NCBI RefSeq assembly: GCF_965363235.1
Contig: NC_134839.1
Coordinates: 82,175,410 to 82,239,409, forward strand
Direction of reading: 5' to 3'
DNA length: 64,000 bases
DNA from: Mytilus galloprovincialis
Taxonomy: Eukaryota; Mollusca; Bivalvia; Mytilida; Mytilidae
Under the pieces are notes generated by a model. That model ran no database searches. It was not told the DNA's origin and was given only the letters and a program-made list of their open reading frames with translations. Of the stretch, positions 1 through 64,000 are shown one piece after another (position 1 is the first letter of the stretch; each line of letters opens with the position of its first letter). The position numbers and the translations under genes were made by a program.

Positions 1-690
1 TATATACAATGTCCATAATATTCTAATGGTAATAACCTGTTATAATTTTAAGCCTCTACGAAGCAAAATGAAGAACCTTAAATAGAATGTAAAATATCAA
101 AGTAAAAAGCGAACCTGGCAATATGATTTAATAAAAATGTCAATCCTTATAATGACATCAAACAGCGATGTTTGATAACCTGATGAAAAAGAAAGTTTAA
201 ACGTATACATTTGATAAGTTGTTAAGTCATTTCTGTCAAACCACTTCACAGCACATCTTATAAAAAGTAAAATAACAAACTATACCGAACTTCAAGGAAA
301 ATCAAATTGTGAAAGTAACTGAACAAATGACAAAAATTAAAAGCTCAAATACATCTAACAAAAAGAAAAAGCATATTCCTGATTTAGTAGAAATATATCC
401 TTTTTGTAGAAATATGTGAATAAAACCGGGTTTAAAAGATAACTCAACCTTTCACTTGTATGGCAGTAGCATACAATTCAATAAAGTTAACCATAATGTG
501 TGAACAATTCATTAATGGATTTTAGCTCGAGTAACTAAAAATATCGTAAATCGATTTGGGACAAATTAAAATAAAAAAATAAAAAGCAACTGAAGGAATT
601 GTCTTAACATGCGAGAGGTCGTGTTGTCAAATGCTCAGTTTTCTGTGGAATGATTGTAGACTCAAACAAAGTAATATAAATGCATTTTTA
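1..690. other. 5' edge: intron or upstream sequence with an old dispersed repeat
   Basis: No exon could be supported here. About 255-500 is a decayed copy of a mussel-type repeat. Its landmarks are aaaagtaaaataacaaa, gaactt(c)caaggaaaa, aaagctcaaa and cctgatttagta. The same order recurs near 4870, 10060, 28760, 29810, 46890 and 53380, and reversed at 43130. The rest is AT-rich without visible structure. Confidence 0.5.
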
Positions 691-1907
691 GCTCACCTGG
701 CCCGAAGAGCCATGTGAGCTTTTCTCATCACTTTTCGTCCGTCGTCCGTCGTCGTCGTCGTCCGGCGTGGTATGTTAACTACTTAAATCATAATTGGGGT
801 ATCTAGTGTAAAAAATGTTTCCGGTGACCCGGCCAACCAACAAGGTGGCCGCCATGGCTAAGAATAGAACATAGGGGTAAAATACAATTTTTTTGCTTAT
901 AACTCAAAAACCAAAGCATTTAGAGCAAATCTGACATGGGGAGTAAAATTGTTTATCAGGTCAAAATCTATCTGCCCTGAAATTTTCAGATGAATCGGAC
1001 AACCTGTTGTTGGGTTGCTGCCCCTGAATTGGTAATTTAAGGAAATTTTGATTTTTTTTGGTTATTATCTTGAATATTATTATAGATAGAGATAAACTGT
1101 TCACTGCAATAATGTTCAACAAAGTAAGATTTACAAACAAGTCAACATGACCAAAATGGTCAGTTGACCCCTTTAGGAGTTATTGCCCTTTAAAGTCAAT
1201 TTTTAACCATTTTTCGTAAATCTTAGTAATCTTTTACAAAATTTTTCTCCTTTGAAACTACTGGGCCAAATAAATCCAAAATTGGCCACAATCATCTTTT
1301 GGGTATCTAGTTTTAAAAATGTGTCCGGTGACCCGGCCAACCAACCAAGCTGGCCGCCATGGCTAAAAATAGAACATAGGGGTAAAATGCAGTTTTTGGC
1401 TTATAACTGAAAAACCAAAGCATTTAGAGCAAATCTGACATGGGGGTAAAATTGTTTTTCAGGTCAAGATCTATCTGCCCTGGAATTGTCAGATGAATCG
1501 GACAACCCGTTGTTGGGTTGCTGTCCCTGAATTGGTAATTTTAAGGAAATTTTGCTGTTTTTGTTATTATCTTGAATATTTTTATAGATAGAGATAAACT
1601 GTAAACAGCAATAATGTACAGCAAAGTAAGACCTAAATTTAAGTCAACTTGACCAAAATGGTCAATTGACCCCCTAAGGAGTTATTGTCCTTTATAGTAA
1701 AATTTTAACAATTTTCATAAAATTTGTAAATTTTTACTAACATTTTCCACTGAAACTACTGAGCCAAGTTTATTATAGGTAGAGATAATTGTAAGCAGCA
1801 AGAATGTTCAGTAAAGTAAGATGTACACACACATCACCATCACCAAAACACAATTTTGTCATGAATCCATCTGCTTCCTTTGTTTAATATTCACATAGAG
1901 CCTCTAG
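691..1907 (-). mobile_element. Hairpin-ended interspersed element, family 1 (Helentron-like, non-autonomous), copy 1
   Basis: The + strand start is GCTCACCTGGCCCGAAGAGC, a near-perfect hairpin with its complement CATGTGAGC. The + strand end is GAGCCTCTAG|TT. The inside is non-coding and partly doubled: the block with ccggtgacccggccaacca and gccgccatggctaa occurs at about 818 and again at about 1320, so a 500-bp unit is tandemly duplicated. It is the same family as 48180-48963. A hairpin at one end, a sub-terminal inverted copy at the other and insertion at T-rich DNA recall non-autonomous Helentrons (HINEs). The class is an inference. The strand given assumes the hairpin marks the 3' end. Confidence 0.65.
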
Positions 1908-2356
1908 TTTCAGAGTACTCTCTTGAGACAATAATCTGATAAAGTAAAATAATTTAAATGCACGTTGAATCTAAAAGTGTAAACAAAATTGTCATACATG
2001 TAACGCAAAATGCAAGCATATTACTGTTGGCTGACACTCATAATTTAAAGCCGTAATCGACAAAATTTGCCAAAACATTCCGAGCGTCCTTATAAAGAAA
2101 TATTTTTTAAAGATCAAACAAAAAATTATAATAAAAAAAGGCTTTCGTCAGATCAGGATCTCACAGTATTTTTGAGATATAAAAAGTCTGCGTCGACAAT
2201 TTACATGTTTTATTTTTAAGCATACGGTGATGTACCATGGTCAAACCATTTTCTGAATAGGCTTTCGGACATCAGAACAAGTCAGCACAGTGAAACAATA
2301 ATAGACGATCAATTTACACTTTAAAAGTATTGATTTTATTCTTATTTTTCTCACAG
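1908..2356. other. Non-coding sequence before exon 1
   Basis: AT-rich sequence without an ORF or repeat that I recognise. It ends in the pyrimidine tract and AG acceptor of the first visible exon. Confidence 0.4.
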
Positions 2357-2812
2357 GATCTTGACCCTGATTCGGATTTGGCGTTTTTATTAGATGGGAT
2401 GAGTATTGATGACCATGGAAATGTACATCAGGTACAATTTACTTTATAGATAATATATGTATTCAGTTCAAAGTATTTCTCATTTTATCATTCGAAAATA
2501 TAAGCGTTGACCGTAGAATATATTTGATTGTATTCCACAATCCCCATTTTCTTTATTTTCTTATAAAACTTTGATCATGTTCTTTTTGAAGTCATCTTCA
2601 AAATAGTTTTGCTATAAAAGAAAGCAATGACGAACGTGATAAAATAGCACAGTGATCACATAATGATATTTGTGCATGTCTGCGATGTTTCGTTATAACC
2701 ATAACCATATTTATGACAATTTTTTATTCTGTTTTAGCCCATTGGACGTCATCTCAAGGATAAAACGAGAGCCATTGCGGACAACTTTGATTACCATCCA
2801 GCCCGTCCCTCT
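2357..2812 (+). CDS. Propeptide exons 1-2 (visible) of the astacin gene
   Basis: There are two 75-nt, phase 0-0 exons at 2357-2431 and 2738-2812. They encode an acidic stretch starting DLDPDSDLAFLLDG and then a basic stretch with GRHLKDKTRA and DYHPARPS. Acidic then basic sequence before the catalytic domain fits an astacin prosegment that is removed to activate the enzyme. The usual FxGD switch motif is not evident, so the switch may be diverged. Exon 1 follows a good acceptor (TTTTTCTCACAG) and does not begin with Met, so at least one exon lies upstream. Confidence 0.72.
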
Positions 2813-5800
2813 GTAAGTGGTTTATTGTACATAGTTTCAGCTTATGACAACATCTTTATGTCAATTAAACACCCCATTCTTGATAACAAATATAAAAGTT
2901 ATATCTACATGTAGTGATATGTTAATAAAAGAACAATATCAAGTTAAAATGACGGACAAAACATTTGAGCGGTCACTAGAAAAGATAATAAGAACCATAA
3001 GGAGAGAATTTCATCTTCGTAAAAGACAAAGAGATGTTCAAGAATTTTATAACGTGCATAGACGCGTTTCATAATGTGTTAAAAAGAATCGAACCCTCGC
3101 GCTTCCTTTTCTATTAGATTTTGTAAATGTATATATACTAGTCAACTAAAGAAACGATACACAAGTTTGAACTAAGTAACCATTACCGAGTATCATAAAA
3201 TATAATGAATATGAAAAACTGTTGAAATTTACAATATAAAACAATCATTTTCAAATCAAATGCATATGCTTAACAAAATTTGACTAAAATCAAAAAGTTC
3301 GAAAATATCGAAAATAACACTCTGTAAAAATTTTACAAATTGGGTAGTTATTAGGCTCGGTGTATTGTTTTCAGTTTCGTTATAAATGAAAAAAGCATTG
3401 CCTTGTACCGTTTCTTTTGGTGGCTGGTATACAAATATACATTAAACACAGTTGAATGAATCTGAGGTCAACTTTGACTGTTGAAACAGAATTTTAATGT
3501 GCGTATTGTTATGCGTTTACTTTTCTACATTGACTAGAGGTATAGGGGGAGGGTTGAGATCTCACAAACATGTTTAACCCCGCCTCATTTTTGCGCCTGT
3601 CCCAAGTCAGGAGCCTCTGGCCTTTGTCAGTCTTGTATTATTTTAATTTTAGTTTCTTGTGTACAATTTGGAAATTAGTATGGCGTTCATTATCACTGAA
3701 CTAGTATATATTTGTTTAGGGGCCAGTTGAAGGACGCCTCCGGGTGCGGGAATTTCTCGCTACATTGAAGATCTGTTGGTGACCTTCTGCTTTTGTTTTT
3801 TTCTATGGTCGGGTTGTTGTCTCTTTTGCACATTCCCCATTTCCATTCTCAATTTTAGAATAGACAATTCCGACAAAACGATTACCATCGCCGCCTTTTA
3901 GTAAGCACACCTTGTCGTATTATTAGGTATTTGACCCGTCAATTCAAAGTTTGTTCGTGTGATTAGATATTATATATTGCAATTGTTGTCAGCATCCTCG
4001 ACAATATGAAATAAAAAATAAATCATTGTCGTGTAGTTCCGAAAAATCGTATCGAGCATCCCACGAGTATAAACAAATAATTACTTTTAGACCATGCATA
4101 TGTTTGCTTAAGAGTAATGTTGTAATGAGAATTGACAATGCAAAATTGTAACCTATGTTTAAATTATTGTGAACATATTTAACATTATAAAAGAATAGCA
4201 GATGAAAGAATGTCGGTCGAAAATATGAAACTGAGAGAGTGGTGAAGCGAGTCAAACATTAATGGGACTATTTTATATTAATTAATCAAATATTGTTGAT
4301 GAAGACGGATATGTCATCTATGCCCCACTTTAATCCACCCCTTGACAATTTCCCTTAATTTTCTGTATTGTTTATCGACATTTAAGCGCATGCCGTAAGT
4401 TTGACCTTTATATGTATGCGATCATTTAAAATCTTTGTTCTTCATATCCTTCGAGGTTAAGTGTGACGTCCATGTTGATAAACTGGTTTACATAATTGTT
4501 TAATAGTTTTCAATGTATTAGGATTATAATTTAGTACGCAATACGCGCGTTTTGTCTACATAAGACTCATCAGTGACGCTCATATCAAAATAGTTATACA
4601 GCCAAACATGTAAAAAGTTGAAAAGCATTGAGGATCAAAAATTCAAAAAAAATGTGCCAAAATACGACCAAGGTTATCTTTAATTGGTATAAGAACATCC
4701 TTATTTTTTTTGAAAAATGCAAAGTTTGGTAAACAGTAAATTTTAAAAATTGACCACATAATTGATGTTCATGTCAACACCGAAGTGCTGACTACTGGGT
4801 CAGCTTAGTCCGCCCTGGATGCAGGATTTTTTGATGACTGAGACAATGATCTGTTTAATACTTCATTTGGTAAAAGATAAATAACGAACTCCGAGGAAAG
4901 TGCTAAGGGGAAAACCCGTAATAAAATGGAAAAATCAAAAGCACAACCACATCAAAAGCATTGATTACAACTGACATATTCATGACTTGGTACAGATTTC
5001 TATTGTTGGTAAAAAAAGGTATTATAGCAAGGTAAACCTCTCACCTATGTGCTATCAATCAAATTCAGATATAATTACATCAATGTGTGAACAAACAGAC
5101 ATAATAGGTAAAAATGCAAAAAATAGAACATAACAGTCAACATTGTGTTATGATCTTAATCACTATAAAAATATATATACGTAAACAAAACAAAGAATTG
5201 ACGAAGACTTAGAGAAAGAAAGACACATTTGAGCAAAAACGAAGAAAATAACCCAAACATATACCGTAACACAACTTATTGAAGGGATGAATAAGTACAA
5301 AAGTACCTTAGCACGTCAAATACATAGTCACAAAAATAGACTAAAAATTAAAAGATAAAAATAACAAATACATTAAATAACCCAGTATTTTTTAATTCAG
5401 GTATACATAAACTCAAAGATACAAGAATTGAAGGTTTTTTTCTGGCCACTACATTTTCATCTCGTAATGAATGTTAATGAAATTTTCACATGATTTAAAG
5501 GGAACCGGTAATGATATGTCCTATTAGTTCTTAAAATTTTAATGTTGGTATATATTTGTTCCTTTTTTAGGATCCATCTAAGAGAGAGTTTGGCCCAAAT
5601 ATTCAGTTTTGGCCGAACGGAATTGTTCCTTATGAGATCAATCCAACGTCGTTTAGTAAGTTTATTTGATTTTAGACAATTGCAAATAAATAATTTAAGT
5701 TGACATTTGTATAGCTTTTGGTCTCCTACCACACTAAGGTCATGGTAAGATCATAAAGATGGCTGTATCCTCGCAGCGAGAGCGTAGCGAACCCGTGATT

Positions 5801-8800
5801 ATATTCGGAGATATTGCTCTACGATTTCACAGCGACGTTATAACTACCTCACTACGACCATCACGTTCTCACCGCGACCCAACTACGCTTTGACTACAAC
5901 TATACCACGCTTACACCACGCTGTTCACGGTTCTAGCACGCACATGCCGTCCTCGTCGTCATCTTCTTTTAATATCTTGACTACGTTCATACTATGATCA
6001 TCATACTTATTGTCAATTTCACATAAAATAGTAAAGCTTTCCATATTTTGTGTGTCTGTATGTAACTAGGATCTCTTGTCCATTTTCTGTAACGGCTCAA
6101 CCATGCTTGACACATCTGTGTCATCTCCGCTATCGTTCACTAAAAGATCGTTATTTGAGCTTGATGAATCAGCAATATGTTGTAATTTAGGCATGATTGG
6201 TCGGTCCGACTACTCTGCTATATCAGTATTCGTTACTCTCAGTGGTATCTCTGTATCTACATCTACACCTAACACCACGCCCAAGTGTTCTATTAAATTT
6301 TGGTGGCATGATTGTACTGTTTCCGAGAAATCTACGTATTAATTCGAAATAGAAGGAATGGAACAGTATTGAAATGGACCATGATGTTGACGTTATTGCT
6401 TAGAACGTTGTCAGATCGCGGTATGAACGTAGTATAATCGCGATAAAAATTTGCTATAATCGCAGTAGAAGCTTGGTAAGACCGTGTTACAATCGAATAA
6501 CTCGTGGTATAGTTGTAGTGAGAACGTGATGAGCATAGTAAGATCGTCATAATCGTATAAAAGGCGTGGTGAGAACGTGGTGTCATCGTAGTGGGATAGT
6601 TGTAAAAGCGCAATGAGGACGTATCTTTGTCAAAACAACATAAATTAACAAGCCGCTCATTCTGCGACCTCACCACGATCTGAATTATTTTAGATCGCGG
6701 TGAGCATGGTGCGATTGTGGTCTAGTGGAACTTGGGCTTTCGATATTACAATTTCATATTCATGGTATGATTTGTAAACTATCGATTGTGGCATTCTCCT
6801 TGTGTAACATTTTAGACGAGGGCATAGTTTGTAATGCATTCATAAGAGATGACGCAAAAGTAACATTTAGATGAAATCAGTACCGGTTACTTTTGAATTT
6901 ATTCGATTCCTTCTGGTACGCTTAGTTTTTTTTTCCCAAACTATTTTTTTAACGTCGGTAAATTCTTCTGATAGTTTACAATTTGGCACTATGAAGCATG
7001 TAAGGTTTCAAATCAAATTGAATGTGTGCCTATGTTTGTGATAATTGCTTTTCGAAACATAGATTAACCTTCAACCAAAAACGTATAGTCTTTAAAACAA
7101 CTAATGATTCTATCATTCGACAATCGAACAGACCCTTACAGTTTTATCTCTACAACATCTTTATCAATTTATATAATTCAGGTTCCAGTTTATCTAATTT
7201 ATAATTTAGTTCCTAATTATATACAACTAGTTTTGCTTCTTTTGTTATCTCTTTTTTTCTAACTCTTTTGATCAATTTCTATTATTTTCCAACATATAAA
7301 AGTAATATAGCAAAAATGATATAGGAAGACAAGATATACAAATAAGTCGACTTGGCCGATATCCTTATAAAACTTATTGAACTTTAATTGAGAGTTTTTT
7401 GGTGTGGTTTTTTTTTGCGTTTTTACACGCCCGTCACAATTTTGACAGGACGTTTTATTTAATTAATCAATCCGTCCGTCCGTCTGTCATTCCTTCTATT
7501 CGTGCGTTCCTCCATCTATCAGTCATTCTGTCCGTCCGTCTTTCTATATATCCGTCTTTCCTTCTGTCAAGCGTAAACATGTCGCACCGTAACTTGAGAA
7601 CAGCTTATTTAATTTTCATGAAACTTAACAAAGTTATTTCTTATAATGGTCAAACGATCTGTAAACCTTTTATTGAAAATCAAATTAAATCTTTTTGAGT
7701 TACCTGACTTTGTAAGTAGAACAGGAGTGTGGTTTCTTTAACATGTAGCGCCATATCTCAAAAACGATTGCATCAAACTTTACACACTTCTTGCTTATAT
7801 AAATCGTAACTTCTGCAGTCTTTTTGGTGATGTTTTAAATTTTGTTTAAGCGTTATTTAGTTTTTTTGTAAAAAAAGAGGAGGGGGGGAGTGGGTCACAT
7901 ATTGCGATGTATCTCAAAACCTATAAAAAAAAATATCACAATGTTATAAAATAATTAAATATCAGTGTTTGCTATCGAGTACTTATATTCCATACAAAAT
8001 TAGTGTGAAGAAATGTGGAATAAGAGATACGCCTTTCATTAGGAAAATGTGTATTACTATAATTACCTAGCTATGTTCAAAAGTGCCCGTTTAAAATAAA
8101 TTGAAACACGCCAAGTTTACTTTACAATAAATATATATTCAAATTCTTTCGAAAGACAATGTTTAGATCCGTGTTAACGTTGCTTTTCATTAATAGTTGG
8201 TTTTAAAAAAAAATTAAAAAAAACCGCGGTGATATATAGACGAAACCGGGTGAATGTGTGGTAAACAACAATGACAAAACCGGTGTATTTTAATTTGATA
8301 TGATACATTTCTTTCGTTTCATACACAGAAATACAAGTATTGAGATGCTCATAATGACTAGTTTTGCAATCTCCGTGTCAGTATCTATCTTCCTGTACCT
8401 TTCTTTCCGTTTAAAGTGAACAATTTAACGAGAAATTAAACAATTTCGAGGCAAGGTTCACGCAATTCGTCATTTTGACGTGTATTTTTACTTATTTCTC
8501 CGTTAATATAGAACGGTTGTAGAAAATATTGCATCTCACAATAGAAAATAGCTGTATATGTAAATATATTTTTCGATAACATAAAAAAGGAAAATAAGGA
8601 GAAACCTATATTGCTTCTGTCTATTGATGTTCCGTCATTGTTCCGAATGTTAGATACCATCGAGTCCAAACAAATTTTGTCGGTGTGGTTTAAACACAGT
8701 GTACCTGTTTGCTTTCTTTATATTTTATATTATTTCAAACACAATATATCATTGTTACTGTTATCATGTATGATAATTTCGACATTATAATAAAGCCTTG

Positions 8801-11327
8801 CAGTTCTGTAGGATACCTTTATCAATGAATATCAATGGGTAGGTATATATTTCATCTAATTCACTATTCGTTAATACCTTATTATTTTCATTTTTTTGCC
8901 GATCTATATTTTTTTGGATTTTTTCACAAGCAAAATACTGTTTACTAAATCAATTCAGAAAACATCTTTGACATATTAGCCTTTTAGACAAAGATAAAGC
9001 CCATTAATATCATTATTATTTCGCCTTCTGGCAAAGCCACCTAAAACATTAAATTATGAAGACAATTTTGTATTTGCAGATGCTACCGAAAGAACAACAA
9101 TACTTAATGCAATAGCAGATTTTAATAACAAAACATGTGTAAAGTGGATTCCATATGACAGCACTACTCATGTTCATTACGTTGTATTTAATGTTAATTA
9201 CTCGTGAGTATATATAGGAACATCATATAATGTGTCAAAAGTATTTATATCATATCACTAATGTTAACAAGAATCATCAAGAATACCGCATAGTATACAT
9301 GTAACATACAACATCAACCACAAAAACCCGACACCTCTAAGCTCACTCCGCGGAACGCAGACAACAGAAAGTAGGATCTGATACAGGAATAACCTGTGGT
9401 CAGGTTGAACTAGGTGTACATGTGTTTAAACATTGAATTTTGTCGTGTGTTGTTTACTTTAAGCACACAATAAAATTCTTTCACAGTTAGGCTATGAAAA
9501 TGACGACGGCTAGTTTTTGAGTCGTTTGTGTTTTCTCTTATTTTTGAGATATTGAGATCAGACGTGGCACGGTACTTGTCTATCCCAAATTCATGTATTT
9601 GGTTTTCATGTTATATTTGTTATTCTCGTGGTGTTTTGTCTGATGCTTGGTCCGTTTCTGTGTGTGTTACGTTTCAGTGTTATGTCGTTGTTCTCCTCTT
9701 ATATTTAATGCGTTTCCCTCGGTTTTAGTTTGTTACCCCGATTTTGTTTTTTTGTCCCTGGATTTATGAGTTTTGAACAGCGGTATACTACTGTTGCCTT
9801 TATTTAACATGGAATACAAATAACCACAGAATTTTGTAAAGAGGACCACAATGTGTTCGTCTCTTCAGGCAGCCAAATGCGTTCAATCTGAAAATTTTCC
9901 AGACTTATCATTATTTATTTCTAACTTATATAAGATTTAAGAATTCATGAAACTCGGAAAGGCCTCGTATTCTAGATAGTTATATCCACGCTGTTAACGT
10001 GGTCAAATCATAATAATTTTCTGAAATTGAACCTATTAAAAATTCTAAATAGGAAAATTCTACCAAAAAGAAAAATCACAAACATCACAAAAAACAGTGA
10101 ACTCCAAATGAAATAGAAAACGGTAATTCCACAATCAAATGTCAAAATCAAAAGCTCAAACACATCAAACTAATGTACAACAACTGTCATTTGTTTTTCA
10201 TTTTATTTATTTAGTTAGCTAAACCTCTCACTTGGTATAATTCCATGATATTATCCCCAATTGATTATGGATAAAAGACGAAAACGTTTTTGCTACTGGT
10301 AAACAATAATATAATAGATTAAAACATTTGATTTACGGTAAGATCTCCTAAGTATGCACGAATATGTTTTTAATCGTACATTATCATTGAAAATAGCCCT
10401 ACATGAGGCATCAGATTAAACGTTCCCATTTCAAATCGGACTGCAAGGACACTGTACTATACCACAGTTAACAATGCATCAATTGACTGTCCCTTTGGTA
10501 ACTTTAGTCCCTCTTTTGTGATAACCCAAGAATACCTTGGTGTACAGCTCATAATGAAATGTCTGTTAAAGCTTTATGTACAGTTTTTTATTTACAGCCA
10601 TACTTTTAATCATTTGTTTTCTTACTACTTGTAGATCATGCTATTCGTTTGTTGGACAAACTCCACACTATCCACAAGAGATAGGGTTGAAAAGAAAATG
10701 TGTAAACGTATGTATTGGGTATTCCATTTTTTTGTTTCTTTTATAATTAGCATTATGATAATTTGCATTGCTATTTTAATTCCAAATAACACGATTTACA
10801 TCAACGAGTATAATTGTTCTTATATTAGAGAAAGGCATAATATGCCAAAGTGACATTCAAATATAACAATATGTCCCCTTTAAAAAGCACTACATATAGT
10901 TAACAATTTCAATCCAAATGAAAATCTTTTTAATAAATGAAATGATACTCAATTTTCAAAACAAAACAAAAAGAAGAAAAAAAAGGTATGAATAGGTTTC
11001 AGAAAAAAAGGGTAATATTGTCTTTAAAGAATCTAAAAGATTTAAAAGATCTATTGAATTCCACGAAGATAGAAAGCACAACTTCAATTTTGATTTTGGT
11101 AGGTCTGTGTTTTTTAGGGGAAGGGAAAGGGGGGGGGGGTGGGGGGTGGGGAGGGAGGTGTCCCTTCAATTATAGATTTTATTCGAAATTTACGATAACT
11201 GAAAAAAAAAAGTATTCTAAAAATCTACGTTTGCGAATGTATATATTCAGCTTATTGAATTTATTTACAGGGAAAAAAGTTAGCATCTAAATCTTACATC
11301 GGTCAAACCATGACGCTTTTGTATATT

Positions 11328-11367
<40 letters not shown>

Positions 11368-14300
11368 ACGATTTAGTGATCGTATTATTAAATTAATGGA
11401 ACTTGTGTTTTCCATAGTTTACAGTAGTAATTTTACGAGTCAGCTGTTTTGTTTATGTTTTTCATATCGCTATTTTTACGATGGAATGTCACCTTGTACA
11501 GAATATTCACGGTTGGTTGGCAGGTATTTGTATTATAAATGATGAGGTAATGTTGTTACCTTATTAGCCTACTTATTTTCTTTATGTAATAACTTGTATT
11601 TTAGCCGTAATCATCTAAATCCCAGCAGTGCCATAGTTTATTTACTAGAGAAGCCATATTTATTGTGTATTGGCGGCCTAATACACGAGATTGCCTGTGA
11701 ACATAACAAACGTTTTGATTGGTTGAGCCTTTGACCGGAAAATTATAAATAGAAGGTTGACGAAACGAACTTCAGATTTATTCTCATCGTCTGCAAGAGC
11801 AGTCAACATTTTAGTCGCAATATAAATTTAGTCAACCTAAATTAATCCAAATGTCTGAACCAAAGTCAACCATTAGTATGGTACGCAGGTTTTAATTGTT
11901 TTAAGAAAACTTAAACCTTCTAGCACATGGCTATTGTTTGTTTTGCAAAAGTCAACCTTCGACCTATGGGAAAGTCCCGTCAGCTGTCGTTCCACTTAGT
12001 CAACCTTCTATCGATGAAATAGGATGAAAGAGATTTTCTGGAAATCTACTTTCGGTTTAGGAAATAAGATATATGAATATCTTTTTATAAATCAACCCTT
12101 TTTAAGTATTTTATACTTTTGGAAATAGAAGGTTGAAAAGTTCAACCTTCTATCAAATCAACCTACGGAAGCAAGTCAACCTAAATGGGAATTTGAAGTC
12201 AACCCTCCTGATCTATAAATAAAGATGATTACGGCCAATTGTATATAAATATAAATGTATGTTTTTATGATCAATTGTAAATATTTGATTATATAGATGT
12301 TATATAAAATGCATCTGAACTTTATACCTGACTTAGTTATTATTTCAACCATATACCAACTCAAAGGATCCATGCAAATTATGTTCGATCGAGCCTCCTT
12401 ATTCATTTAAAATTACCACTCGGTTTAAGGGGCGAAATCGTTACACTGGTGTCAGAAGTGGGATTCTATTAACTTTGAATTTGGTGGTTGAAATAAATAA
12501 TTTATAAATTTATACTAAAGAAGCTTTAGTGTATTTACTTGATGTTAAACTATTTCACTAAATTTTTATAATAAGAATTATTAAAATTTTAGTACATTAT
12601 GGATGATTCTGGAGAAGTAATTATAGCTATTAATCATTCTTTCCAAGAGGAAAATGATGGAGAAATAACCATTCCTTTAAATGAACAGAAGGTTGATAGT
12701 GTTGACTATGCAGAGCAGACAATTAGCCATGACAAAGAACAAAACTTATTTATGAATGAATTAAGAAACCTTAAAAGTTTATTTCATAACCAATTTGGGG
12801 AGATAACCCATGAGTTTTCTAATTGTCAAAAAGAAGTTATCATTGCTGTAAATCAGATAAAAAGAGATTTTCAAGAGGAAATTTCTTGTATTAAAGACCG
12901 CATAAGCAAAATTGAAGATGCTGTATATGAAAACAAGAGAAATATTTCTACCAATTATAAAACTATTGAACAAAATAAAGATTTAGTAAATCACAATGAT
13001 CACATGAGCATGATGAGTGACATTGTAAATACTGAAAACAAATCTAAAGGTGATGGGCAAGCAGTTCCTGATGTAGCTAATCAGACAAGTCAAAATACAG
13101 AAAAACAACAACAAAACACAGATGATATTTATTCATTTAATAAAGATAAAATGTATAATGTAAATCAAAACTATGCTGTACTGGATAGACCCAAGGTTCC
13201 AAGATTGACCAATTCCCATACCCATTTACCCAAGTCTAGTAATGTAACCATGAAGCCACAGTTGTATGAGGGAGATGAAGATTTAGATGAATATTTAGCT
13301 CAATTTGAAATTTTAGCTGAAATAAACGGTTGGAATTATGCAACCAAATCATTATATTTGGCTGGTAGTTTAAAAGGGGGAGCAAGAGCTCTTTTAAATG
13401 AACTAGATAAAGAATCTAGGAAAGACTACAATAGTTTAGTAAAAGTTTTGGACAATAGATATGGTTCAGCTGAGAAATCAGAACTTTTTAGGGCAAAACT
13501 TCAGACCCGTATGAGAGGTAAAGAAGAAAGTTTACCTGAGTTAGCTCAGTCAATTAAGAAATTGACTAGGCAAGCTTATCCAAGTGCCCAATCCACAATA
13601 ACTAGTGTATTAGCACTAGAACATTTTATAGATGCTTTACAAGATGCTGAATTAAGACTAAGACTTAGGGAATCTAACCCTAAATCCATACATGAAGCAG
13701 AAACACTAGCTGTTAGGCTAGAGACATTAAAATTAGCAGAGAGACAAAAAGGTCGCATGGTTAGACAAACAGATTCAGTTCAAACTGATACTAAATTTAA
13801 TACAGAATTGAATGAAGACAAGGGGGAAGATTTAAAATCATTAAAAAATGAATTGAGTGATTTTAAAAGAGAACTGGTCTCATTGTCCAGAAATATAAAG
13901 GGTATGTCCCAAAACCAAAATAGGAATAGCCAAGGGGGAGGTAACCAACAGAGGAACTATCAAAATGGTCAGAGAGGATATAATAACCAGAATAAGAATT
14001 TTGGTCAGGGGAATAGAAATTTTAACCAGAGAAATAATAATTTTGGTCAGAATCAGAATAATTATCAACAGGGAAACCAGTTGAGGTCGGACTCAGGGGT
14101 CGGAGCCAGGCCGGGACAGAATGGCCCAAGTCGATAAAGATAAATGAATCTTTGGCAAATAACGAGGGATTATTTGTCAGAGCTAAAATTAATAATAAAT
14201 GTTTAGCTTTTCTTGTGGATACTGGAGCAAATGTTACTATTTTAAGTAAGAAATTTATTGATGAAATAAATCCCTCATTACTTCCAAAAATGAATCCTGT

Positions 14301-17300
14301 AAATATTAATTTAATTACTGCTACTGGTGATAGTTCACCATTTATAGGACAAATTGATGTTGAAATTTGTCTTGGAAATTATATTTATCACCACAATGTG
14401 TTAGTGGCTGATATTTCCAATGAAGGTATCATTGGAATGGATTTTCTTGTGACTCATGACTGTGATGTCTTGTTAAGTCAAAATAAGCTGAAGATTAAAG
14501 GGGAGATAATTCAATGTTATCATTATGCAAGCAGTGCTAAATCTTGTTATAGAGTGGCTATGCAAGAGACAGTAGATGTGCCTCCTAACTCAGAAATGAT
14601 TGTTTCTGGGGAGTCAGATGAGCCTATTTTTAGAGGTTTAGCTGGTTTAATAGAACCTAATGAGAAGTTTATGGAGAAAAATGGTTTATTGGTGGCAAGA
14701 TCAATTGTACATCCAGAGATGTATAACATTCCTTTGAGGATAATAAATTTAAATAAAGAGCCCTGCACTTTATATAAGGGTACAATTATTGCAACCTGCA
14801 ATAAAGTAGACGAAGAAAATATTCAAACTTCTGAGTTTGTAAATAGTGTGGCTGGGGGCCAAACTATAGTAAATAAGGGGAGACAATTACCTGATTATTT
14901 ACATGAAGTATTTGAGTCTAATCAAGCTAATCTTGATAAAGATCAAAAGGAGAAATTTAGAGACCTTTTAATAGAATATAGTGACATATTCTCAAAGTCC
15001 TCTGAGGACATTGGTTTAACTGATTTAGTTGAACATACCATAAATACTGGAAATAACCCTCCAGTACGTCAGCGACCCAGACGAATACCCCTAGCTAGAA
15101 TGAAGGATGCTGAAGCTGAGATTCAGAAAATGGTTAAGCAAGATATTATAGAACCTTCTACAAGTCCCTGGAACTCCAATATAGTTCTCGTGAAGAAGTC
15201 AGATGGTAGTTGGCGATTCTGTATTGATTTTCGCGCCGTAAATTTATTGGTTTTACGCCCATCCTACCCCTTGCCCCGAATAGATGACACTATAGACTCC
15301 TTGTCAGGCTCCAAGTTCTTCTCAACCGTCGATTTAAAGTCAGGATATTATCAGATTCCAGTAGCCAAAGAAGATAGACCAAAAACAGCCTTTTCCTTTC
15401 CAGGGGGTGGTCTCTGGCAGTTCAAGAGAATGCCAATGGGTCTATGTAATAGTGCCCCTGTATTTGAACAATTGATGGAGACAGTTTTATCAGGTTTGAC
15501 CTGGAAAATTTGTTTAGTTTATTTAGATGATATAATTGTTTTCTCAAAATCATTTGAGGAACATATGAAAAACTTGAAAGAAGTTTTTCAAAGATTAAAA
15601 GCAGCTAATTTAAAGCTGAATCCCAAGAAGTGTAACTTTCTTAAGAAAGAAGTTAAATTTTTAGGTCACATTGTTAGCGAAAGTGGAGTAGCTACTGACC
15701 CAAATAAAATTCAGTCAGTTAAGGACTGGCCAGTGCCCAAGAGTGTGAAAGATGTGAGAAGTTTTCTAGGATTGACATCCTATTATAGAAAATTTATTTT
15801 GAAATATGCTGATAAAGCTAAGCCTATGTATAAGGTTACTGAGAAAAACCAAAAGTTTGTCTGGACAGAAGAATGTCAACAATCTTTTGAGGAATTAAAG
15901 ACTACTTTAATTAGTGCACCTATTTTAGCCTACCCTACCAGGGAGGATTTATTTATTTTGGATACCGACGCGAGTAATGATGGTATGGGAGCAGTACTAT
16001 CCCAACTCCAGGATGGAGTAGAAAAAGTAATTTGTTACTTTAGTAAAACTTTCAGTAGATCTGAGAGAAAATATTGTGTTACGAGAAGAGAACTACTAGC
16101 TGTAGTAGCCTCTATTAAACATTTTCACCATTATTTATATGGAAAATACTTCAAGGTTAGAAGTGACCATGGTGCATTAAGTTGGTTGTTCAATTTTAAG
16201 AATCCAGAAGGTCAGTTAGCTCGTTGGTTCGAGGTCCTGGCATCATATGATTTTAAAATTGAGCACAGAGCTGGAAGGTCCCACAATAATGCAGACGCCC
16301 TAAGTAGACGTCCTTGCTATAACAAAGAATGTCCTCACTGTGCTAGAGCAGAAATAAATTATGAATTGGTTCCAACTCATAAAAATGTTTTAACGGTTGA
16401 AAAATGTAATGATAATGTCACTATTCGTGAATCTTGCAGAAATGTTCAAGATGTTAGTGTCAAACAATCAGTTACAACAACTAGTATTAGCTGTAAAAAT
16501 GAAGATTGGCCAAACATGACAAGTGACGAAACTTGCCACAAAATAAAAAGTCATGTAATTCATAATGAATTTAGAAGTAAGGGTCCAGATGAAAACCCTG
16601 ATGTACTCCCTGTTCAGTCTAAAATAGTAAGAGTTTGTACCAGATCTAAGAATTATAGTTGCAGTCAAAATGAGAAGGATGACCCAGTTAAAGAGATAAA
16701 TTTTGAAAATGTTTCAGAATCTCAATTATCTGATGATGTAATCAGTATAATTATCCAATGGAAAATAGATGAAGTTAAACCCATATGGGCAGATGTATCC
16801 CATATGAGTCCTGAAGTTAAATTTTATTGGTCAAGATTAAATTCTTTAATTCTTGTCAATGGAATCTTATATAGAAAGTGGGAAAGCTATAATGGAAAAC
16901 ATTATGATCTACATATTGTTCTTCCAGCTAATTTTAAAAGGTTCGTGTTGAACCAAGTACATAACACAGTGACCGGTGGTCATCTTGGTGTAAGAAAGAC
17001 TCTATCAAAAATTAAACAGAGATATTTTTGGTATAAAATGAGACAGGATGTTAAATTTTGGTGTACCAAATGTGATATTTGTGCTTCTAAGAAAGCACCT
17101 TGTAAAAAACCTAAGGCCCCGATGAAACAGTATCTTGTGGGTGCTCCTTGGGAAAGAATGGCTATTGACATTCTAGGACCTTTACCAATAAGTGTCAATA
17201 ATAATCGCTATCTGATGGTAGTTCAGGATTATTTTTCAAAATGGACGGAAGCTATACCAATTCCAGACACTGAAGCAGTGACAGTAGCTAAGAAATTTGT

Positions 17301-20300
17301 GGAAAGAATAGTAACCATTTTTGGGGTTCCTCTTTCAATCCACTCAGACCAAGGGTCTAATTTTGAATCTAATGTGTTCAAAGAGATGTGTATTATTTTG
17401 GGTATCCATAAAACCCGTACAACACCATTCCGACCAAAATCGGATGGTATGGTTGAAAAGTCAAATTCAACCATTGAGACGATGTTATCTGCTTTTGTAA
17501 GCAAACACCAGAGAGATTGGGACGAATATATTTATTTATTGATGTTGGCCTATCGGTCATCAGAACATGAGAGTTTGGGTACATCTCCATGTTCTATGTT
17601 ATTTGGAAGAGAAGTTAATCTTCCAGTAGACTTAATTCTGGGTAGACCAGAGACTGAAAAGTCACCTTTGCCTTTAAAAACTGTTTATGCCTATGAATTA
17701 TCCCAAAAGTTGGAGGTAATTCATAAGTTTGCACGAAATAAATTAAAACTGTCAAGTGACAGAATGAAAAGAAATTATGATGTTGGAACTAAGATGCAAA
17801 CATTTGATGTAGGAGATCCCGTGTGGTTACATAATCCTCGTCGTGTCAAGGGATTGTGTCCTAAGTTACAAAATAATTGGGAAGGCCCATATATTGTTGT
17901 AAATAGACTCAATGATGTTATATATAGAATACAGAAGGGACCAAAAACCAAGCCTAAGGTGGTGCACCAAGATCGGTTGAAGCCCTATTTAGGGGAAAAT
18001 GTTCCATTATGGTTTAATTAGGGATATAAGGGGAAGTAATAACCCTTAAAATCCAGATAGCTATCCAATATAGTACAGTTTAAATTTATTTATTTTATGA
18101 AAATATATAAATTACAATAGCAAGCTTTTAAAGGAAATGTTCCTTTTTATAATTGCAGGTCACCATGTATACTTGTGGTATCTGTAGTGATTTCACATTT
18201 GATCAATCAATAATCTGTAAGAGGCACATGACAGAGCAACACAGTGGGTTTGGCTGGAGATGTGAGGAATGCAGAGTCTTGGTGAGTCGCCGTGCAGCTC
18301 ACAAGAAGTGTGAAGGAACTTTAAAACTCATTAATAGATCCACAATGACCTGCACCAAGGAGGAAGAAGAGCAATTCCTTCAGTTCCAGAGACAGAGGGA
18401 AGATAGAATGATTACGGAGAAGGTAGATAGGGAAGGAAAGATGGCATTACAGAAGGACAGTAAAAAGAGGTCACATAGGAAGGAGCAGGACCAAGGGACG
18501 AAGAAGCAGAGAACAGTGCTGGGACAATTGTACACGGAAGAAAATATGGTATTTGGGAATGGAAAGGCAGGAGAGAAAAAGAAGGAGATGAAAAAGGGTC
18601 AGGAAAAGAAGAGAACGCCGGAGGAAGAAAAGGAGAGAATGGAAAAGAGGGAGGAGAAGAGGAAAAGGAAGGAAGAAAAAGAAGTAGAGAAGAGGGGAAA
18701 AGAGAATGAGAGGGAGAAGGAGAAGAAGAAGGAGGAGAAGGAGAAGAAGAAGGAGGAGAAGGAGGAGAAGGAGAGAAGAAAGGAAGAGAAGGAGGAGGAG
18801 GAGAAGAGGAAGGAAGAGGAGAAGAAGGAGAAAATAAAGGAGAACAGGAAGGAGTTGGTAAAGAAACAGAAAGAAGTTTTTTCAAATCTACTGAAGGATA
18901 TGGAAAGCTCCTCCATGGGAAGTATGGAGGAACATGAGGCCGTATCACTATGTGATCCTGAAGAGAATGTTTTTTTTTATGATATTGTGGGATTCACTTC
19001 GGCAGTGGAACCCATTTCTCCTCTGCCAAGTGATCCCTGCAACACCAGTCCGGATCCTGTCATGCCATTTGTAGACGTCCCTATTATAACTATTCCTATT
19101 GATGCCCCCATTGAAGATTCATCGTCATGGGAAATACCACTGATCTCCACCAGCCTATGTCTGCCGTTATCCACCCAACCTTGTGAAACATATTCCCCCA
19201 CCCAAGAAATCCTCTCCCCGTCTGATTTACGACAAGCAGCTGCCATATATACCCCTACCCCAGTCAAGAAGCTGAAGCTTGAGCAGATGAGCAAGAGCCA
19301 GCAATCCCGTTTTTTCATAAATGTGGGCGGAACTAGATTTGAGACTTCTGTTATTACTATACAGTCCTGCCCAGATTCCCTCTTGTCAGAGATGATAAAG
19401 GAAGATTCCGTGGTGAAGCCATATTTGTTTGATGGACGTCACACCTATTTTTTAGACAGAGATGCAAAACATTTTCATTTAATCCTGAATTATTTGAGGA
19501 ACCAGGCCAAAATCCATTCAGATATGCTGCCTAGAGATGTGCGAAGCCTGAGAGAGTTACAGGTGGAGTGCAACCACTATGAGTTGCGACACCTGGAACT
19601 AGCTGTACAGAAGAAGATTTTGGATTTACAGCAGTTAAGCTTGCTTTGAGAAGGAACATTGGGGGGTGGATTTCATTAAGACAATTTCGTTCATAGGATT
19701 ATGTGAAAAACATTGGGGGTGGATATTATGATATACATGTGTGTTATTTAAATATCTCTATTAAGCATAGTGAGGTTAGGTATACCTAATACAGCTACAG
19801 TATTACCTTAGAAAAGCCCCATGATGTCTTTATGACTGAGAAGTAATTTATCCTTTTCTTTTCTCAGGTTTTACTATACAGTATTGGCTTATTTATTCAC
19901 ATATGGTAGAATGTTTTGTTAATTATGGATTTTATATCTATTGATAGTGCTAATTTGACATGTCATTATTTGACATAATTTTGTTGTTGAACTTCCAATA
20001 CTCATGTACTGGTATGTGAATAGACTAGTTAAAGTGTAAATAAGGAACTGGTATTATAAGACAGGGTTGTCTTATTGGATTTTTGTTTCCAAGTTTTTAG
20101 CCAACCAACCAATTAATTTAATACATGTATAGATGGTTTCTGTGCATTTGAGGACAAACGCCTAGTGGTTCGGGGGCTGTGTTACGATTTAGTGATCGTA
20201 TTATTAAATTAATGGAACTTGTGTTTTCCATAGTTTACAGTAGTAATTTTACGAGTCAGCTGTTTTGTTTATGTTTTTCATATCGCTATTTTTACGATGG

Positions 20301-23300
20301 AATGTCACCTTGTACAGAATATTCACGGTTGGTTGGCAGGTATTTGTATTATAAATGATGAGGTAATGTTGTTACCTTATTAGCCTACTTATTTTCTTTA
20401 TGTAATAACTTGTATTTTAGCCGTAATCATCTAAATCCCAGCAGTGCCATAGTTTATTTACTAGAGAAGCCATATTTATTGTGTATTGGCGGCCTAATAC
20501 ACGAGATTGCCTGTGAACATAACAAACGTTTTGATTGGTTGAGCCTTTGACCGGAAAATTATAAATAGAAGGTTGACGAAACGAACTTCAGATTTATTCT
20601 CATCGTCTGCAAGAGCAGTCAACATTTTAGTCGCAATATAAATTTAGTCAACCTAAATTAATCCAAATGTCTGAACCAAAGTCAACCATTAGTATGGTAC
20701 GCAGGTTTTAATTGTTTTAAGAAAACTTAAACCTTCTAGCACATGGCTATTGTTTGTTTTGCAAAAGTCAACCTTCGACCTATGGGAAAGTCCCGTCAGC
20801 TGTCGTTCCACTTAGTCAACCTTCTATCGATGAAATAGGATGAAAGAGATTTTCTGGAAATCTACTTTCGGTTTAGGAAATAAGATATATGAATATCTTT
20901 TTATAAATCAACCCTTTTTAAGTATTTTATACTTTTGGAAATAGAAGGTTGAAAAGTTCAACCTTCTATCAAATCAACCTACGGAAGCAAGTCAACCTAA
21001 ATGGGAATTTGAAGTCAACCCTCCTGATCTATAAATAAAGATGATTACGGCCAATTGTATATAAATATAAATGTATGTTTTTATGATCAATTGTAAATAT
21101 TTGATTATATAGATGTTATATAAAATGCATCTGAACTTTATACCTGACTTAGTTATTATTTCAACCATATACCAACTCAAAGGATCCATGCAAATTATGT
21201 TCGATCGAGCCTCCTTATTCATTTAAAATTACCACTCGGTTTAAGGGGCGAAATCGTTACAATATATACATTATGAGTTTAAGCAGACATGTTAAGACTA
21301 GTCAGAAGAGATCTAGTCTGTTTTACCCAGCCTGTCCATTGTTAAACGGTAACTCTTGTTATTAAGATAACAACTGATAACATTCAAATATACAAATACA
21401 AATCAACAAGAGAAGCTCTGACACTATGAATAATATAATGTTCTTATTTCCTATGATATTTCATGTTATATTATTATTTTTACAGAATGGAGTAATTATT
21501 CATGAAATGATGCATGCCATTGGTTCTTGGCATGAACAATCTCGACAGGACCGAGACAGCTATATGACTGTTATTTGGGATAATATTCCAGAAGGCGCTA
21601 AATCAAACTACTATATAAGCCAAACATATAATAATACTCCATTTGACCCATCATCCAATATAATGTATGGTATATATGTAAGTGTTATTTAGAATCAGCT
21701 TTTTTTTCGGAGGTCTGTTTCTTTGTTTCTAAAAAGCATCTCCATTTATAAATCATATTAAATTCTACTTTGTCAAAGTTATATCCCAATTACGCAAGTT
21801 CATATTCACAATCTTAAAAATGGAAGACATTGTAGGGATGACGCGCTGCCAATTTAGCTATGAAAACCATTTAATATAACATCGAAGCATCATTACGATC
21901 CTTATATGACAATTGTATTTCAAAAGACAAATGTATTTACTTGTACTTATCTGCATTGAGGCAACTTAAAACAATTGTCTGATCGGTTGTCAGGTGGAAT
22001 TTGAAAAAAAAATCATTAATATTTCAAAAAATTCTTATTAAATATGTTTGTGGAAGGGCAGACTAAAAAAAATCGGTGATTGAAGATTATAAACTCTTAT
22101 CTCATACAAAAAAAGATGTTTTTTTTTCAAAGACATGCATTTTAAAGATCCAACTTGAAAGTCTGTCGTCAAGTACTGTTAGTAAAAATGTAATATTCGA
22201 ACAAACCCACTCTGTGTTTGTGATTCATTGGAAAGGTATTTCACTTGACCCATACATTCCATTTTTTATTAATGTGAATGTTTGATGTTATAAACCCAGC
22301 CCGAAGCCTTGAATCTGAAGCGAGATGATGTATTAAATGCTATTGCATTATACGTTTTCAAAACAAAATATTCAATACAATCACGCCTAAACATATAAAG
22401 ATGGTCTCCTATTTCTCTTTTGGATGCAACTGTTACCTATAAGTTGAGTCACATAATGGAAGTGCAGAAACGACAATAAAGGAACAAATCGATTAATACG
22501 TTTTCCGTCTGTATAATTTTGATTCCCAACTGAATAGACACTTATGTCGTCGACTTGGTATATAATTGTTCTGCTTAATTATGCAAACTATACATTGAAT
22601 GCTTATATAAATTGTGTTTGAATGAGAAAAAACATCATAATTTAACGAAAACTGTCATTTTGTTTGTTGCTATAAACTTCTAAAAAAATTGTTTCTATAG
22701 TAAACATTACAATAAGCATTGTTCGCCTCCTTTAACAATTCTTTTGTTCTATTTCAACTGGGTTTCCGCCTCAAATGCATTATCAGATGTATATACAAAT
22801 ATTTAGCTATTAATTTTGTAATAAACCTTTACGTGAAGCAAATCGTTTGTTCCGATTTCATAAACACAATTATGGTATTTTTGATTGTGATAGCTTTGTG
22901 TTTGTGTTGCCGATATTGCATTAACAGACCTTTATTACACTATGTGGCTGAAACGGAGGCTGATGTAGGCTTTTCATGACTTCTTTTTATCACAATTGAA
23001 GTCCGCATTTATTTTCTTCCGCCCTAGAACATTATGTTAGATTTGCCAAATTAAAGGATGTACTCAGGTTAGGTTTTAGAAGAAGTGTCAAATGTTCGGA
23101 CTCCTCAGTGTTTTCTAATCGATACATGATAAAATATGTTGCCACATAACACCTAATTATCTTTTAACATAAGACTTATTGGTTCATAAAAGGTCATTTG
23201 ACAATCTTTAAGCAGATGCTTGATTTTCTTTTACTCTGATTTGAGACCCAAATAATACCAATGAAAATATAAGGTAAAAGTCCGAGTAAGCCTTTTCCCG

Positions 23301-26300
23301 TCATATCGTATCGAAAAGGAGCTCAATGACCTATCAATATTTTAGCTAATGTTTATCGATTAACATTGTGATATTCAAACAAAATAAGTATCTAATAAAT
23401 CCTTATATAGAAAGATATATATATATATATATATAGTCATCAAGATGTCTCATTAAATATTGTTTTAACGTTCCCCCAACATTCTTTTCTACAGTAAAAG
23501 ATGTCATTAAACCAAAAGAAATCGTGATTATAGGTATCTTCAATTCGCTGTTTCTTTAACAAATATTATGATTAAATGTAATCCTCCGGCGAAATTACAA
23601 GACAAACTGGGAAAATTTTCAACTACAATTTTGATATTTTGGCAGTTATATTAAAACTTTGATGTATAACTGGCGTTCTAGTCAGTGTTGGCATTTCATA
23701 TATCAGTTTAAATTTGAGATTTAAAATACTAACGAAAACGGAGAATTTGCTTCCTTTCTTGAGCAATTGTTTAAATTATATGGACAACTTCAAACTAGAA
23801 ACTATGACAAACGTGATGATATCAATTTACAATAATTTTTCCACTTCTCAGCAGTAAACGAGACAAAGAACTTAAGTCTTTAGAAAACATAATAATAGTT
23901 TTATATGTAATTTAACATAACATTTTGACTGGTTGTTGCGAATTGCAGATACTGCATGCATAGCAGGGGACGAATACAGTGCCGAGGTAACAATTCTCAT
24001 TTTAGACTACTGTTGCCTAAAAGTACTGCATTCACATGACTCTTTTCAAATGCTCTTTTGAATTTGTTTTTCTTTCTTATTCATAAAATAAAGGTGATAA
24101 GTTGATTATTTTTATCATTTATTTTTACTGCCTTTATATTTTTATTTCGTATTAGATGTATCAATATGTTGTGTACTGAAATGAATAGACTGTGCTTTTA
24201 TTTCTTTAAAAATAGCGTATTTTTGTATTTTTGTATCATCATCTTTTTAGTCATTCTCAATAAATGGAGATAAAACAGCAATCTTTCATGACTGGAGACA
24301 AGAGTTTCTTGCAGGAACTGCTACAACTCTAAGTTTCTATGATATTGCTGATGTTACTGCGGCGTATAAATGTACTGGTAAGAAAATCGTCATTAATACT
24401 GTTTAATTGTAGAAACATAGAAACTATGGCATTGTTAATTAAATGTTTTGTATGAGTGGTTTACAATAAAATCTCTCTTTAAAATTTAAGTATCCTATAC
24501 ATGTTAAAAGTATACGATATGTAGAGAAGTAAAAAATATATTGGATTTTTTTAATCTAGCTCATTTAATTCATATTTACAGTGAAGTATTTTGAATGATC
24601 CAAATACTAACTGATCAGAAAATTTATCGAAATGTTTGTAGCTATGCAAAGTTAAGGCAAAAGTGGTAAACCGCAGTTCAAAAGTCATAAATCGATTCAG
24701 AGAAAACAAACCCTGGTTACAAACTAAAACCGAAGAAAACACATCAACTATAAGAAGAAAACAACAAAACAACAGAACAACAAAAAAAAAAAAACCAACA
24801 ATGCAACATTCATACGATATATATATGTGTGTATCTGCAATGGAAAATAAATTTACGAACATATTCCTTAATTGTTATGTGTTTATAGTGATATAATTGT
24901 TTGTAAATGTTAGCGATTTATTATGGGCATAACTTCTTAAAAGATAGGATTCTTTCATGTTAAAATTTCAAACGATATTTTCGTGATTATTCTTAATTTT
25001 CCATTTTTTAAAACAGTTGTAAAAGGCCCATGAGGTCTGTTGGTGTATTTTTCAAGTTATGTCAATAATTTGCTTATCTTTTTTACTGTTTTAGATTCGT
25101 GTGTCTCACCACCTACCTGTCAGCACGGAGGATTTGTTGATCAAAATTGTTCATGTGCTTGTCCTCCAGATTTAACTGGCACTGTTTGTCAACAACTTGA
25201 TCAAAGTAGTTGTATGTAAATTATGAGACACTCAGTAAACTGTGTTTACAACCGTAACGTGATGCCATGAAAATATTTCTTTAACATTTTAACATGTTTA
25301 CTAGTATGCAGTTTTTTTTTACACTTACGTGAAAATAAGACATCAAATAATTTCTGCTTCAGAAGTACTTTTCTGCATTTATCATCATCTCGAACACTCA
25401 AAAACAAATAATTGAATTCAAGGAATTTACAGATAAGGAGAAACGTTAGAAGCTATCTAAATTAGGGACAAAAAACGAATAGCAGAGTTGTTTTAAGTCA
25501 GTATTGCCTGATGGGTTTGGAATTGTTATTTTCGTATTAAATCGTAATTTATCAAAGCGGGGGTTTAGTAAACATATATATATATTGTATATCATATCAG
25601 TAACCAGACACTGACTAGTGAGCTGATGATACACCCGAGAACTAACAGTCTATCATCAGTGGTATCAAGCTAGTTAATAACTTTATACAAAGGTTTTGAT
25701 AACATTGAGATATCAGATTCCATGCAGGGATGAAATCTTCAAAATTCAAATTTTTTTCAATAGGGAAAATATCAAACTTGAGAAAGTAAAGATTCATTGA
25801 ATTGACGCATACATTAAAGATGAATCATTAAATGATTTGGAAAATGTTGTTGTTTATGATAGAAACGGCGGTAATTGTGAATTATTGAAATGAAATAATG
25901 AATATACTGATACTAATTTCAGCCAATTGTGGAGGTACTATTAATATCGCAGGCGGTGAAACACATTTCCTTACTTCACCAAATTACCCATCGAATTATA
26001 ACACCGGTTTGAATTGTAAATGGTTCATACAGGTAGGTATAGTTAAAGCACTTCAATCTTGTAATGATATATTTTATAGGCAGTGGTAAGTATTGTGTTT
26101 ATATTTGGATATTGTATTGAATATCTGTTAAGAGAGGTAGTTGTAAAGATTTCACAGCGATATTTGTTTCCCTTGATTATAACCTTTGATCAATAAATTG
26201 TATCTACTGTTAAAGTCGGTTTCAGAGGTTCTTTTAAAAAAAAAAGATATTGCAACTATTATATTATGTAAATTATAAATGCCAGGTTTTCGACTGTTTG

Positions 26301-29300
26301 GTGTTTGGACAAGGCTTCATGTTGAAGGTCGAACTTTGACCAATATTTTTTTTAAATTTTTTTATACATTGTGACTTGGATGGATAGTTTTCTTATTGAC
26401 AATCATATTACTGCTTCCTAATTATACCTAATTATACCTATGTAAACGTTAAGTTAGGCACAGTATAATCCAAATAATTTCGTTTATGATTTATTTAAAG
26501 TCTTAATAATTTTACAGGGTGATCCTGGCAACCATATAAGAGCAACTGTTACCGATATGGATATAAGCAATAACAACAATGCTTGTTATCATTGGATAGA
26601 AATGGTTTATGGCCTTCTTGCCAACAAAGGTCCAGAGTAAGTTGTGTAATATATATGCATGAAACAAAATCATATAAGAAAATTGTTTATATAGTTGAAT
26701 TAAAAGTGAAATTAAAAAGATATTCAAACTTACACATTTTCAAAGAGAATCTTACAAAGAGGCATAATACAGTCACAGTCAAATACCTATCGTTTAGAAT
26801 GTTATACACGTGAAAAATTATGTATTAACCTTCGTTTTGACCTTCCAACTTTTATGATCATTGCAGGTATATAAACTACTGCTGTAATAATTGCCTGACA
26901 GTTTTAAAATTATTTGTTTAACGTCTGATACTACAATTTCTAAATTTATTGTGCTGAAAACAGTGTTTTTTTTTAGGCGATGCGGTACTACGGACCATGA
27001 AGTCTGGGATACATCTTCCGACGGAGAAATGAATACAATGATCATAAAATTTAACAGCTTTGTAGGAAGTGATAAGGCTGCCTCCCGTGGTTTCAATATT
27101 ACATTAGAATTAATTGGAACAGGTCGGTTAAAAGTATATAAATATTAGTATTCGTGTAATGTTTTTGTAGCTGCTGTCAAGTTGTTTATTATTTTAAAGA
27201 ATGCAATTCGTGTCTTTATATGATGTTGTTTAAAAAATTATTTTTTTGTATATGCGTATTATAGTATAATAAGATTATCTAAAAGCCACAGCCAGTATGC
27301 ATGATGTATTATTTTTTCTAGTATTGTGTAAAGGTATGAACTAAACAGGTAGGTGAAAACCTGCTAAACGAGGAACTATTCTCAAAATGATAATGAAAAT
27401 TTTGTTTTGTAAAGTAAGGCTTAGCATCTTTGAAAACAGTCAATTTTTAATTTTGAAGTTTGTATAGGCTTGAAACTTCTTAGTAAATCAAGATATATAA
27501 AACAAAGAAAGATGTTGTATGATTGCCAATGCGACAACTGTCCACAAGAGACCAAAATGACACAGACATTAACAACTATAGGTCACTGTACGGATATGTC
27601 TATTCGTCTTTTGGTAAGTTTGCTGCATTTCACATGAAGATGTGGCATTTTAAGAAAAAAAAATAAACTGCTGAATGATAAATCAGGTGAATGGTTGTCA
27701 CTCTTTTTGGGAATAACTTCTCATTTGGCGGTATATACCCAACATGCAGAACAGACTTCAAATAAATTAAGATTTAAGATTTGTACCTACCACTACAGGG
27801 AGATAACTCTGTAAAATCAGCTACGTTTTTGATCACGTTGTATTGTTAAGGAAATATCAAGCTTCTCAATGATAAAAATTTGTGTATGTCAAACTGATAT
27901 GTATCAACCATTGTTTTCCTGAGAAAGTGATTGTTTCAAGCTTTTTGAAATTCTTATATTTTTTCACAAATTTCATGACAATTAAACGAGCCAAATTAAT
28001 TTAAGTCAAGGTGCTGGTACCAATCTTAAATTTATGTCGAACCGTATAGTATTAGTCAAGAGGTTTGAAGAAATACATACATGTTTAGTAAAAGCTCATT
28101 TTAATTACATCGACATTATTAGTTGTTGGAAAGTGTAATGAAAATGTTTAGTTCATCTTTTACAAAATGAGACAGACATAAAAAAAAGGGAGAATAAAGA
28201 AAAAGCAGTATATTCCGATTCAATCAGCGCTAAATTATTAACGATTTATTTCTAAACGATGTTCTCATAAAGCAAGAATCTTGAAATCTGATAGGTTAAA
28301 GTCATGTTTAAAATAACCCCCCAATCTAGCGAAGCTAAACTAATATATATCTTGCTAAAACAAATTTGCTGAATATATTTACAACCGGAGTGAAAATAAA
28401 TCTATAACGCGCAGGAATATAAAATGATACATTTACATTAATTTCTATGAAATAATATTCGAAAAGTACTTATTATATATAAGAAATAAACAATGTTACA
28501 ATGCAAATTGTTAGTGTAATCATTAAAGGCATGATCCAAAGGTTCACTAAGCTTTTAAGCATTTGTGATTTGATAAACTTTACACTAAAAATTGTGTATC
28601 GCGGTAATGATGTCTATCATCTTCATGGCAGGTGTATCTCTTTCTTAACACATCTAATCCAATTAATATGTATTTATGAAGCCGGTTTAACTCACCATTT
28701 TCTCTAAAAAGATCAGATGTATGCGAATCTGATAATCGCAATACGCTTAAAATATCCGCATCCGTAAACTCTAGCAAAAAGTAAAATAACAAAAACTAAA
28801 ATACTGAACTCCGAGAAAAATTCAAAACGGAAAATCGCTAATGGCAAACCTAAACGACAAAACACATCAAAAGGACAACATCTGTCCTATTCCTGACCTG
28901 GTACAGGTATTCTTAAATGTAGAAAATGGTGGACTGAATCTGGTCTTATAGCAGTAAACATCTCACTTATACGACAGTCCCATCGATTTCTATTATATAT
29001 ATAACGATGCGTGTGTCAGCTACCTTTTGGAAAGTCTCAGGTTAACTTTTATAGTAGCTTATCGCATGTACAATATAAGTATGCTGATTTTATATATTTC
29101 ATTTCAAATTGGTTGACGCATGTTACATTGGATTATAAATGAAATGGCAAACACTACTGCATTCCGTGCGAATAGTCCAGTGTATGTTAAAAATGATTTG
29201 TATGTGTGGTTTTTTATTTTTACAGTCGGTGTTTTGGTCAACAATAAGATATACAACGATAAATATTCATGGTTTAATTTCTGATGGCATGATAATCTAA

Positions 29301-32300
29301 CAAGGTTCCAATTTTTGAAAGTGAATATCTAGCAGTCAGGTTTTTTAACACTCATTACAATAATCAAAGATATTTATAAATGTTATTATTATTTATAGGA
29401 TGTGAGAAGAATCCGTGTGTTCATGGCTCGTGTTACAGTCCAATGAATTCAAACAGCTATACCTGTACATGCACCCAGGGATTTATTGGAACTAACTGCG
29501 ACGTACCTTCAGGTTTGAAATAAACATACCATTGTATTTTATACAAAGTCATTATAAACATGATATCGTATCACTGCAATTATTTGATTTCCAGACAAAT
29601 ACTATATTTCCCATATAATATATTATGACATTTTTGTTATCTTGAAAGCGTTTATATCTTATACGAACCCCCCTTTTCTACGAAGTAAAACACAAACCGT
29701 TATATTATTCCATGAGATGTAACTTTTTTTAAATGTTGCAGTTACATTGTAATTAGATTATATACTTATGATTTAGTAAATGATATTTTATTTTATTGTT
29801 AATATATGGACGATAAAATTAGATAAAAAGTCAAATCACAAAATATTGAACTCCGAAAAAAATTCAAAACGGAAAGTTCCTAATCAAATGGCAAAATTAA
29901 TTGATAAAACACATCAAACGAATGGACAGAACTGTCATATGCTTGACTTAGTTCAGGCATTCTCAAATGAAGAAAATGGTGGATTGAACCCGGTTTGAAA
30001 GCGCTAAACATCTCATTTGTACGACAGTCGAATTAAATTTCATCATATTGACTAAGATACGTGAAGAAAATATCTCACATAGGAGTACAACAACACGAAC
30101 CCCACCAAAAACTTGGATGGTGTTCCGGAAAGGGTAAGCAGATCCTGTCCACGTCGTGTTGCTTATGTTATTACAAAGCCGGTAAATAGTTTAATTTGTT
30201 AGGTCACATTCGTGAAAAGGAGATTAACACTGTAAGAAAATGTGTATAATATATCTCCCAATGCATTTGTTAACCACAAAAGAGGCGAACAATAGAAATA
30301 CTATTAATTTTGTATATCCGAAACGCTTGATGCATTTCCCTTCAACCCTATGAGTTATATGACAAAAATGCAGAAGATACTTATATATTGAAGTCTCTTA
30401 AGACAAGTAACTGGTAGTAATTAGGCAAAATAAAACGAAAGATGACGAAAAAAAAGACAAGCAAACAAGACACAAAATAGAAAAATCAGCAATACGAAAT
30501 CACCCAAAACTGGGTATGATTTTAGATGTCTTTTGTGGAGGACTAAGCACATCCTGATTCACACGTGGCATCAGTTATGTACGTCAATTGATGTATCTTC
30601 CGGTGTTGTCAAAATCACGAATTAAAGGAAGGAATTTGAAAATATATTGGGCTCACCATCAGTGAAAACCTCATCGTGACAAACCACATCAACAAGACAA
30701 TCTTCAAAACACTTTGCTTCTTCCATATAAACATGAGTAATGTATTCCAACAACAAAAGTTAACTTCATATTAATTTGTAAGACAACCTCTAGAATATTC
30801 TTCCTCGGCATGGTTTTCTAAATTATCATACACGACATGGATCAGGTACAAAGACGAGCAGTTTGCTTTGTTTAAGTGGCTATAAGGACCAAGCCAGAAA
30901 TGACAGAAATATGCAAAACAGAAGACTGAATGCTTGCTGTAACTATTTGTGTTACACAGTTCATATACCACTGATTACTTGTAAAAAATATTTGCACAAA
31001 TTATAATTTGTAAAACATTAAAACTTGAACACAACATATATAATGCTACAGCTGCATGGTTTTAAAACAATTTATAATTATGTCATATTCTAAAACATAT
31101 TACATCTTTCGGTCTACATATATATTTTTTTATTTTATTTTACAGTGTATTCAATATTCGAGTGTACTGCAGAGATCGATCATATATGTATGTTTGTTCA
31201 ATCCTCTGATGACAAGTTTAACTGGGAGAAAAAATCAGTGAGTAAACATATCAGGTTTTTATTTTATGAATGTTGTTCATCTTTACGATTAAAACCTTTG
31301 AAGTTTAAAAATCAATCGGACATTACATCCATCAATCCCCAATTAAGATAGACAATACGTTTAACGTATGATAGCTTAACATTGTAAAATTAGCAGATGT
31401 TACAACAGAACACACCAGCAGCTAACTACCGATACCCTCGATAGAAATAGAAGTACAAATAAAAACAAAGAACAGCGAACAGCACATGGTTTAAAGACCG
31501 TGACTTTGTGCAGTCAAAAATTTTTAAACGGGTAAAAACCAGACCCATATTGCCTTATTGAGACCAGTCATATGTAATAAATTGAAAAAACATTAAAATA
31601 AGACTTGCAAAGATCAGTTAAAAAAGGTTGACCACTAACTTGATAAGGTTGTGTACCATTTTCTTGCATCTATCTAATTTAAACCTAAGACTTATGTGGT
31701 TTGATTATTTGATTAATTTTTGAATTACTTTTATTTTTTAATTAAAGTACATTAAACCAGTTTTAAAGTGGTATTAGCTGCCGAATACACGTTCAACAAA
31801 ATTGATTCGCAATTTATAACATTCTTAAAAGTTAACCAAAAGTTTTAAAAATCACCATCAACAAGGAAGATATCAACAAATCCTCCGAATGTTGCGATGG
31901 TTCGCTACCTAATTTACAATCGACATGAACTCCAAAAAGCGTTGAACATGTTTCTCCGTTATGAAATATAGATCCCGATAAAATTACACGTGCATGGAAT
32001 CAATGTTCTGCCTATGCTATTGTTCCTATATTTTGTCAAATCTTATATCATTGAAAAGAATGTAAACCATAGTGTTTCCTTTATAAGAACGAGGTTTTGC
32101 TCACTTTAACCTTACTGCTACCTATGTTCACTTTTTCATGTGACGCTACATACACTTATAATTATAAGTTCATGCGCAATTGATTTCCAACGAAGGTCAT
32201 ATTAATGGTCGGAGCTATTACTAGTCACGTGAGGCCTATTAAATATCTTGCAATCTTTTATACATGTTGAGCAAGTATTTAGTAGTTAGTTACACAGTCA

Positions 32301-35300
32301 ACATCGAAGCTCTTGTCCATTTTGTAGTCGACTGCATGGTTCATTGACAATTTACTATTCGCTCACTCTTTGAATGTTTTTTTGTTTGTTTTGGAAAATA
32401 AGTTTTGTTGCATTTTATGCACTATTAAAGATCTCGCATTTTACTTATAGGTACCTGCCTTTATGAAACATTTCGAGTAATTTAGTGAAACGTGCAGTTC
32501 GGGTTCACTATGTTGAACACAGTTGTATTCCATTCACGAGGACGGTTGTTCCCTAGTCTATAAATATTTCTACTTTTCTTCAGGGTAAAGCGACGTTTTA
32601 TGAAATTAGTGGATTTGAGGGTGTTGCTGGTCCAGGTGGTGCAAAAGAAGGATTTGTATATTTATATACAAAGAAATCAAGTCAAAGGTCAACGGGTGAT
32701 GATGCAGTTATGTCTACTGAAATATCTTTTCCAAGTGAGAGCTCTTTTAATACTTTCTTCTTTTGCTTGATTGTTAGTTGACAGGTAGAATACTTGTAGA
32801 AACCCAAGTCAAAGAAAAACGAAGAAAATTCAAATAGATGATATTGACTAAAATAAAAACGAAACATAATAAATTTCATGAATTTTATGAAAGCTAATGT
32901 ATAAAAAAAACTAAGTTCCTTTATAATCTTAAAATTTATTAACGGACAATATTAAAAAGTTTTATAACAATCCCTTATAATCTAAAATCTAAGGATTTCT
33001 CTGGTGATCCTTTTATAGACGTTGTTATCTGTCTTAAAATAAGATTAAGATTGATCATAAGTATATAATTTTTTAGACAATATTTTCTTATAATTTGTCA
33101 AATTGAAGATTTTACTAAGGTTTTTTTCAAAAATGTAATAAGGGAATGTGTTACCGTGCTATTTTTTAGGCTATGAGTCGTAAAAAATTGCCTAAATCTG
33201 GTTAGATTGTTCATGAAAAAATACATTTATGTGTATAAAAAATATATTTGGAGATAGAATTTTGAAATAAATTGTAAGAAGATAGGTTGTATTATATGTT
33301 CTAAGAAAATAAAAAGACAAAATGATATCACCGAAGACTTGTCTTGCTATAAGTAAAAATAAAAAAAATTCCTAATAGACCAGTTTATTTTTTTTTAATT
33401 AAAGATTTATCTCCCCTTAAATGGCTTTTTGAAAAAATTATTTTTAAAACCAAAAGAGTTAAATGATATTTGCTTAAATATTTTGCATACTGCAATAAAT
33501 AACCAAGTTTTCTTTAAATTGATAAGCAGTCTCACCATTACATTGCAAATCTGTCTCCAGATTTGCAGATTGGGGCAAAAAACTAGACTGATTTTGTACT
33601 GCGATTGTACAATCCAAGATCCATAGAGCACCTTTAAATTGTGATGAACTTATCCCCATTTGAAATATCAAAACATGCGTTAAGAGTTTGTTTTTTTGTA
33701 ATTATTTTATTTTTGATGATGAAACATGTGAAATTACATACTACAGTATTCGATGCGTTAAGAGTTAGTTTGGACAGACTTCAGGTATTCAGGTAAATCT
33801 TGTTGCAATTCAAAAACTAACAAGGAATTTAAACCTTGTATTTTGTGATGGTGGTTATATAATCAAAAGAGAATACATATTGTTACTTATGTCCTAAATA
33901 CTCTTCAACTTTGTACTTATTAGGCCTTTATAACTTTTATTGAATGTAGTTTCAATGATGAGTCGTTTAAAGACGAATCGCATGTTTGTCGTATAAAATT
34001 TCAATCCGGTAATACATGACGAGTCTATTTGACATAATTTGTCTAATAAAATGAAATTCAACAAATACCTGGATGTGTATGTATTATATTTCCAAGACTC
34101 TTGGAATTAATCAGATAGGATAGAGTTTACATTTTATTCATTCGCATCAATATTACTCTCAATGAACTTTTCGACTTTTTTGCTTGATAGAGGTCGAGCG
34201 ATGTTTGTCTTTCTGGTATCACATGCGCAGTTATTATCCATTAAATATGGGGACATTACGGATTACAATGACAGATAATACTGGAAATGAAACGTTATTG
34301 TTTACCCGATCGGGTGATCAGGGCGAAAAATGGTTACAAGCAAAAGTAGACATACCAGCTGTTGATAATTTGAAGGTATGTAAAATGTTACTTCCCTTTC
34401 AATTATAAAGATCTGTTACTCATGGCTTTTAAACAGGATAATAAAGATATATGGTATATAAAAGCTTATGGTATATACCATGGGCAACTATGAGACAACT
34501 ATCCAAAAAACATCGACGGACAAAGAAGTTCGAAAATAAACAAATGTCGCTGTACGGCCTTTTATAATGAACAAATTAAAGTTACATTGTATGATATGAT
34601 TTAGACAGCCCTGAGATAATAATGTAAAAAAATCGAAAGAAAAAAAAAAACATGAGACCGAATTTAAACAAAGGCCATTGACCTAGGATATTCGCATAAA
34701 GACGTACGTATGCAATGGTAAAACAAAATTTTAACAGACTTTTTGACTATGTTTGTCTGTATGTTTGCAAACAATTGATACGTGGAGTTTCAGTCTGTTA
34801 AATATATACTGTGATTTGATTGAACAATAAAAATTGACATACAATGTGGAACTTAACCTTGTAATGAAGTTTATGTTTATTGTCAAATCAAAATACCAGT
34901 ATAAAGGAAACAGAATGAAACAGACAATCTACCTGTTGTTTACAAACATAAAAACAAACATAGCAAGCAAGTTGGTCAAAGGTTTGCTTTGCATGGTGTT
35001 ATAAAAAAGCTGTAAACATACTAAAATGCAGTCGAAAAGTGCTTAGTTCGTCAATTATTTCGCGGATTAAGTTACCTTTAATACATGAAATATTGTTGAT
35101 AGATAATGTTTAAACTCTATGTATGTTTTCTAAAACGAACACATATCTGAACCTGATCCCAGGGTCATCAGAGATTCGTATAGGAATGCACTAACCTTAT
35201 AAACAAGACTGTCACAATGAATAATAAGAAAACACGTTATCGATTTTTGCCATACATGTATTAATCGAAATATTTTGTTTTGTTTGTTTTTGTATATTTT

Positions 35301-38300
35301 TATGCCCCATTTATGGGCATTATATTTCTGGTCCGTGCGTCCGTTCGTTCGTGCGAATGGGGCATTCATGTACTATGGCTAAATCCGTTTTTTTGTGTGT
35401 TTTTGTTAATTCAATTATGAAAGAGTTTGTGCTATAATTCGTTAAGTTTAACAATTTTTAATGCTAACGCACAACTTTAGCATCGACCTATTGGGCGTTT
35501 AATTCTGACTGTTCGCAAACGTAGCAGTAATGATACATTTGTGGCATCATCTGAATAACTATGTTATAAGGAAAATTTACACTAATAAGGGAAAGGAAAA
35601 CGGTCACCAATTGACCCCTTCCACCTTAGTTATATCCATTTAAAGACGAGTGTATCCACTTTCGAAATAGTTAATTATTTTAAAAGAAACATTGGGACTT
35701 TAGACAGCCACATATTATCCGTACGAACATATCTATAAATAATCAATATGTCCTCATAGTGTCTATTGCATCCCCAAAGCTGTGTGTTCCCAAATTTTAT
35801 AAACAAGTTCTGAGAGGATCAGACCTTGTAACAATCTCTTAGCGATCACAATATGCAAATGCTGTTTAAGATTTTAATGTTGCATATTGTTTGCAGAAAT
35901 TCTAATTTCTGGATGTATTTAGAGGTTTTGCTATACTTTCTTGTGCTTGAAGACTCGATATCAAAAGCATTTGCCAGAATTATTATTCCTTACAGATTAC
36001 AATTAACGGGACGATAGGGATTGAGTGGATGGTAGAAATGGCTCTAGATGGAATATTCTTGGTTCCTGGTACCTGTGGTTAGTATGACTTCGTTATAAGA
36101 AAAAGGATCCAACTATATTAGGTTCGAGTACACAGTTATTGTCCTTTGATTTTCGTTTTCCACAAATATAGTCCCTAGTGTGGACAGTGTGTTACTTGCC
36201 ATTTTTTTTATACCCCTTCCAAAGTTATTTTCTCATGTTTTATGTTTCAAATAGCAAGTAGGGGGATGAAATTTCACTTTAAAAAAAAATGGGTCATGCA
36301 TTTAAAAGTCAAGTAGGGATTTGGTCCAGCTAAAAAGTGTGAAAAAATAGCATTTCGGAAGCTGTCAAAAGATTTCAAGACCCTCAAACATAAAATTGTC
36401 CACATTTTGAGTTAGAGCTGATGAAGTTTTCTATAAATTTGATATTATAATTTATCCCATAAGTAGTACAACACCCTTTGAAAATATAATGGAGAAAGCG
36501 CAGGTTGGATTTTTTAATTTTCCTTAATTGTCTAAAAGAAATGCACTAAGAAATAACTATGGTCTCGGACCATATCATTTTCAAAGCTAATCTGGAGTAT
36601 AGGAATCAGGAGAAAAGTGGCATATAACAAACAAAGCTAGAGGGAATGCACAATAACCGAATCTAATTTAACATCATTTGTAATATCTTAGTTGTATTGT
36701 AATTAGAGGTAAATAAATAGTAAAGGATATATAGGACTCGACACATTAAAGGCTGGCAAAATTGGTATTATGCCTGGAATGTCATTATCATGTTAATTTA
36801 CTCGTTTTAGTTTGACCTAGATAATTGTTTCGAGTTATGTATATATATATATGCTTCCGTATTTGCTATGAAAAGCTTCATTATACAAATTGGATATTTG
36901 TTAAATATACCTTTAATTAGTTTGTAAGTTTCTTTCTAGTTGATCTACTTCTACAGACTTTGTGGTCCTTTGACATTCTATATGATGTCTTTGAAATGTT
37001 TTAACACTTTCTTTAAAACGTTTCAATCTTTAAATTGTTAGTCTAAAAAAATTGTAAACTATTAAAAGACATCTGTAATCCACACTTGTATTTAATATCT
37101 CAACTGTATTGGCAACATTTTTTTACCTTTGACATAAAAGTTCAGTCTATACCTTCCGCACAATTGAATGCAATATCTTCATGTTATGTTCCAACATATC
37201 CAATCATCGATGTCTGTCGAAAAAGTGGCATTGTACTGCATGTGATATACATTCAGAATGTTAGTTCATGTTAAAAAGAATGTTGTTTTTTTTAAGGAAA
37301 ATTGATTTTTACCTGCTTTTTTTATATTTGTAGCTCCCTTTAATCGAGGAGCCAGCGTGAGCTTTCGTCAACACTTTTCCTAAATCACCGTTTGTCATCT
37401 GTTCAATTTATAAAAAATCATCTCCTCTGAAACTACTGTATCAAATTTAACAAAGATCACTGGGTATTTAGATTCGAAGAAAATGTGTCTGATGACAACG
37501 TTTGCAAACAAGCATGGCAAACATGGCTTATAATACAAAAACTGTTCACAATCATGAGATCTACAATATTTTCATACGACTACGTGTAGAGTTGAACAAG
37601 AATGATTCCGATTTTTATTTAAAAAGAAAATTGTGAATTCTATCTCAAAAACTATAACTGAAAGGCAGTAACTTCGAATTTTAAAAAAGGACAAGACAAG
37701 ATCCACGAATAATTCTAAGTGCAATTTTCATTTTGAAAGCTATAAAAGATAGATAGATATTTTAAACAGAAGAAAAGACCAGAAGGACAAAATCTACCAA
37801 TAAACTAGTATGACCGTAATTGTAAGTGGACAACATACATAAGTTATGGTCTGTGATGGCAATTTTCCTAAAATAGATGCAAAAAAAAGAGGAAATTTTC
37901 ATTACTTTTGCTTATTTGTGCTTTATTTTTACGTCATTGATCTGATTTTATTTTGAAAAAAATAATATTTCTATTTTCACTTCAATGTATGTGAATTTTA
38001 CAGCAAGTCCTTTGTCAACACCCGCTCCAACTAAACTAACTACAACAGCTACTTCGACCACAACAACCACTCCGACCACAACAACTACTCCAACAACAAC
38101 AACTACTCCGACCACAACAACTACTCCGATCACAACTACTACGACTACAACAACTACTCCAACCGCAACAACTACACCGAGCACAACAACTTCTCCAACC
38201 ACAACAACTACTCCTACCACAACAACTACTCCGACCACAACGACTACTCCGACCACTACTATTCCGACTAGAACAACAACTCCGTCCACAACAACTACTC

Positions 38301-41300
38301 CAACCACAACAACTACTCCGACCACAACAACCACTCCGACCACTACTACTCCGACTACAACAACAACTCCGGCCATAACAACTACTCCAACCACAACAAC
38401 CACTCCGACCACAACAACTACTCCGTCCACAACAACTACACCGACCACAACAACTACTCCAACAACAACTACTCCGACCACAACTACTCCGATCACAACT
38501 ACTACGACTACAACAACTACTCCGACCACAACAACAACAGCGAGCACAACAACTTCTCCGACCACAACAACTACTCCTACCACAACAACTACTCCGACCA
38601 CAACGACTACTCCGACCACTACTACTCCGACTACAACAACAACTCCGGCCACAACAACTACTCCAACCACAACAACTACTCCGACCACAACAACCACTCC
38701 GACCACAACAACTTCTCCGACCACAACAACTACAACGACCACAACAATTTCTCCGACCACAACAACTTCTCCTACCACAACAACTTCATATGGCACAACA
38801 ACTTCTCCGACCACAACGACAACATGTGTTCCTACATGTGACAAAGGTATAATGAAGTGGCATCGACGGAAATGTGGATGTAGTGTTTTATTATTTTACT
38901 TATCATTTTATGATATTCTTGTATGCCTCTTCTCAATCATCTCATGAGACATTTTGAAGGATTTTTCACATATAGTGTATGCATCCTTTTTTTTTCTTTT
39001 TCGGAGTATTTTATATTCAGCTAATACTAAGTTAACTAGAATACTTGAATCTTTGCTGGGAGATTATGACTAGTTCGATTTAAAAAAAAGGAATTGTATC
39101 AACGAGTTGATCTCATCTGCTTTCTATTTATAATAAATGACTCTGAACTCAATATTTTAAAAGAAGGAAACATTAAAAGCACGGGTCAAAATGTATCTTG
39201 TTGATTGAGCTAAGCAATCGGTGTCATATAGTTGATCAAATACTGGGAAGCGGAGGGGTTTCACGAAAAAAAATATACACAGACTGTATGTCTGCCTTTT
39301 TTCTCTTCAGTTATTGAATGTGGATTTGAACAAGGACAAACATGTGCATTCAAAAATACTAATGGCGACGACTTCGACTGGACTTTAGAAAAATCCGTAA
39401 GTGTTGTTTAGAAGCAAATAATGAATATTTCTCTACGTATAATTTAATTTTTGATGTACTGCGTCTTCTGATTGGGTGACGTTTTTTTGTTGATCAACTC
39501 ATTGACATAATTTAGTCATGTGACCATAACGTCATCAACTTTTTTTCATGGTTTACTCTGGTTTAAAATGGAATTTAGAATTAAATTATAAGAAATAACT
39601 TTAATATTTTATTTGTCTATTCGAAATAACATGAAAAATGTAGAGCACACCTTAATTAACATGCTACGCGGGTTATTCAGTGTGCACCACAGTTTTTATG
39701 TTATTTTTTCATAGACAGAAAGATATATTACAGTTATTCCTTTATTATATCACATAGTTCTGCTATTAGATTTGTGATCGTCATAGTGTCATTAATGTAC
39801 AACAACTGCTAATTTTTACTGAAATTGGACATTCTTAGTTTTTTTTTTAGTTTAAACATATTCATTTATAGTGGATTGGGAAATAAGTTTTGCAACTTAT
39901 ATTTATCCCTTTCCACTTTGCGGGTGCGAGTGCTGCCCTGTAGCGGCATTGGCCTGCTCTTTTTCGAAATCTACAAGGGTGTCTTTAACGTGCAAGAGAT
40001 ATGGCTCTCTCTTAACACGGGTCAATCATTTATCGTCCCCTTCCGACGGACTATCATCGTTTCCTCAAGAAACATACTCGCAAATGGTGTCAAGGGAGCG
40101 CCAAAAAGTCAGTCCATGAACTTTTCATCCCAGACGGAAATCGAACCAGGAACATTTGTGTTAGTAGTCCGATGCACTAACCACTACACCACGGCGGCTC
40201 ATTCTTAGAAAATACAAATTCAGGGATTAATTGAATATAATACAATAACATCATCGGCTCATGTTATAAAAAGTGATAAGAATCCTACATAAAAGAGTTT
40301 CAATGAGACTTATCTTTTGGTAAGTATTTTTTATGGCCCCGGTTGTCGGTGCCATATAGTTTTACCCTTGTAATTTCGAAATTCCGTAATTCAGTCATTC
40401 CGTCATTCCGCAACAAACCAATATACGGAGTTTTTTTCTAAACGCCTTCAGATATTGGGATGATTTTTGGTTAGTGAGTTAACCATGATGAGTTACAGAT
40501 CAAGTTTAAGTTTCGTTCCGCTCCGCTAATTTTTGCCGAAATAACGGCCTATGGACTTGTCAAATTATTGAAAATCACGGTTAAACGGACTTTTTTTGTT
40601 AAACGCTTTCAGATATTGGAATGACTTTTGGCATATGAGTTAACCAAGATGTGTTACAGACCAAGTTTAAGTTTTGTTACGCTCGGCTACTTTTTGCCGA
40701 AATTACGGGCTAAGGACTTTGTTAAATTGTTGAAAATCATAGTTATACGGACTTTTTTCTAAACGCTTTCAGATATTGGGCTAATTTTTTATATGTGAGT
40801 TACTCATGATGAGTTACAGATCAAGTTTAAGTTTTATTCCACTCTGCTAACTTTTGTCGAAAATTACAGGCTTTGGACTATGTTAAATTTTTGAAAATCA
40901 CAGTTATACGAACTTTTTTTCTATACGCCTCCAGATTTCGAGCTGATTTTTGATATGTGAGACCACCATCATGTTTGTGTCCACATGTGTTATTGAAAAT
41001 GCAGATTTTCCAACTTTTTGAGACGGGGCCATTCGTGTCGCTTTGACACATCTAGTTTATTATTTTTCTTTTAAAAGAAATAACGTCCTTTCTCAGATTA
41101 CGGTTAATAAGAATAGTCGAAAATATACGGTATTAATCATGACGACGAGGCAGCAATCCAACGAAACAACAAACAAATAAAAAAATATACATTTGAACTA
41201 AAATTGTTAAATGTGTAAATTTGAGTTGATATTAAAAAAGTTGGTAAGTTTGATTATGATGTTAAAAAAAGAAATCGTTAAAACATTTTTCAGCAAGTCC

Positions 41301-44300
41301 AAATTCATATTAAAAAAATTAACAATCATGTTTTTTGTCTCATGCACGTACTCTCTGTCTCAATCCAATTGTCAGCTATAGCTTAATATTCTTTTATAAG
41401 ACAACTTATTGTCGTGTACAGCTTATGACATACATTGAAAACACAACTAAACTCTCAATATGAGACGTAATATCGAATTGTGCTAATAAGTTGGTATCGA
41501 AATCAGATAATACAGAAAGTATTGCTATTAAGCAATCACTGAAATACCTTCTTGTGTCGAACACAAGTATTTTGTTATAGCAATCAATGAAATGTTTTCT
41601 TGTAACGAACAAAGTATTGTGGTATAGTACTCACTAAAATATTTTCTTTTCGAACAAAGAATTGTGGTATAGTAATCAATGAAATGTTTTCATATGACGA
41701 ACAAAGTATTGTGGTATAGTACTCACTAAAATATTTTCTTTTCGAGCAAAGTAGTGTGGTATAGTAATCAATAAAATGTTTTCTTATGACGAACAGAGTT
41801 TCGTATTATATCAGTCGCTGAAATGTATTCTTGTGTTGTACAAATAATCGTGTGACGACACATCAAAGAGGGAACTATAAAACATGACAACAAACACAAT
41901 TTTATTTTTCATATTATAAATGTCATTGCAATACAGGGATCAACATCTACCACAAACACTGGTCCTTCGGCTGCACACAGTGGTAACCAATATGCCTATA
42001 TTGAGGTAAATGGTCAAGGACAGGGATTTGTGGCCTTTTTGAGCTCAAAGAATACTAACCTGTTCTGTAAGTATTAAAGACATTCACTTATATATGTTAA
42101 AACCTTACTATATCTTAACAACGTGTTTTATTGTTTCTGCATTTGTTTTCGTTCTATTATTAATATTACTTGTACTGTTGGATTGTTTTATGTGATATCC
42201 ATTTAACGTGGCTCGGTACTTATACATCTCGTCAAAGTGTTTGTATTGTCTTTTATTTTTTGCTGGTGTGATTTATATATGCGACGTTTTGTATTTTTTT
42301 GGTTCTTATAACGTGACTCTGTACTTTAAAAGATCCCGTTAGTATGATATTGTTCTATTTCATGTCATTTTGAGATATTTCTATTAAGAATTACTAAATA
42401 CATTGAACCACAAACGTCAAAATCCTTCAATCAAGTTGTGGAATTAAGTATTTGTGGATTCTTATAAATTCTATATAATCTTTGGACTCGGTCCGGAAAT
42501 CAGTTATTCCTTCAAATTTTTCCTACCAGAGTAAACTTTAAATACACATTCATTTGTCCGTTTGTAAAGTTTCACTGAGATTGTGTGGGCTTATTATTTT
42601 ATGCACTGACCTTGAATAAAACGTTATCGTTGACACTGGACTTCGAACATTGCTATCAAGAATCAAATGTTAGAGGGAGAAACTGATTCATTTTGATTGG
42701 ACTGTCAGTGTTAGAAAATATTGGGACTATATATGTTAGAAATATTTTTCCCAAAGTGATTATTCTGATTATTATATAAATAAACTAGCAATTTTCAATA
42801 AATCCATCAATATATTATAGAAAATGTACAAAAAATATAAGAACTTCATCTCAATCAAATGTTTGTCCCAAATAAATGCACTATTTTAAATCTCGGTCTA
42901 TTTTTGAAATTTCCTAACATTGCCTATGTGAAATTTTAAAACTGTTTGTATGTACATTGAACGACAAATCTATGTGACGTATAACATTTTCTGACGTCAG
43001 ACACGCAAATCAATGAATGTGTTTGTAGATAGTAGTTTTTGTGTTCAGTTAAATTGTTTCTTTGATAATTGTTACACGATGATGACTGCTGTACCCATAT
43101 TTTGACCATTTTATTTATTGTGTCTGTTTAGTTCACGCTTCATTGTAAATATAACGGACTTTGATGAGACTGTCATCAAAGTGAGAAGGTTAACGCTATA
43201 AACCAGGTTTAATCTACCATTTTCTACATTTGAAAATGCCTGTTACCAAGTCAGGGATATGACAGATCTTGTCCATTCGTTTTTGATGTGTTTTGTTATT
43301 TGATTTTGCCATGTGATTATGAACTTTCCGAATTGATTTTCCTTTAAGTTCAGTATTTTTGTGATTTTACTTTTTACATTAAATTACGTAAGTATTTTTG
43401 TTATTAGTTTCAACTGCACTATTGTTTTCTTGTAACTAGCTTTCATGTTGTCTTTAGTGTCGTGTGAAGACAATATAATCCATCCTTGTGCTTCAGGTTT
43501 ATGCTCCAATAATATGGAAGATAATTGAGTGTATCGGAGCGATAGGATTTTTTTCGCTGTGTTGAAGACCCATTGATGGCCTACGTCCATTATTTGCTCT
43601 TCGGTCGTGTTGTTGTCACTTTAACATATTCCCAATTTTCATTCTCAATATCATTTATATGAAGCTGTCGATTTAAAATTATTAGATACTCTATCTCTTT
43701 ATTTTCGATGCAGTTGGAATTTTTTCGATTTTTCAACTTTGACCCTAATGTGGCTTATCTATTGTAACAGCATGATTGTCATCTGCTATCTGTTCTGTGA
43801 TTTTACACGTCATTTTGGAGCCCCTTTATAGCTTGCTGTTCGGTGTGAGCTAAGGCTCCGTGTTGAAGACCGTACTTTGACCTATAATGGTTTACTTTTA
43901 CAAATTGGGATTTGAAAGATAGTTGTTTCATTGGCATTCATACCTCATCTTATTATGTCTATTATAATAAAACGTTTCAACAAAAATAAGCCACTGGTGA
44001 ACAAGAAAACAAATTGATTTTATAATGTACAATAGTTTTATCCCCTGGGAATTTTACCTGTAAGCATGAAATATAGACGACCAAAAAAACTATGTTGGAA
44101 ATAAGTGAAAAATCTTTATAAGTAATTAAGATATATCATCAATGAAATTAGTATCCACGGTGTATCCTTATGAAAAATTATGTTCCGAAAGATTTCCTAA
44201 ACTTTAATCTACGAAAAAAAAATGGTTGTAGAAACATGCACACTTAACAACATGTAAAATAGGTCAATAGAACACTTATCATTATTAAAAATACACCTGT

Positions 44301-47300
44301 ACGTCATTAGTGTTCCTGTCAATGGTGAGACTACTTTGATAAAGTAATATCATTGACCAGTTTAGTACCACCATTGAATATATCATGACAATATGCTAGT
44401 GTTGTATGTTTTTTTTTATAGGTTAAACAACTGATATATCATATTATATATAAAATGCAATATTTCTTTTAACACTTTAACGTATTACCTATACCAATGT
44501 TTCACACAAACTCGTGCATGCTGGTAACAGCAATGATACTATTTAGTAACACTATTGATATTTTTATTTATTAATATTATTTTATATAATTTGGGACTTT
44601 GTTTTTTTTATTTTTATGCTGCTTAGTGTTCTTTGTTTCATGTTAGTACTTTATTTAAATCATAATTGAACGGTGTTGTCAATGGTAATACTTTGTGCCA
44701 TTGTAATTACTGAAGAGATAGAGGTTTTACTATATAAAAATGCCATTATCTTTATGTTTTATTAACAATTGACATTTGTTTATCCCGTATAGGAAAGACA
44801 AGCCATTGTCTGTCTTATCATTTTGTCTTACACATTTTACATGTATTCAGTTTTAATGTATACTTTAATATTACCAACAACCATAATTAGGACAGTTATG
44901 AGTTTTGCAACAATTCATTCTGATTTTTTTGTTAAATATAATGCATACCTATAGAAATGACTAGTTTTTTAAAACTTTTAAACAACAAATTGAAACGTTG
45001 TAGTCAATCAGCACATAATATGCAGATGAGCATATTCACAAGAAATTAGAACCATTTGAACCTTTTAGAAGTTGAGTGTCTTCGAACTTAATAATATGGT
45101 GAGATTTTGTTTTCCCAGTGACAATGTATGGGCGTAGGATATGTCAGTTATTCTCAAAGGGTTCTTTAATTTCCCTGTTCATTTGTATAAACTTCATATT
45201 TCAATTGTTTTGATAATGAATTACATATCTCACTTGTCAAATGATTATGGTGATCATTTCAGCCTCTTCGTATTGCCTCAGATTTTATTATCACATGTAT
45301 GGTCAAGATATCGGATATCTAGCAGTGTACTCACAAACAAACAACTCGGGCTATTGGTCCAATCCTTGGACTCGGTCTGGAAATCACGGAAATCAATGGA
45401 TAGAAGCTAGTGTGGATATTACTGGTAATATACATTCAGGCATTGTTGTAAGTATATAACCAGGATACATGTATCAGTTCTTCCTGTAATTTTTTCCTAC
45501 CAGAGTAAACTTTAAAGACACATTCATTTGTCCGTTTGTAAAGTTTCACTGAGATTGTGTGGGCTTATTATTTTATGCAATGACCTTGAATAAAACGTTA
45601 TCGTTGACACTGGACTTCGAACATTGCTATCAAGAATCAAATGTTAGAGGGAGAAACTGATTCATTTTGATTGGACTGTCAGTGTTAGAAAATATTGGGA
45701 CTATAAATGCTAGAAATATTTTTCCCAAAGTGATTATTCTGATTGTAATATAAATAAACTATCAATTTTCAATAACTCCATCATTATATTATAGAAAATG
45801 TACTAAAAATAATAGAACTTCATCTCAATCAAATGTTTGTCCCAAATTAATGCAAAATCACCTAGTCGGTTCTTAGTAGTAAGGCTCTATTTATATTGCA
45901 TATCGATGGCATCATAATGATTGTAACTTGTGGCACTGCCGTTGTTCGTTGTTATTTGATATTAATTGGTTTGTTCCTTCTGTATCTTATTTGCAGCAAT
46001 GGACATTTGAGCGAAATGAAAGAATATTTGAGAAATTAAAAAAAGAATTCGAGTGTCAAAGTATCGAATATCTAAGAGAAAATACAAAATAAGCATAGGA
46101 CATTTTAACGAGAGAAAAAAATAAGAATGATGAAGGAGTACCTCTTCTGTTCTATATATTTAATCTGTAATCCTTGCTCACCACGGGAGGTGGAAGTAGA
46201 ATCTCAACCAGGATATAGTTTACAAAGAGTTGATGACGCACACAATTCAAAACATCTTTATAATACACTGTCATAAAACATAAAACTCGTCAATGGCAAT
46301 ATTTTAAAGTCAGTTCGGGCTTGGAATTTATTTCTAAGGCTTCTGACATAGAAATCCCTCCTGACGGAAGATTCAGGTTCTAAGTAGGGAATACGTTTGC
46401 TGAACAGACGGACAAGCAGCTGCAAGATTTTTCATGTGATGACTTTCTTACCGTTCACACATTGATCTTAAATGAGCTGTTATATGTTGTTTCGTATACC
46501 ACAATGAATGTTAAGTTCTATGTTGTAGATTTCCACGTTTGTTTATCAGAATTTGTATTATCTGGTCTTTGATTGATTAGAACATGACAATTTCCATGCA
46601 TTAGCTTCAGAGTTATCACACCAATGAATTTCGAATTTGGATATGTTGTATCTGGTAACAAAATGAAGGTCATTAACGGGGTTGACCATTTTTACTTCAA
46701 TTGTTAAGGAGTTACGGCCCTTAAAAGTTTTAATAGTGACACCAATGATATAAACTGTCTATACACTTTCGTTGATGACACACCTGTCCTTTATAATAGA
46801 GTGAATGTATGAAAGACGACATTTTCTGTAACACGATTTATCCTTGACGCATGCAACAAAATTAAGTGTATGCATAGCAAAACATCAAGAGATAAATAAA
46901 AAAAAAATACAAAACTCCAAGGAAACATCAAAACGGAAACTCTCTTGTCAAAAGCTCAAACAGTTACTCATCAATCGAAGTTAAGAGTAACTTTTATATT
47001 CTTTACTTGGTAAAATATGGTTACTCTCTTGATGTAGCCATGTATTGAAACAAACATTACTAAACTATTTTAACGTAGGATACATACAATTGGACTCTTC
47101 AATGTTAAATTTGTGTCAATTAAAACAATGTTAAATTGTGAATTTGTCATAATTCTATAATTTTTCAAATCAAGTACGCAATTACATTTCATACTAATCA
47201 GAATGTAAAATATCAATTACAATTAGCGACTAACTGAAACATTCAAAACACGTGAATGAATTATGTGTGCGAAAAAAAAATTAGATAACATAAAATGTAT

Positions 47301-50300
47301 TTCAACTTATTAAAAAAAAATATAAAGTGTGAATGACAATTATTTTTAAATACTTGTAAACCTAAACAAAAGAATATTTTCTACATTAATATTTTTTTCA
47401 GATTGATATCGAGGCTTCGAAAGGAAAAGCTGGTAATAACGGTGATATTGCAATTGATAATATAAGATTGTGTACCGGTTCTTGTACTCCAGGTATATTT
47501 ATATTCAGCTAATACATAGTTATTTGGAATACATGAATCTTTGCAAGGTTATTATGGCTAGTTCGATTTAAAAGAAAAAGGAATCGTAGCAACGATTTGA
47601 TCTTATTTGCTTTCTATTCATAAAAATTGACTCTGAACTCAATATTTCAAAAGAAGGAAATAATAAAAGCGCGGGTCAAAATGTAATTTGTTGATTGAGA
47701 TAAGCATTCGGTGTCAAACAGTTGATCAAATACTGGGGAGGGGAGGGGTTTCACATAAAAAAAAATATAGACTTTATGTCTGACTTTATTATCTTCAGTC
47801 ATTGAATGCGGATTTGAACAAGGACAAACATGTGCATTGGAAAATACTAATGGCGACGACTTCGACTGGACTTTATATAAATCCGTAAGTTTTGTTTAGA
47901 AGCAAATGAAAAATGAATATTTCTCTACATATAATTTAATTGTTTATGTAATGCGTCTTCTGATTGGATGGCGTTGTTTTGTTTATCAACTCCTAGACAT
48001 AATTTTTTCATGTGACCATGACGTCATCAACGTTTTTTCATTGTTTACTCTGGTTTGAAATGGAATTAAGAATTAAATTATAAGAAATTACTTTATATTT
48101 TATTTGTCTATTTGAAGTAACATAAAAACTGTGGTGCACACCTTAATTAACATGCTACGGGTTATGCATCATATTTTTAGCTCACCTGGCCCGAAGGGCC
48201 AAGTGAGCTTTTCTCATCACGTTGCGTCCGGCGTCCGTCGTCGTCGTCCGTCGACGTTAACTTTTACAAAAATTTCTCCTCTGAAACTACTGGGCCAAAT
48301 TAAACCAAACTTGGCCACAATCATCTAGTTTAAAAAATATGTCCGGTGACCCTGCCAACCATCCAAGATGACCGCCATGGCTAAAGATTGAACATAGGTG
48401 TAAAAAGTAGATTTTGGCTTATAACTCTGAAACGAAAGCATTTACAGCAAATCTGACATGGGGCAAAATTGTTATCAAGTCAATATCTATCTGCCCTGAA
48501 ATTTTCATATGAATTGGACAACTAGTTGTTGGGTTACTGCCCCTGAATTGGTAATTTTAAGGAAATTTTGCCGTTATTGGTTATTATCTTGAATACTATT
48601 ATAGATAGAGATAAACTGTAAACAGCAATAATGTTATGCAAAGTAAGATCTACAAATAATTCAACATGACCAAAATGGTCAGTTGACCCCTGAAGGAGTT
48701 ATTGCTCTTTATAGTCAATTTTTAACAATTTTTATTAATTTGGTATTTTTTGGTAAATTTTTACAAATTATTGTCCTCTGTAACAGAAGGGCCAAGTTTA
48801 TTACAGATAGAGAAAACTGTAAGTGGCAAGAATGGTGAGTAAAGTAAGATCTACAAACACATCACCATCACCACAACACAATTTTGTCATGAATCCATTT
48901 GTGTAATTTGTTTAATATGCACATATACCAAGGTGAGCGACAAAGGATCTTAAGAGCCTCTAGTTATGTTATTTCTTCATAGACAGAAAGAAATATTACA
49001 GTTATTCCTTAATCATATCACAAAGTTTTGATATTTTGATTAGATTTGTGATTGTCGTTGTGTCATTTATGTGCAACAACTACTAATTTTTACTGAAATT
49101 GGATATTCTTCGAAAATATAAATCCAGGGATTAATTGATAATACTACAATAACATCATCGGCTTCTGATATTCTTGTTTAACATGATATAAAAAGTTATA
49201 AGAATTCTACATAAAAAAGATTCAATTAGACTTATCTTGTTGGTATGAAAAAAAATCCCTCTTTTGGTATGTTTTTTTTTTATTTTAAAAGAAATAACGT
49301 CCTGTCTCAGAATACGGTTAATACGAACAGTCGAAAATATACGGTGTTAATCATGGCGATGAGGTAGCAATCCAACGAAACAACAAACTAATAAAAAACT
49401 ATACATTTGAACTACAAATTCTAAATGTGTAAATTTGAGTTGATATTAAAAAAAAGTTGGTAAGTTTGATTATATGTTTAAAAAAAGAAATCGTTAAAAC
49501 ATTTTCAAATTCATATTAAAAAAATTAGCAATCATGATTTTTTCTCATGCACGTCCTCTCTGTCTCAATCCCATTGCCAGCTATAGCTTAATATTCTATT
49601 TTAAGACAACTTATTGTCTTGTACACTAATGGCATACATTGAAAACACAACTAAATTCTCAATATGAGACGTAATTTCGAATTGTGCTAACAAGTTGGTA
49701 TCGAAATCAGACAATACAGAAAGTATTGCTATTAAGCAATCACTGAAATACCTTCTTGTGTCGAACACAAGTATTGATATATAGTAAGCACTGAAATGTT
49801 TTCTTGTTACGAACTAAGTATTGTGGTATAGTAATCAATGATTATTTTTCTTATGACGAACAAACTATTGTATTATATCAGCCGCTGAAATGTATCATTG
49901 TGTTGAACAAATAACCGTGTGAACGACACACCAAAGAGGGGACTGTAAAACATGACAACAAACAAACACAATTTTATTTTTCATATTATAAATGTCATTG
50001 CAATACAGGGATCAACATCTACCACAAACACTGGTCCTTCGGCTGCACACAGTGGTAACCAATATGCCTATATTGAGGTAGATGGTCAAGGAGAGGACTT
50101 TGTGGCCTTTTTGAGCTCAAAGAATACTAACCTGTTCTGTAAGTATTAAAAACATTCACTTATATATGTTAAAACTTTACATTAAATTACGTAAGTATTT
50201 TTGTTATTAGTATTCAACTGTACTATTGTTTTCTTATAACTAGCTTTTATGTTGTCTTTTGTGTCGTGTGAAGACAAGATAATGCATCCTCTTGCTTCAG

Positions 50301-53300
50301 GTGTATGCTCTTATAATATGCAAGATAATGGAGTGTATCGGAGCGATATGATTTTTTCGCTGTGTTGAAGACAATTGGTGACCTACGTCCATTGTCTGCG
50401 TTTCGGTCGTGTTGTTGTCACTTTGACATATTCCCAATTTCCATTCTCAATATCATTTATATACAGCTGTCGATTTAAAATTATCAGATACTCTATCTCT
50501 TTATTTCCGATGCAGTTGGAATTTTTTCGATTTTTCCCCTTTGACCCTTATGTTGCTTATCTATTGTAACAGCATGATCGTCATCTGCTATCTGTTCTGT
50601 GATTTTACATGTCATTTTGGAGCCCCTTTATAGCTTGCTGTTCGGTGTGAACTAATGCTCCGTGTTGAAAACCGTACTTTGACCTAAAATGGTTTAATTT
50701 TACAAATTGTTACTTGAAAGAGAGTTGTCTCATTGGCATTCATATCTCATCTTCTTATATCTATTATAATAACACCTTTCAACAAAAAGAAGCCACTGGT
50801 GAACCAGAAAACAAATTGATTTTAGTATGTTTCATTGTTTCTCCCCTGACAATTTTACCTGTAAGCATGTAATATAGACGACCAAAAAAAACTATGTTGG
50901 AAAGAAGTTAAAAATCTCTATAAGTAATTCAGCTATATCATAAATGAAATTAGTGTTCATGGTGTATCCTTATAAAAAATCATTTTCCGAAAGATTTCCT
51001 AAACTTTGATTTATTAAAAGATATTGGTTGTAGAAACATGAACAATGAACAACATATAAAATAGGTAAATAGAGCACTTATCATAATCAAAAATACACCT
51101 GTACGTCATTAGTGTTACTGTCAATGGTGAGACTACTTTGATAAAGTAATATCATTGACCAGTTTAGTACCACCATTAAATATATCATGACAATAAGCTA
51201 GTTTTGTGTGGGTTTTTGTTTATGTTAAACAACTGATATATCATATTATTTATAAAATACAACACTTATTTTAACAATGTTTCAATACTTTAATGTATTA
51301 CCTATACCAATGTTTCACACAAACGCGTGCATGCTGGTAACAGCAATGACACTATTTAGTAACACTATTGATATTTTTATTTATCAATATTATGTTATAT
51401 AATTTGGGAGTTTGCTTTTTATTTTTATTTTGCTTTGTGTTCTTTGTTTCAAGGAAGATAAGTCATTATCTAGTCATTGTTTCTTACACATTTTACATGT
51501 TTTCAGTTTTAATATATACTTTAATATTACCAACAGCCACAATTAGGACAGTTATGTTTTTTGCAACAGTTCATTCTGATTTTTTTTGTCAAGTATAATG
51601 CATACCTATAGAAATGACTAGTTATTTAAAACTTTCAAACAACAAATTGAAACGTTGTAGTCAATCAGCACATGATATGCAGATAAGCATATTCACAAGA
51701 AATTTGTACCAGTTGAACCTTTAAAAGTTGTGTATCTTTGGACTTAAGAATATGGTGAGAATTTGTTTTCCCAGTGACAATGGATATGTCAGTTATTCTC
51801 AAAGGGTTCTTTAATTTCCCTGTTCATTTGTATAAACTTCATATTTCAATTGTTTTGATAATGAATTACATATCTCACTTGTCGAATAATTATTGTGTTT
51901 ATTTCAGCCTCTTCGTATTGCCTCAGATTTTATTATCACATGTATGGCCAACATATCGGAAATCTAGCAGTGTACTCACAAACAAGAAACTCGGGCTATT
52001 GGTCCAAACGTTGGACTCGGTCCGGAAATCAAGGAAATCAATGGATAAAAGCTAGTGTGGATATTACTGGTAATATAACGTCAGGCATTGTTGTAAGTAT
52101 ATAATCAGAATATCAGTTCTTCCTTCAAATTTTTCCTACCAGCGTAAACTTTAAATACACATTCATTGTCCGTTTGTAAAGTTTCACTGAGATTGTGTGG
52201 GCTTATCATTTTATTCACTGACCCTGAATAAACCGTTATCGTTGACACTGGACATCGAACATTGCTATCAAGAATCAAATGTTAGAGGGAGAAACTGATT
52301 CATTTTGATTGGACTGTCAGTGTTAGAAAATATTGGGACAATATATGCTAGAAACATTTTTCCCAAAGTGATTATTCTGATTCTAATATAAATCAACTAG
52401 CAATTTTCAATAACTTCATCAGTATATTATAGAAAAAGTAGTAAAAATATTAGAACTTCATCTCAATCCAATGTTTGTCCCAAATAAATGCACAATCACC
52501 CAGTCGGTTCTTAGTAGTGAGACTCTATATATATTGCATATCAATGGTATCATAATGATTGTAACTTGTGGCACTGCCGTTGTTTGTTGTTATTTGATAT
52601 CAATTGGTTTGTGCCTTTTGTATCTTATTTGAGCGAAATGAAAGAATTTGAGAAATTAAAAAAAGAGTTCGAGTTTCAAAGTATCGACTATCTAAGAGAA
52701 AATACAAAATAAGCATAGGAAACTTTAACGAGAAAAAAATAAGAATGATGAAGTAGTTCCTCTTCTGTTCTATATATTTAATCTGTAATCCTTGCTCACC
52801 ACGTGAGGTGGAAGAAGAATCTCAACCAGGATATAGTTTACAAAGAGTTGATAAAGCTCGAAATTCAAAACATCTTTATATTACACTGCCATAAAACATA
52901 AATCTCGTCAATGACATTATTTCAAAGCCAGTTCAGGCCTGAAATTTATTTCTAAGGCTTCTGACATAGAAATCCTGTTTGTTGTTTCGTATACCACAAT
53001 GAATGTCAAGTTCTATGTTAATGATTTCCACGTTTGTTTGTCCGAATGTGTATAATAGGGTCTTTGATTGATTAGATAATGGCAATTTCCATACTAAGCT
53101 TCAGAGTGATCACACCAATGAATTTCGAATTTGGATATGTTGTAGCTGGTAACAAAGCGATGGTCATTAACGGGGTTGACCATTTTTACTTCAGTTGTTT
53201 AAGGAGTTATGGCCCTTAAAAGTTTTATTTGTACATAAATATAAACTTTCTATATACTTTCGTTGATGTCACGTTTGCCCTTTATAATAGAGTGAATGTA

Positions 53301-53985
53301 TGAAAGACGACATTTTGTGTAACACGATTTATCCTTGACGCATTCAACAAAATTAAGTGTATGAATAGCAAGACATCAAGAGATAAATAAAAAAATACCA
53401 AACTCCGAGGAAACATTAAAACGAAAACGCTCTTGTCAAAAGCTCAAACAGTTACTCATCAAACGAAATTAAGAGTAACTGTTATATTCTTTACTTGGTA
53501 AAATATGGTTACTCTCTTGATGTAGCCATGTATTGGAACAAACATTACTAAACGATTCTATCGTATGATACATACAATTGGACTCTTCAATGTTAAATTT
53601 GTGTCAATTAAAACAATTTTAAATTGTGAATTTGTCATAATTCTATAATTTTCCAAATAAAGTACGCACATACATTTTAAACTAATCAGAATGTAAAATT
53701 TAGCGACTAACTGAAACATTAAAAACACGCGAATGAATTTTTTGTGCGAAAAAAAAATAGCTAACATAAAATGTATTTCAACTTATTCAACTTATTCAAA
53801 AGAACATAAAGTGTGAATGACAATTATTTTTAAATACTTGTAAACCTAAACAAAATTCTCGAAATAATATTTTCTACATTGATATTTCTTTTCAGTTTGA
53901 TATCGAGGCTACGAAGGGAAAAGCTGGTAATAACGGTGATATTGCAATTGATGATATAACATTGTGTACCGGTTCATGTAATTAG
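2357..53985 (+). CDS. Astacin-EGF-CUB-EGF-MAM-(Thr-rich)-MAM-MAM secreted metalloprotease, 26 visible exons
   Basis: This is a spliced gene for a multidomain extracellular zinc metalloendopeptidase of the astacin (M12A) family. Exons seen: 2357-2431, 2738-2812, 5571-5655, 9080-9203, 10635-10707, 21486-21669, 23949-23986, 24251-24377, 25095-25211, 25923-26032, 26518-26636, 26977-27122, 29399-29512, 31146-31237, 32584-32734, 34191-34375, 35996-36077, 38004-38846, 39311-39396, 41937-42066, 45263-45447, 47402-47492, 47799-47884, 50009-50138, 51908-52092, 53896-53985. All have AG/GT borders, the phases agree from exon to exon, and the lengths sum to 3723 nt (1240 codons plus TAG). The first visible residues (DLDPDSDL) are propeptide, so the exon with the ATG and signal peptide is missing. 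Astacins with CUB, EGF and MAM modules act outside the cell or at its surface on matrix or propeptide substrates. The exact substrate cannot be read from the sequence. The exon model is my own reading, without transcript support. Confidence 0.88.
3540..3855 (+). repeat. Dispersed mussel repeat (tail type) in intron 2
   Basis: It is less AT-rich than its surroundings. Landmarks are tttaaccccgcctcatttttgc, gtcaggagcctctggc, gttgaaggacgcctccgggt and a tail ggtcgggttgttgtctcttt ... attccccatttccattctcaat. The tail half recurs in decayed form near 43560-43650 and 50350-50460. It is probably the 3' part of a retroelement. No coding part is visible here. Confidence 0.55.
4500..4720 (+). repeat. Dispersed repeat with gcgcgtttcgtct core, copy in intron 2
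   Basis: Landmarks are ggattataattt, acgcgcgttttgtctaca, aagactcatcagtgacgctc and gttgaaaagcattgagga. The same order is at 60505-60680. It is a short non-coding interspersed repeat, with no target duplication visible at this copy. Confidence 0.55.
4860..5200 (+). repeat. Dispersed mussel repeat (gaactccgaggaaa family), intron 2
   Basis: This is the longest clear copy of the family whose landmarks are gaactccgaggaaa, caaaagcacaaccacatcaa, catgacttggtaca, aaacctctcacctatg, aacaaacagacataataggt and gtcaacattgtgttatgat. It is non-coding and its function is unknown. The remainder of intron 2 (2813-5570) is AT-rich with nothing else to report. Confidence 0.6.
5571..24377 (+). CDS. Astacin catalytic domain, exons 3-8
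   Basis: Exons 5571-5655, 9080-9203, 10635-10707, 21486-21669, 23949-23986 and 24251-24377 encode visible residues 51-260. The mature N-terminus is like other astacins (QFWPNGIVPYEI). The Cys-containing segments (NNKTCVKWIPY, SCYSFVGQ) are in place. The zinc site HEMMHAIGSWHEQSR fits HExxHxxGxxHExxR, with His150, His154 and His160 as ligands and Glu151 as catalytic base. The domain ends with LSFYDIADVTAAYKC, like the family's LSxxDIxxINxLYxC. The Met-turn is unusual: NIMYD (Met204, Tyr205, Asp206) replaces the family's SxMHY. This reading uses the donor G|GTATAT after 21669. A stronger-looking donor at 21678 would put a stop at the start of exon 7. Intron 5, between exons 5 and 6, carries the LTR retrotransposon. 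Confidence 0.88.
5732..6727. repeat. Inverted array of a short degenerate motif (possible DNA transposon)
   Basis: Both arms carry runs of a degenerate 10-11 bp motif around CGTGGTGAGA/ACGTGGTAAGA, in opposite orientation. The left arm (about 5800-5950) has atcacgttctcaccgcga and gactacaactataccacgct. The right arm (about 6400-6720) has gtggtatagttgtagtgaga, aacgtgatgagc and gtggtgagaacgtggtg. Base composition is much more GC-rich than the intron around it. Edges read CACTAAGGT at 5732 and TCTAGTG ending at 6727, loosely like CACTA termini, but the flanks (cca and gaa) do not match. The middle (6060-6345) holds an 88-codon frame with no recognised domain. Confidence 0.5.
6728..9079. other. 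Rest of intron 3
   Basis: Mostly AT-rich. About 7470-7860 holds CCGTCCGTC-type runs, then sentences such as aacttgagaacagctta, ttcatgaaacttaac and ctcaaaaacgattgcatcaa. These look like a decayed dispersed element, but I cannot name it. Nothing else is supported. Confidence 0.35.
9420..9810 (+). repeat. Dispersed mussel repeat in intron 4
   Basis: Landmarks are ttgtcgtgtgttgtttact, gacgacggctagtttttgag, cgtggcacggtacttgtct, cctcggttttagtttgttac and an ending gttttgaacagcggtatact, actgttgcctttattt. The ending is one that I recall as widespread in mussel introns. Intron positions 10060-10260 hold a copy of the gaactcc family, and about 10480-10520 holds a short piece of the tgactgtccctttggta tail described at 55878. 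Confidence 0.5.
11117..11160 (+). repeat. G-rich tract with quadruplex potential
   Basis: About 44 nt of almost pure G in runs of 3 to 11, broken by single A or T bases, sits in the sense strand of intron 5. It is some 200 bp before the LTR insertion. Several G3+ runs close together meet the simple G-quadruplex pattern. Whether it folds in DNA or RNA is unknown. Confidence 0.6.
11329..11363. repeat. (AT)n microsatellite at the retrotransposon insertion point
   Basis: A run of TA dinucleotides directly abuts the 5' LTR, and a shorter atatatac follows the 3' LTR. The 4-bp ATAT on both sides can serve as target-site duplication, but the repeat makes its exact size ambiguous. Confidence 0.7.
11744..11750 (+). 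promoter_or_regulatory. TATA box of the LTR
   Basis: TATAAAT followed by AG lies in the middle of the 5' LTR. Transcription would be expected about 25-30 bp downstream, near 11775. A GGTTGA motif overlaps the spacer to the start. The same box is at 20560-20566 in the 3' LTR. Confidence 0.55.
12218..12223 (+). terminator. LTR poly(A) signal AATAAA
   Basis: AATAAA in the sequence tctataaataaagatg, repeated at 21034-21039 in the 3' LTR where it would act. It is in the same sense as the host gene, so it could also truncate host transcripts within intron 5. Confidence 0.5.
12447..12466 (+). other. Primer-binding site, tRNA-Leu type
   Basis: One nucleotide after the 5' LTR the sequence reads TGGTGTCAGAAGTGGGATTC. 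This is the complement of the 3' end (..ATCCCACTTCTGACACCA) that I recall for animal tRNA-Leu(CAA). It would prime minus-strand cDNA synthesis. Confidence 0.8.
12599..14137 (+). CDS. gag: gag polyprotein of the LTR element (512 aa)
   Basis: The frame begins MDDSGEVIIAINHS. The first 130 residues are helical and charged. Residues of about 220-390 have the layout of a Gypsy retrotransposon gag capsid (KPQLYEGDEDLDEYLAQFE, then NGWNYATKSLYLAGSLKGGA, then LPELAQSIKKLTRQAYP). The last 75 residues are an Asn/Gln/Gly/Arg-rich basic tail, probably the nucleic-acid-binding part, rather than a CCHC-type one. pol follows in the -1 frame, and that frame is open through the end of gag. This fits the frameshift read-through used by many relatives. 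Confidence 0.85.
   Translation: MDDSGEVIIAINHSFQEENDGEITIPLNEQKVDSVDYAEQTISHDKEQNLFMNELRNLKSLFHNQFGEITHEFSNCQKEVIIAVNQIKRDFQEEISCIKDRISKIEDAVYENKRNISTNYKTIEQNKDLVNHNDHMSMMSDIVNTENKSKGDGQAVPDVANQTSQNTEKQQQNTDDIYSFNKDKMYNVNQNYAVLDRPKVPRLTNSHTHLPKSSNVTMKPQLYEGDEDLDEYLAQFEILAEINGWNYATKSLYLAGSLKGGARALLNELDKESRKDYNSLVKVLDNRYGSAEKSELFRAKLQTRMRGKEESLPELAQSIKKLTRQAYPSAQSTITSVLALEHFIDALQDAELRLRLRESNPKSIHEAETLAVRLETLKLAERQKGRMVRQTDSVQTDTKFNTELNEDKGEDLKSLKNELSDFKRELVSLSRNIKGMSQNQNRNSQGGGNQQRNYQNGQRGYNNQNKNFGQGNRNFNQRNNNFGQNQNNYQQGNQLRSDSGVGARPGQNGPSR
14152..18021 (+). CDS. pol: pol polyprotein of the LTR element: PR-RT-RNaseH-IN
   Basis: About 1289 residues from the first in-frame position used here. 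The real N-terminus depends on read-through from gag, so the listed start is nominal. Protease: FLVDTGANVTIL, Asp at 23. Reverse transcriptase: VKKSDGSWRFCIDFRAVN, FSTVDLKSGYYQ and YLDD at 457-460. RNase H: LDTDASNDGMGAVLSQ, first Asp near 604. Integrase: HHCC finger starting near His937 (HNTVTGGHLG ... CTKCDIC), catalytic Asp1006, Asp1066 and Glu1102 (D,D-35-E), then a GPY-like module (NWEGPYIVVNRL) and HQDRLKPYLG at the end. It copies the RNA into DNA and integrates it. Confidence 0.95.
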   Translation: MANNEGLFVRAKINNKCLAFLVDTGANVTILSKKFIDEINPSLLPKMNPVNINLITATGDSSPFIGQIDVEICLGNYIYHHNVLVADISNEGIIGMDFLVTHDCDVLLSQNKLKIKGEIIQCYHYASSAKSCYRVAMQETVDVPPNSEMIVSGESDEPIFRGLAGLIEPNEKFMEKNGLLVARSIVHPEMYNIPLRIINLNKEPCTLYKGTIIATCNKVDEENIQTSEFVNSVAGGQTIVNKGRQLPDYLHEVFESNQANLDKDQKEKFRDLLIEYSDIFSKSSEDIGLTDLVEHTINTGNNPPVRQRPRRIPLARMKDAEAEIQKMVKQDIIEPSTSPWNSNIVLVKKSDGSWRFCIDFRAVNLLVLRPSYPLPRIDDTIDSLSGSKFFSTVDLKSGYYQIPVAKEDRPKTAFSFPGGGLWQFKRMPMGLCNSAPVFEQLMETVLSGLTWKICLVYLDDIIVFSKSFEEHMKNLKEVFQRLKAANLKLNPKKCNFLKKEVKFLGHIVSESGVATDPNKIQSVKDWPVPKSVKDVRSFLGLTSYYRKFILKYADKAKPMYKVTEKNQKFVWTEECQQSFEELKTTLISAPILAYPTREDLFILDTDASNDGMGAVLSQLQDGVEKVICYFSKTFSRSERKYCVTRRELLAVVASIKHFHHYLYGKYFKVRSDHGALSWLFNFKNPEGQLARWFEVLASYDFKIEHRAGRSHNNADALSRRPCYNKECPHCARAEINYELVPTHKNVLTVEKCNDNVTIRESCRNVQDVSVKQSVTTTSISCKNEDWPNMTSDETCHKIKSHVIHNEFRSKGPDENPDVLPVQSKIVRVCTRSKNYSCSQNEKDDPVKEINFENVSESQLSDDVISIIIQWKIDEVKPIWADVSHMSPEVKFYWSRLNSLILVNGILYRKWESYNGKHYDLHIVLPANFKRFVLNQVHNTVTGGHLGVRKTLSKIKQRYFWYKMRQDVKFWCTKCDICASKKAPCKKPKAPMKQYLVGAPWERMAIDILGPLPISVNNNRYLMVVQDYFSKWTEAIPIPDTEAVTVAKKFVERIVTIFGVPLSIHSDQGSNFESNVFKEMCIILGIHKTRTTPFRPKSDGMVEKSNSTIETMLSAFVSKHQRDWDEYIYLLMLAYRSSEHESLGTSPCSMLFGREVNLPVDLILGRPETEKSPLPLKTVYAYELSQKLEVIHKFARNKLKLSSDRMKRNYDVGTKMQTFDVGDPVWLHNPRRVKGLCPKLQNNWEGPYIVVNRLNDVIYRIQKGPKTKPKVVHQDRLKPYLGENVPLWFN
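18139..18158 (+). promoter_or_regulatory. Splice-acceptor-like site before the third ORF
   Basis: A pyrimidine-rich stretch ending TTGCAG lies only 6 nt before the ATG of the third ORF (GTCACCATG, good context). Retroviruses and env-bearing Gypsy elements make their third protein from a spliced RNA. This site suggests the same here. The matching donor near the 5' end was not identified. Confidence 0.5.
18165..19649 (+). CDS. Third ORF of the LTR element: zinc-finger + Lys/Glu-rich + T1/BTB (KCTD-type) protein, 494 aa
   Basis: I recognise the domains but not a named gene. Residues 4-26 form a C2H2 finger (C-x2-C-x13-H-x4-H), and residues 33-49 form a C-x2-C-x9-H-x2-C group. Residues of about 70-240 are almost only Lys, Glu and Arg, likely a long single helix or coiled coil, encoded by a purine tract. 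A Pro/Ser-rich linker follows. Residues of about 380-475 are a T1/BTB fold: FFINVGGTRFETS, CPDSLLSEMI, TYFLDRDAKHFHLILNYLR, then LRELQVECNHYEL. T1/BTB domains oligomerise, and KCTD proteins use them as Cullin-3 adaptors. In this element the ORF sits where an env would be, but it has no signal peptide or membrane segment. It is probably a captured host gene. Its role is unknown. Confidence 0.85.
   Translation: MYTCGICSDFTFDQSIICKRHMTEQHSGFGWRCEECRVLVSRRAAHKKCEGTLKLINRSTMTCTKEEEEQFLQFQRQREDRMITEKVDREGKMALQKDSKKRSHRKEQDQGTKKQRTVLGQLYTEENMVFGNGKAGEKKKEMKKGQEKKRTPEEEKERMEKREEKRKRKEEKEVEKRGKENEREKEKKKEEKEKKKEEKEEKERRKEEKEEEEKRKEEEKKEKIKENRKELVKKQKEVFSNLLKDMESSSMGSMEEHEAVSLCDPEENVFFYDIVGFTSAVEPISPLPSDPCNTSPDPVMPFVDVPIITIPIDAPIEDSSSWEIPLISTSLCLPLSTQPCETYSPTQEILSPSDLRQAAAIYTPTPVKKLKLEQMSKSQQSRFFINVGGTRFETSVITIQSCPDSLLSEMIKEDSVVKPYLFDGRHTYFLDRDAKHFHLILNYLRNQAKIHSDMLPRDVRSLRELQVECNHYELRHLELAVQKKILDLQQLSLL
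19650..20179 (+). other. 3' non-coding part of the LTR element
   Basis: 530 nt between the third ORF and the 3' LTR. It has two G-runs shortly after the stop (acattggggggtgg and acattgggggtgg) and a G-rich stretch directly before the LTR (gtggttcgggggctg), the likely priming site for plus-strand synthesis. No ORF is seen. Confidence 0.6.
20180..21261 (+). repeat. 3' LTR
   Basis: 1082 bp, offset by exactly 8816 from the 5' LTR with no indel, and identical by eye throughout. The flank is atatatac. It repeats the TCAACC/GGTTGA cluster, TATA box and AATAAA of the 5' copy. Confidence 0.93.
21670..23948 (+). other. Intron 6
   Basis: AT-rich with a short (TA)n run near 23418-23436. Several short open frames occur but none has splice context or a domain. 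I see no recognisable element. Confidence 0.4.
24640..24850 (+). repeat. Dispersed repeat (aaagtcataaatcgatt family) in intron 8
   Basis: Landmarks are aaaagtcataaatcgattca, gagaaaacaaaccctgg, aactaaaaccgaagaaaaca and an A-rich run. The same start occurs at 54640 (aaagtcataaatcgattgag) and in shortened form at 56155, so the family also lies downstream of the gene. Confidence 0.5.
25095..25211 (+). CDS. EGF-like domain 1, exon 9
   Basis: This single exon, phase 1-1, directly follows the catalytic domain. It has six cysteines in EGF spacing (SCVSPPTCQHGG, then NCSCAC, then GTVC). The C-C-C spacing CSCAC matches the astacin-type EGF that usually follows the protease domain. It is probably a spacer or protein-interaction module. 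Symmetric phase 1 borders are typical of shuffled extracellular modules. Confidence 0.88.
25923..27122 (+). CDS. CUB domain, exons 10-12
   Basis: Exons 25923-26032, 26518-26636 and 26977-27122 encode residues 300-424. The domain opens with NCGGTINIAGGETHFLTSPN, then YP..Y and CKWFIQ, the standard CUB start. The second half has CYHWIEMVYG, RCGTT, a TSSDGEMNTMIIKF strand and RGFNITLEL at the end. Four Cys are present at CUB positions (CGG, CKW, CYH, RCG). CUB modules in astacins bind substrates or calcium. Phases are 1-0, 0-2 and 2-1, so the domain as a whole is a phase 1-1 cassette. Confidence 0.88.
26280..26425 (+). repeat. Dispersed repeat tail in intron 10
   Basis: Reads ggcttcatgttgaaggtcga, actttgacc, attgtgacttggatggatag, then attgacaatcatatt. 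Related copies are near 43850-43950 and 50640-50760 in the same sense and near 27490-27600 and 34440-34580 in the opposite sense (gattgccaatgcgacaactg, tccacaagagacc). Introns 7, 9 and 11 contain nothing that I can name. Confidence 0.5.
27490..27605 (-). repeat. Dispersed repeat tail, reversed, in intron 12
   Basis: Reads aagaaagatgttgtatgatt, gccaatgcgacaactgtcca, caagagacc, then aactataggtcactgtacgg. It is the reverse of the tail type at 26280. Intron 12 also holds a gaactccgag-family copy at about 28760-29000, and the rest is AT-rich. Confidence 0.5.
28760..29000 (+). repeat. Dispersed mussel repeat (gaactccgag family), intron 12
   Basis: Landmarks are aaaaagtaaaataacaaaaa, tactgaactccgag, aaaacacatcaaaaggacaa, attcctgacctggtacaggt, gtagaaaatggtggactgaa and catctcacttatacgacagt. 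It matches the copies at 4870 and 29810 in order. Confidence 0.6.
29399..29512 (+). CDS. EGF-like domain 2, exon 13
   Basis: A 114-nt, phase 1-1 exon encodes CEKNPCVHGSCYSP, then YTCTCTQGFIGTNC. This is a canonical six-cysteine EGF with the GF.G..C ending. Unlike EGF1 it has the ordinary CxC spacing of tandem EGF modules. It links the CUB domain to the first MAM domain. Confidence 0.88.
29810..30200 (+). repeat. Dispersed mussel repeats in intron 13
   Basis: About 29815-30040 is another gaactcc-family copy (gaactccgaaaaaaattcaa, gaaaatggtggattgaaccc, catctcatttgtacgacagt). About 30080-30180 is a piece of the retroelement tail seen at 55030 and 59170 (caacacgaaccccaccaaaa, ggtaagcagatcctg). 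Another scrap of that tail may be at 30530-30580. The remainder of intron 13 is unremarkable. Confidence 0.55.
31146..36077 (+). CDS. MAM domain 1, exons 14-17
   Basis: Exons 31146-31237, 32584-32734, 34191-34375 and 35996-36077 encode residues 463-632. Recognisable MAM elements are FECTAEIDHICMFVQ, DKFNWEKKS, RCLSFWYHMRSYYPLNMGTL, the QGEKWLQAKVDI strand and the closing MALDGIFLVPGTC. MAM domains mediate adhesion or oligomerisation in meprins and receptor phosphatases. The four-exon layout with phases 1-0, 0-1, 1-0 and 0-1 is the same as in MAM2 and MAM3, so the three share an ancestral cassette. MAM1 is much more diverged in sequence. Its last donor is GTTAGT, weaker than the others. Confidence 0.86.
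31238..34190 (+). other. Introns 14 and 15 around exon 15
   Basis: AT-rich, with only short frames that lack splice context or domain. No repeat family was recognised. Confidence 0.35.
34440..34580 (-). repeat. Dispersed repeat tail, reversed, in intron 16
   Basis: Reads gggcaactatgagacaacta, tcc, then caaatgtcgctgtacggcct. Same family as 27490. The rest of intron 16, apart from the hairpin element at 35301, is unremarkable. Confidence 0.45.
35301..35375 (-). mobile_element. Hairpin-ended element, family 3, very short internally deleted copy
   Basis: The + strand start ATGCCCCATTTATGGGCAT folds into a hairpin. About 60 bp on, ATGGGGCAT is the inverted copy of the first arm. Between lies a gtccgtgcgtccgttcgttc run. 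It has the same plan as families 1 and 2 (hairpin at one end, inverted sub-terminal copy at the other) but a different sequence. Confidence 0.45.
36078..37329 (+). other. First part of intron 17
   Basis: AT-rich. It includes a somewhat less AT-rich stretch at about 36150-36600 with no family that I recognise. No coding sequence was seen. Confidence 0.35.
37330..37765. repeat. Old decayed copy of hairpin family 1 in intron 17
   Basis: Words shared in order with 691-1907 and 48180-48963 include gtgagctttcgtc, catctcctctgaaactactg, caaagatcactgggtatt and aaaatgtgtc(t/c)g(a/g)tgac. The ends are not clear and the divergence is high, so it is an old insertion. Confidence 0.45.
38004..38846 (+). 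CDS. Thr/Pro-rich mucin-like linker, exon 18
   Basis: One 843-nt exon, phase 1-1, encodes about 280 residues. Most are repeats of the type TTTTTP from a degenerate 18-nt unit (ACAACAACTACTCCGACC). It starts ASPLSTPAPTKLTTTA and ends TTTCVPTCDKG. The dense Thr next to Pro should be heavily O-glycosylated, giving a stiff extended stalk between MAM1 and MAM2. A 363-nt (121-codon) higher-order repeat is visible: the marker gatcacaactactacgact occurs at 38128 and 38491. Length probably varies between alleles. The long Val-rich frame on the other strand is only the complement of this repeat. Confidence 0.85.
39311..47492 (+). CDS. MAM domain 2, exons 19-22
   Basis: Exons 39311-39396, 41937-42066, 45263-45447 and 47402-47492 encode residues 914-1077. 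It opens with VIECGFEQGQTCAF, then NGDDFDWTLEKS. The middle has GPSAAHSGNQYAYIEV and YCLRFYYHMYGQDIGYL, then GNHGNQWIEASVDI, and it closes with GDIAIDNIRLCTGSC. It is near-identical to MAM3. The coding differences are mostly single substitutions, so the two copies are young. The flanking introns are also shared with the next block. Confidence 0.88.
39839..40199 (-). mobile_element. tRNA-derived SINE in intron 19
   Basis: On the - strand it begins GAGCCGCCGTGGTGTAGTGG, then TTAGTGCA (box A region). The box B word GGTTCGATTTC follows at 40136-40148, then a conserved-looking body, and it ends in a run of A. It is flanked by perfect 9-bp duplications CATTCTTAG (39830-39838 and 40200-40208). The duplicate intron at 49110-49125 shows the empty site. 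The body (gagagccatatctcttgcac, gttaaagacacccttgtag) may belong to a broad animal SINE superfamily such as MetaSINE, but that is from memory only. Confidence 0.85.
40333..41055 (-). mobile_element. Hairpin-ended element, family 2, in intron 19
   Basis: The + strand start ATGGCCCCGGTTGTCGGTGC plus CAT forms a hairpin. Near the far end CGGGGCCAT is its inverted arm, followed by a 20-bp tail ending CATCTAG|TT, the same terminal CTAG|TT as family 1. Inside are about 3.5 tandem units of about 160 bp, each starting aaacgc(c/t)ttcagatattgg (near 40440, 40599, 40758 and 40922). Block B lacks it (empty site near 49268-49285). It is non-coding. Confidence 0.65.
41540..41860 (+). repeat. Minisatellite in intron 19, block A
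   Basis: About six to seven imperfect units of 45-50 bp. The consensus reads roughly gaacaaagtattgtggtata, gtaatcaatgaaatgttttc, ttatgac. Block B has the same array at about 49745-49890 with only about three to four units, so copy number changed after the duplication. Confidence 0.7.
42485..42890 (+). pseudogene. Remnant of a MAM exon 3 and its downstream intron
   Basis: ggactcggtccggaaatca is the same as part of exon 25 (near 52015), but continues at once into sequence like the following intron (tcaaatttttcctaccag onward, near 52130 and 45490). Then about 380 bp matches that intron closely. The exon piece is only about 20 nt and has no splice sites, so it is not coding. It shows that a third copy of part of this cassette exists. 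Confidence 0.65.
43130..43377 (-). repeat. Dispersed mussel repeat (gaactcc family), reversed
   Basis: Reads on the + strand tttgatgagactgtcatcaa, taccattttctacatttgaa, aagtcagggatatgacag, tttttgatgtgttttgttat and gtgattttactttttac. It is the reverse complement order of 4860-5200. Its outer end coincides with the right border of the 1.27 kb extra segment. Confidence 0.6.
43378..45262 (+). other. Remainder of intron 20, shared with block B
   Basis: It pairs with 50181-51907. It holds two decayed dispersed-repeat tails (about 43560-43650 and 43850-43950). The rest is AT-rich. It includes 44650-44770 (around taatactttgtgccattgta), which has no counterpart in block B. No coding sequence. Confidence 0.5.
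45448..47401 (+). other. Intron 21, shared with block B intron 25 (52093-53895)
   Basis: The two introns align over most of their length. Both hold a decayed gaactcc-family repeat (46890-47060 and 53380-53530, landmarks aactcc(a/g)aggaaacatcaaa and tcaaaagctcaaacagttac), so that insertion predates the duplication. No exon or ncRNA was recognised. Confidence 0.5.
47799..53985 (+). CDS. MAM domain 3 and C-terminus, exons 23-26
   Basis: Exons 47799-47884, 50009-50138, 51908-52092 and 53896-53985 encode residues 1078-1240. They are a tandem copy of MAM2: VIECGFEQGQTCALENTNGD, YIEVDGQGEDF, YCLRFYYHMYGQHIGNL and GDIAIDDITLCTGSCN, then TAG at 53983-53985. The protein ends just after the last MAM cysteine. 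No membrane segment or GPI signal follows, so the product should be secreted. Weak ATTAAA poly(A) candidates lie at 54220 and 54230, and an AATAAA lies at 54616 inside a repeat. Confidence 0.88.
48180..48963 (-). mobile_element. Hairpin-ended interspersed element, family 1, copy 2 (intron 23)
   Basis: The + strand start GCTCACCTGGCCCGAAGGGC pairs with CAAGTGAGC in a 13-bp stem with one G-T pair. Near the other end, ACCAAGGTGAGC is an inverted copy of the arm, followed by about 28 bp to CCTCTAG. Block A has the empty site (gtttttatgttat at 39692). Comparing the two gives insertion at T-rich DNA with either no duplication (T|T) or a 3-bp TTA. It is one 500-bp unit, unlike the doubled copy at 691-1907. 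Confidence 0.75.
49745..49890 (+). repeat. Minisatellite in intron 23, block B
   Basis: About three to four units of the array described at 41540-41860. Confidence 0.6.
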
Positions 53986-54379
53986 CTTGTAACACTTCTC
54001 GATATTGTGTGAACTGAAAATTCACGCTATTATAATTAATATCTGTTCTAGAAATGTACCCGATAGTCCAGTTTTTATTGCTCGAAATTCTCCTTTTAAT
54101 TCTGTTTTTTTTTTTCTTTTTTTCTATCACATTATGTGTGCAACAAACAGTGTTTTCAGTTTTAAATGACAGTTTTCTTCGTGCATCTATATTTTAGAAA
54201 CGAATATCTTATTAAGTGTATTAAAAACAATTAAAAAAAAATTTGCATTCAACAAATGTTTTCTTTGTGTAAAATAATCTTATTGTAACATGCCACAATT
54301 TGCTACACAGTGAACATTTCACTGTGACTCAGCGACTTTAAACATATCATATCACAAGAGTGTATTTCGTCCCTCAGAG
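53986..54379 (+). other. 3' UTR and flank of the astacin gene
   Basis: AT-rich sequence after the stop, with a T-run near 54105-54125 and two ATTAAA words at 54220 and 54230 as weak poly(A) candidates. The true 3' end is not determined. Confidence 0.45.
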
Positions 54380-54800
54380 ACCTTCTGAGACACGTCGAAT
54401 AGCAATTCGATGCGAATTCACACTCTGCTAACAGTCAATTTGAGGAAAATGGTCACGTTCGGTACTTTGCACATACGACTAGATGGTAAACCATAACATA
54501 AGACGTGGTAAAACTGTCGTTAGTTAGAATAAACACTGACACATCGTATAGATCAACAAATTCGTGTGGTGTCTATAAAGTTACGAAGTATCATTTTTCA
54601 ACTTTACTCTTTATAAATAAAGTAGTATATCATGTACAAAAGTCATAAATCGATTGAGAAAGAACAAATATGGGTTAAAACTCAAACTGAGGGAATCACA
54701 TCAGAAACACTGAAGTGCAACAAAAACAAACGCCAACATACATAAAAAGGGACTATTTGACAACAACTGCCATATTTCTGACTTGGTGCAGGACATTTTG
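54380..54800 (+). repeat. Locally repeated downstream segment, copy 1 of 3
   Basis: Landmarks are gagacacgtcgaatagcaat, aattcacactctgctaacag, tcggtactttgcacat, taagacgtggtaaaa, tcgtatagatcaacaaattc and tttataaataaagtagtata, then the aaagtcataaatcgatt repeat. Copies follow at about 55795-56300 and 56760-56960 in the same order. It may be a local tandem duplication or a longer dispersed element. Confidence 0.55.
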
Positions 54801-54884
54801 AGAAAAAATGTGGATACAATTTAGTTGGATGGTTAGAAAAACCTGTTGCTTATATGGAAATGTAAACAATATTTGATAAATAGA

Positions 54885-55530
54885 CACTACTATAAAAGAG
54901 AGACGAAAGATACCAGAGGGACAGTCAAACTCATAAATCGAAAATAAACTGACAACGCCGTGGCTAAAAATGAAAAGGACAAACAGACAAACAATAGAAC
55001 ACATGACACAACATAGAAAACTAAAGATTAAACAACACAAACCCCACCAATATCCATGGGTGCTCTCAGGTGGTAGGTTACATTTATGGAAGGGGAAGGG
55101 GATTGTAGTTACGACGTAAGGAACATACATATTTGAAATCATTTGTGAAACGGTTATTCCATAACGGTCAACCAACTCGTGATGGTGTCCATATTTACGA
55201 AGAGATGATTACAACTTCACCATTTGGAACTCTTGATTTAATAGCTTCCTTGTAAGCAACAACCCTCTATCAAGAAAATCATGATAGAAAATGCAAGCAC
55301 GGGAATATCATATCAATTGGGAGATATATACCCCGTATGCAGGTGCTGCTTGAATGTTGCTACTTAGAAATGGAAAGTTCACAATTGGAAAGCTGAAATC
55401 ATCTCTTTTGTCGAAAAGTTCTGTTTTCAATCGACCCTCATTGTCAATTTCTAGATGTAAGTCAAGATATGGGGCCAACTTAACTGTATATGTTGTATCC
55501 TTTATCTCTAGTTCAATGGGATAGTAATAC
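54885..55530 (-). pseudogene. Fragment of a reverse-transcriptase retroelement with its 3' tail
   Basis: On the - strand 55530-55130 reads in pieces YYPIELEIKDTTYTVKLAPY, LDLHLEIDNEGRLKTELFDK, RDDFSFPIVNFPFLSSNIQA, APAYGVYISQL, FLDRGLLLTRKLLNQEF and VDRYGITVSQM. This is the C-terminal part of an RT-type protein that I recall as very common in mussel sequence. The family (Penelope-like or another non-LTR group) is uncertain. It is interrupted by stops and frame changes (for example after YISQLI and after QMVKL), so it is dead. The tail (55060-54890) is the repeat found alone at 55878 and 59040. Confidence 0.65.
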
Positions 55531-55559
55531 TATAAACGTACATGACAGGAATACTATAC

Positions 55560-55790
55560 AAACAAACGCAAGAGTGCCAAGCACAGAGAAACGCATAAAC
55601 AATAAATAAAATAGTACAATAATATCATATAAACCGAAGAAAAACAACGAACAGCTTCCATTACTGACAGCACCTGACTCTACAAACACATGACATATGT
55701 TTGTGACGAATGTATAATCTTGAAATTCATACGATTAAATGGAACTAGATCGAAAAACTAGATACATCATAGCTAAAAAGATGAATGTTG
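55560..55790. other. Short spacer with a locally repeated piece
   Basis: Holds tacatgacaggaatactata, aacgcaagagtgccaagcac and gtacaataatatcat, which recur at 56360-56460. No gene. Confidence 0.45.
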
Positions 55791-55794
55791 GATG

Positions 55795-56300
55795 GATAAA
55801 TACTGAGACACGTCTAATTGCAATGCGATTTGAATTCACACTCTGCAAAACAGTCATATTTGGGAAAAGGTCACGCTCGGTACTTTGCACATTATTGTTT
55901 TTCTGTTTGTCTTTTTCATTTTTAGCCATGGCGTTGTCAGTTTGTTTTAGATTTATGAGTTTGACTGTCCCTTTGGTATCTTTCGTCCCTCTTTTAGACC
56001 AGATTGTAAACCATAATCTAAGACGTGGTAAAAACGTCGTTAGTTAGTTTAAAAACTGACACATCGTATAGATCAACAAATTCGTGTAGTGTCAAAAAAA
56101 ATTTCCGAGTGTCATTTTTAAACTCTTATAAATAAAGTAGTATATCCTGTTCAAAGTCGATTGAGAGAGAACAAATCTTGGATTAAAACTTCAACCGAGG
56201 GAAACACAACGAAAACACTGAAATGCAACAAAAACAAACGCAAACATACATTAAAAAGAACTGCCATATTCCTGACTTGGTACAGGACAATTGTGAATAC
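55795..56300 (+). repeat. Locally repeated downstream segment, copy 2 of 3
   Basis: Same order of words as 54380-54800, but split at about 55878-56000 by the retroelement tail repeat. That tail is therefore younger than the local repeat. Confidence 0.55.
55878..56000 (+). repeat. Retroelement 3' tail (stand-alone copy)
   Basis: Reads tttgcacattattgtttttc, tgtttgtctttttcattttt, agccatggcgttgtcagttt and gactgtccctttggtatctt, tcgtccctctttta. It is the reverse of 54890-55000 and 59040-59130, and so the tail half of the RT fragment at 54885. It is a 5'-truncated insertion. Confidence 0.6.
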
Positions 56301-56759
56301 CATTTAGTTTGATGGTTCGCTTATATAGAAATGTTAATCAATATTTGATAAAGAGACACTACTACATGACAGGAATACTGAATAAAAACACAACGCAAGA
56401 GTGTTAAGCACAGATAAACGTATAAATAATAAATACAATAGTACAATAATATCATGTAAATCGAAGAATAACATCGATCTAAAATTAAACAATTATTTTC
56501 ACAATACTAGTCCAGGTGATTATCTTCATTTTGATCATATTGAAAGACTATTTGAAATTAATGCTGTGACGAAATTATAATTATTTGGACTAACATAATA
56601 CTTTATCCAAAGAAAACGGAAATTTGATAACTTGGCTCTATATACGGACAAATAAGACATATACATATATGAAATGTACCGAAAATGTATATTCAAACCA
56701 CAAACGATAAAACATAACATAATACCCAACCGAACCTATACAACTAGATGAATATTAGG

Positions 56760-56960
56760 TGTGTAAGTACCGAGACAAGTCGTAAAAAAATATAAATCAC
56801 ACTCGGAAAAACAGTAATATTCGGTAAAAAGTCAGGTTCGGTATTAGCAGATACAACGTGGAAAAAAGTCAGTTGTTTTAGACACAGACACATCGTAAAG
56901 ATCTACCAATTCGTGACGGTGTCCATAAAATTTATGGAGTGTCATTTTTAATCTCCCAGT
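56760..56960 (+). repeat. Locally repeated downstream segment, copy 3 of 3
   Basis: The most diverged copy (ccgagacaagtcgtaaaaaa, tcggtattagcagataca, cacatcgtaaagatctacca, attcgtgacggtgtccat). Confidence 0.45.
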
Positions 56961-57159
56961 GTTATTTGTTATCTTCCCTCCTCATATTTCTGTAAGAGCA
57001 GTTTCTGCGTAAGGAACACGCTCCTGTATATGAAGTCCACATAGTGTGAAAATGAACCATCATAACGTATCGACTGGGATATGTTAACACCATATTATAA
57101 TAAACATATCCAATTGCTCTTTTAAATTGTTCTTGCTGAAAAAAATATTAAATGGTGGT

Positions 57160-57510
57160 AAACCCAATACGAAATCGACTGCAATAGTTCTAGTAATATC
57201 ATAGGTGAGCCCTTGCTCGATATGACCAAATTTATATGAGTATTGGGTGAACATTGGGTTTGAACTTAACCATATCGAGATACATGTACTATACGGTACC
57301 ATCATTATACACAGATCATGCGAATGTCAACCGTTGTATTGACATCATGCACAGACCATTTCGCGCTTTGCTCTGATAGCAGCGGCCAAACTGATCAAAT
57401 TTCGCGGGACTCACTTATGTTATAGTAAAATCATAGGTAAGCCCTTGCTCGATATGACCAAACGTATTTGAGTATTGGGTGAAAATTGGGTTTAACGGCA
57501 GACCTCCATA
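57160..57510. repeat. Short direct duplication with inverted edges
   Basis: atcataggtgagcccttgct, cgatatgaccaaatttat, gagtattgggtgaacattgg at about 57198-57262 is repeated with few changes at about 57431-57492. An inverted word, cccaatactcacccaaaac, follows at about 57568. The origin is unknown. Confidence 0.45.
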
Positions 57511-57514
57511 CTAT

Positions 57515-58599
57515 AAGCTAGTATAACGACAACACTCTTATAATTCCAAATTCTAACCTTTAACATTCCCAATACTCACCCAAAACTTAAAAAATTGTCT
57601 TTTATAAATAAAGAAGTCAAAATTCTTAAACAAATGGTAGTTTTGAAAACCATGCAAAATAATAGTTATTTCAGAAACCACAAAATATTCGGAAACCATG
57701 ACAAACTTGAAATATCGCCAATTAAGCTGATAAAAGCAAACATCAAAAAGTTAAGAAATTTTAAATGTACGCATCTCATGCAGAAAACTATTTAAGGCAG
57801 ATTGTGCCAACTGCTAACTCTTCCGCGCACTTCTTATGTTGTTTTGAGACTTTCATGTGCACGTTCCATGTCATGAATTTTCAGCCAACGTATGCAACCT
57901 ATGACTTAAATTAAAGTGTTAATATCTTCAGTTGAACTGCTCTTATGTTTGAAGACACCCAGAGCGAACTATCTCTGATGTGGTAGTTTTTGCATACTTC
58001 AAGAACGATCAAGTGGTGCATGAGCTCTAGATTTATTTTTTGTATGTATTACATCGGGTGACTAAGAAATGTTTTGGTGTCTTAGCCCTTGATTCGTTAT
58101 TTCCCATAATCAGGGAAATACCCTTGAAAATTCAATACATCAACTACATGTATCAAAAACATAAGAACGTGTTTAGAATGACATGTGTAATGTGTTGTCC
58201 ATTTAAATCAGATGTGGTTTAATTGCCAAGATCAAAATGTTGTCGATATAAGCAAATCGCATATCTAAATAGAATAGAAACCACAAGTCTCCCTCTAAAC
58301 TTAATTATCTTGTTTTCAAAACAAGTTACGTAAAACAGATTCTTAAAAGTAATATTTATTAAAGAAAAGTATATTCAAAACAGTCCTTACAAAATTCAAT
58401 TTTAACATGTATGTACCAAATAGTAATACATAATATCCCTCGAAAATAGGCAAGTCCAATTTAAGAAATTCTCTATTTTTACATTCCTTCATACTAATAG
58501 TAATACATACTATCCCTCAAAAATACAAGCAAATCATATTCAAAATACATAAATACATAATTCCCTAAAAATACAAAAAAAAACAACTAAACATGCATC
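57515..58599. other. Non-coding stretch
   Basis: AT-rich. Repeated phrase agtaatacata(c/a)tatccctc(a/g)aaaata at about 58420 and 58500. No gene or named repeat was recognised. Confidence 0.35.
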
Positions 58600-59039
58600 A
58601 CAAGTAACAAACTTTTACTGTAAACTCTTTAAATTGTTGCTGAAAAGCACTGGAAAGTTGATTGACCTCACAATACGACTCGAATATAGATCTACAAATT
58701 TAGATTCAGAAACCCCTGAATTAGCCACGATGGCACGGACTGACCCTCTTCCTACCATACTTGACAATCTACTACTCTTTGTTAAGAGGATGAAGAAGAC
58801 CAACATATTTGCTACAGGACGTCATTTGTAGACCCCCTGACAAAGCTAAAGTAATAGCACAAGCTCCCCGAATTCCATGAGGGGTCTCACCGTCGTAAAT
58901 ATCGAGTTTCTTTAAATATTTCTTCAAGCGATCATACATTGCATTCGAAGATACAGGACTGTCAGTAAAATCTTTTCGATTTTTACTCAAAGTACGGAAT
59001 AAATAACCAAACCGTAACTCCAAGTGCCCTGACACCTTC

Positions 59040-59250
59040 AAAGGGGGACGAAATACCAAAGGGACAGTCAAACTCATCAATCTAAAATAAATGGACAAGG
59101 CAATGGCTAAAAATGAAAAAGACACAAACAAACAATAGTTCACATGACACAACATAGAAAAATAAATAATAAACAACACGAACCACACCAAAAACTAGGG
59201 GTGATCTCAGGTGCTCCGGAAGGGTAAGCAGATCCTGCTCCACATGTGGC
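59040..59250 (-). repeat. Retroelement tail inserted in the DIRS-like fossil
   Basis: Reads on the + strand gacgaaataccaaagggaca, gtcaaactcatcaatct, atgacacaacatagaaaaa, caacacgaaccacaccaaaa and gggtaagcagatcctgctcc. It is the same tail as at 54890-55060. It lies between two parts of the recombinase region. Confidence 0.65.
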
Positions 59251-60504
59251 ACCCGTCGTGTTCAACATACCTTTCCAGTGCTTTAACTGGACAAATCAAA
59301 GTATCATCAAATCTTAAGATGGCAAATTAATTCCCTTTCTCTTTTCCAAGTGTTTTGCCTACTTTGTGTGAAAATAGAAAAAAACATCACCTTGTGGTAA
59401 TAACTTAACCTCTTGTGAAAGCCAAAGTCATTCTCTCCGTCTTCTGAAGAAATATTGAATTTTGAAGAAAGCTTGATCTCTAAGAAATATGAATCTTTCG
59501 AGGATTTCAAAACAGGATCCAACAACAAATCATCAATATGAGCACTAATTGATCGGAGTTTGTTTAAAAACAGTGGTTTTGCCTGTTTTTGTACCACATG
59601 GGATTTTGACTGCTCAAACTGAATAGCATGCAAATATTTGTCTACCTTTGGACTACACAGGATTACCAATTTTAGTTATTTCATTGTACTCAGAACCCCG
59701 ACCATTTGATTCAAATATATCTTTTAATTGTCCTAGCATAGACTGAACAGTTCCCGCTGCTAACCTTAACGGACACTGACATGAATGAATACACAACTTA
59801 CCAAGAAATTCACATGATTAGCCATGTACTTGAGTGTTCCCCCTTGAATCCTTCATGACCATAAATCGCCTTACATCTAAAGGGGAAGCGGATTTAAGAC
59901 ACTTCACAGGTTCACTTCTTAATAAAAACTTCTCAATTTCTTTTTTCCAGCGAAAGTTTTTTCTTAATATAATTAGTGCTTCTAACTAAACTGTGTAAAT
60001 ATCTCAAACGCCTTTCCACTCAACAATTACTCGTGATTTTTTCCGAACTTTCAATCAAAACGGGGTTTTGTCCACATGACTGGCAAATTTTATACCCAGC
60101 ATCATTTGCATAACCACACACTAAACACTGTTTCTGCTGGCAGTCACTCGTGGTACACCATTCTACAAAAAAGGTAAAACTAAAAATGAAGTCGTGCGAA
60201 AATTAAACGCAACGGTTAACCATTAGTGTCAAACTTAACCCATTTAGCAGAAGATATGGGTACAACAGGGCTTTATGTTCATTTCGTTCAGCTAAAACAT
60301 TCCAAACTGACACATGCTCACAGAAAAAAGGTAACCACACTGGTCTTTAAAACCACTCAGTTTTTTTTCCAAATTCAAGAAAAAACATTAACACCATATG
60401 AAAAATCTGTGGAGAATAGTGTAAAATGTTTTTAACGGATTACCATTATTATCATTCATATCATTTGAGTATAATGCCATCAAATCTGAAGTGTGGGGAC
60501 CAAA

Positions 60505-60680
60505 TAAACTCATCATAGATACCAGGATTTTATATTTACGCCAGACGCGCGTTTCGTCTTAAAAAGACTTATGAATGACGCTCGAATAAAAATATGTTTT
60601 AAAGGCCAATCGAGTATAAAGTTGAAGAACATTTAGGACCAAAAGTTCCTAAAAGTTTTACCAAATTCAGCTAAGGTAAG
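60505..60680 (+). repeat. Dispersed repeat with gcgcgtttcgtct core, inside the DIRS-like fossil
   Basis: Words aactcatcatagataccagg, ttacgccagacgcgcgtttc, gaatgacgctcgaataaaaa and gttgaagaacatttaggacc. Same family as 4500-4720. It lies just after the RNase H-like region. Confidence 0.6.
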
Positions 60681-61708
60681 GTTTGTTAACAGTTAATTTG
60701 TAACCAAACCTCTGTTCAACAAAGTTCCATTTCATAGGAGATAACATAGCATCTGATAATCTTAACATCCTGACATCCCTGTCAGCAGGATTTGTACTAG
60801 AACTAACATACACAAGACGTAGGTTAACTGGTTTTGAAAGAGTGAATATCTTCCGCAAAACTGCATTCAACGAGAGGTTTCTATCTCCTTGATTAATCAT
60901 AGCATTAACTTCCGCAAGATTATCACAAAACGCGTCCACTCAAGAGTTGACAATTTTCTCTTTAACAGAACAGAGGGAGTGTAGTAGGGCAATAGCCTCC
61001 TTAACGTGGATAGGAGAGCTATCGTTCTCTTTTCAAAAATCACCAAACTCTACCTTTACCTCTTTGCAAATCATAAAGGCACCCCACTTAAAAAGCGACG
61101 AGTCAGTTGCTAAAACCAATTGTAAATGGGTTTCTAATATCTAAGAGGCAGTTCCCTTCCAATTATAAAAAAAACGCCAATATTCTTACTCTTCTTTTAG
61201 CTCTTTGTACATGCTAATATTCTTACTATTTCTAGAAGCAAGGCTAATGACCCTATTGATTTCCCTTGAAAACAATCTGGCAGAGGGACAGCAAGAAAAA
61301 ATGAAATACATTTTCCTGCAAAACGTTTAAGGGTTTTAATGTCTACGTCATTGCCATCAAGGATAGATTCCCTTTAAATTCTAAATAATTCTTTTTTCTG
61401 CTCCGGCAAGATAAAGGCCAGTTAAGCTTAGTCACAAAACATTCCCAAGAATTTCAAACATTTGGTTGGTATAAAACAACACTTGGCCAAGTTTAAAAAA
61501 TAGCCCAATCTAACAAAAACCTGCCAAAAAATGTACAGACTCTTTACCAATTCGGCATGCCGGGATTTCTTCTTCAAATTAGTATTTTTGAACTTGCAAA
61601 CTAACCTATCATCTAAATAGAATATAGAAGGTACACCAATAAAGCGACAACAGCTGTATGGGACCAGACCAGTAGTTTGATGAATAAAAGCATTAGCTTT
61701 GAAGCCTA

Positions 61709-63677
61709 CACTACAAAAGTCTAAAAGTCTGAAAAGACCAGTTTTTGTCTTGATTTGCATGAACTTTTACTCGACATTCTCCAAAAGTATGACTTGTGTC
61801 TTATTTTTTCTTGACAAATTCTCATTTATATCAAATTTGTATGAAAATTACTGGACATATTCTTGACATTTTGAATATGGTCTTAAAATTTCTTGACAAA
61901 TTCTTGACATTTAAATACTGTCTTGAAATTTCTCAACATGTTCTCGACATTCTTATTTTTTCTCAGTATGGCTTGACATATTCTGAACATTTTGAATTGT
62001 GTCTTAATAAATTTACTTGACAGTTCTGAGTTTAAATCTAATGTTTGAAATAATTTAAATTTGGATGTGTTGATATAAAACAATTTAAAATTGAGTTTTT
62101 AAATAATTACAAATTTTGATTCCTAGATCGTATAAATTAAACTATTAAAACCAATCATACTGTAGACATATTTTATTCTACATTCATAATATTAAATGTT
62201 TATATGGTAAAAAATTATTGTACCAAAATGTGGTTTATATATTAATAGCAAATTATGATGATATACAAATCATTCATTTAACAGAAGAAAAATTGTGTAA
62301 TGTCATCTGTTGGAATATATATTAAGTATTACACATGGACAGGATGTTCCACATAAAATTAAGGTATTCAACACCCCCAGAGTACACGCAACTGTCAAAT
62401 AGAAATTACTGCTTTACCTGTAATAAGCCATACAACTTATCAATTGACCGACCATGCCACTACAATTTAAAAAGTTTGTTCATAGACGAAAATGAAAATC
62501 ATCATTTTGATGAAAAAAATGAATTAAAAATTGAATATTTCCCAAAGATTAAAAGAAAAGTATTATCTACTCCAGGAATAATAAAAAAAATGTATTTATA
62601 ATGAGTCCATTTTCTATAGAAATCATTGGTCTTATGAAATGGATCCCAAACAGACATGCATAATATAGATCTTAACATTTTTTTCTTTTCCGGAAGGTCA
62701 GTTATCAAAACTATTTTATTTTTGTTAAAAATTTATAAAATTCAACACTCAAATTGGAATAAAAAATGTTTTTTGGTTGTCCTAAAAAATTAACAAGGTT
62801 TTTGAATCAAGATGGGAACTAATTCTTCGACCTTCACGAAAGCCCACCCCCTCTTATTTCAGCCACATAAACCCAAAAGATGAATTTTGGGGTCCAAAAG
62901 AGACGCATGGTCACATTTAAAAACTGCCTTATAGACACCTATTTTAGTAACTAAAAGCAAATTTTACTGGCAGTTTTGCGAATTGCAAAAATCTAAATGC
63001 TGTTTGTCAGCAACTTCAACTTATATTCCAAGTGAAAACAATTAATTAAACGTTTAATAGAAATAAATCAAAATTAAATTACATGGGGGATTATTCAGGG
63101 TATTCCAACTAAGTTGCACCAAAAGGGTATCTTACTACAGAAAATTAATCCTTGATTCTTCAAAGTTTAGTTTAGCCATAATAAATATATAACAGCAAAA
63201 GAATGTCACAAACGGTGCAGAATAAGTCTGTTCACATTTTTAGGCGAAATTTATACTGTTGAGATAGTGTCAAGACATATTTAAGACTTCAAGAATGTGT
63301 CGAGACATATTCAGACATTATTTAGAATGTCAAGAATATGTTAAGACATATTCAGACATTATTAAGAATGTCAAGAATGTGTCAAGACAGATCGAGACAT
63401 TATTAAGAATGTCAAGAATATGTCAAGACAGATCGAGACAAATTTAAGACAGTCAAGAATCCAGGCTCTTATCAGATGAAACAGGAAGTGTCGAGAAATT
63501 TTAAGACAATGTTCATACTGTCGAGACATTTGTCAAGAAAAATTAAGAACCTTATGAGACAAATTCATAATGTCAAGATTTTCTTAAAATTATTTAGACA
63601 AATCAAGAATGTCGAGTAAAAATTCATGCAAATTCAGACAAAAACTGGTCTTTTCAGACTTTTTGACTTTTGTAGTG
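61709..63677. mobile_element. CACTA-type DNA transposon, non-autonomous, nested in the DIRS-like fossil
   Basis: Its ends are CACTACAAAAGTC at 61709 and its inverse GACTTTTGTAGTG ending at 63677, flanked by a 3-bp duplication CTA (61706-61708 and 63678-63680). The terminal inverted repeats match over about 70 bp with few differences. Inside each end are arrays of a short motif: TTCTTGACA(A/T)(A/T) on the left to about 62030, and its complement TGTCAAGAAT on the right from about 63250. CACTA (EnSpm/CMC) elements typically have such subterminal motifs for transposase binding. No transposase was found. An 88-codon frame at 62335-62601 has no recognised domain. Confidence 0.82.
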
Positions 63678-64000
63678 CTAATAGAAGAAAGTTAAAACAT
63701 ATACCAGCCTGCAAAACACTGTCTAGAATTAGGATTTAAAAGTATATGATCGTAACCAGACTTATCATCAAGTGATGCCATGAAAAACCCTTTTCTATTA
63801 ATCTAGGAACCTCTTTAAGAGTATCTAAAGAAAGAGGGAAATCCTCAATCCATTAATTCAAGTATCTTCCGTCACGGCACATACGTGGTTTTGATGGCTC
63901 AATGGCAATAGGTAAAACAAGTAACGGTGGATCTCATTCCACAACTCTGCCAATTACAGTTAATGATCTATTGGCTAATCTTTCTAATAAAGTGTCATAC

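Follow-up and report, generated by a model that had tools for sequence, protein, structure and literature searches.

A complete-looking LTR retrotransposon of the mussel Mytilus galloprovincialis carries, between pol and its 3′ LTR, a third gene (ORF3) whose product joins two N-terminal finger-like motifs to a C-terminal T1/BTB domain. Each LTR of the element also holds 13 copies of the six-base word TCAACC/GGTTGA. We tentatively read ORF3, with confidence that falls just short of even, as the lineage-typical third gene of a mussel Ty3/Gypsy-type element, encoding a nuclear, oligomeric, nucleic-acid-binding regulator. A more specific proposal, which we hold to be possible but rather doubtful, is that the element encodes its own control system, in which a ring of ORF3 protein would grip the six-base array, thereby insulating the LTR or guarding it against silencing. 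The window analyzed is a stretch of 64,000 nucleotides, on which an earlier note, made from the sequence alone, had remarked on the third gene; the 13-copy array in each LTR is new here. Because one intact, recent copy contains both a candidate effector and its possible target, the idea is directly testable.

The element occupies positions 11364-21261 of the window. All features described here are on the forward strand, with the exception of the hexamer array, to which no strand is assigned. Pairwise alignment defined a 5′ LTR of 1082 bp with TG...CA ends (11364..12445) and a 3′ LTR of 1082 bp (20180..21261). The two LTRs are identical at 1082/1082 positions, which sets a 95% upper bound of 0.0028 on their divergence (0/1082 differences). 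The target duplication is ATAT or ATATAT and is ambiguous because the element inserted in an (AT)n run. By eye, a primer-binding-site-like sequence, which we take to be of tRNA-Leu type, adjoins the 5′ LTR (12447..12464), and a purine-rich tract-like sequence adjoins the 3′ LTR (20167..20179). No second copy of the element was found within the window (element proteins at E 1e-3, DNA at E 1e-5), and tRNA and Rfam scans of the window gave no matches.

Downstream of the 5′ LTR, gag is an open frame of 512 aa (12599..14137) whose Pfam matches are all below cut-off (SCAN, E 0.0033; Retrotrans_gag, E 0.092). It is followed by pol, an open frame (14062..18021, with its stop at 18021) in which Pfam recognizes aspartic protease, RT, RNase H and integrase (H2C2, rve core and p58 C-terminal) in the order of the Ty3/Gypsy type. 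The two frames overlap at 14062-14137, and inside this overlap a −1 frameshift heptamer, G GGA AAC, stands in the gag phase (14071..14077). An RNA fold 3′ of the heptamer was considered as a frameshift stimulator and rejected, since its stability is not unusual (z −0.77). The paired LTRs, gag and PR-RT-RH-IN order, together with the primer-binding site and purine tract seen by eye, are those of a Ty3/Gypsy LTR retrotransposon, and the identical LTRs and Pfam pol domains bear out the claim of the earlier note that the gag and pol of this LTR element are ordinary. Identical LTRs, the frameshift heptamer and intact ORFs show that the copy is young and complete-looking.

ORF3 is intact and runs from an ATG at 18165 to a stop at 19649, between the pol stop (18021) and the 3′ LTR (20180); it encodes a finger-BTB protein of 494 aa. 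Three protein searches returned 19 further proteins, of which 18 are family members; P0006, a Kelch-BTB protein, was set apart from these relatives. The first finger-like motif, C4-x2-C7-x13-H21-x4-H26, spans residues 4-26 (18174..18242) and the second, C33-x2-C36-x9-H46-x2-C49, spans residues 33-49 (18261..18311). In an alignment of 13 rows (the ORF3 of the window and 12 of the 18 relatives), all eight ligands are invariant wherever they are covered, that is, in 4, 4, 6, 8, 8, 8, 8 and 8 of the 13 rows. No Pfam finger family matched above cut-off in ORF3 (the best was Zf-C2H2_ZNF451, E 0.46, with 10.8 bits versus a cut-off of 29) or in the six relatives scanned. Thus, the term "zinc fingers" rests for ORF3 on pattern and conservation. 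The N-terminal C2H2-like fingers described in the earlier note hold up in their conserved Cys and His ligands at finger spacing, whereas the zf-C2H2 profile check stayed below cut-off and the second finger ends in Cys. CCHC-like fingers, the type to which the second motif belongs, are often protein- or RNA-binding.

The fingers and the BTB domain are separated by a Lys/Glu/Arg-rich helical spacer at residues 121-247 (18525..18905; composition, predicted helix and identity comparison), which is 72% K/E/R and is followed by a 128-residue acidic linker. Helix is predicted for residues 152-247. The DNA of the charged region consists largely of purine-rich tandem repeats, and the stretch is weak or missing in more distant relatives. 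The charged helix is a variable, repeat-derived spacer, and we rejected it as a functional hallmark because it is unconserved and repeat-derived. The 170-residue Lys/Glu/Arg helix noted before is therefore real as a charged stretch but is shorter and is not a conserved part of the protein.

BTB_2 is the sole Pfam family past cut-off in ORF3 (E 7.5e-17, 61.9 bits versus a cut-off of 21.4). It lies at residues 385-477 of 494 (19317..19595) and was found at E 2.4e-17 or better in all six relatives scanned. Both motifs that had been read in this region, INVGGTRFE and FLDRDAKHFHLILNYLR, are present, and judged by its sequence and fold matches the C terminus is a true T1/BTB domain, as had been claimed; a failed HMM search, which the earlier note had named as a refutation, did not occur. 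The possibility that ORF3 is an env gene was rejected, since it has no transmembrane segment (top 19-residue hydropathy 1.36) and matches no env family. This agrees with the earlier view of the third ORF and sets the element apart from errantivirus-like endogenous retroviruses, in which env has a signal peptide and a transmembrane segment.

An exact word count placed 13 TCAACC/GGTTGA hexamers, 10 forward and 3 reverse, at 11721..12350 in the 5′ LTR; by offset from this identical LTR, the array of the 3′ LTR lies at 20537-21166. The rest of the window predicts 0.44 copies per LTR. In 1000 dinucleotide shuffles, TCAACC/GGTTGA reached at most 4 copies and the best of any hexamer with at least three letters reached 10; the word was picked after seeing the LTR and tested afterwards. 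Among 293 control windows of 1082 bp, six exceeded 13 copies of some hexamer, all of them over one mucin-like tandem repeat. Outside this repeat the maximum was 12 (TCAAGA), or 9 for hexamers with at least three G/C. The spacing of the hexamers is irregular (11 to 146 bases) and their flanks carry 0.7 bit or less. With so little information in the flanks, the array is a cluster of a short word and not a tandem repeat of a longer unit. A TATA-like box is found at 11744 with a predicted start about 30 bases later, which puts 11 of the 13 hexamers downstream of the predicted start.

The ORF3 protein might recognize TCAACC/GGTTGA in the LTR, but the word might instead be read by a host factor, or might have a function in RNA structure. 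In the regulator reading, the N-terminal zinc motifs of ORF3 would bind a short sequence, and a pair of such motifs might cover about six bases, which is the length of the hexamer. The middle of the protein would act as a flexible charged spacer. By analogy with KCTD proteins, the C-terminal T1/BTB domain may join monomers into a ring, such that one assembly could hold many sites; because binding by such a ring would be multivalent, an array would be favored over single sites. The best candidate target is the element's own LTR, with 13 copies of the word around and downstream of the promoter, and binding there would maintain LTR activity, insulate the LTR, keep it from being silenced or serve to tether the element's nucleic acid. 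The more specific self-control system would amount to a gypsy insulator in which one element gene replaces the host proteins, and protein and word would be expected to co-evolve in each lineage.

In the Drosophila gypsy element, the third gene is env, and the BTB domains of the partner proteins are of another class. Passages of PMC5666082 describe twelve Su(Hw) sites in the gypsy 5′ region and the BTB partners Mod(mdg4)-67.2 and CP190. As far as those passages go, the likeness extends to a Ty3/Gypsy element, a short word repeated some twelve times in the 5′ regulatory region, and finger and BTB proteins. The gypsy proteins are encoded by the host, whereas here a single element-encoded polypeptide joins finger-like motifs to a T1/BTB domain and would bind the array. 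A second comparison is with Arabidopsis VANDAL21, where, according to passages of PMC5735166, an element-encoded accessory protein, VANC21, finds its transposon by a nine-base word densely arrayed in one orientation, in tandem repeats, in noncoding stretches of that element. VANDALs differ in being transposase-bearing plant elements, VANC is another protein, and the binding that is proven for VANC is a proposal for ORF3. In the same passages VANDAL arrays expand through tandem repetition; in the mussel LTR, by contrast, the words are irregularly spaced and share little flank. If ORF3 binds the LTR word, it would be an animal counterpart of plant VANC anti-silencing and a self-made gypsy insulator.

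The BTB domain also raises the question of Cullin-3. As the earlier note had suggested, ORF3 could act through Cullin-3: it would be a substrate adaptor whose BTB domain recruits host Cul3 while its fingers capture a restriction or silencing factor of the host for degradation, much as lentiviral accessory proteins do; we regard this as unlikely. The T1/BTB domain is of the KCTD class. In a sequence search of solved structures it comes closest to KCTD15, KCTD1 and KCTD9 (E 2.1e-8 to 2.4e-7), and the 78 matches up to E 1 also include a Kelch protein, presumably of Plasmodium, KCTD16 and Kv1.1 T1 domains. The AlphaFold2 model of full-length ORF3 is of low confidence (mean pLDDT 56.3) and the BTB-region model, also from AlphaFold2, is of moderate confidence (70.9). 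When the latter was compared with the PDB by Foldseek, KCTD BTB domains made up 49 of the best 50 of 591 matches (E up to 10), with a TM score by query length of 0.40-0.46 and an rmsd of about 10-12 Å among the matches listed, the model being rough. BTB and KCTD-like proteins of giant viruses also match the model, which fits an adaptor. So does the ranking by the family profile, in which the best rows of KCTD9, KCTD5 and SHKBP1, which we take to be Cul3 binders, score 39-43 bits versus 34-38 for the non-binders KCTD16, KCTD15 and KCTD1, and two relatives searched alone likewise place KCTD5 above KCTD1/15. Assignment to a single KCTD subtype was dropped: the window favors KCTD15/KCTD1, while two relatives and the profile favor KCTD5 or the presumed Plasmodium Kelch protein.

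Passages of PMC10856315 report that KCTD1 and KCTD15 do not bind Cul3, tie a proline in the α2-β3 loop of these two proteins to non-binding, and state that binders and non-binders are poorly separable by global sequence similarity; KCTD profile scores therefore decide little. Against an adaptor, the window's own BTB domain ranks the non-binders KCTD15 and KCTD1 first, and the loop proline is present in 10 of the 13 rows that have a letter there in alignment A4 (ORF3 counted once) and in 12 of the 13 rows of alignment A2. The hints for Cul3 binding that can be drawn from sequence are thus conflicting, with the profile order on one side and the order for the window's BTB domain and the loop proline on the other. 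If ORF3 does bind Cullin-3, it would offer a case of an accessory protein with which an animal retrotransposon commandeers the ubiquitination of its host. LTR binding and Cullin-3 binding would each explain a set of mussel predictions, found among the relatives, that carry the names "DNA ligase 1-like" or "putative uncharacterized protein."

A decidedly unlikely reading is that ORF3 replaces or assists Gag as a packaging or particle protein, with its fingers binding the repeated word in the leader RNA and its BTB domain and helix driving assembly. No CCHC zinc knuckle was found in gag, the C terminus of which is rich in Gln/Asn/Gly, and this would leave room for a helper; knuckle-less Gag proteins with Gln/Asn/Gly/Arg-rich tails are common, however. 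The position of 11 of the 13 hexamers in the predicted transcribed leader and the single orientation of 10 of them fit a word read as RNA. The fold of the leader is also more stable than that of every one of 100 shuffles (z −4.46), partly by pairing between hexamers, but this structure may stem from the repeats themselves.

A one-off capture of ORF3, the outcome that the earlier note had set against its own proposal, is disfavored by relatives that recur, at the protein level, in three other Mytilus species and elsewhere. They include P0003 and P0017 from M. edulis, P0002 from M. californianus, and P0004 and P0005 from M. coruscus, besides 13 others. P0003 and ORF3 share 96% identity across their alignment; P0005 ends inside the BTB domain and has no listed Pfam domain. 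The finger region is at least partly present in 8 of the 18 relatives (P0003, P0004, P0008-P0012 and P0014), the rest beginning later or being fragments, and all eight finger ligands are found in P0003, P0009, P0010 and P0011. A search with the N-terminal 145 residues of P0010 returned family members only, 5/5 of them with BTB_2 (query included). A tree built on the BTB domain from the window's ORF3, 14 relatives and P0006 (P0002-P0005 were left out) grouped ORF3 with P0017, P0011 with P0012, P0008/P0019/P0020 with P0001, and seven proteins around P0009/P0010; five of its 12 inner branches are well supported.

The family could instead be a multicopy finger-BTB gene of the host, of which the element caught a copy by chance, the relatives being host genes. 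We consider this very unlikely. Host-gene capture is a known route for elements, as passages of PMC7264820 describe. Scans of viral contigs (with ORF3, the family alignment and pol) and one scan of genome contigs gave no genomic locus of any relative, which leaves room for host genes. However, in six relatives from unannotated ENA or Logan contigs (P0008-P0012 and P0014) a single predicted protein spans fingers and BTB, which is what would be expected of a retroelement gene lacking introns. There are also close variants whose ends are truncated or divergent, as in a transposon family, although some may just stop at a contig end, and ORF3 itself sits cleanly between pol and the LTR with an acceptor-like site on its 5′ side. 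ORF3 may be conserved within the element and present in the elements of its relatives.

Six representatives (P0007, P0001, P0008, P0009, P0011 and P0012, the last two being close) were compared by mean pairwise identity. Residues 1-60 average 0.70 (10 pairs) and residues 61-120 average 0.46 (15 pairs). The charged region averages 0.24, the acidic linker 0.26 and the BTB domain 0.66 (15 pairs each). Both ends of ORF3 seem to be kept while the middle drifts, a contrast at the protein level and not one of dN/dS. That ORF3 is a passenger with no role in the cycle of the element, as the free drift of its middle might suggest, is highly improbable given that both ends are conserved across lineages whose BTB regions are about 46-70% identical.

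To our knowledge, extra non-env genes in animal LTR retrotransposons have rarely been described and their roles are mostly open. ZBTB transcription factors, like ORF3, have zinc fingers and BTB in one protein, but in reversed domain order and with a BTB domain of another class. Foamy virus Tas/Bel1 is reportedly an element-encoded transactivator of its own LTR and in this resembles the role proposed for ORF3; foamy virus is a retrovirus with env, unlike the mussel element. The KCTD proteins (KCTD1, 15, 16, 5 and 9) share the T1/BTB fold, but according to passages of PMC10856315 their BTB domain is N-terminal, whereas in ORF3, which for this reason is not a KCTD protein, it comes at residues 385-477 of 494, after the fingers and spacer. 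The additional ORFs (aORFs) of plant LTR elements are likewise sense ORFs between pol and the 3′ LTR in passages of PMC7264820, and an orchid Gypsy m6A demethylase ORF, as presented in part of PMC9289625, is another additional Gypsy ORF with a host-type domain. These are plant elements, and neither a BTB nor a finger ORF is mentioned in the abstract of PMC7264820. Among the papers that our searches of open-access PubMed Central listed, we found none on a BTB gene in an LTR retrotransposon, and the word BTB is absent from the main text of PMC8220671, PMC9289625, PMC8905726 and PMC6238403. The earlier suggestion that the combination is undescribed is consistent with what these open-access searches listed. 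Traffic in the reverse direction is reported in passages of PMC3212892, in which KCTD1 isoform b is the product of a host gene that took a Crypton domain.

A subgenomic RNA formed by splicing is the probable template for the ORF3 protein, and candidate splice sites were ranked with a weight matrix. The candidate donor ATG/GTACGC (11878..11886, junction at 11880) is the top-ranked donor of the leader and the fifth within 11364-14200. The candidate acceptor ttttataattgcag/g (18145..18159, junction at 18158), which ends 6 bases 5′ of the ORF3 ATG, ranked second in 17500-18400 and was outside the 12 best of the internal region. Joining 11880 to 18158 would set an upstream ATG (11851) in frame with ORF3 (MSEPKSTISM-VTMYTC), an outcome with a chance of about one in three. 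Splicing from gag codon 6, the avian retrovirus pattern, would also be in frame but was rejected for its weak donor (rank 24). Read across the 18158 acceptor site, the sequence gives LQVT, and the relatives P0009 and P0010 begin MSLQVT.

Each LTR of the Ty3/Gypsy-type element (11364-12445 and 20180-21261) carries 13 exact copies of the word TCAACC/GGTTGA, far more than expected by chance, and 10 of the 13 are oriented the same way. This array was noticed independently of the finding of ORF3, the element's third gene, and was then built into the main hypothesis, in which the ORF3 protein would bind it. The overlap between gag and pol (14062-14137) contains an in-phase -1 frameshift heptamer, G GGA AAC.

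Two public mussel gene models, P0003 from M. edulis and P0002 from M. californianus, are members of the ORF3 protein family. One of these predictions is labeled "DNA ligase 1-like", the other "putative uncharacterized protein DDB_G0271982"; the Lys/Glu-rich stretch may have led to their being misnamed.

Approximately 120-220 bp downstream of the element, and on the same strand, lies an exon of an astacin (M12A) metalloprotease (21381-21692, +; Pfam E 6e-17). The element may be located inside or adjoining this gene.

Elsewhere in the window, a long Thr/Pro tandem repeat with a unit of ~18 bp (37898-38947) reads as a mucin-like stretch, and segmental direct duplications of ~88-96% identity, offset mostly by 6.5-8.5 kb, occupy 39082-53685. 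Finally, the sequence at 58772-61766 (-) looks like the remnants of a DIRS/Crypton-type element: it weakly matches a tyrosine recombinase (Pfam Phage_integrase at E 0.0084, under the cut-off) and contains an RT-like fragment that was recognized by eye and had no Pfam match, and inverted repeats lie close by.
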